IMG/VR virus record: IMGVR_UViG_3300027847_000620 | Coordinates: 1 to 28,804 of that record | Length of the DNA: 28,804 nt | Strand: one strand, 5' to 3' | Origin: a virus | Shown: positions 1 through 28,804 of the stretch, in pieces | How positions within the stretch are numbered: the first letter of the stretch is position 1 | Layout: every line of letters begins with the position of its first letter | Notes under the pieces: generated by a model | The model's database searches: none | The model's input: the letters and a program-made list of their open reading frames with translations, nothing else | What the model was told of the DNA's origin: nothing | Program-made: the position numbers and the translations under genes

Positions 1-1336
1 TGCCGGTGGGACCGCTTGGCCCTTGATTAGACGGCTGAGAAAACGGCACTATCGGGTCATTTGCCGGAGGCTGTGCCGGAAGCTGTGCCGGAAGAGTCGT
101 CACCGGGTCATTTGCCGGTTGCTGTGGTGACGAGTTCTGCGGCGGGAACAGCGTGTTGTCTGTCTCCCACCAGTTGCCGCCCGGTCCATACTGACTGCCG
201 GGTGCGGACGGGGCTGGATACTGCGCCGGTCCAGCACTAGCGTCAGCCCCCGGTGCAGGAGTGCCCCATCCGCCTCCACTGGCTGGATACTGCGCCGGTC
301 CAGCACTAGCGTCAGCCCCCGGTGCAGGAGTGCCCCATCCGCCCCCACTGGCTGGATACGTGTTACCACTGCCGTCTTCATTTTTCACTGCACCGGGAGC
401 GAATGTCGGGTCTTGAAGATAACGCGACTGAAGCTGATGCGGCTCGGCATTAAACTCGCCCCCGTAAGGGCTAAGTGATTCGGCCAAGGATGCACCAGAC
501 TGCTGGGCACCTCCGGCGTATATTTGGTCGGGGTCTGGACCCCATGCCCCTGAGCCTACGTCATTACCATCGCTGCCGACTGTTGCGCCCCATGCGTCGG
601 CAGTTTGGCCGGGATCAACGCCACCAGTTGCTGAACCCGGAGATGCTGCCGATCCACCCATACTGGCACCGCTCGATCCACTAAACGCAGAGAAGCCGCC
701 GCCACCAACTCCCCCAGCGCCAGCCCGGTCCATGATCTGAAGTAGCCCATTCAGGTCAGGTCCAGAATCCGTTCGTCGCTCCAAGAATCCGACCTCATCT
801 CCGCTGAGGCGTTCGTCGTAGTCGGACTGCAAACGGGCGTTGCGTTCCCGCAGTCCTCCGAGTTCTCGGGTCCGGTCGCGCTCGACGCCACGCAACATCG
901 ACGATCGCACGGTCGTGTTGCCAAGCCCCCGTGAAATCAAATCCTGCTCGGTGGTTCCAAGCTGTGCGTTCGACCGCTCGTTGATGTCGTCGGCCTCATA
1001 CTTCCCTTGATCGTCGAGGCGTCCCATGATGCGATTGTATCTGGATCGCAGCATGTCCCGGCCTTCGTTGTACCGGCCCTCATTCGCGGCATTGGCTGAG
1101 TTCTGGGCGTCACGGTACTGCTGCATGATCCCATTCATGTAATCACGCTGATTTTGCTGCGAAGCGATAGCCGCCTGCTGCTGCTGCAACTGCATCTGGC
1201 CGAGGTTCTGGTAATACTGCAACATCTGGTTCTGTTGGTTGTAGTACCCAGAGTTGTTCTGTTGGTATTGGTAACCTCCACCGGCATTTTGCTGGGGGAA
1301 GTATTGTTGCTGTGTGCTGAGCCAGGTTCCGGCCAT
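1..1336 (-). CDS. Gln/Gly/Pro-rich low-complexity virion-associated protein (partial)
   Basis: The reading frame is open through the left edge, giving at least 445 residues without a stop. The ATG at 1336 is chosen because AGGAG lies about 9 nt upstream. The N-terminal ~65 residues are rich in Gln, Asn and Tyr (runs such as QLQQQQ). Residues ~70-175 are charged and probably helical/coiled (RYNRIMGRLDDQGKYEADD). The rest is Gly/Ser/Pro/Ala-rich and disordered-looking, with a 23-residue tandem repeat at ~330-375. I recognise no enzymatic domain. The position at the end of the tail/appendage operon, 40 bp after the preceding gene, suggests a virion or ejected internal protein, but this is inference. 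It may equally be a flexible appendage or linker protein. Confidence 0.75.
   Translation of the reverse strand, partial: MAGTWLSTQQQYFPQQNAGGGYQYQQNNSGYYNQQNQMLQYYQNLGQMQLQQQQAAIASQQNQRDYMNGIMQQYRDAQNSANAANEGRYNEGRDMLRSRYNRIMGRLDDQGKYEADDINERSNAQLGTTEQDLISRGLGNTTVRSSMLRGVERDRTRELGGLRERNARLQSDYDERLSGDEVGFLERRTDSGPDLNGLLQIMDRAGAGGVGGGGFSAFSGSSGASMGGSAASPGSATGGVDPGQTADAWGATVGSDGNDVGSGAWGPDPDQIYAGGAQQSGASLAESLSPYGGEFNAEPHQLQSRYLQDPTFAPGAVKNEDGSGNTYPASGGGWGTPAPGADASAGPAQYPASGGGWGTPAPGADASAGPAQYPAPSAPGSQYGPGGNWWETDNTLFPPQNSSPQQPANDPVTTLPAQLPAQPPANDPIVPFSQPSNQGPSGPTG
212..358 (-). repeat. 69-bp in-frame tandem repeat (2 copies plus start of a third)
   Basis: The stretches 212-280 and 281-349 are near-identical 69-bp units differing at one visible base (cgcctccact versus cgcccccact, synonymous), and a third copy begins at 350 and diverges after ~9 bp. 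Each unit encodes 23 residues of the form YPASGGGWGTPAPGADASAG plus PAQ. The near-perfect identity indicates a recent duplication. Confidence 0.95.
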
Positions 1337-1376
1337 GATTGCGATCTCCTATTGCTGACTGACTGTGAGGCCGGGA

Positions 1377-2714
1377 TTAGACATTCCACGGAGTACGCTG
1401 TCGTGCGCGTCGCTGAGCCATGATCTGCCTGTATCGCTGCTGTTGCATAATTCGCTGGCGAAGCAATGCACTTTGCCTTGCGCGAACCGATGCGGCCCTG
1501 TTCCCTGTCGGCCGAGAATTAGCTTTCTTTGCAGCGGCTTTCCGTTTGGCTATAACGTCCCGAGCGGCTTTCTGCTTAGCTACCTGTCTGGCCTTAGCCC
1601 TCTTTCTAACCTCCAGTGCGGCCTTGTTTGTGCGAGTTCCCCCCGCAACAGTTTGCGGTCTGCGCCCAGTGATGGCTGCCATCTCCTCGCGGCGTTCCTT
1701 ATTGTAGCCGCCGCCATTGTTCGCTTTCCGCAGGACCGCCTGCATCTTCGCCTGCTTCTCGTTCATTGCATCCAGTTCCTTGGACGCTGTCTGCACGAGT
1801 TTGTTTCGTCCTGCTCGCTCTCGCAGGGCGTTCCGCCTGAGTCTTCGGTTGCCGAACCTACTCAAGCCGCGGCCCGGACTGCCGCCGTACTTCTGAAATC
1901 CAGCATCGATTGCGGCTTGGTTACGCTTCGGTGCAGACAGGCTGTCTTTGTATGCCTGTATGTTTCGCTTCGAGAGTGCCTTGCGCTGGTCCCACTTGGG
2001 GTCCGTAGGGGAACGGAACCTTCCACCTTCACCACCGCCTTGCACCATGTCCTGTGTGATCGGCTGACGGCCACGAGTGATGCCAGCACCGTTGAATCCG
2101 CCCTGTTCGATACCTGCCTCTGCTTGGGCCTTGATTCTGGCGTGAAGTGCCAGTATCTGTCGCCTACGCTCTTGGTTGACTTCTCCTTCGATGTCGATTT
2201 CAGCTTGGCCGGCAAATTGTGGCGATTCCCCAAATGACTGCTGGGATTGCTCATTCCCCATTCCAAGGTAGTTGGCGGCCGGCCCCGCCCCTACTCCAAA
2301 GCCCCCTCGTTGCGGTCCCATTTGTGGAGGTAACGGAAAACTTGGCTGGCTTGGTTGCATGTAACCTTGGCCGATTCCCACCATTGGTGACGGCTGCGAC
2401 GGATTCGCAATCCCCTCTTGCAGTTGCTGTTCTGGAGACAGGGGGGCAGGCTGCTGCGGAGCTTCGGCCATACGTGGCGGTGACGACGGATCTTGGTTAA
2501 GTCTAGGATCCCCACCAGCCTCCGCTTGGGCCTTGGCTATATCGCGAATCTGCCCCCGTGTCATTTGTTGGTTCATCTGAGGTAGTGGACCGAAACGACT
2601 ACCCTCCGACTCACCCAAAAGTTTCTGCTGTCGGCGCATCTGCTGCAATTCTCGCTGCTTCCTCAGCCACAAGGCTGGCGGGACGGCAGCGAACCCAGAT
2701 TGAAGACCTGACAT
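1377..2714 (-). CDS. Gln-rich / Arg-Lys-rich basic protein of unknown function
   Basis: This is a 445-residue gene with ATG at 2714 preceded by AAAGGAG. I do not recognise a family. The N-terminal half is rich in Gln, Gly, Pro and Met, with repeated motifs around MNQQM and QLQEG. The C-terminal ~200 residues are strongly basic and Ala-rich, with many RAR, KAKARQ and AAAKKA stretches and almost no acidic residues at the very end (RAR QRTPWNV). Such a basic tail could bind DNA, as in internal or ejected phage proteins. It lies 62 bp downstream of the cytidylyltransferase and 40 bp upstream of the next low-complexity gene. Its composition differs sharply from the beta-rich appendage genes. The opposite strand has a long open frame caused by the biased composition; the minus-strand frame is preferred because of operon direction and ribosome binding site. 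Confidence 0.7.
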   Translation of the reverse strand: MSGLQSGFAAVPPALWLRKQRELQQMRRQQKLLGESEGSRFGPLPQMNQQMTRGQIRDIAKAQAEAGGDPRLNQDPSSPPRMAEAPQQPAPLSPEQQLQEGIANPSQPSPMVGIGQGYMQPSQPSFPLPPQMGPQRGGFGVGAGPAANYLGMGNEQSQQSFGESPQFAGQAEIDIEGEVNQERRRQILALHARIKAQAEAGIEQGGFNGAGITRGRQPITQDMVQGGGEGGRFRSPTDPKWDQRKALSKRNIQAYKDSLSAPKRNQAAIDAGFQKYGGSPGRGLSRFGNRRLRRNALRERAGRNKLVQTASKELDAMNEKQAKMQAVLRKANNGGGYNKERREEMAAITGRRPQTVAGGTRTNKAALEVRKRAKARQVAKQKAARDVIAKRKAAAKKANSRPTGNRAASVRARQSALLRQRIMQQQRYRQIMAQRRARQRTPWNV

Positions 2715-2776
2715 TATGACTACTCCTTTGGTGGATTTGTGCGTGGATGTAGTTTAACCGATTTGGGGATTATTCC

Positions 2777-3382
2777 CTAATGTTGCTGCGGGGTGGGTGG
2801 TATAGCAAATAATCGCCGAGCAGATTCAAGGTCTTCAGGCGTGTTAATGTCCATTGCGCTCAGCCAGTCGACTGCAATGAAATTCGACTCATCCATAAAA
2901 TCAGCCACGCTGGCTTCGCGGTTTATCCGCCAGAAGTTGCCTGTCAAAAACCATTCATCCCCTAAGTGCTGCGACAATGTGGAGCCGTTTGCTGGTCGAT
3001 GCAGGGAGCCTCTCCATGCACTCCGCACAATATCTCTGTCGTCTTTCGATGCCGCAATTGCGTCCTTCTTGTCTGTAAATGGTGACGTGCATTGCATAAG
3101 CATCACTGGCTCTTGGTGAATCCGAAACAGTTCATTCATGGGGCCAGATGCGTTCCTGCGGTCTCCCGTGTCGTCATCGCTCAGTGGAAAAACACTGCAA
3201 CCGTACCGCTCGGCAATGTTGGATATCTCTTCGTCCTCGGTCGCCACAAACGTCCGCGATTCAGGAAACCAACTCACCGCCTTTGCGATGGCCCTCTCGA
3301 CGAGAGAAACGCCACCGAGCAACTGAAGGTTCTTCTTTGGGACTCTGCTCGAAACGCCCTTGGCTGGTATCAGGATATTCAT
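2777..3382 (-). CDS. CMP-sugar (NeuA/KdsB-type) cytidylyltransferase
   Basis: The 201-residue protein belongs to the acylneuraminate/KDO cytidylyltransferase family, which activates an acidic sugar with CTP to make a CMP-sugar. Seen: the N-terminal nucleotide-binding signature IPAKGVSSRVPKKNL (residues 5-19; compare IPARxGSKxxPxKN), the MQCTSPF motif (96-102; family QPTSPL) and the C-terminal DINTPEDL motif (178-185). The length is slightly below the usual ~220-230. The substrate cannot be read; sialic acid, legionaminic/pseudaminic acid or KDO-like sugars are all possible. The ATG overlaps the stop of the upstream glycosyltransferase-like gene as ATGA, implying translational coupling and a shared pathway. 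No sugar-synthesis genes (NeuB/NeuC types) are in the window, so the sugar would come from the host or from elsewhere in the phage. Confidence 0.85.
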   Translation of the reverse strand: MNILIPAKGVSSRVPKKNLQLLGGVSLVERAIAKAVSWFPESRTFVATEDEEISNIAERYGCSVFPLSDDDTGDRRNASGPMNELFRIHQEPVMLMQCTSPFTDKKDAIAASKDDRDIVRSAWRGSLHRPANGSTLSQHLGDEWFLTGNFWRINREASVADFMDESNFIAVDWLSAMDINTPEDLESARRLFAIPPTPQQH

Positions 3383-4041
3383 GGCTGAAACTTATGCCCC
3401 TCAAGTCCGAAGTTGGCGAACGGAGAGACCCCCACGATCGTGCATCCGTATTGCGACTGGAGCCTCTTTTTTATCTCGATGAGTTGTGGTTCACTTTGCC
3501 TCACGAATGTTCGATACCACTTTTGCCGCTTGTCACCATTGTCGTTCGACCCCTTGTTGTACCCGTCGTATCCCATCTTTCCATCCAGCATCCCTCCGTC
3601 TACGCCGCACAGAAAAATACTCTTGGCTCCCATATATGCCGACAAGTGAACCGCCGATGTGATAGTGGAGCGACTGACAACCAGCTTGTCCGTCCCGATT
3701 ACCGACCAATCAACTTTAGTCTGCCTATTATCCTTGTGCTGAAATATCCAGTAGTCCTTGTCGGTATCGTAATTTGTTTTATCTTTGCGGTGAGTGCCAT
3801 GACTATGCTCGGACACAACGAATTTGACTCCATCTCTGGATGCGTTGAGTGCCTCAACCGGAAGCTCCTTGCCGACAATGTAAGAACACGGGAAATCAAG
3901 AAACGTCCAATTAACGCACACTACCACCCTGTCTCTGAAAAACTCTGGGTCGTAATGCCCCATTGAAGCGGCAGCACCGACGACCCACACATCCTCGCCC
4001 GTCTCCACGCCTTTGAGTTCGGATACTGGTCTCGCGCTCAA
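3379..4041 (-). CDS. GT42/MptE-like (DUF115-type) putative sugar transferase
   Basis: The 220-residue protein has an N-terminal VVGAAASM (residues 20-27) in the place of the GNGPSL nucleotide-binding loop of CMP-sialic-acid transferases (Cst-II, GT42) and MptE-like proteins. A central STITSAVHLSAYMGAKSIFL stretch followed by CGVDGG (125-150) resembles the TSGVYMCAVAIALGYKEIYL-SGIDF segment of that fold. A late VSPFANFG (205-212) sits where the CPNS motif is expected. The catalytic His of Cst-II is not evident after residue 150, so transfer activity is inferred, not shown. The start is TTG at 4041 with GGGAG about 7 nt upstream. It overlaps the CMP-sugar synthetase by 4 nt, which fits use of a CMP-activated sugar as donor. 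The alternative is an MptE-like pyrophosphokinase-fold protein with another role. Confidence 0.65.
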   Translation of the reverse strand: MSARPVSELKGVETGEDVWVVGAAASMGHYDPEFFRDRVVVCVNWTFLDFPCSYIVGKELPVEALNASRDGVKFVVSEHSHGTHRKDKTNYDTDKDYWIFQHKDNRQTKVDWSVIGTDKLVVSRSTITSAVHLSAYMGAKSIFLCGVDGGMLDGKMGYDGYNKGSNDNGDKRQKWYRTFVRQSEPQLIEIKKRLQSQYGCTIVGVSPFANFGLEGHKFQP

Positions 4042-4088
4042 TGCTTCGCTCCCTTACCCCCAATGCGGCCGCTCGTTGTACGTGACAT

Positions 4089-7000
4089 TCACGCGAGTGA
4101 CACTTCAATTACATCTTGAAATGGTATTTTTACATTTAACTGGAATCCACTCGCATCGGATTCTGGAACCGAGGTCGCCCGAGTTCCTAGTCGATTGCTT
4201 ACGTTTCCAGAGTGACACACAATCATCCACAGGTTTCCATTTTCAATATGACGAACAGGAAAGTCATCTGTTATCTGTCCGTGCGAATTGTGGAAGACCG
4301 TCTTCAACTCACTGGACAGTTCCACCAAAGATAAGAACGGATTCGATTTGTGAGCAAACGGTGCCACACGACCTTCTGCCCATCGATATCCATTTTTTAT
4401 GTTTAGCAACTCCTTTTTTGGAAGTGCATGCGACTGAATTGACTCAATGAACGTCTCGTGTACCGCATCGTCGGAATCAAGTCGCGTGGTGATTATCCAC
4501 TCATGCGGGCAGTGAATCAATCGTCGCAAAACGTCTGGATCTGCGCGATCCATCCACCCATTATTGCCTGTGCTTCTCTCTTCTTCTGGGAGGTCTAGTG
4601 ATGAGTCGAAGTATTCCACTCGCATTGAGGGGAAGCCATCAGCCAAGTCCTGTAATTTGGATCGCACAAACTCTGGGGTCGTGATGTCACACAGGATCAG
4701 CCACTCGAAATCCTGATTTGTCTGACCGACCAGCGATGGGTAGGTGAACCGCTCAAGTAGAAGTAGTCGTTTTTTCAACCACTCTTCATTTTCGTTTTTT
4801 CCAGGATCTCTAGCGAGATTGAAGCGAGTGATTACCGTATGGGAAAACTCCATGCGATTTGTGGTCTTCACTTCGCTTGCCGGGAACCCTCTCTGGTGCC
4901 CTCGCGTTGGTGGCCCACAGAACGGGTCCACAAAGCTGCCTATGTCGATCAACCAGCACTTGGGTAGTTCTGTCGCCAATTCGTGGATGAGGACTTTTGC
5001 AGTTGGCCCAGCAGCAAACAAAAATATGTCACCGTCCTTAGCGCAGTCCCGAATGCTTCCAATGATTTCGTCGTAATCGTCCCAGTTGTTTTTTTCTTTT
5101 GTGACAATCACCTTATCAAACCGAATGACATCCAAGCCCTTCATTCGATCCGGCCCAACTAGAATCACTCTTCCGTCGTGTGAGTTGACTGGATCAAGAA
5201 AACCAGAAATATCACGATCCATATAGGCTTCGGCGAACACCGCAGCGTTATGCCATTCCCGTTTATTGCCTGCTGAATTTAACCATTCCTTGGCAGCACC
5301 AGCGAATATACCGAATCGCGTTGCGTAGATTGCCGGACTGCCAGATGCCGCAACATTCGCCATCGCACTCCTGAGTTCTGGTGTGAATACCTGGCTCTTA
5401 CTACCTGTTGTCTTTCCATTCGCAACAATCGCATTCCACTCACCATCCCCAAGTCGCAGGAACGAAAACGGCTGCTTGTTGGCTATCTTGTCGCCGTAAT
5501 AAGACAGCGAGTGGTTCACCTCGGTCCATTGAGGATCGGAAATATAAGGCTTCCCTTTCAGTGCCGCATGGGCCGCCTTCGTTTGCGATCCGCGATCAAT
5601 ACCTAGCCGCCCAAATGTGGTTGTGTGTTTATGTTCGGCAAAGGCGTCGAGGGATAATCCAATTTTCCATCCCGCCTTTTTTGCTCGCACACACCACTCG
5701 TCATCACTACCCAAGTTGCGGTAAACGTATTCTCCAGACAGCAGGCCAATGTGGCCTAGAGCGTTCTTTTTTATGAGGGTGCAAAAGAACGCCACGCTCC
5801 CTCTTGAGAGTGTTTTATCCTCGCCCTTGCGGCTTCTTAATTCCGCCCGCCCAACAATTGACTGCGCCCCCTTGTCCGCCGTCAATGGCCCCACCGCAGC
5901 CATCTTCTGGTCTGCGTGTAAATGCCTCCGCAACGTCGCGACCGTCGCCGGCTCGACAAAGCAATCGTTATTCAACAGCAGCACGTCACCAGTGGCGAGT
6001 GCCAACCCTTGATTCGTCGCCATCGTGAATCCAGTGTTCTCCGGGTTCCTGATCCCCGTGAACATCAACTCAAGTTCTGCCGCCTTCTCTTCCACGCCTG
6101 CCAGCACGCCCGATTCCGACCCGTTATCAACGTAGATGACATGCAGGTCGACGCCTTCGCTCTTGGCAAGATGTTCAAGGCACTTCTCAGTCAAGTCGAG
6201 GCTGTCGACGCCGGGAATTACCACATCAATCGGGTGCTTTGGTCGCTTGTCCTCGAAGGTGTCAAACGGCGAAACATCCTCACCCGGCCACTTGAGTGAC
6301 TTACGAAACTTGCGGCCCCCGCGTTCTGTCTCGTCTGTGTCAGAATATATCGTGGACGTCGCCCCGATATGTTGCACCATGCCGGGGTCGTAAACGTAGA
6401 CGTCCAGTTCCCAGTCGGACATTGTTTGTCCTATGAAACGGTCGATGCACGACTTCTTCTCTGGCACCTCGTTGCGGTTTGGGTGACCGGCCCACGCCTC
6501 ACACTTCGGGCTGTCAGCAATCCGCTTGGCTATCACCATTGGGAATACCATTGCCACGGCACCGTTTAGATCCCGCACGGCGACCCGCTTGCAACCGACA
6601 AACCCTTCCTCTTCGTAGTGTGTGTCGTCGGGGCAGTAGAGCGACACCACGCCCGTCTTCTCGCCCGGCCACGGCATCTCATCGAGGAATTTGCGAGTGC
6701 CTTTACAGAACAGTGCGTCGTCCTGAAAGATCGCGACCCACTTAGCCTGCGGGTTGTGCTGCACGAGGTCACGGATCGTCTGCATCCAGTTCCGGTGCGG
6801 GCCATGCAGGAACGGCCGAGTCATGATTGACGCATTGACGCCGTCGATGTTCGTGCCTGGTTCGGCATAGACAGTCGGAACGAATCCGGCGCGATGGCAA
6901 CTTTCGACAGACTGTTTGAGGGTCGGCTTCCTGCGGGGTGCTGTTGTGATTCCAACCGCCCAGTCCGGTTGCGTTTCACGCTTTGCGGTCTCACCCCATT

Positions 7001-7412
7001 TCCCGATCGGACATGCGAACGCTCGCCCCTTGGCTTTGAGGTCGACGTTGCAGCCGCAGATTTGGCAGGATCGGCCGTCTCGCATGTTGCAGGAGTTGCA
7101 GGTGTCGAGTCGTTTCTTGTATTCGTCGGCATCGACCAGTTTGAGGCCGTCTGATGCGAAGTCCTTGAGTGCTTTGGCGAGGCTCCAGCCCTTTGTAATG
7201 AGGCTTGGTGGCTTGGCGATGATTGGACCACCCACCGTCCCGCCACTATATTTCGATCTCGTATCTTCTAGGTCAACACCCGCATTTTCACACCATCCGA
7301 TGCGATACTTCTCACCCTTCTCTGTTGGGGATTCCCATAATTTCCATAGTCCACCGAGGATATGGAGTCCCAGTACCTTACAGAGTCCAGGTTGCGGGTG
7401 ATTACAAGACAC
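4089..7412 (-). CDS. Zinc-ribbon plus four-domain glycosyltransferase polyprotein
   Basis: The 1107-residue protein has several modules. Residues 1-140 carry two Cys clusters, including C105-x2-C108, C116-x2-C119-x-C121 and C134 in CPIGKW, a zinc-ribbon type seen in phage proteins. Residues ~151-372 look like a GT-A transferase with IFQDDALF (228-235) as the metal-binding motif. Residues ~393-620 are a GT2 domain: VDNGS (428-432), NPENTGF (456-462), LLNNDCF (479-485) and DDEWCVRAKKAGW (570-582). Residues ~640-835 match the GT-D/DUF1792 type, with FLRLGDGEW (651-659). Residues ~855-1107 resemble the putative rhamnosyltransferase family (RFNLARDP 863-870; TRLDSDDA 976-983). The start is GTG at 7412, directly abutting the upstream TAG, with GGAG 13 nt before. 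Acceptor and donor sugars are unknown. The downstream neighbours make and use a CMP-sugar, so a multi-sugar glycan is a reasonable inference. Confidence 0.85.
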   Translation of the reverse strand: MSCNHPQPGLCKVLGLHILGGLWKLWESPTEKGEKYRIGWCENAGVDLEDTRSKYSGGTVGGPIIAKPPSLITKGWSLAKALKDFASDGLKLVDADEYKKRLDTCNSCNMRDGRSCQICGCNVDLKAKGRAFACPIGKWGETAKRETQPDWAVGITTAPRRKPTLKQSVESCHRAGFVPTVYAEPGTNIDGVNASIMTRPFLHGPHRNWMQTIRDLVQHNPQAKWVAIFQDDALFCKGTRKFLDEMPWPGEKTGVVSLYCPDDTHYEEEGFVGCKRVAVRDLNGAVAMVFPMVIAKRIADSPKCEAWAGHPNRNEVPEKKSCIDRFIGQTMSDWELDVYVYDPGMVQHIGATSTIYSDTDETERGGRKFRKSLKWPGEDVSPFDTFEDKRPKHPIDVVIPGVDSLDLTEKCLEHLAKSEGVDLHVIYVDNGSESGVLAGVEEKAAELELMFTGIRNPENTGFTMATNQGLALATGDVLLLNNDCFVEPATVATLRRHLHADQKMAAVGPLTADKGAQSIVGRAELRSRKGEDKTLSRGSVAFFCTLIKKNALGHIGLLSGEYVYRNLGSDDEWCVRAKKAGWKIGLSLDAFAEHKHTTTFGRLGIDRGSQTKAAHAALKGKPYISDPQWTEVNHSLSYYGDKIANKQPFSFLRLGDGEWNAIVANGKTTGSKSQVFTPELRSAMANVAASGSPAIYATRFGIFAGAAKEWLNSAGNKREWHNAAVFAEAYMDRDISGFLDPVNSHDGRVILVGPDRMKGLDVIRFDKVIVTKEKNNWDDYDEIIGSIRDCAKDGDIFLFAAGPTAKVLIHELATELPKCWLIDIGSFVDPFCGPPTRGHQRGFPASEVKTTNRMEFSHTVITRFNLARDPGKNENEEWLKKRLLLLERFTYPSLVGQTNQDFEWLILCDITTPEFVRSKLQDLADGFPSMRVEYFDSSLDLPEEERSTGNNGWMDRADPDVLRRLIHCPHEWIITTRLDSDDAVHETFIESIQSHALPKKELLNIKNGYRWAEGRVAPFAHKSNPFLSLVELSSELKTVFHNSHGQITDDFPVRHIENGNLWMIVCHSGNVSNRLGTRATSVPESDASGFQLNVKIPFQDVIEVSLA

Positions 7413-8552
7413 CTAGGCAGTCTCCGTAACTTTAACAGACCATGTGCCGAATTTATCAGTGCAGCAATCGCAAATATCCGCAGTTGCTTGCATTCCAATG
7501 AAAGTAAGCACAAGAGGACTACACGTACAGCCAGACTCAGCAAAATACTGGTTGTTAGACATGCAGTCTGTGCCAGCCCCATCTCCGTAGATTAAAAGTT
7601 CAAATGCACTACAAAGACTGCCGCCACACGTTAATTTTGCATAAAATGACGACAAGCATGACGAACCCACCAGGTAAGTTCCCTCCTGTATACTGTACCC
7701 AGCAGACTCCCACCACTCATCGACTGAGTTCCACGTCATCGCAATCTCTCCTCCATCCATGTCTGCACAGCCAGACACACCAGAGAATGTTAATGTTATT
7801 TCAGACGATAGAAGACCCCCGCAACAATCAACACTGATATCACCACCCATTCCGCTGCCGCTGCCGCTACCAAGCCCTAAGTCATACGGATTGATACAGA
7901 TAATACACGGCACATCCGTCACGGTTGATGACCCGGAGTCAGCGGCCCCTACGCCAGCCGAGCTACATATCAACTTCATCTCGTTCGGGCACATCGGACA
8001 CCAGTCCCAAGTGTTCTTCCACACCTTCCCGCCGTGAGTTAGCGTGACATCCTGAATGCCAGTTCCACCCACGACGAGAGTGGCCTTCGCCGACTCAGAC
8101 CCCCATGAAAACGCATCTTCCGTCTCCCATGTGCAGCCCGTGCTGTATCTCAGGTATTTCGCCCCTAGTGTCGTCGTGGGCACGAGTTGGTATGCGTCTG
8201 GCATCTCCGAGAAATGTGAACACGTCGAAATCGAACCCGTCTCGGTGCAGTTGGAGCAATCGCAACCCGGACGATTCGGTGTGATTGGCCAGTAATCGCA
8301 TCCACCGGATGAGTTTGGAACACAAATGACCGGAACGTCATCGCCCGGTCGAAACCCATCACCCGGTGCCCACGGAGGGTTTGTCGCTGGCAAGTCTGGA
8401 CCGCCCGCGCCAACGCCTCCACCACCCGGCGACCACGGGAGCAAATTCGGCCACGGTGGAAACTGCGCAAGCGGCGCGAGGACTTGTCGCAATAACGGGT
8501 CCGGCCCCACGTAGCGGGGTGTGCGGAACGCGCCCTTTTTTGGACATGCCAT
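7413..8552 (-). CDS. Cysteine-rich secreted/virion-type protein, unknown function
   Basis: The 379-residue protein has 25 cysteines by my count, many in C-x-C, C-x2-C or CC arrangements (CDCSNC, CPMC, DCC, CTC, CDCC). Residues ~1-75 are Pro/Gly-rich with no clear signal peptide. The remainder is beta-rich with repeated phrases of the type EITLTFSGVSGC and LVLTFIGMQA, suggesting two or three diverged copies of a Cys-bounded beta domain. From memory, comparable Cys-rich beta repeats occur in Planctomycetes and their phages, but I cannot confirm homology. The ATG overlaps the upstream stop as TAATG, and its own TAG abuts the glycosyltransferase GTG. The context suggests an appendage component stabilised by disulfides or metal. 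A role as acceptor for the neighbouring glycosyltransferases is speculative. Confidence 0.75.
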   Translation of the reverse strand: MACPKKGAFRTPRYVGPDPLLRQVLAPLAQFPPWPNLLPWSPGGGGVGAGGPDLPATNPPWAPGDGFRPGDDVPVICVPNSSGGCDYWPITPNRPGCDCSNCTETGSISTCSHFSEMPDAYQLVPTTTLGAKYLRYSTGCTWETEDAFSWGSESAKATLVVGGTGIQDVTLTHGGKVWKNTWDWCPMCPNEMKLICSSAGVGAADSGSSTVTDVPCIICINPYDLGLGSGSGSGMGGDISVDCCGGLLSSEITLTFSGVSGCADMDGGEIAMTWNSVDEWWESAGYSIQEGTYLVGSSCLSSFYAKLTCGGSLCSAFELLIYGDGAGTDCMSNNQYFAESGCTCSPLVLTFIGMQATADICDCCTDKFGTWSVKVTETA

Positions 8553-10117
8553 TAAATGCGAAGCCTCTGTCGTTCTGGTCCGTGAGCCTTAACTTCAGCG
8601 TGCAGGCTCTCGAATGCCCACGTCTCGTTGTCAGCTACGTTCGACAGCTTAACAAAGATGGCGTCACCATGCTGCCTGGTCCGATCGGAGAAATTCCGCC
8701 CGGCACTCCACGTTCCGCTGTATTTTGCGACTGTTGCAGCCGTTGCAGCCTGAACCGTCTCGCCGGCATACACGTCGTAGGCAACGTCACTGGAGCCAGT
8801 CGCCATTGTGCCTTGGAGTTCGTTGACCAGCACGCTTTTCATTGAGCCGGCACGGAGCGGGCCGACATAGACGTTACTTGCGATGGCCGAGGTGTCGTCG
8901 GCTGTTCCTGAGTTGTCCCACTTTCGGATCCGCGAGTCCCGGCAGCCCAAGAGGATCGCCCTGTCGCCGGGTGCATCGCCGTCAAACACATCTACGGACA
9001 CGGGATTGAATGCGACGTCAGCGAACACATCAGGCCACCAAGAACCCATGCGTGCATCGTAAAAGTAATGCGTTGTCGCCGAGCCATCCAGTGGAGTCAG
9101 GAAGACGTTCACGCCCTGATCGCGATCGTTCCATACCATCTTTACAATAATGTTGGTCAAATCGAGGTCCGCAAATCGCTCCTCGATCGGCTTACTGATT
9201 CGCTCGGGAGTTCCCTTTGGCGACATGCGGTAGACGCCGCCGCGAGACCCTAAGAAGTAAACGAGACCGCTTGGGTCTTTGCACCACGGTCGGCCCCATG
9301 CCATTCCGGTGATGTCACTGACTTCGACCAGACTTCCGCCCGCCGCTGGATCGCCTTGCATCACCCAGATAGAGTGATCGCAGCCAAAGATCATCAACTC
9401 ATCCGACCACGGGATCATCGTATTGATGACGTCGCCAACCTTACCTGCGTCGGAGTTGTTTCCTGCGATGGCCATTGTGGGAGAGAAATCTTGGCCGTAA
9501 TCCCAGTTGGTCGCATCGCCGGCACACGAAAAGAACCAGTTGTGTTCGTCGCCGATCACGCCACTAACGCATATTCGCGACCGCCAGAGTTCAATCAGCC
9601 GCGGCTTGTTTGCTCCGTTCGCGGGGATCGTGCCAGCCGTCGCGGCCCATGCGGAGACCGTGTTGGTTGAGGCTGTCCACTTCTTGTAATTGATTCCATC
9701 GGCGAAGTAGACGACTTGAAACAAGGGCGCGCTGAAGATTGCCGGGACGGTCGCAGAGAGCGCGGCACTGCCGGCTGTCGCCGTTGTGAACGACGATGGC
9801 GAGTAAGTGCCGACCGTGCCGCCTGATACCACATACGGCGTGACTGTCCGTACTGTAATGTCTGTGGCGCTTGGTGCGGCCTGTGCGGTCGTGACGTGCC
9901 CGAGGTCTTGGATTGGGTTGGACCCGTTAAACTGGGCTGAGAGATGCCGCGTCAGACCCGCTCGCTGCCCGCCACGCGATCGACCGGAACCCGGATCGTA
10001 TGCCCGCACGTTCTGGCATGAGGGTGTTGTGAGTTGCTGCTGGCCATTAAGTCCGAACTGCTCGTCGAGACCCTTGGTGGGGAATCCGAGTTCGATGGGT
10101 GCTGATTGTTCGGGCAT
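8552..10117 (-). CDS. Putative beta-propeller-like phage tail/virion protein
   Basis: This is a 521-residue protein. The N-terminus (ELGFPTKGLDEQ, then NVRAYDPGSGRSRGG at 36-50) resembles the start of large phage tail/stabilisation proteins that fold as beta-propellers. Later blade-like phrases include DELMIFGCDHSIWVM, SGLVYFLGSRGGVYRM and THYFYDARMGSWW, each pairing hydrophobic strands with aromatic turns. There is no transmembrane segment or catalytic motif. The ATG at 10117 follows the upstream stop by one base and is preceded by GGGGA; its TAA overlaps the next ATG. A role in the short-tail hub or needle is an inference from family resemblance and location among appendage genes. A host-binding or enzymatic propeller is also possible. 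Confidence 0.65.
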   Translation of the reverse strand: MPEQSAPIELGFPTKGLDEQFGLNGQQQLTTPSCQNVRAYDPGSGRSRGGQRAGLTRHLSAQFNGSNPIQDLGHVTTAQAAPSATDITVRTVTPYVVSGGTVGTYSPSSFTTATAGSAALSATVPAIFSAPLFQVVYFADGINYKKWTASTNTVSAWAATAGTIPANGANKPRLIELWRSRICVSGVIGDEHNWFFSCAGDATNWDYGQDFSPTMAIAGNNSDAGKVGDVINTMIPWSDELMIFGCDHSIWVMQGDPAAGGSLVEVSDITGMAWGRPWCKDPSGLVYFLGSRGGVYRMSPKGTPERISKPIEERFADLDLTNIIVKMVWNDRDQGVNVFLTPLDGSATTHYFYDARMGSWWPDVFADVAFNPVSVDVFDGDAPGDRAILLGCRDSRIRKWDNSGTADDTSAIASNVYVGPLRAGSMKSVLVNELQGTMATGSSDVAYDVYAGETVQAATAATVAKYSGTWSAGRNFSDRTRQHGDAIFVKLSNVADNETWAFESLHAEVKAHGPERQRLRI

Positions 10118-10118
10118 G

Positions 10119-11150
10119 TCATATCCCCAGCATCGTCAATAGGAACTCAGGGTTCGTTGAGCCGCCTGCCGTGTCAACCGTGAATGTGGGTGCCGCAACC
10201 AATTCCGCTGCCCCGGTTAATGCCGCTGCTGGTATCGTCGCCGTGATCGTCTCGCCAGCTGATATATCGTAGTCCGCAACCGCTGGCAGGGAGATTGTCA
10301 CAACCGTGTCGCTCGTTCTAACAACATCGCTGGGCTGTAGGGCGATGTCTCTTACTTTGGCGTTCCATCCAGTGGATTCACTTTGTGCCGACGTTAGCCC
10401 TGCGATGATTGCGTTACGCTGTTGGTCGAACTTTGTTGCTCGTTGCTGGAACGGGACGCTGGGGTAGATAATCGGCGGGTGGTCTGCCCATGTTGGTGAC
10501 CCGTTCGCCGTCAGGTCGCCGTTTAGTCCATAGATATCTTTGTCATGCTCGCCGTAGATACCACCGAACGGGCGGTACTCAACTCGATTATCATGCGCAA
10601 CAGAATATGGGCTGACGTACTGCATCGACAGTAATTCGCTGGCTGTTAATTGGCGGTCCCAAAATGCCAACTCAGCAACGCGACCTGCAAAATGCTGTTC
10701 GACAGTCCCGTTGTGGCTCCTTGCCCCTATCCACGAATTAGTGGGGTTTGTAATGTTCGTGCTTGTACTCGGTGCATCCCACGAATTGATACCCCCATCC
10801 ACTCCATTCAGCCATAATCGGGCGTCCATATCCGTGCTGTTGCCAGTGAGATACCCGCACGCATGGTTCCACGCATCGAACACCGGAGAGTCAACAGTTG
10901 ACATGGCATTCCTTGTGGCCGCATCTCGGAAACCGAAAACAACAGGGTCATTTGCAGTCACCCCCGACATCATCAAAAATACCCAGTCGTGATTTCCGCT
11001 CCCGTCCCCTACCTCCAACGAAAAAACGGTCTGACTCGCCGTGTTGTCCGTTGGGAAGAACCAGCACGAAAACGAGAACGGCTCACCGGCAGGAATAATC
11101 CCATCAGCGATGTGGAGGTATTGAGTCGATCCGTCAAAGTTGCGAGCCAT
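10119..11150 (-). CDS. LamG/concanavalin-like domain tail appendage protein
   Basis: The 343-residue protein begins with a LamG-type jelly roll (residues ~1-190). The signs are FDGSTQYLHIAD at the start, FSFSCWFFPTDN, then DARLWLNGVDGG, and RVAELAFWDRQLTASEL at the end, a pattern typical of LamG_3-like domains. Residues ~255-343 form a second beta domain containing ADYDISAGETITATIPAAAL, an Ig-like repeat often appended to phage structural proteins. Such proteins usually bind carbohydrate or act as structural spikes. The ATG at 11150 shares bases with the upstream TAA (TAATG). It is one of three concanavalin-like genes in the window. Host-glycan binding is inferred. Confidence 0.8.
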   Translation of the reverse strand: MARNFDGSTQYLHIADGIIPAGEPFSFSCWFFPTDNTASQTVFSLEVGDGSGNHDWVFLMMSGVTANDPVVFGFRDAATRNAMSTVDSPVFDAWNHACGYLTGNSTDMDARLWLNGVDGGINSWDAPSTSTNITNPTNSWIGARSHNGTVEQHFAGRVAELAFWDRQLTASELLSMQYVSPYSVAHDNRVEYRPFGGIYGEHDKDIYGLNGDLTANGSPTWADHPPIIYPSVPFQQRATKFDQQRNAIIAGLTSAQSESTGWNAKVRDIALQPSDVVRTSDTVVTISLPAVADYDISAGETITATIPAAALTGAAELVAAPTFTVDTAGGSTNPEFLLTMLGI

Positions 11151-11665
11151 TATCCGTCATCCTCCAGCGTGAGGCTGTAGACGAACATATCTCCAACGGC
11201 ATCATCGCTTGCCGAGTCAGTGTCGCGCCGAATCCCGATGCGAACCAAGTCACCCGCCGCGACTGAGTCCGCGTTAGTGAGTGCGATGTCGAGTGAGATT
11301 GGGTCACCATTGTCAGTGCCTAAAGACTTCGTTCCCGCATTGACCGCTGCCCAAGACGATCCGGTGACCATGTCTAGCGTATCTGCGTTAGGCGTCTTCG
11401 CCTCGACGAACACATCAACAGCAACGGCGGCTGGGTCCATGTCAGAACCCGCCGCAAAATGAATCGTCGCCGACAAGCCGCTGCCTGTGTACTGCGTTGG
11501 CATCTCAAACTCAACGGACACCGCCGCTTCTTCGTCAGTGTCATCGAACGCTAGGCACGGACGACCAAGATGGCTGGCGTGGGGTACTGCAACATCACCC
11601 GCGACCAACTGAGCGTCTTGGTCACCGACAAACGACGATGCGGGCAATAAGATGAGTGTTGCCAT
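11150..11665 (-). CDS. Beta-rich phage structural protein, unknown
   Basis: This is a 171-residue acidic protein without recognised catalytic motifs. Its middle reads as alternating strands: RPCLAFDDTDEEAAVSVEFE, then MPTQYTGSGLSATIHFAAGS, followed by VDVFVEAKTPNAD and DLVRIGIRRD. This resembles a family of small virion-surface beta-sandwich proteins found beside tail-fibre genes in environmental phages; that is recollection rather than a search result. It is joined to both neighbours by TAATG overlaps, so it belongs to the appendage set and is probably made in matched amounts. Function is unknown. Confidence 0.7.
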   Translation of the reverse strand: MATLILLPASSFVGDQDAQLVAGDVAVPHASHLGRPCLAFDDTDEEAAVSVEFEMPTQYTGSGLSATIHFAAGSDMDPAAVAVDVFVEAKTPNADTLDMVTGSSWAAVNAGTKSLGTDNGDPISLDIALTNADSVAAGDLVRIGIRRDTDSASDDAVGDMFVYSLTLEDDG

Positions 11666-12018
11666 TATGAATCAATTCCATCTTCGATGTCGGTTTGGAT
11701 TTCCCCCGCCGCCTTGGTCGTTTGAGTGTTGTCTGCGAGCCAAACAAACAGCGACTGCCATCGTAGGTTGTCGTCGAGGTGCGTTTTCTGGCTGACCTTG
11801 TCTGCCGTAACTGCTGTTGCTGTGTCTGCCGCATCCACCGCATCCTTGGCCGCTTGGTTCATCGCAGAAACAACATCCCCGCTTATTTCCCAATACTTAC
11901 TCGGGACACCGACCAATGTAGACAAGTCGGGGTTGATGATCCACGTGCCGACATCGAAGTCCAGCGTGTTGACCGAACGTCTGAATTCTTTGGTTGTTCT
12001 GTGAACTACGTTTGCCAT
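11665..12018 (-). CDS. Small tail-fibre-cluster protein, unknown
   Basis: The 117-residue protein starts MANVVHRTTKEFRRSVNTLD. I chose ATG at 12018 rather than the upstream in-frame start at 12030 because it forms the same TAATG overlap with the upstream stop that recurs at neighbouring junctions. The N-terminal FDVGTWIINPDLSTLVGVP looks like a short beta unit. Residues ~48-80 are Ala-rich and probably helical (VSAMNQAAKDAVDAADTATA). It has no signal peptide or catalytic motif. It lies between a LamG protein and a beta-rich structural protein and likely takes part in the same appendage. Specific function is unknown. Confidence 0.7.
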   Translation of the reverse strand: MANVVHRTTKEFRRSVNTLDFDVGTWIINPDLSTLVGVPSKYWEISGDVVSAMNQAAKDAVDAADTATAVTADKVSQKTHLDDNLRWQSLFVWLADNTQTTKAAGEIQTDIEDGIDS

Positions 12019-12935
12019 TAGGCTACCCATGTATCGCCGGTGAGAGTAAGAATGACCGTCTTGCCGCCCGTTACGACATCTGATTTTGTGATGCTGCTTG
12101 TGACTGTTCCGGTGAGTGCGCCTGCCGCCACTGCCGATGCGTATGAAAACTTACGTGCGATAGGGCGGATTATTGCTTCGGGGCTGTTGTGGATGTCGAC
12201 CACTTCTTGTGGGTTGAGTTTTTTGTCGTAGATTCTAACGTCGAAAAAGTCTGCGTCAGCCCCCGTACCTGTTCCGGTGTAGCCGATACGGTTGCCAGTG
12301 ATCGCTCCAAAGTCTTCTCCGTTCGCAACTGAGAACGACACGCCATCTTCGTACACCTGATAGTCACTTGCTGTTCCAGATCGGGGGTCTTCTCCAGTGA
12401 TGCAAAAGTGCGTCCACACTCCTACCTTTGCCGATGGAGCGCTTACTGTTTGTGATTTAATAGAGATTGCTGTGGTATTCGGTGATCGACCCCAAGATAA
12501 ATACCCATAGAGGTTGTCGACCTTTACTCGCATAACAAAAAAGTGATCTGATGTCCCGTTTATCGAGAAAATGAAGCGTCTCGGATAAGCCCCTGTGTTT
12601 GCCGTAATGCGTTCCCACCAGCACAACGCAAACGCTCTGCCGCTTGTAAGCTGTGGCCTAACACCTATATCGACATATTGATCCACCGCATCAAACAGTA
12701 GAGAAGTTGCCCGCCCACCCGGTTGTTGTGATACAGACTGAGTTGGCCCGTTGACTCTGGTTCCGTGGTTATTGAACCCCGAATAATCCCAATCGTCTGT
12801 ATTGCCGCCATCAACGCCCAAAGGCCACATCGCCCTGATGCCCTGTGCCTGATCCGAATCCGTATCTAACTCGAACTCTCCATTTTGGAAAGCAACGAGG
12901 CGTTCGTCGGATGTAGGTGGCAACCACAGGGGCAT
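12018..12935 (-). CDS. LamG/concanavalin-like tail appendage protein
   Basis: The 305-residue protein starts MPLWLPPTSDERL. Residues ~35-245 read as a concanavalin/LamG jelly roll: DWDYSGFNNHGT, SLLFDAVDQYVDIG, FALCWWERI, VGVWTHFCITG and the terminal strand ADFFDVRIYDKKLNPQEV. The last ~45 residues (AVAAGALTGTVTSSITKSDV, then TVILTLTGDTWVA) form a separate beta domain that may serve for anchoring or trimerisation. It shares the LamG type with the gene two positions downstream but is not an obvious recent duplicate. The start is ATG at 12935, 6 bp after the upstream stop, with AGGA about 11 nt upstream. A carbohydrate-binding role is inferred from fold only. Confidence 0.8.
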   Translation of the reverse strand: MPLWLPPTSDERLVAFQNGEFELDTDSDQAQGIRAMWPLGVDGGNTDDWDYSGFNNHGTRVNGPTQSVSQQPGGRATSLLFDAVDQYVDIGVRPQLTSGRAFALCWWERITANTGAYPRRFIFSINGTSDHFFVMRVKVDNLYGYLSWGRSPNTTAISIKSQTVSAPSAKVGVWTHFCITGEDPRSGTASDYQVYEDGVSFSVANGEDFGAITGNRIGYTGTGTGADADFFDVRIYDKKLNPQEVVDIHNSPEAIIRPIARKFSYASAVAAGALTGTVTSSITKSDVVTGGKTVILTLTGDTWVA

Positions 12936-12941
12936 CAGTTA

Positions 12942-13520
12942 TCAGTCCTGTACCTGATGAACCAGCGGAGAAAGAACGAACGAAGTCTCAACCATGTCGC
13001 TGTGGAATGCAGCCGAGGCCGCATTGTTAAAGACCACCAGCGTCCCGTATCTTGCGCGAGGCGTAAACACACCGCACCGCATATTGATCTGGGTTGCGTC
13101 CGTTGTGATGACATTTGCCATTACATGCACACCGATGCGATGGAGTGAGTCAAGAGACGCTGCAAGAGTACCACCCGAATACCCCGTGTATGCCGCATCA
13201 GAACCGGACACTCCACCGGGATTCGCTGTTGCTGCTGTCCCGCTATTCGACCAAGCCATGTAGAAAATCACTTGCTCACCCGCTGCAATCTCGGGCGTGG
13301 CTTCCCACTCAACCGCCGAGCGTAGAACGTACTCAACGTCCCAGTTCGCCGTGAAGTCAACCTTTGCTCCTTGGCGGGCAGCACCAGCCGCTAGGTCAGT
13401 GCAATCGATCTGATCCGTCCGCGTGCCGAGAATGTTATTGGCCGCTGGACCGTGGTCCGTCGTATCAGCCAACACAATATCTGTGCCAACTACGATTTTG
13501 CTGCTATCTGGTAGAGCCAT
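12942..13520 (-). CDS. Phage structural protein, beta-rich, unknown
   Basis: The 192-residue protein starts MALPDSSKIVVGTDIVLADT. It is rich in Ala, Thr, Val and Asp, with phrases typical of virion beta-sandwich proteins (EQVIFYMAWSNSGTAATANP; LHRIGVHVMANVITTDATQI). No catalytic residues stand out. The ATG at 13520 has a strong GGGAG about 9 nt upstream. It precedes the LamG gene by 6 bp, so it is part of the appendage operon. A tail or baseplate-surface role is inferred from context; the exact function is unknown. Confidence 0.7.
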   Translation of the reverse strand: MALPDSSKIVVGTDIVLADTTDHGPAANNILGTRTDQIDCTDLAAGAARQGAKVDFTANWDVEYVLRSAVEWEATPEIAAGEQVIFYMAWSNSGTAATANPGGVSGSDAAYTGYSGGTLAASLDSLHRIGVHVMANVITTDATQINMRCGVFTPRARYGTLVVFNNAASAAFHSDMVETSFVLSPLVHQVQD

Positions 13521-13580
13521 TATTTAGCTCCCTTTGCTTTTTCTTTTTCCAATGCGTACTCGACGTTCTTTGCTGTCCCA

Positions 13581-13988
13581 TTATGACGGAACCTTTCTGC
13601 TGACGGTGTGAAGCCGAAGATACCTCGGCGTGATTTCTGGCAGACCGAGTTCCGCCGCCCGACTGATTGACTCTTTTCGGGCAGCAGACAAAGCAGTTGC
13701 CGTAGCTGAATCCCCCGCGAAAATATCAACCAAAATGTCTTCATCCAACCCAAACAGGTCGAGGTCGTTCCGCTTGATTAGTTCGATGACCTGCTGCTTC
13801 TGAGCGTTAGTCTTGCCAGCGAACTCAGTCGCGTCGATGTGCGACTTTACTTCGCGGCCTGTCATGCTAGTGCGGTTCTGGCTGCGATCCTCAGCGTTGA
13901 GGCTGGCGATCAATTGCGAGTCGGTCATTCCGGTGTACCCCCTAGCTAGAGGGTCGTTGGCGAGTTCATCTTCAAAGGGTAATGCCAT
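13581..13988 (-). CDS. Conserved small tail-cluster protein (DPLxRGY type)
   Basis: The 135-residue protein opens MALPFEDELANDPLARGYTG followed by MTDSQLIASLNAEDRSQNR. An N-terminal NDPL-RGY-GM block followed by a helical charged body is familiar from small proteins encoded beside tail-fibre genes in many siphophages and podophages, though their role is undefined. Residues ~50-110 are predicted helical (KTNAQKQQVIELIKRNDLDL, DATALSAARKESISRAAELG-like). The last ~15 residues (RLHTVSRKVPS) are basic. The ATG at 13988 follows GAGGAG by a short spacer. A 60-bp gap follows before the next gene's start. Confidence 0.7.
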   Translation of the reverse strand: MALPFEDELANDPLARGYTGMTDSQLIASLNAEDRSQNRTSMTGREVKSHIDATEFAGKTNAQKQQVIELIKRNDLDLFGLDEDILVDIFAGDSATATALSAARKESISRAAELGLPEITPRYLRLHTVSRKVPS

Positions 13989-14029
13989 GACTTCTCCTCA
14001 ACTTCCTATTGGTCTGTATTTGCCACCAG

Positions 14030-15892
14030 CTAAATGTTCTGCCCCATGACAAATCCGTCGTATGTGTCGGTTCCCGTACAAAGGAACCCAATCGTGTCTG
14101 CTTTACTGGCCGTCGTTGTCAGTGTCGGTGCAGATCCACCAGGCCACTTGATTGTGGCAAACCACGTCACTGTTCGGCTGCCAGTGACATCTTGTAAGAA
14201 TCGCAACATAAATCTCTGTCCGACCGTCGCGTTACTCAGTGCTAGTGTTCGGTCGCCGCCAAGTGTCACTTTGTGGACGTTGGACACATTGAGGTCGAAT
14301 GTGATCGTCGCACCATCCGAATCTGCCGTGATCGCCCCGTAAGACGCATCGGACTTTGTTTTTCCACTTAGCGTCTTGTTTCCCGCAACAGTCTCGTTGC
14401 CTGTCGTCTGAACGGCACCGAGGGTCGTGCAGGCTGCGGCGGCAGTTGTGTCATCGAGTACCGTTCTTGCAAACGTGGTCGCCGTGAAGAGGTCAGCAGT
14501 CCCAGTTCCAGTGAAGTACGGAACAGCGTCGGCCGCTGACGTTAAGTCGGCGATCGCCGTCAGTTCTGCGTCGTAGGCTTGTACCGAAACTCCAATGGCA
14601 GTATTAGACAAGATCGTCGCGTCGGCAACAATGGCATTCAATTCGGCCAGAGTGTCGATGTCTGTGCTGAGAATGTTGGCTGCGCTATAGGCTTGAACGT
14701 CAGAGCCGATTGCCAAACCGAGGCTGGTTCTTGCAGTTGCGCCCGACTCGGCGACCCAGCCTGTCGCTGAGCCGACGATGATGTTCCCGTCCGTCGAGGC
14801 AAGGCCCGCAATGGCACCTAGCCCTGCATCGTAGGCTTGGACATTCACCCCAATGTCGGCGTCGACCAGAATGGTTGCATCGTAGGCTTGGACATTCACC
14901 CCAATGTCGGCATCAACCAGAATGGTTGCATCGTAGGCTTGGACATTCACCCCAATGTCAGCATCAACCAAGATCGTTGAGTCGTAGGCTTGGACATTCA
15001 CCCCAATGTCGGCATCAACCAAGATCGTTGAGTCGTAGGCTTGGACGTCGGTGCCGATCGCGAGGCCAAGCGTTGTGCGTTGTGCGCCGGCATTCGCGTC
15101 GTCAAGGATCGCTTCGCCGGCTGTTGTGATTGTGACCGCTGAAGTTACGCCGCCCGTAACCTTCAGGAGTCCCGAGTATGAACTAACGTCAGCTTCCAAT
15201 CCGCCGTGTTCATGAGCCACTGTTCCGCTGGTAATTTCGCTGCCTGCATGGTTGTGTGACACCTCGGCAAATGTTCCGCCGCTCGACAGGTCGGTGTCCC
15301 GGTCGCCCATCGTCAGGACGCGAGTCGTCCCAGTCGTGAGTCCATCGGCCTCGACGCGAACCAGCTTCGTTGCATCCACGCTACCTTTAACGAGCGATGT
15401 CGTGTCAACAACCGGAAGGGTCGCGGCAATCCCGAGTGCGTCACTAATGCCTCGCAAATGTGCCGTGAGATGATTGACGTCAGACGCCTCGGCCGGAGTT
15501 GTAGCCGGCGTGTAGCTCGCTGGCGTGTAGTCAATGCCGAGGTGGTCACCGTTAATTTCATCCGAGCCACCCAAGACATGCGCGGCAGTGTGGGCGGTTG
15601 ACGCAGCACCAATTGTGGTTCGCACGGCACCGGCATTCACGTCGTCCAGAATCGTCCGTGCGAAAGCCGTTAAGCCCGTTGCGGTTGCTGCCGAACCCGA
15701 CGTAAAGTAGACCATCGTGTCGGTCGCTGGTGTCACCCCAGTACGAATATACGTGAGGGGATTACCGAGCAACGCCGTGACGGTCGCTGCCTTCGATGCT
15801 GGCGTCCCGCCTGGCGTATCGACGACGTACAATAGGTCATCAGTCGACGGGGATGTCAATAAGGTTAGCGCGGTCAGCTTCGCCTCGGCCAT
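14030..15892 (-). CDS. Tail-fibre-like protein with tandem repeats
   Basis: The 620-residue protein has an N-terminal virion-attachment-like region ([20 protein letters not shown] followed by LYVVDTPGG). The long Ala/Thr/Gly-rich shaft has recurring ARTxLDD-AGA-RTTLG phrases typical of phage fibres. Four near-identical 17-residue repeats [17 protein letters not shown] lie around residues 281-354. The C-terminal ~110 residues ([38 protein letters not shown], then IKWPGG) match a domain commonly seen at the tips of phage fibre proteins. It probably forms a trimeric receptor-binding fibre. ATG at 15892 has GAGGAG about 5 nt upstream and lies 2 bp after a 49-codon gene. The repeat copy number could vary between isolates. 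Confidence 0.85.
14831..15051 (-). repeat. 51-bp tandem repeats within the fibre gene
   Basis: The motif gtaggcttggac starts at 14831, 14882, 14933, 14984 and 15035, an exact 51-bp period. This gives four full units, with a partial fifth diverging at 15047. Each unit encodes VQAYD(A/S)[11 protein letters not shown]. Diverged related segments occur at 14574 and ~14690. The unit-to-unit differences are few and mostly third-base, implying recent expansion. Confidence 0.95.
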
Positions 15893-15894
15893 GA

Positions 15895-16044
15895 TTACTC
15901 CTCAAAGTCGATACGATTACCGTCTTCCATCAACAATGCAAAGCTGTCCTCAAGCAAGAGAACGCCATCCGCGCCTTCGCCATCATCAGAACCGAAAACT
16001 GCACTGTCGCCACCCAAACCGGAGTTACCAGAAATACCTGCCAT
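15895..16044 (-). CDS. Small acidic phage protein (49 aa)
   Basis: This 49-residue gene runs from ATG at 16044 to TAA at 15895. The protein begins [20 protein letters not shown] and ends [21 protein letters not shown]. The C-terminal pattern of alternating hydrophobic and acidic residues (LLLED, LLMEDG, IDFEE) resembles small phage proteins with tandem LLLEDG-type beta hairpins. It has net negative charge, no Cys and no membrane segment. It fills the only space between two structural genes: the next ATG begins 2 bp after its stop and uses its final GAGGAG codons as Shine-Dalgarno. GTGAG lies just upstream of its own ATG. Function is unknown; it is probably a virion accessory protein. Confidence 0.65.
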
Positions 16045-16058
16045 AGCTCACCCGTTTT

Positions 16059-16406
16059 CTATACACTCTGGACGTTGAGTTCGCCATCCGCCCCGCCATC
16101 GGCAAGCGTAATGACACACGCCTCGTTTGGCGTCTGGGCGTTGTGAATTCCACCACCCGGATAGTTCGCAAAAGGGATGAACCCAACACCCGCGTCAGTG
16201 ATCTTGACTGACCACTTCGTCACGCCACCGAAAGCAATCGTGAGGCCGCCTCCGGTCGGCGCGGCCGCGTAAGACCACTGCAAGGACTGGATGACGTGGT
16301 ACTCGCCGACAGTAGATGCTCCCAACGTGATTACCGTTGGGTTCCCACTGGCAATCTGGTCGGCAGAGTTGGTGACGATCGCTTCGTCGTTGGCTTGGAG
16401 TAGCAT
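16059..16406 (-). CDS. Small beta-rich structural protein, unknown
   Basis: The 115-residue protein starts MLLQANDEAIVTNSADQIAS. It alternates hydrophobic strands with Gly/Thr turns (TVGEYHVIQSLQWSYAAAPT, then GGGLTIAFGG, then KWSVKITDAGVGFIPFANYP) and looks like a single beta-sandwich domain. It has no catalytic motif. ATG at 16406 follows AAGGA by a short spacer. It is one of a series of short beta-rich genes between the adaptor and the fibre gene, so a tail or head-surface role is likely, but I cannot name the family. Confidence 0.65.
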   Translation of the reverse strand: MLLQANDEAIVTNSADQIASGNPTVITLGASTVGEYHVIQSLQWSYAAAPTGGGLTIAFGGVTKWSVKITDAGVGFIPFANYPGGGIHNAQTPNEACVITLADGGADGELNVQSV

Positions 16407-16463
16407 TGTCGAAGTCCTTGCAGTACGTCAGACACAGGTAACGAAACGGCGAAGCGGGGGTTC

Positions 16464-17216
16464 TTACAATGCGTCAGGGACGAGCGCGGAGATATCGGCA
16501 CCGAGTTTCGTTTGGCCAGTTACGATCCAGCCGTTCGTTTCGACGTACCGGCAGGTGTAATACGCATCCTGCGTCAGTGCGAGTTCGTTTGTTGCGCCGA
16601 CCGTGACGTCATTGACCGTGTGGGCCGCGACGGCAGAGATCAGTTCGCAGGCGGCACCCAAGACGTGAATCTGGATGACGTCACCAACAGTTGCGGCCGG
16701 CAGGCTGATCTGCTTGGTTGCGCCGTTGCTGGTTGCCGTGACGTTTTTTGTACCCTGAGTGATGAGACCTGTGGTTCCACCACCAACTGTCGCCGTGATG
16801 GCTTCGGTGCCGTGATCCTGGACGCCATTGGCGTAGACGGTGGTCGGCGAAACGCCGGCCACACCGTCAGACTTAAGGACTCGCCAAGCGAATGCGGTTG
16901 TGCTGATTGCGACGGAAACGAACTGGACGAAAGAGCCAGCGGTCGTGAACGTCAGTGTCGTTGAACCCGCAGCGTCGAACGCCGTGGCTGGAGTGATGGC
17001 AACGTCACCACCATCAGTCATGAAACATATCTCTAGCATCTCGCCGGCCACCTCGGGGTCGGAAAGAACGCGAGTCTCCGAACCGGCAGAGATAAGTTGC
17101 AGAACCATCCCCGAACCTTGGGGAGTGATCGTGCCGGCATCGCCCGGATCGTCCAGTCGGCCGTGTAACTTGAGTGCTTCTCGGTGACGAATGAACCATT
17201 GGCTGGGGTTGGACAC
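16464..17216 (-). CDS. Structural protein with two related beta domains
   Basis: The 250-residue protein starts GTG at 17216, supported by AAGGAG about 8 nt upstream. Two segments have a similar layout: residues ~38-115 (SETRVLSDPEVAGEMLEICF, then DVAITPATAFDAAGSTTLTF and AFAWRVL) and residues ~160-240 (KQISLPAATVGDVIQIHVLG, then HTVNDVTVGATNELALTQDA and GWIVTG). Each has a control phrase, a hydrophobic strand, a V/T-rich strand and a closing aromatic strand, suggesting internal duplication of a fibre-type beta domain. Such domains occur in phage fibre and tail-tip proteins. Function is not established. It sits 12 bp downstream of the duplicated adaptor gene. Confidence 0.65.
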   Translation of the reverse strand: MSNPSQWFIRHREALKLHGRLDDPGDAGTITPQGSGMVLQLISAGSETRVLSDPEVAGEMLEICFMTDGGDVAITPATAFDAAGSTTLTFTTAGSFVQFVSVAISTTAFAWRVLKSDGVAGVSPTTVYANGVQDHGTEAITATVGGGTTGLITQGTKNVTATSNGATKQISLPAATVGDVIQIHVLGAACELISAVAAHTVNDVTVGATNELALTQDAYYTCRYVETNGWIVTGQTKLGADISALVPDAL

Positions 17217-17228
17217 GGCTACTGCTCC

Positions 17229-19094
17229 TTAAAGTGATGTGTTGTCGAATGAAATTGTGTTGCCGTCGCGAATGTACTGGCCATCGCTGTTTATCGTGCT
17301 GGGGTCGCGATTTCGCCCAAGTCGAGCGGGGGCCATTTCCGCCTGATCCATCTCGATCGAGGCCGCCATCAACTCGCGAAACCGTCCGGCTTGCGACTTG
17401 TCGACCAACGAGATGCAACTTGCGAGTATTGTTTCTGAATGCTCAGAACCGCAGTAAGGAAATTCGCCGGTCAGTAATTCGACGGGGTCCACTTTGCAGC
17501 GATAAGTCAGCAAATAAACGTCATCGGGAGGCGGCCAAAAGAAGACTTCCCATCGCCTGCCGGTTGCAGCCACTAACGCCTTCGGTCTGAGTGAAGCGTA
17601 TCGTGGCTGGTCGGTGGTTTCCCACCCCTGATACATCGAACGGATCCGGTTGTCGGGAATGATTTCGATCGGGCGATCGAGACCGTTGACTCCCGGCTGA
17701 AATGTGAATGTCTGCGGGGCACTGAAGCCAGCAAAGTCACTCTCTAAGTCGTACTTCGTCTGCTGGACAATATAGGTCGTTAAGGCTGCGGAATCGGCCG
17801 CATCGGTCGTGTCCTCAAGTGTGACTTGCGTATTGCTTTCCCGCGTGTCGATCGCATAGGTGGTCCCGGAGATAACGATCTCGCCGCTCGCTGCCCATGT
17901 TGGGAATGTACCGTCCACTGTGAGCGTGACGACGCCCGAGACGATCGTAACTGTTCCGGTTGAATAGGACGCCTTGGTCGACAATTCTTTCACCGGACGC
18001 ATAAACGACCACAGATGCGTCTTGTGCATCCCGTCTTGGGCCGGCATGTAGAACTGCTTCAGCCCACGCTGAATGAATGAATTGACGCGACGTTCGGTGT
18101 TGTGACCCCAAGTCTTGGCGTTCGCGCCAACATTGAGTGCGACACCAACCTCTTGTGCCAACCAATCGTAGGATCCGATTGTGACGGCCGTATTTCGGTA
18201 ACTCTTGCCGTCGATGCGGCTGGCTCGCTTATCGATTTGCACAGAAGCGGCCATTCGGGCTTGGAATGCAGCCCCATGAACGCCCGATGTGCCGTCGACC
18301 TTGATCTCCGCTGCGGCCAAGCACGACTCAAGGATTGTGTCTGAGTGCGCCAACCCACCGAGCGGATACTTGTTCGTCGGCGTCATCTTGCTGGGGGCGA
18401 TTTTGTAGCTGTACTCGGCGACGTATGTGGCATCTGGTGTGGGGTAAAAGATTGCCTCGAATCGCTGCCCGTCCGTCTGGTCAATCGCCTTTGGTCGAGT
18501 AGCAACGTATTGGGGAGCGCCCGTCACGTTGTCCTGTGCCCGCATGGCTTGCAGTTCGGGCACCGACACAATTTGAATAGGTTCCTGAATGACGCCCACC
18601 CCATACGTTATGTGCGACAAAACCTGATCGAAATTGTCTGGCAGATCGTAATCGAACCCTTCCGCCACAGTGAGGCTTAACGCCGTGGCCGGATTCAGGA
18701 ACGACCAGACATAAGGCGTCTTGTGTTCTGAGTTCTCGCCCATCGGCACCGGGGCGTAGAAGCTCCGCTGGCCGGACTTGATGCAGTCTGTGACCGCATC
18801 GTAGCCGGGTTCTTCGGTTTGGAGTAGGACGTAGGCTGTGGGGCCGGCATCCGTTACAGATGTGTCGTCGAGCGTGATGGCTGTATCGCCACCGCGAGAA
18901 GCGACTGTGTAGCCCACGCCGCCGAGATCCACTGTGCCAGCCGCCGCCCACGTCGGGAACGTACCGCCCGTAAGCGTGACGACCCCTGACGATATGGCAA
19001 AAGTGCCAGCCGAGTAGGTGCGACCGAGACCGAGAAGTCGCATGACGTCTCGGCAGCATGTCGCATAATCAACGGATAGTGTGGACTCAGCCAA
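17229..19094 (-). CDS. Internally duplicated putative head-tail adaptor protein
   Basis: The 621-residue protein reads as two copies of one fold. Copy 1 contains SGQRSFYAP (107-115), WSFLNP (130-135), YDLPDNF (149-155), RPKAIDQTDGQRFEAIFYPT (200-219) and HSDTILESCLAAAE (250-263). Copy 2 contains RGLKQFYMP (343-351), WSFMRP (362-367), YDLESDF (448-454), RPKALVAATGRRWEVFFWPP and HSETILASC. Each copy also holds a beta module with SGVVTLT and GTFPTWAA (28-92 and 378-446), placed at different points in the two copies. The FY-P, WSF-P and YDLP-F pattern is what I associate with phage connector/neck proteins, so an adaptor role is inferred. The start is TTG at 19094 with GGAGG 6 nt upstream, overlapping the preceding gene by 8 bp. 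Confidence 0.7.
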   Translation of the reverse strand: MAESTLSVDYATCCRDVMRLLGLGRTYSAGTFAISSGVVTLTGGTFPTWAAAGTVDLGGVGYTVASRGGDTAITLDDTSVTDAGPTAYVLLQTEEPGYDAVTDCIKSGQRSFYAPVPMGENSEHKTPYVWSFLNPATALSLTVAEGFDYDLPDNFDQVLSHITYGVGVIQEPIQIVSVPELQAMRAQDNVTGAPQYVATRPKAIDQTDGQRFEAIFYPTPDATYVAEYSYKIAPSKMTPTNKYPLGGLAHSDTILESCLAAAEIKVDGTSGVHGAAFQARMAASVQIDKRASRIDGKSYRNTAVTIGSYDWLAQEVGVALNVGANAKTWGHNTERRVNSFIQRGLKQFYMPAQDGMHKTHLWSFMRPVKELSTKASYSTGTVTIVSGVVTLTVDGTFPTWAASGEIVISGTTYAIDTRESNTQVTLEDTTDAADSAALTTYIVQQTKYDLESDFAGFSAPQTFTFQPGVNGLDRPIEIIPDNRIRSMYQGWETTDQPRYASLRPKALVAATGRRWEVFFWPPPDDVYLLTYRCKVDPVELLTGEFPYCGSEHSETILASCISLVDKSQAGRFRELMAASIEMDQAEMAPARLGRNRDPSTINSDGQYIRDGNTISFDNTSL

Positions 19095-19857
19095 CGGCTA
19101 CCTCCAGATTCATGTCGACAAGCGGAGGGGCGTCATCTGGCGACTTGCGAACGTGACCCAAGTCGACGATCCGATACGCCTTGTCATCCTCATTGAAGTG
19201 GATCCTGGCCTTGCCGGCGCTGTCGCCACCGAGGACCAACACAAGTTCCCCGTCAGCCTGTTCTTGGCCGGGCACCGCAACCATGACCCTTGTGCCCACC
19301 TCAACTTCACTCCAGAGCATTTGGGCTTGATTCGGCGAAGGTCGCGGCGCGGCCGGCTCGTCACTCAATGACTCGTCGCCAGTGAGTTCAGGTTCCGGCT
19401 CAAGTTCTTCGGCCGTAACTTCTGTGGTTGTGAAGGTCTCGACGACCAGTGGTGCCGGTGGCTGGGCAGGAATATCGAGACTGACGAAATCTGCATCCAC
19501 ATCAGTCTCGGGGTTCGAGTCGCCCTGAATGGAGATTCGCAGTAGCCCGAACGACAAGCCTTTGTGCGGAAAGACGAACGTGCCTACGAGTTGTTGCGTT
19601 CCACTCTGGTACAGAATTGGAGTTCCCGGCTCCACGTCGTCCCATCCCGAAACCTGATCGGGCGACAATTCGACAGCGCCCGATTCGACGGCGATTGTGA
19701 TGAGCGCACCGTAGTGGTGCGGTGCCATCGGGCCGGAACTTCGGCGTTGCCATGCCTTGAAGTACAGCTTGGCTTTATCGGTGACCGACTGTGGAAGTTC
19801 TCCCGTGCAATTGCAGAGTAATTTCAACTCTGCAATGTCTTGTGCGTGTAGTTCCAT
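19087..19857 (-). CDS. Unknown phage protein with Pro/Glu-rich linker
   Basis: This is a 256-residue protein. ATG at 19857 is chosen over the one 15 bp upstream because GGGGA lies about 8 nt before it. Residues 1-110 (MELHAQDIAELKLLCNCTGE) start with a helical segment, followed by a beta-rich part (LITIAVESGAVELSPDQVSG; LVGTFVFPHKGLSFGLLRIS). Residues ~120-185 form a Pro/Glu/Thr-rich acidic linker. The C-terminal ~70 residues are another small beta domain (EVEVGTRVMVAVPGQEQADG; KAYRIVDLGHVRKS). I do not recognise either domain. It is the first gene after the terminator that follows the head genes, and it overlaps the adaptor gene, so a connector or completion role is plausible but unproven. 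Confidence 0.65.
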   Translation of the reverse strand: MELHAQDIAELKLLCNCTGELPQSVTDKAKLYFKAWQRRSSGPMAPHHYGALITIAVESGAVELSPDQVSGWDDVEPGTPILYQSGTQQLVGTFVFPHKGLSFGLLRISIQGDSNPETDVDADFVSLDIPAQPPAPLVVETFTTTEVTAEELEPEPELTGDESLSDEPAAPRPSPNQAQMLWSEVEVGTRVMVAVPGQEQADGELVLVLGGDSAGKARIHFNEDDKAYRIVDLGHVRKSPDDAPPLVDMNLEVAVG

Positions 19858-19873
19858 CGAAATTCCCCGCATA

Positions 19874-19921
19874 AAACTGAAAACAAGAAAACGGGGCGGC
19901 GGGAATTACCCGCCGTCCCGT
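19874..19921 (-). terminator. Rho-independent terminator after the head genes
   Basis: On the minus strand a 13-bp stem, ACGGGACGGCGGG pairing with CCCGCCGCCCCGT (one A-C mismatch), closes a 5-nt TAATT loop and is followed directly by TTTTCTTGTTTT. It lies between the decoration-protein stop (19934) and the next gene's start (19857). It should stop or attenuate late transcripts after the capsid block. Confidence 0.9.
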
Positions 19922-19933
19922 CAGTTAGAGTTA

Positions 19934-20686
19934 CTAGGAATCGAATTCTTGGGCACAACTGTACCAGTCGATGTGGGTGATCGGATCGGCTGTTCCGTCC
20001 GACTGACACACGAACGACGGCTTCATCCCGACGATCGGAATGTTCGCAGTCGCCACGTTGATGCCTGTGGTGGCGATCTTCGCGCCGTCCACATACCACT
20101 CGACCTTGTCGATCCCGGTGACCTTGAATCCCAGCTTGACCCAAGTGCCATCAACGAGAGTGTTGGTGGTAACGCCCGTGTGGGCCGCCGAAGCATTCTC
20201 GGAGTTTCCGAGCAGGATCATGTTGTCGGTGATCGATCCGAAACCAATGTGGTTAGCGGACGTGTTTGCGCTACCGGCGATGATCGAGGTGTCGTATTCC
20301 GACAACCCAACAAAGAACTCCGGGCCAGCCGACGCAACATCGACTACCTTCAAGCGAGTTTCAAACCAGATGACACTGTCAGCCTTGGGCGTAATGAACG
20401 ACCCAGTTGCGCCAGCGGTCTGGACGTTGGCACCCTGAGTCACTGTCGAACTGGCACAGTCGAGAAGGGCAACGCCGCCAATGGCGTCGTCCAGAGCGAA
20501 AGTACCGGACGAACCCGCTTGGGTCGTAAGATACCGTTCGGCCAGAAGATCCTCAGTGAAATCGTCCTCAATGAGAACGCCACGAACGAAATCGTCTTTG
20601 ATTTCGAGTCGCGGGCAGCCGTGCCACAAGTTATTGGAGCGACCGCGACCTTCGCCGTCCGAGTCGCTGAATTTTACGATGGTCAT
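19934..20686 (-). CDS. Concanavalin-like putative capsid decoration protein
   Basis: The 250-residue protein immediately follows the major capsid gene. After an N-terminal extension with KDDFVRGVLIEDDFTEDLLA, residues ~60-250 read as a concanavalin-type jelly roll: GGVALLDCASS, DSVIWFETRLKVVDVA, EFFVGLSEYDTSI, TWVKLGFKVTGIDKVEWYVD and the closing ITHIDWYSCAQEFDS. Proteins with this fold and position commonly sit on the capsid surface or mediate weak glycan binding; assignment as a decoration protein rests on gene order. The start is ATG at 20686 with AGGAGGG upstream, a strong site consistent with high expression. Its stop is followed by an intrinsic terminator, so it ends the head transcription block. 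A minor tail protein is the main alternative. Confidence 0.7.
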   Translation of the reverse strand: MTIVKFSDSDGEGRGRSNNLWHGCPRLEIKDDFVRGVLIEDDFTEDLLAERYLTTQAGSSGTFALDDAIGGVALLDCASSTVTQGANVQTAGATGSFITPKADSVIWFETRLKVVDVASAGPEFFVGLSEYDTSIIAGSANTSANHIGFGSITDNMILLGNSENASAAHTGVTTNTLVDGTWVKLGFKVTGIDKVEWYVDGAKIATTGINVATANIPIVGMKPSFVCQSDGTADPITHIDWYSCAQEFDS

Positions 20687-20745
20687 AATTGACCCTCCTG
20701 ATCTTTCTTAATTGACAGAACAAAACAAAACGAAACGAAGCGGAC

Positions 20746-21804
20746 TCAGGCGACGTGGAGAACGAAGTTTTGGCGTCGGTCATTGCACCGCAGGTTGCAG
20801 GAAGAATCAACATGCACGACGCGGACGTTGTGCTGGTTGTCCTTCTTCTGCGGCTTGGTCCGAACCATGTCCTTACCCTTCAGGAAAGCAAAGTCCATCG
20901 TATTCCAATTCACGCCGTAGAGCGGATTGGCCGAGTCGTATCCGTCCTGCGTGGAGTGGGTCAGTTCGGGAATCCACTGCAAGGGAACACCCTTGAATGT
21001 TGGACGACCTTTGGCACCTGTTCCCGCGAGGTCCGACAGGTTGTCGTTTCGCGCGTCGAGGAACTGCTGGGCCGCTTCGTAGACCGAGTAGGTCGTGTAG
21101 AACATCCAGTCTGGGTCGCCGCCGCCGTTCTGCGGGAACTGATGCGGTGACTCGAAGTGCGTAAACTCAGTTGCCTTAAGCCACTTGGAAATCAGGTCGT
21201 TCCGCGTCACTGAGACATACGCACCGGAGTAGTTCGACCAGTTGATATACGTTCCGGTCGAGACGCCACCCGCACCGGCAGCGAAACCACTCGGGTCGCC
21301 ACCATTGAAGCCGACCGTCGCGTTCTTCTGCAACCAAAACGGGATGCCGGAGAGCGGACGTTTCGCCAAGGTTGAGGATGAGGGGGCCGACCAGAATGCC
21401 GACTCCAAACCCTCGTAGAGATTCGAGTACATCGAATGCTCTCGCATGACAATCAGATCGATGATAATCTCGCGATTGCCCCCTTGGAATTCCTCCTCGT
21501 TAATATCATAAACATAATTGCTGGTCGCGATCGCCCAGGGCTGCTCGGCACCGACCGCCAAGTTCTTCACATCGTACTCGTCGACCGAGTACAGGTTCGT
21601 CCAGCGAAACGCATCCGTGTTCGAGACTTGGAGTTTCCAAGTCTGCTTCGGAGTCGCCTTCGTTGGCGCTTTTTTGGCTTTCAGCCATCGCGATGCAACG
21701 GAGTATCGCTGGTTGTTGAGACTGAGGTCGACCCACTTCGCACGGTCGGCCTTATTGTAGGTCAGTTCGACAAGGTCGTCGATTGCGTCGGGCATGAGGC
21801 CCAT
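20746..21804 (-). CDS. Major capsid protein (HK97-fold type)
   Basis: This is a 352-residue protein, a normal size for a phage major capsid protein without a delta domain. Features pointing to this family are the helical MPDAIDDLVELTYNKA start, the spine-like EEEFQGGNREIIIDLIVMRE with a following GLESAFWSAP, the late FKGVPLQWIPELTH, and the NPLYGVNWNTMDFAFLKG followed by a C-terminal RCNDRRQNFVLHVA. Many copies would assemble the icosahedral shell around the scaffold encoded just upstream. ATG at 21804 has AAAGGTG at proper distance; an in-frame ATG three codons later is less well spaced. No transmembrane or catalytic motif is present. Fold assignment is from motif recognition and gene order. 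Confidence 0.85.
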   Translation of the reverse strand: MGLMPDAIDDLVELTYNKADRAKWVDLSLNNQRYSVASRWLKAKKAPTKATPKQTWKLQVSNTDAFRWTNLYSVDEYDVKNLAVGAEQPWAIATSNYVYDINEEEFQGGNREIIIDLIVMREHSMYSNLYEGLESAFWSAPSSSTLAKRPLSGIPFWLQKNATVGFNGGDPSGFAAGAGGVSTGTYINWSNYSGAYVSVTRNDLISKWLKATEFTHFESPHQFPQNGGGDPDWMFYTTYSVYEAAQQFLDARNDNLSDLAGTGAKGRPTFKGVPLQWIPELTHSTQDGYDSANPLYGVNWNTMDFAFLKGKDMVRTKPQKKDNQHNVRVVHVDSSCNLRCNDRRQNFVLHVA

Positions 21805-21838
21805 GATTAAGCACCTTTCTTATTGATGCACACCAGCG

Positions 21839-23107
21839 TTAGGGAAGGTTGTTGTCGTTGAAGAACGCGACAAAGTCGGGGTCGTCAGCGAAGTCGCCAT
21901 CCCACGGAACATCTTCCCGAGCGGTCGTTGACTGCCCGGAACCCATGATTCGCTTGTTCTGCTTTTTCACGGACGCCGTAACGGCCGTTCGTTGCTGGTG
22001 CGCGATTTGATTAGGAAATGCCAACTGGAGAGATCGTTGAACGAGTTCCGCGTTCATGTCCGATGGCCGGTTGGTCGAATAAAGACCAGCCTGCAATGAC
22101 ATTGCTTCGCGGTACAACAACTCAAAATTCGCGTTCTGTTCTTCGGTGGCGGTTTCGCCATCTCCAAACAGTTCGGTCTGATCGAGTTGATTTACTCCTT
22201 CAAAAAACTGATCCAATTCGGCATTGTTTTTAACTTGCTGATCTTGCTCCTCACGACCAATAACGTGATCGTAAACAGCCTTTAGGTCACCCTGTTGCTG
22301 ATCGAACCTCGATTGCATCTCCCTCTGAGCGGCGTCTTGTGCCACTCGGTTGGAGTACATATCCGTCAGTTCAGCCAGGATGGATTCGTCATGGCCGTCT
22401 TCCCGAAGTGCCTGTATTCTCGCCGCGAACTCCGGCTTTGATTCCGGTTCAACGCCTTGAGGTGCAGGTTGGCCTGCGGGATTAGGCTGTTGTTGTTGTT
22501 GCTGCTGCTGCCACTGTTGTTGCTGCCACTGTTGTTGCTGCCACTGTTGTTGCTGCCACTGTTGTTGCTCTGGCGTTAGCTGCTGCTCTGGCGTTAGCTG
22601 CTCCTGCTGTTGCTGCTCCTGCTGTTGCTGCTCAGGATTAACATCGGGCGGTAATTGTTCTCGACCGACGTTCGCTAACGCCCGGTCTTGAAGTGCCAAC
22701 GCCCGCTCAAACTCTTCAACGCTCTCGAATCCGGCCACCTCGTCGGCAGCCATTCCTCGATCTTGCGCCAAGGACAGAATCTTCTGCCCCTCTTCGCTGA
22801 CTTCAGCGGCGGGAGTTGTGTCGGCGGAAGTTTCATCGCCAACAACAGGTTTGTTGCCCCCTACTTCGCCGGCCGGACTTTCATCGGCAGACTTAGGGGA
22901 CGTTTCTTTTGGTTCTGGAGTCGAATCCGGTGTATTTTCTGAATCAGGACTGGTGCCCAGTTCCGCTTCAGGCTCGGGTTCACCGCCCGGCCCATCGCTG
23001 GAAAAGTAGTGGTCGACCGCGGACGCACTTGCATCGTGTTCGACGGCAGCCGAACCAACCTCGGCCTCGTTACCAGCTTCTTCTTGTTTGATCGGTTTCA
23101 AAAACAT
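21839..23107 (-). CDS. Putative scaffold/capsid-assembly protein with polyGln tract
   Basis: The 422-residue highly acidic protein lies between the portal module and the major capsid gene, the usual place for a scaffold. Residues 1-110 are Glu/Ser/Pro-rich and disordered. Residues ~110-150 are helical (EEGQKILSLAQDRGMAADEV, then FESVEEFERALALQDRALAN). Residues ~158-208 are a polyGln tract with WQQQQ repeats and two LTPEQQ repeats. Residues ~220-350 are charged and coiled-coil-like (ALREDGHDESILAELTDMYS). The C-terminal KKQNKRIMGSGQ is basic, as expected for the capsid-binding tail of scaffolds, and is followed by an acidic end. ATG at 23107 directly abuts the upstream TAG and is preceded by GGGG. 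Whether it is cleaved or recycled is unknown. Confidence 0.75.
   Translation of the reverse strand: MFLKPIKQEEAGNEAEVGSAAVEHDASASAVDHYFSSDGPGGEPEPEAELGTSPDSENTPDSTPEPKETSPKSADESPAGEVGGNKPVVGDETSADTTPAAEVSEEGQKILSLAQDRGMAADEVAGFESVEEFERALALQDRALANVGREQLPPDVNPEQQQQEQQQQEQLTPEQQLTPEQQQWQQQQWQQQQWQQQQWQQQQQQQQPNPAGQPAPQGVEPESKPEFAARIQALREDGHDESILAELTDMYSNRVAQDAAQREMQSRFDQQQGDLKAVYDHVIGREEQDQQVKNNAELDQFFEGVNQLDQTELFGDGETATEEQNANFELLYREAMSLQAGLYSTNRPSDMNAELVQRSLQLAFPNQIAHQQRTAVTASVKKQNKRIMGSGQSTTAREDVPWDGDFADDPDFVAFFNDNNLP
22486..22635 (-). repeat. CAG/CAA-rich microsatellite encoding WQQQQ and TPEQQ repeats
   Basis: On the plus strand the 15-bp unit ttgctgccactgttg recurs four times around 22509-22569, preceded by ttg/ctg triplets. 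It is followed by two copies of an 18-bp unit (gctctggcgttagctgct) and two of a 15-bp ctcctgctgttgctg unit. All remain in frame in the scaffold gene. The tract is a good candidate for copy-number variation. Confidence 0.9.
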
Positions 23108-23470
23108 CTACCGTTTCCCCCCTTGTTCGACGAACTCCCCGCCAACTTTCCGGTACTGACCGCTGCGTTCGCTGGTGACATCCACCAAACCTCGCGCGTT
23201 CAAGTATTTGGTCTTGCTACCAGGGCTATTAAATTCTGCGGCTCCGTCCCGTCTGATCTCTACGCCGACAAGCCCCTTGTCGCGGCACCATGCGGCATGC
23301 TCTGATGCCTGGTGCGGCATGACGCCGGACGACAGCGACTCGTGTCCCGTTCCCCAATAAGTCTCATGGCCGCCCGGCGTCTTCCGGTCGGCAATAATGT
23401 TCTTGATCCCATCTGCTCCACGCAGAAACTCTTCTTGGCTGATCTCTTTTCCGTGGACGATGTATTTCAT
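23108..23470 (-). CDS. Small portal-adjacent protein, unknown
   Basis: The 120-residue protein begins MKYIVHGKEISQEEFLRGAD. ATG at 23470 is preferred over an in-frame upstream ATG because it forms an ATGA overlap with the upstream zinc-ribbon gene. The centre (WGTGHESLSSGVMPHQASEH, then AAWCRDKGLVGVEIRRDGAA) and end (KTKYLNARGLVDVTSERSGQ) resemble a family of small proteins encoded next to portal genes that carry an S-GV-P-Q---A-----GV motif followed by a short charged tail. I know no biochemical function for that family. Its TAG abuts the scaffold ATG. Some charged residues and one Cys are present; no signal or membrane segment. Confidence 0.7.
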   Translation of the reverse strand: MKYIVHGKEISQEEFLRGADGIKNIIADRKTPGGHETYWGTGHESLSSGVMPHQASEHAAWCRDKGLVGVEIRRDGAAEFNSPGSKTKYLNARGLVDVTSERSGQYRKVGGEFVEQGGKR

Positions 23471-23649
23471 TTTGGGCGTCGATTCATTGTGCAGTTGCGG
23501 CAAAAGCTGTAGTTCTTCCGCGTCCCCTCGGGGCACGATTCAATTGGGAACCGCTTGCCGCATTTTATGCAATTCTTCTCGTAGGCGCGGGATGTCGTAA
23601 GTTTTCCGATCACGGCACCCGTCACTGCGTAGACTGTCGTTGTTTTCAT
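23467..23649 (-). CDS. Zinc-ribbon mini-protein (60 aa)
   Basis: This 60-residue gene starts at ATG 23649, with GGGGGG about 6 nt upstream. The sequence MKTTTVYAVTGAVIGKLTTS is followed by NCIKCGKRF, ESC, and FCRNC (pairs C-x2-C and C-x2-C with another Cys between), the layout of a zinc ribbon. The C-terminus is basic (TMNRRPK), suggesting nucleic-acid binding. Its ATG overlaps the portal stop as ATGA and its stop overlaps the next ATG as ATGA, so it is translationally locked between portal and the following gene. Function is unknown. Alternatives are a regulator, a packaging accessory or a metal-stabilised structural element. Confidence 0.75.
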   Translation of the reverse strand: MKTTTVYAVTGAVIGKLTTSRAYEKNCIKCGKRFPIESCPEGTRKNYSFCRNCTMNRRPK

Positions 23650-25529
23650 TGCATGCCCCCCTGCTGCTGCTCTTGGCCCTGCTGCTGACCGGCGCTCGCC
23701 AAGAGCGACTGCTGATTCTGGACTCGCTGCGCATCCGGCGTCCCGCCCGTCGATACACTCTTTCTGACGTATTCGCGGCTGGTATTGGCCGGCATACCCG
23801 GCGCGTTGCCTTCCGGTGTGGTTGGCTCGTAACCGTCGTCGAATGTGATCCACCGCTTGATCCGCGGCATATCGGCCATGTCTGCGTAGTCTTCGACGAT
23901 CGCCTTGAAGTCGATCGATCCGCCCTGTGCCCGAATCTCTTCTCGTAACGGGAGTGCGAGATCCCGCAAGAACGCGGTCAAACTCTGCATCCGCTCGGTT
24001 GGCGACTTATACGCCATCGAGTACGGCTCGACCTTGAAGTTGTACTGTAGGTAGTCGCCCTCGCGTTCCCCTGGCGTCCACGAAGCATCGATGGGGAGAT
24101 CGATTCCGCTTTCGTGCCGCTGGCCAGGAATCTCCTTGACTGCATCCACCCACAGCATCCAGCCAATATCACTCATGATATTGGCCGTGAAAGCGACCAC
24201 ATGGTACTGCATCTTAGCTTCACGCTTCGACACGGCACCGTGGATCAGCTTATCTTGCCCAAGGGTGTCCGACTGCGGTCCAAGGCCGGCCATCGCATCG
24301 AGATTACCGGCCATCCGGGAAAATGTGCCGTCGATGTTCGAGAAGAACGCGAGGTCGGTTTGGTCAACGCCGGCAAAGTGAATCTCCTTGACGGAGTCGA
24401 TGTCGCTCACCTTTATCATCTCATTATTGCCAGCCGACTGGATCTGCTGTGCGTCCTGCCCGTCCCCGCGGTAGGCCGTGACTGTCTTTGAATCGCGTGA
24501 GTTGCGGGATTGCTTCCGCATGATCGAGTTCATCAGGTCGTGCAGCCCCTTGAGGTTCTGCGCGGGTGAACTCGGCATGATGTTGTCTGGAACATCCGAG
24601 AATGACAACAGATGGAATGGCCCACCCTCGGGTCCGTCCCACTTTTCAATGAGCAATGGAAGCAGCCCATCCTCACCGGCATCCGAGAATACGCACCACT
24701 TGCCCTCACGGGGCAGCCACACATCCATCAGGTTGACCATCGGGCTGGTTTCGTCGTGATCTACGTTCGCCTGTGTCATTTCGCTGACTGGATCGGCACC
24801 CTCGTGTCGCTGGTCGCTGTCCCATTTGCTGCTGGATTTCAGTTTTTCTACGTTTTCCTTGAAATCATCGAACCGCATGTCCCCCTTCACATCTTCAAGC
24901 GGAACCCGATATTCATGGACTGCAAACTCGATCTTCTCCCATGACGTTGCACGGGTATCGAAGATGAAGTCGTCCAGTGAGACTCGCGCCAACATCGGCC
25001 GGCCGGGGTCCACCCAGATGTTTGGCTCGATCCCGCCAGCTTGGGCTTCTCTGTACTGGTCCCATACGCCCTGCGGTGCGCCTTCCCACGGTTCGGTGGG
25101 CATGTCGGGGTTTGGCATCTCGATCGGCTTACTCGGTGCGAGGAACACTTTGGCAATGCCGACCGAAAAGAACGCATCGAGAACAATCATTCGCAGCGAT
25201 TCTTCGATGTGAATCTCCGCGATGTGGTTGTTGACTGCCGTCTGGAACGTCTTTGAGAATCGGTAAAGGCTGTCTTGTGCTGTTGTGATGAGGACACGGG
25301 GGCGCTCGGCAGCGAGCGAAAACGTGTAAGTATTCGCAGTCAAATTTAACATATTGACGAGAACTTCACGCACCTTGCTGTCGCCATCGCCATCCGAGTC
25401 GCCCCAGTGCGAACCCACGTACTCTTCGATGAGTTTCTTTCGATTCTCACAGAATGGCCGTAGCGTCTTCCGGGACGTTCGGATCGCCCTCGCAAGTTTT
25501 GAACGGTCGGATTTTTTGAGTGGATTCAT
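23646..25529 (-). CDS. Phage portal protein
   Basis: The 627-residue protein lies in the normal position between terminase and scaffold/capsid genes. It starts with a basic helical region (MNPLKKSDRSKLARAIRTSR), contains EYVGSHWGDSD and VREVLVNMLNLTANTYTFSL early on, and has a long helical crown region near FNFKVEPYSMAYKSPTERMQ and LTAFLRDLALPLREEIRAQG, all like portal proteins of tailed phages. The C-terminal ~25 residues are Gln-rich (QQQGQEQQQGGMQ), echoing the Gln bias of the scaffold. Twelve copies would form the DNA-entry ring. ATG at 25529 lacks a clear Shine-Dalgarno sequence; only GAAGAAA is near, just after a run of nine C residues. A candidate promoter/operator element lies 41 nt upstream. 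Confidence 0.85.
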   Translation of the reverse strand: MNPLKKSDRSKLARAIRTSRKTLRPFCENRKKLIEEYVGSHWGDSDGDGDSKVREVLVNMLNLTANTYTFSLAAERPRVLITTAQDSLYRFSKTFQTAVNNHIAEIHIEESLRMIVLDAFFSVGIAKVFLAPSKPIEMPNPDMPTEPWEGAPQGVWDQYREAQAGGIEPNIWVDPGRPMLARVSLDDFIFDTRATSWEKIEFAVHEYRVPLEDVKGDMRFDDFKENVEKLKSSSKWDSDQRHEGADPVSEMTQANVDHDETSPMVNLMDVWLPREGKWCVFSDAGEDGLLPLLIEKWDGPEGGPFHLLSFSDVPDNIMPSSPAQNLKGLHDLMNSIMRKQSRNSRDSKTVTAYRGDGQDAQQIQSAGNNEMIKVSDIDSVKEIHFAGVDQTDLAFFSNIDGTFSRMAGNLDAMAGLGPQSDTLGQDKLIHGAVSKREAKMQYHVVAFTANIMSDIGWMLWVDAVKEIPGQRHESGIDLPIDASWTPGEREGDYLQYNFKVEPYSMAYKSPTERMQSLTAFLRDLALPLREEIRAQGGSIDFKAIVEDYADMADMPRIKRWITFDDGYEPTTPEGNAPGMPANTSREYVRKSVSTGGTPDAQRVQNQQSLLASAGQQQGQEQQQGGMQ

Positions 25530-25566
25530 GTGGTTTCTTCGGGGGGGGGCGATTCTCGAATTTACG

Positions 25567-25611
25567 AAACCCCTACATAACTAATCAAGAAAAAGTTGGA
25601 GTTTGCGTTGT
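25567..25611 (-). promoter_or_regulatory. 45-bp intergenic element, copy upstream of portal
   Basis: On the minus strand this reads ACAACGCA, nine variable bases, then TTTTTCTTGATTAGTTATGT and AGGGGTTT. It matches the copy at 28049-28093 at 36 of 45 positions by eye, with 26 of 28 in the distal block. It lies between the stop of the upstream gene and the portal start, so it is a candidate late promoter or operator. The core lacks a normally spaced -35/-10 pair. Confidence 0.6.
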
Positions 25612-25616
25612 AAATT

Positions 25617-26204
25617 TTACAAGTTTTCTGAAATTAACTGCTTTTCGAGTTCATCGAGGATCGCAAATTGCCTTCTGTGGTCGTCCTCAAACGCCTGCTT
25701 GTCGTTTGATTTCTTTTTCTTCTCCGCGTAATGCTTTGCGCAGATGTCCATAAACTTCACTGGTGCCTTGTCTCGGCCGTAATCCAAGAAATACCAAGCA
25801 GAACTCGACGGTGCGTCCTTGATCTTCACCAGCATGTTGCCGATGTTTTCAAACGCCCACTCAAGGTCGGAGTCCCAGTCGGAATCCCCCTTGTTTCTGG
25901 CCAAGGCGTCGACCTGTATGTCTGTGAATCCGCTGTTAAGTTGAGGGGGGTTCTCGGCCACTTCCTTCTCGACTTTCTCTTTGATGTCTGGGTAGGGATG
26001 CTTGCGGGTGGGCTTTCCGGCTGGGAAATAGCTCGATGCCACCGCGAACGCCTCGTCCTCTGAGCATTTCAGTTCTGCCTGGATACGAAGCCTGACTTCC
26101 TTGAATTCGAGCCATCGGCCATCGGCTCGCAATCTCAGGAAGAACGCATGTTTCGACTCTTCTTTTTGGTTACCAGCGATAATCGCCTCCAGTCTTCGCG
26201 GCAT
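25617..26204 (-). CDS. Unidentified charged protein downstream of terminase
   Basis: This is a 195-residue protein from ATG 26204; a TTG at 26237 preceded by GGGA is an alternative that would add 11 residues. It overlaps the terminase end by at least 35 bp. The N-terminus is basic (MPRRLEAIIAGNQKEESKHA). The middle is acidic (GDSDWDSDLEWAFENIGNML) and the C-terminus is strongly charged and helical (KHYAEKKKKSNDKQAFEDDH, then LDELEKQLISENL). I do not recognise a family. It contains no obvious helix-turn-helix or nuclease motif. The position between terminase large subunit and portal suggests a packaging accessory or head protein; a small terminase subunit in unusual order is possible but unsupported by motifs. 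Confidence 0.65.
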   Translation of the reverse strand: MPRRLEAIIAGNQKEESKHAFFLRLRADGRWLEFKEVRLRIQAELKCSEDEAFAVASSYFPAGKPTRKHPYPDIKEKVEKEVAENPPQLNSGFTDIQVDALARNKGDSDWDSDLEWAFENIGNMLVKIKDAPSSSAWYFLDYGRDKAPVKFMDICAKHYAEKKKKSNDKQAFEDDHRRQFAILDELEKQLISENL

Positions 26205-28026
26205 TGAGTTTGTCTCGTGCGGCGAAGCGATGCCCAACGGTTTCCCGCTTGGGTGGCTCCTTTTTACCCTTCACCTTGATGACTTCTGAGTCCTTCACGC
26301 CCAGCCATCCGCAGGCGGCGGCGATCGCGACGTCTCCGTGTGTCATGCCCTTATCTGCGTTGCTTTCGGAGTTTTTGGCCCCGGCGTGGAAGATTCTCCC
26401 GTTCGATCCCATCTCATATTCCAACATCTCAGTCAGGATCGTTTCCGATCGGATGACAACCTGCATCATTCGCATCGAGTCCTGCAGCGAGCCGAGGATC
26501 ACCGTTCCGCTGTCTTGGTTCTGATAGCCGTATTTCTTGGTCTTTTTCTCACTTCCAAGCTGATCTCGGCCCTGCCGGTACATATTGTGGTAGCCCTCTT
26601 GTGCGAGGACTTTCATGAATTGAAGGCCCGGCCCATTACATTCGGGGACCAGAAACGCCTCGTGGAACCATTTGCAGACGCCGATCGTGAATCTCGCGAA
26701 CTCTTCCGGCGACATGGATCGGGTGGTGAACTGCCCAACCTGCTCGTGGGTGATCCTGTCGAAAATGACGAGTGCCGAGTTACTGGCGTATGCGCCGCCT
26801 GTTCCAGCCGCAATGTCTGCCCCAATAGAGAATTCCGAATGGGCCGGCCGGACCCCGTCAAATGGGCACCACAGCTTGAATTGACCATTCGACACGGTCG
26901 ACCAAGTGGCCTCGAAGTCCATAGCATCAACTCCCAATCGACCAACGACGAACGGGTCAAGGATGTCGTCGGCCATGACCCGAGCGATCACCGTCTCATC
27001 GGCGAACCTCTCTGCCGAGCCGTGGAAGTCGATGTCGAGTTCCTGGGCAATCTCGACCGGGCTGTTTACTCGATCGCACTGCTTGTCGTACCAAGTCGAT
27101 CTTGGGTTTCCCCGCACGAATTTCAGTTGGGTGAAGTCGTAATCGTCCTTCCAGTCGTAATCTTCCGGTAGTGGCACCTTCTCGCCGCCAATGTCCTTGT
27201 AGAGACCGATCCGCTTGTCTGGATGCTCAGACCAGTGCAGGAACACCTTCTCAACGTCCTTGTTTCGGACCTTCAGATAGAAGGGTCCACCAACGCCAAA
27301 CCTGCCATTTGGCGTTGAATTGAAGATCCGGCAGCGGGTCACGTCGCGAGTCGAGGTGAAAATCTTGGCCGCACCAGGCATCTTTGAAGTTTCATCCATC
27401 AGGATGGCTGTTCGCCTGTCACCCGTCGCCATATTGTCGACAGTCGCTTCACCGTCGAATGCACTGTTATTGTCGAGGTTTTTGCAATGTTTCTGCCGGC
27501 GTTCCATGTTCGGAAGCATCCAGATCGGTGTGTGTTTCCACCAGAAATCTAGCTTTTTGAACAGTGCTTTTTCACTCTTTCCGTCGACTAATTCCTCTTT
27601 TTCGGATGTTAGCAGGAATAGCTGATTCGAGTGGAACCGCCATCGATGCTCCAAAACGATCAGGCACATCCACGACGCCCCCATGTCCCGGCTCTTGGGG
27701 ACTGCCACGTCATCGATGCCGATCAGGCTCTGTAGCCGGGGAATCTCCCGCTCTTGGTAGCCGTAAGGGATAAATGGCCGCAGCGGGTGATCTGGATGCT
27801 CTTTCGGGTTGAGGGTCCAACCGAACACCGCGGTCGAGAAAAGGATGTCCCGTGCGCAGATAATCCAGATTTCACGGGCGAACTCGGGATTTTCGTACCC
27901 AAGTTTGAGTATCTTGCGGCGAAATCGCAGGTTTCCCGCCAGATCCTTCGGGACCAGGTTCTGGTAATACCAGTCGGTCGGACCCAGCGGGCACTGGCTT
28001 TGTAGGTTTGTCGACTTCCAGTCCAA
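26170..28026 (-). CDS. terL: Terminase large subunit
   Basis: This 618-residue DNA-packaging motor has an N-terminal ATPase and C-terminal nuclease. Visible are a Walker A-like PKSRDMGAS (110-118), Walker B AILMDE (207-212), a coupling motif NSTPNG (236-241), and nuclease acidic residues D404 in IGADIA, E462 in VPECNG and D565 in HGDVAIA. The start is TTG at 28026, supported by GGGGA 9 nt upstream; no ATG in frame precedes the conserved region. It is the first gene of the leftward operon, downstream of the 45-bp element at 28049-28093. It overlaps the next gene by at least 35 bp. No small terminase subunit is evident in the window; it could lie beyond the right edge or be replaced by the neighbour. 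Confidence 0.93.
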   Translation of the reverse strand: MDWKSTNLQSQCPLGPTDWYYQNLVPKDLAGNLRFRRKILKLGYENPEFAREIWIICARDILFSTAVFGWTLNPKEHPDHPLRPFIPYGYQEREIPRLQSLIGIDDVAVPKSRDMGASWMCLIVLEHRWRFHSNQLFLLTSEKEELVDGKSEKALFKKLDFWWKHTPIWMLPNMERRQKHCKNLDNNSAFDGEATVDNMATGDRRTAILMDETSKMPGAAKIFTSTRDVTRCRIFNSTPNGRFGVGGPFYLKVRNKDVEKVFLHWSEHPDKRIGLYKDIGGEKVPLPEDYDWKDDYDFTQLKFVRGNPRSTWYDKQCDRVNSPVEIAQELDIDFHGSAERFADETVIARVMADDILDPFVVGRLGVDAMDFEATWSTVSNGQFKLWCPFDGVRPAHSEFSIGADIAAGTGGAYASNSALVIFDRITHEQVGQFTTRSMSPEEFARFTIGVCKWFHEAFLVPECNGPGLQFMKVLAQEGYHNMYRQGRDQLGSEKKTKKYGYQNQDSGTVILGSLQDSMRMMQVVIRSETILTEMLEYEMGSNGRIFHAGAKNSESNADKGMTHGDVAIAAACGWLGVKDSEVIKVKGKKEPPKRETVGHRFAARDKLNAAKTGGDYRW

Positions 28027-28048
28027 TGCACAATTCCCCGGTTAAACA

Positions 28049-28093
28049 AAACCCCTATATTACTAATCAAGAAAAAAACGGGAAATGCGTTGT
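28049..28093 (-). promoter_or_regulatory. 45-bp intergenic element, copy upstream of terminase
   Basis: On the minus strand this reads ACAACGCA, nine variable bases, then TTTTTCTTGATTAGTAATAT and AGGGGTTT. It aligns without gaps to 25567-25611. TAATAT followed by AGGGG could be a -10 region, but TTGATT sits only two bases before it, so it is not a standard sigma70 pair. It lies 23 nt upstream of the terminase start. Confidence 0.6.
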
Positions 28094-28099
28094 GATTTG

Positions 28100-28128
28100 T
28101 TGGAATTTCTAAAAGTTTTCAGTAGAAT
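28100..28128 (+). promoter_or_regulatory. Sigma70-like promoter for the recombinase
   Basis: TTGGAA (28100-28105), a 17-bp spacer and TAGAAT (28123-28128) give 4 of 6 and 5 of 6 matches to the -35 and -10 consensus. It points toward the plus-strand recombinase about 110 bp downstream, leaving a structured ~100-nt leader. Confidence 0.55.
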
Positions 28129-28151
28129 GCTTGTGTTCGTGTTAGTTTCAA

Positions 28152-28218
28152 CGTCGGCCCCGGTGATAATTCTTGGTGCAGCTATGCGCCCACTATCACG
28201 AACGAGCCGGGGCCGACG
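28152..28218. repeat. Long inverted repeat upstream of the recombinase
   Basis: Perfect 12-bp arms CGTCGGCCCCGG (28152-28163) and CCGGGGCCGACG (28207-28218) flank 43 bp. Nested inside are TGATA (28164-28168) with TATCA (28194-28198) and GGTGC (28175-28179) with GCGCC (28186-28190). No T-tract follows on either strand, so this is not a clear terminator. Recombinase binding or attachment site, operator, or a folded mRNA leader are candidates. Confidence 0.8.
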
Positions 28219-28239
28219 ACCACACAGAGGGGAATGGGA

Positions 28240-28804
28240 ATGGAAGAAGCGATCATCTATGCTCGGGTTTCACCGAAACCGGAGCATAAGAAGGACAGGT
28301 GCGAGTCAATCGACACTCAGATTGAGGGGTGCCAGGCTTACTGCCAGTCTTACCAAATGAACCCGTCAGTGATCCTGCGTGATCCTGGGGTTTCCGCCAG
28401 AAAGAATCAGCTTCTTGACCGCCCCGAAGGCAGGAAGATCATGACGCTCGGCTACAGGCACATCGTGGTCCTCAAACTGGATCGCATGTTTCGCAGCACG
28501 GCTGACGGACTCCTGACCATCAAGGAGTTTCACAGGAGGGGAATCACGCTGCATTTAGCCAACGAATCAGGAGTGTCCCTCACATCGAACACGGATGAGG
28601 GGTACTACGTTCTCACGATGCTTCTTGCCCGTGCAGAATACGAGGCCGCGAAAACTGGTTCCACCACCGCCCACGCACTGAATCGAATCCAAAAGCAGGG
28701 TCGGATTGTGAGCCGGTCGTGCCGGTACGGGTACAGGGAAATCGAAAGCAAAGGAGCCGACAATAGGAGGAGGTTCGAGCGGTGCGAAGAGGAGCAATTC
28801 TATG
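28240..28804 (+). CDS. Serine recombinase (resolvase/invertase N-terminal domain), partial
   Basis: The frame is open to the right edge, 188 codons. ATG at 28240 is chosen over ATG at 28234 because GAGGGG then lies 7 nt upstream. Seen: the catalytic YARVS (nucleophilic Ser at residue 11), SIDTQIEGC, the GVSARKN and RPEGRKIM segment, the LDRMFRSTADGLL helix with both expected arginines, and a C-terminal RYGYR that normally begins the DNA-binding linker. The region that in resolvases carries the ER---I-ERT arginines here reads AEYEAAKTGSTT, so those arginines are not evident. The gene is divergent from the structural operon, with a promoter-like sequence and a large inverted repeat in front. 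A phage integrase is the likely role; resolvase or invertase cannot be excluded because the DNA-binding part lies outside. Confidence 0.9.
   Translation, partial: MEEAIIYARVSPKPEHKKDRCESIDTQIEGCQAYCQSYQMNPSVILRDPGVSARKNQLLDRPEGRKIMTLGYRHIVVLKLDRMFRSTADGLLTIKEFHRRGITLHLANESGVSLTSNTDEGYYVLTMLLARAEYEAAKTGSTTAHALNRIQKQGRIVSRSCRYGYREIESKGADNRRRFERCEEEQFY

Follow-up and report, generated by a model that had tools for sequence, protein, structure and literature searches.

Within the structural genes of a tailed phage, one open reading frame appears to join several glycosyltransferases on a single polypeptide, which raises the question whether all of these modules can be recognized as such and which molecule they might glycosylate. 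The phage is represented by an IMG/VR fragment of 28.8 kb (28,804 nucleotides, analyzed over its whole length and referred to as the window in the following). The reading frame, located on the minus strand at positions 4089..7412, encodes a 1107-aa fusion for which Pfam searches, an AF2 model and Foldseek comparison give the succession Cys ribbon, GT-A, GT2, GT-D-like and Rhamno_transf domain.

Gene context and domain composition

Translation of 4089-7412 from its GTG start does not encounter any internal stop codon, while each of the five alternative frames in this region contains 27 to 56 stops. Among the window ORFs on the same strand are genes for a large terminase, an SU10-type portal, a major head protein, a tail fibre and LamG-like proteins, in line with the tail-operon location proposed in the preliminary description. 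The immediate surroundings are tightly packed, with the stop codon of the upstream gene (7413-8552) abutting the GTG, the downstream gene 3379-4041 following after a 47-base gap and gene 2777-3382 overlapping the latter by 4 bases. A second contig (L129) is 99.99% identical to the window over 16173-28804, hence this virus has been found twice, albeit L129 ends short of the glycosyltransferase gene. Inspecting the 1107-aa sequence by eye, no obvious membrane segment was seen.

The N-terminal 140 residues (6993..7412, minus strand as all features described here) form a Cys-rich domain with the pattern C-x2-C..C-x2-CGC..CPIGKW. Residues 93-139 match DUF6171 (PF19668) with 27.4 bits, passing the cut-off of 27 by 0.4 bits, and the domain is also matched by phrog_13558 (E 4e-13). 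Its Cys pattern is kept in viral homologues. The designation as zinc ribbon made at the outset stands on this Cys spacing and the DUF6171 match, and the domain is accordingly best called a putative ribbon.

Two of the following segments can be assigned by clear Pfam matches. The GT2 domain (residues 393-620, 5553..6236) is recognized by Glycos_transf_2 (PF00535) at residues 397-525 with an E value of 7e-14 and 52.6 bits against a cut-off of 23.3. Its DxD-type acidic motif is NND (residues 481-483, 5964-5972), also present as LLNNDCF in the related contig L106, and a weak phmmer match points to the fucosyltransferase WrtF. At the C-terminus, the Rhamno_transf domain (residues 855-1107, 4092..4850) matches PF11316 at residues 876-1075 (E 4e-20, 72.8 bits, cut-off 23) and bears LDSDD at residues 978-982 (4467-4481), with R-x-D-x-D-D being invariant in an alignment of six sequences. 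Between these two lies a segment (residues 640-835, 4908..5495) described initially as a GT-D (DUF1792-like) domain. PF22882, a GT-D-like family, is found above its cut-off at residues 747-829 (E 3e-7, 30.6 bits versus 27), a second stretch covering the GDGE motif (residues 655-658, 5439-5450), whereas PF08759, representing GT-D proper, reaches 25.2 bits and stays below its cut-off of 27. Hence, the segment is named GT-D-like here and not GT-D proper. The predicted model of the GT-D-like and Rhamno_transf domains is too low in confidence (pLDDT 48.5) to be used for fold assignment.

No Pfam family matched residues 151-372 (GT-A1, 6297..6962), and the only family-level match in this segment is a weak one to phrog_854, annotated as glucosyltransferase (E 8e-4). 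Its AF2 model, built with 14 viral homologues, shows a GT-A fold (pLDDT 79, pTM 0.83). Foldseek yielded 532 matches in the PDB (E ≤ 1e-3), of which the best 50 listed are almost all glycosyltransferases. Among the PDB matches listed, the best fold is human POMGnT1 (Z 17.5, 3.3 Å over 197 residues) followed by GnT-I (Z 16.8), with other glycosyltransferases ranking lower and sequence identity to this GT13 pair amounting to 8-14%. GT-A1 and the two GT13 enzymes share an acidic DD motif after a core strand, which is EDD in GT13 and QDD in GT-A1 (residues 230-232, 6717-6725). As a sequence-profile search of the PDB with the GT-A1 profile (A3) gave no match and thus no GT13 sequence, this likeness is taken as one of fold rather than as evidence of family membership.

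Consequently, searching the segments separately assigned all four of them to glycosyltransferase families or folds, where fewer than three would have spoken against the proposed four-module composition. Three are placed by curated Pfam cut-offs (GT2, GT-D-like and Rhamno_transf) and residues 151-372 by fold. The acidic motifs were confirmed at the residues given above for all four domains, and where homologues could be aligned, a loss of acidic residues was not seen, with QDD being kept in 68/68 GT-A1 sequences and R-x-D-x-D-D in 6/6 Rhamno_transf sequences.

A GT-A1 family downstream of Cys- and Ser-rich proteins

Scanning viral contigs with one query sequence, be it the whole chain, the GT-D segment or GT-A1, did not retrieve any relatives, and searches of phages and plasmids with the GT-A1 and GT-D segments gave nothing credible. 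Relatives of GT-A1 were found with a degenerate alignment (A2) around TTAPR, GP..NW and QDD, whose artificial variant rows served as search pattern only, each match being verified with the real sequence in tblastn. In viruses, 17 loci and then 27 further viral contigs were obtained, and 24 contigs are bacterial, mostly from Planctomycetes and Verrucomicrobia. In cells GT-A1 is rare, being present in 6 of 294 genomes in a sample of the phylum to which a Singulisphaera MAG belongs. Regarding the 68 homologues with conserved QDD, 27 stem from the scan using QDD as one of two patterns and 41 from searches that did not include a QDD pattern. Most members carry a Cys-rich module of about 110-200 aa N-terminally of GT-A1. 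Going beyond the preliminary description, GT-A1 hence recurs in phages as a family that has a Cys-rich N-terminus of its own. From the taxonomy of the GT-A1 relatives alone, the host is probably planctomycete-like.

In viral loci, the gene directly preceding GT-A1 usually encodes a Cys-rich protein. This protein often contains poly-Ser runs, comprising 55 Ser in L088 and 159 Ser in L096, where it is fused with a large and repetitive protein resembling a fibre. For quantifying this, genes were counted whose product contains ≥15 Ser within 30 residues, or ≥3.5% Cys together with two CC/CxC motifs, a criterion that holds for the upstream gene in 12 of 16 viral GT-A1 loci compared to 8 of 451 other ORFs. 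Since the criterion had been set after seeing these first 16 loci, it was then fixed for a new, held-out set of dereplicated loci found with other motifs. There, 9 of 15 upstream genes qualified versus 11 of 285 background ORFs (Fisher p 1.4e-8). In several of the failing loci (L263, L277, L278, and L286), a Cys/Ser-rich gene sits one gene further upstream. Hence, GT-A1 follows Cys-rich or poly-Ser genes much more frequently than expected by chance, an association not contained in the preliminary description. The ORFs of the Cys/Ser gene and GT-A1 often touch or overlap across viral loci. Moreover, all six Ser codons are used in the poly-Ser runs, indicating that these are not a simple DNA-repeat expansion and are kept at the protein level.

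In the window, the gene 7413..8552 is the only one selected by the criterion, and this by its cysteine content. The encoded 379-aa protein contains 6.6% Cys and a GSGSGS stretch and is a candidate acceptor or partner of the enzyme. A serine-rich acceptor, as present beside GT-A1 in relatives such as L088, L096, and L271, is not found next to the window glycosyltransferases, the neighbour having at most 7 Ser per 30 residues and no poly-Ser run. Clear homology among the Cys-rich neighbours was not detected outside close groups, their likeness being one of composition and place.

Two simpler markers of the system were rejected. Poly-Ser alone is not indicative, as GT-A1 was absent from the fragments of all 44 poly-Ser ORFs listed, which had been sampled irrespective of glycosyltransferases. 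Standalone ribbons likewise do not mark Cys-rich acceptors, lying beside Cys-rich genes in 2 of 56 cases versus 17 of 718, which leaves a role of the ribbon as adaptor a weakly founded guess. Together with the lack of homology among the neighbours, these results indicate that the link runs from GT-A1 to the Cys/Ser-rich neighbour and not in the reverse direction.

Modules in other genomes and neighboring sugar genes

The full five-part architecture was not found in any relative when searching viral contigs and isolated phages. Its components, however, occur separately or in smaller fusions. As a small protein of its own, the Cys domain is common in phages, with relatives encoded in 147 viral contigs, the ORFs examined having a size of up to 240 aa and most of them showing a CPxGKW motif near the C-terminus. 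Cyanophage PSS2 encodes two copies, and in the tblastn of the window protein against isolated phages the Cys ribbon was detected only there. The closest architecture is provided by contig L106 from a Planctomycetaceae MAG, where a Cys-domain ORF overlaps a 563-aa GT-A1+GT2 ORF (35-41% identity to the window protein, E 1e-77), followed downstream by a methyltransferase-like gene and a sulfotransferase. Elsewhere, GT-A1 is extended C-terminally by a methyltransferase-like domain (L092), FkbM methyltransferase and GT4 (L102), a phosphoribosyltransferase-like domain (L101), Rhamno_transf and methyltransferase (L261), GT2 and methyltransferase (L109), GT2 (L113 as well as L106) or GT4 (L123). Genes beside GT-A1 in these relatives encode more glycosyltransferases, FkbM methyltransferases and a sulfotransferase. 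A GT-D candidate at L278 9204-9971 is not claimed, as it has a motif-like YVRFGDND without a Pfam match. With modules being alone or partly joined in L106, L261 and others, the window protein is, as judged from these comparisons, a longer fusion of parts that are separate or less extensively fused elsewhere. In addition, GC3 drops along the gene from 0.71 in GT-A1 to 0.47 in Rhamno_transf, which fits a mosaic origin of the fusion.

Downstream of the fusion gene, two further genes are predicted to be sugar-related. The 201-aa protein encoded at 2777..3382 is a putative cytidylyltransferase for CMP-sugars of the nonulosonate/KDO type (PF02348, E 1e-13), with PseF as best NCBIfam profile (E 3e-15, below its cut-off) and NeuA as PDB match (E 4e-7). 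The 220-aa protein at 3379..4041 is weakly MptE-like/sialyltransferase-like (PF01973, E 0.0017, below cut-off; phrog_4603, E 0.003), has no PDB relative and is possibly a fifth transferase. In the window ORFs scanned, a subset within the fragment record, no GT1/GT4-type match corresponding to a GtfA/GtfB initiator pair was found.

Possible function and comparison with known systems

Beyond the observed anatomy, the intact acidic motifs, the operon position behind a Cys-rich gene and the recurrent gene pair, our best explanation is a soluble multi-transferase from a virion-glycosylation cassette in a tailed phage of planctomycete-like (PVC) bacteria, to which we would give an even chance of being correct. 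In this scheme, the four transferases would act successively in building a single, probably O-linked glycan on the neighboring Cys-rich virion protein (7413-8552), which would be modified late in infection. The Cys domain might dock the enzyme onto this neighbor, and the fusion would hold the growing glycan on one chain. The cytidylyltransferase (2777-3382) would provide an acidic sugar in CMP-activated form, which may be attached as a cap by the 220-aa protein (3379-4041). The single-chain glycan assembly line envisaged in the preliminary description is therefore a fair proposal, drawn from the invariant acidic motifs in the two aligned domains, the modules found elsewhere as neighbor genes or smaller fusions and the two downstream sugar-related genes. 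Its anatomy is confirmed, and catalysis, transfer order, acceptor, sugars and processivity are inferred.

The location of GT-A1 beside Cys-/Ser-rich structural genes suggests that such phages coat their own particles with sugar. More tentatively, and in our estimate somewhat more probably wrong than right, a mucin-like virion glycoprotein system might exist in many uncultured PVC phages, where a Cys-anchored poly-Ser protein (MGRPC.CC-Ser(n), up to 159 Ser) would be densely glycosylated by the Cys-module/GT-A1 enzyme together with variable glycosyltransferases, methyltransferases and sulfotransferases, the system being condensed into one five-domain chain in the window virus.

Phage glycosyltransferases often target host surfaces. 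The main alternative is that the enzyme modifies a surface protein or the polysaccharide of the host envelope, similar to seroconversion by phages, to block superinfection or alter receptors, with the place in the structural operon reflecting late expression only. Bacterial GT-A1 relatives in host-like glycan clusters, such as L110/L114 beside other glycosyltransferases and a Cys-rich/RHS-like protein, would fit this, as would the putative cytidylyltransferase, whose product sugars are common on bacterial surfaces. However, the fusion gene abuts a Cys-rich gene amid structural genes, Cys/poly-Ser neighbors are strongly enriched in diverse viral loci including the held-out set, and an obvious membrane segment is lacking by eye, so that modification of the host surface appears unlikely, albeit it deserves serious consideration. 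Less probable still are Cys-rich/poly-Ser proteins acting as unglycosylated flexible spacers or adhesins, the glycosyltransferase block being unrelated cargo with a tendency to insert at one and the same variable end of the structural genes. Viruses indeed commonly have poly-Ser tracts in the absence of GT-A1, Ser-rich low-complexity tracts are known from bacterial polysaccharide-processing enzymes (PMC6821194), and the different GC3 of the modules would fit mosaic cargo, but the order of Cys/Ser gene and GT-A1 is kept across diverse viruses, with the ORFs often touching or overlapping. Finally, a decaying fusion with only part of the domains active or a misassembled contig is very improbable considering the 1107 open codons with intact motifs in a region otherwise full of stops and the related fusions in L106 and L261, even though a single contig covers the gene, L129 stops short of it and the GT-D match is weak in its N-terminal half.

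Assuming virion glycosylation, the protein can be compared with several characterized systems. Single-chain viral multi-transferases are already known from chloroviruses, where PBCV-1 A064R (638 aa) combines two rhamnosyltransferases with a methyltransferase and A111/114R (860 aa) comprises three glycosyltransferases, both assembling the glycan on the capsid protein of their own virus and being predicted as soluble, without ER/Golgi signal (PMC9614988). The window chain likewise unites several transferases in one viral protein. In contrast, chloroviruses are eukaryotic algal viruses with an N-glycan on the major capsid protein, and their enzymes belong to other glycosyltransferase families without Cys ribbon, whereas the tailed-phage protein bears four glycosyltransferases and its virion-glycan activity is so far a prediction. 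In the Fap1 system of Ser-rich proteins, GT-D (DUF1792) and GT-A domains of dGT1 act in succession on one O-glycan, a later enzyme adding rhamnose (PMC5063993, PMC5207161). The window chain also joins GT-D-type and GT-A domains. However, the order is reversed (GT2 before GT-D), GT-A1 and the Cys ribbon are additional, and the Fap1 acceptor is a bacterial adhesin with other steps on separate genes and a Gtf1/Gtf2 initiator, which was not seen in the window ORFs scanned. Mycobacteriophage virion glycosylation has been linked to phage glycosyltransferases (Freeman et al., 2023, Cell Host Microbe, as cited in PMC11256854). In Maravista, infecting another host, glycosyltransferase genes are located close to the 3′ genome end, and no four-transferase chain is described there. 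No source was found describing such a phage chain with Cys ribbon or the Cys/poly-Ser gene pair. Likewise, no paper on poly-serine phage proteins with glycosyltransferases was retrieved, most subscription journals lying outside the search.

GT-A1 represents an unannotated GT-A family, not matched by any Pfam model and present in at least 40 viral loci. If the proposed function is correct, the window chain would represent a naturally occurring transferase that performs four steps on one polypeptide and invites comparison with A064R of chloroviruses, and the cassette of Cys/Ser gene and GT-A1 would provide an acceptor-enzyme pair open to co-expression. Few examples of glycosylated phage virions have been described, and phages encoding a Cys/Ser protein together with their own glycosyltransferases would then point to glycosylated surfaces being common among uncultured phages.

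Window virus: second assembly and sugar activation

The L129 contig, showing 99.99% identity to window positions 16173-28804, is by its sequence the window's virus from another assembly. In the operon of the 1107-aa fusion protein, the phage also carries, at 2777-3382, a gene for a nonulosonate/KDO-type CMP-sugar cytidylyltransferase.

Cys modules and GT-A1 in other contigs

In cyanophage PSS2 (L002), an unannotated 62-aa protein (5079-5267), whose gene immediately precedes the tape measure gene, belongs to the same ribbon family as the window Cys domain, and a second copy forms the C-terminus of ACT65647.1, labelled DNA-directed RNAP. Within planctomycete glycosyltransferase clusters, a small NifU/IscU-like gene (assigned by eye; L110:3715-4083 and L114:3970-4335) adjoins a Cys-ribbon gene. 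A second type of Cys module (GPGTxLK...C.C....M...G...C) is found upstream of GT-A1 in other viruses and also, without GT-A1, as its own gene downstream of Cys-rich genes (L201:1926-2423, L166:10197-10694). Besides, a 737-aa viral protein (L101:7653-9866) combines GT-A1 and a phosphoribosyltransferase-like domain in a single chain, the latter scoring slightly under the PF00156 cut-off.

Poly-serine viral proteins

Uninterrupted runs of 34-159 serine residues, flanked by CC/CxC motifs, occur in viral proteins of L096 (4520-4997), L098 (4610-4952), L271 and L278 (6876-7388), several of which bear an MGRPC.CC or CCC signature ahead of the run. In L096 and L098, all six serine codons are used in these runs.

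Follow-up and report, generated by a model that had tools for sequence, protein, structure and literature searches.

Short-tailed phages have been described with one adaptor ring, and crassviruses, whose rings are encoded by separate genes, are the multi-ring exception (PMC10172136). The head-to-tail adaptors gp11 of phage SU10 (PF24175; 7z47), gp11 of T7 and TTPA of KP32 consist of a helix bundle and a fibre-dock beta domain. The adaptors of SU10 and T7 wrap the portal with their C-terminal segment, and in T7 gp11 the loop between helices 1 and 2 touches the nozzle (PMC9509320, PMC6702177). All 12 adaptor subunits of SU10 use this portal tail. In crAss001, five stacked rings are formed by the products of four paralogous genes (PDB 7qoj; PMC10172136), and residues 15–26 of the last ring reshape to fit the muzzle (PMC10172136).

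The gene reported here lies on a 28.8-kb IMG/VR virus record (the window, i.e. the whole stretch of DNA that was analysed). Both halves of its product are predicted to share the helix bundle and fibre-dock beta domain of the SU10, T7 and KP32 proteins. Unlike these, it has two adaptors per chain, a small beta module in the helix 1–helix 2 loop of half 1 and a related module in the dock hairpin of half 2. Half 2 has a C-terminal tail, the putative counterpart of the portal-wrapping segment of SU10 and T7, whereas half 1 has none. As in crAss001 (R1–R5), there are several paralogous adaptor-fold proteins per phage, two in the window and up to five in its relatives, the latter number equalling the five rings of crAss001. 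The crAss001 rings are separate gene products, whereas here two, three or five copies are fused by short linkers, or the copies are split. No other pointer toward a crassvirus was found.

The adaptor gene and its surroundings

The features of the window that are needed below are as follows.

17229..19094, minus strand: fused double head-to-tail adaptor gene (ORF with translation; two adaptor domains by profile)
18189..19094, minus strand: half 1, aa 1–302, complete adaptor fold without a portal-type C-terminal tail
18813..19022, minus strand: beta module 1, aa 25–94, at the N-site (helix 1–helix 2 loop); module profile match
18168..18212, minus strand: linker between the adaptor copies, about aa 295–309, between the last helix of half 1 and the first of half 2
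17229..18188, minus strand: half 2, aa 303–621, complete adaptor fold and C-terminal tail
17754..17981, minus strand: beta module 2, aa 372–447, at the A-site (beta hairpin of the dock domain); module profile match
17232..17342, minus strand: tail at the C terminus of half 2, about aa 585–621, 36 residues past the last helix
14030–15892: tail-fibre-like protein, next after the adaptor gene in the listed gene order
20746..21804, minus strand: major head protein (phrog_9953, E 6.6e-7), three genes upstream of the adaptor gene
between these two: LamG-like protein, then a 261-aa protein
23646..25529, minus strand: SU10-type portal protein (Pfam PF23899 SU10_portal, 34.4 bits at a cut-off of 30; phrog_332, E 3.5e-8)
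between the portal and major head protein genes: Q-rich protein at the scaffold position
26170–28026, leftward: terminase-like gene

Nearly all genes of the window read leftward, and the portal, major head protein and adaptor genes share one strand. A portal of the SU10 type near the adaptor gene is a further likeness to SU10. The adaptor gene reads from 19094 to 17229 with a TTG start preceded by GGAGG and encodes 621 aa; an identical protein is encoded on a second contig. The earlier note on this gene gave residue numbers that are correct to within a few residues and did not mention the minus strand. A search with phmmer against the PDB returned zero matches for the nozzle candidate, a 521-aa ORF at 8552–10117.

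Several other genes of the window were recognized. A cluster at 2777–7412 encodes a CMP-sugar-type cytidylyltransferase, an MptE-like protein and a 1107-aa protein with GT2, GT-D and rhamnosyltransferase domains; these are phage-borne glycan genes. LamG/concanavalin-like proteins are identified by Pfam at 10119–11150 and, weakly, at 19934–20686 (between the head protein and adaptor genes), and the product of 12018–12935 resembles them by eye only. Proteins of similar size to the 19934–20686 product occur at the corresponding position in the related contigs L074 and L128. An integrase/DNA invertase (recombinase) gene on the plus strand at the right edge (28234–28803), cut by the end of the record, hints at a temperate phage. 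The adaptor family is present in three of the 392 Planctomycetota genomes searched, so that a host among the planctomycetes is no more than a lead.

Sequence and predicted structure of the two halves

The two halves align with each other (blastp, E 4e-32), and their cores without the modules are identical at 62 of 213 positions. All landmarks that the earlier note had listed for both halves were located in the ORF: FY-P (aa 112 and 348), WSF..P (130 and 362), YDL (149 and 448), RPKA (200 and 503) and HS-TIL-SC (250 and 552). The modules share SGVVTLT (36 and 386) and GTFPTWAA (44 and 395) and are identical at 34 of 72 positions, which bears out their homology. Module 1 precedes FY-P whereas module 2 follows WSF-P, and this difference in order is no alignment effect.

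Scans of the 621-aa protein with Pfam and PHROGs gave no adaptor match. PF24175 SU10_adaptor (cut-off 27 bits) matched nowhere in the record, and the control of that search likewise matched nowhere. The protein of L128, which has the same architecture, reaches 51.9 bits with PF24175, and several single relatives also score above the cut-off. By sequence, the window protein thus appears to be a diverged relative of the PF24175 family rather than a member of the model. Since the direct profile scans gave no adaptor match, the assignment rests on the relatives and on the fold.

A full-length alignment with single-copy relatives placed single A-site adaptors on half 1, and the halves were therefore modelled separately with AlphaFold. 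The models (pLDDT 91.7 for half 1 and 85.2 for half 2, with low confidence in the C-terminal tail of the latter) cover each half alone, and the mutual arrangement of the halves is outside their reach. The SU10 adaptor (7z47_A) aligns with both models over 190 residues, with a VIA Z of 10.7 for half 1 and 11.7 for half 2. VIA Z is 11.6 for half 1 with cyanophage A4 (9k09_d) and 12.3 for half 2 with 8zkk_B. Solved adaptors of SU10, cyanophage A4, Pa223, VP1, T7 and others match the halves over their length; the tail-barrel rings of crAss001 also match both, with lower scores. Each half is thus predicted to be a complete SU10-type head-to-tail adaptor with helix bundle and fibre-dock beta domain.

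In the half 1 model, the strands of module 1 (E31–91) lie between helix 1 (aa 10–21) and helix 2 (aa 97–113). The last helix of this half (H272–294) is followed by 17 residues up to the next copy. In the half 2 model, little separates helix 1 from helix 2, and module 2 breaks the beta domain at its first hairpin, between the strand following WSF-P and YDL. According to the models the two modules occupy different loops at non-equivalent sites. Of the refuting conditions named in the earlier note, equivalent module positions and non-homologous modules, neither holds, and the order is not explained by a simple duplication of an adaptor that already bore a module.

Models of both modules match the same solved chains, chain 8eci_1 of Arthrobacter phage Bridgette and the barrel domain of Uba1, and therefore probably share one small beta-barrel fold. 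VIA Z values with 8eci_1 are 5.6 and 6.8 over 66–72 residues; as those with the Uba1 barrel domain are similar, the predicted fold is regarded as a common one. A sequence profile of the module matches the distal tail protein gp20 (23gd_B) in the PDB weakly (E 0.0018). Besides the weak scores, both phage proteins differ from the window modules in that the barrel is a separate chain or an N-terminal domain and not a loop insert.

Copy number and module sites in relatives

Relatives were collected by searches with each of the two halves. Single proteins prevail among them, with a length of about 260 aa where the module is absent, and Pfam SU10_adaptor matches the majority of those tested. Relatives encode one to five adaptors, split or fused; the sets of several copies are as follows.

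Fused, two copies: window, L128, L043, L101
Fused, three copies: L030, L045, L104, L108
Fused, at least three copies: L026, where the set ends at the contig end
Fused, five copies: L121:2160–5972 and its near copy L122:2160–5972 (1270-aa ORF)
Split or mixed: L074, L098 and L127 (two copies each), L027 (three), L135 (four)

A counterpart of the window gene is a fused ORF of L128 (5001–6872) with both modules at matching sites. It lies in the same gene order as judged by ORF size, with ORFs of 353-248-258-623-252 aa in L128 and 352-250-261-621-250 aa in the window. The same adaptor pair is encoded by two adjacent genes in L074, L098 and L127. The 1270-aa ORF contains five separate Pfam SU10_adaptor stretches. 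Copies 2–4 of L121 are 53–63% identical, a probable sign of later tandem growth, and the fifth copy carries an A-site module and a tail. In L135 (4890–8360) four adaptor copies are distributed over three adjacent genes (two fused and two single); the last copy has an A-site module and a tail.

Every one of the 14 complete sets of several copies has exactly one copy with a long C-terminal tail (at least 35 residues past the last helix). The tails of L104 (IGVGYD) and L128 (IGTNSD) were missed by the automatic motif test and were counted by length. Linkers between fused copies are 16–19 aa long in every case.

About 100 adaptor domains were surveyed for inserts: 40 have one at the A-site, four have a module at the N-site and one has an insert at a third site. 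The N-site set later grew to six (window, L074, L098, L099, L127 and L128). N-site copies are first, tail-less adaptors, L099 being a fragment whose end is unseen. A-site modules are found on tail-bearing copies, be it a single adaptor or the one copy of a set that has the tail. Where there are several copies, the module is confined to the first copy (N-site) or the one with the tail (A-site), and none of the middle copies has it. Since the second adaptor of the split pairs L074, L098 and L127 is module-free, a module at both ends is no general rule. Single-copy adaptors with an A-site module, for example L068 and L051, resemble half 2 in core, module and site, but are present as one copy only, and none of those seen has the module at the N-site. 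BFVD entries of similar size to these proteins have 330–340 aa.

Other arrangements of inserts and modules were also observed. The adaptor of L005 (5917–6876) has a 74-aa beta-rich insert at a third site, ahead of the C-terminal helices. In L055 (4001–5215) the A-site insert of 140 aa resembles two tandem module copies. A 1083-aa ORF downstream of the A-site adaptor in L039 (5679–8927) has two copies of the beta module and the corresponding ORF of L058 (5671–8927) has one, so that the module appears to be shared between proteins of one phage. A further copy is present in a tail-like protein of L117.

Ring arrangement and history of the modules

In our preferred reading, with a probability of roughly 0.62, the gene encodes two SU10/T7-type adaptors head to tail that form a linked stack of rings, with half 2 on the portal. 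Twelve copies would assemble into a stack of two 12-fold rings with a covalent link between them. The ring docked on the portal would be that of half 2, whose tail would wrap the portal and whose module would sit on the dock domain; the single tail per set suggests that one ring meets the portal. Half 1 would form the outer ring toward the nozzle and carry its module on the helix 1–helix 2 loop. The T7 precedent, which places the N-site on the nozzle face, points to the outer end of the stack for module 1. The linker would stand in for the embracing tail that half 1 lacks and would hold the rings in register and at 1:1 stoichiometry. Opposite ends of the barrel would each bear one of the two modules, which would probably bind fibres or the nozzle. 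They may have been gained at different loops in two paralogues, predating the present fused gene.

Alternatively, six fused copies could form one pseudo-12-fold ring of alternating halves, which would hard-wire the change from a 12-fold portal to a six-fold nozzle and fibres. Adjacent adaptors differ in conformation in SU10, which has six fibres and a six-fold nozzle, and a two-copy fusion fits an alternating ring directly; for two-copy chains this arrangement is conceivable. Relatives with three, four and five copies argue against it: a five-copy chain cannot tile or evenly alternate in a 12-mer on a 12-fold portal, and three copies would lead to four-fold symmetry, so that stacking fits best. 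Moreover, the portal tail occurs on just one copy of each set, compared with all 12 subunits in SU10, and the paralogue lineages are ordered first, middle and last. A single alternating ring is thus unlikely, and the pseudo-symmetric ring subunit considered in the earlier note is less likely than stacked rings.

It is also rather doubtful that the modules are mainly carbohydrate- or host-binding decorations, with the ring architecture incidental to their placement. This would agree with the module relatives in other virion-region proteins (the ORF of L039, the protein of L117) and with the matches to gp20 and Bridgette. The restriction of the modules to the first or tail-bearing copy, however, points to the ends of the stack.

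The history of the halves was followed in trees of the cores. In a tree of 62 rows, half 1 belongs to the N-site clade (six rows, support 100/99) and half 2 to a clade of last copies with A-site modules (six rows, 100/97), together with L128, L135, L121, L108 and L104. The sister group of the latter (96/84) comprises the second adaptors of L074, L098 and L127, which have no module, and the tail-bearing adaptor of L027, which is first in gene order and yet placed in the tail-bearing clade. Forcing the halves together in a 41-row test costs 52.6 log units, and their sisterhood is rejected (p-AU 0.007). Because of this tree, the same fused gene in L128 and the split pairs, the halves are taken to be old paralogues with module sites of their own, fused or split in different phages. 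Thus the proposed duplicated adaptor holds as a double adaptor with homologous halves, whereas a recent duplication within the gene is not its source. Eleven changes of module state are found in an 83-row core tree; the modules therefore come and go.

An origin of module 1 from module 2 by copying or relocation within the gene after duplication, which would make the two mutually closest, is improbable. The modules are indeed more alike than the cores, and in L128 the nearest relative of module 1 is the module 2 in the same gene (52%, support 89/86). Module 2 of the window, on the other hand, is nearer to single-adaptor A-site modules (63–65% to that of L068) than to module 1 (47–50%), and several other modules are nearer to module 1 than module 2 is. 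In addition, the N-site is common to six cores of one clade. The test disfavours the two window modules as sisters but falls short of a formal rejection (p-AU 0.084). That all N-site modules go back to a single origin, likely by the cores, was not adopted: these modules do not group in the module tree (p-AU 0.041), which with 73 columns is too short to settle module history. Exchange between modules is possible, if weakly supported.

That the unusual order stems from chimeric assembly or from two genes joined by a frameshift, for which the pair encoded as two genes in L074, L098 and L127 might speak, is refuted by L128, an independent diverged relative with the same fused ORF and gene order, besides the identical protein on a second contig and the many further fused sets.

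Both the adaptor fold and barrels of several rings have precedents. The fusion of several rings into one chain and modules at role-specific loops were not found in the literature or in the isolate phage genomes searched: the window protein and three relatives had no match in 50,697 isolate phage records, and literature searches on fused or tandem adaptors gave no description. On balance we lean slightly toward a wider proposal, that in these uncultivated short-tailed phages the tail barrel may be one concatenated polypeptide of two to five rings. A mobile module would be attached to the portal-side ring and, in one lineage, also to the nozzle-side loop of the outermost ring, and ring number would equal domain number. 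From the two module sites it can be seen how paralogous ring proteins may each acquire a beta domain at a loop of their own. The series of one to five adaptors, split or fused, makes the setting of tail-barrel length and the enforcement of ring order testable; if the proposal is true, the number of domains in one gene sets the number of rings.
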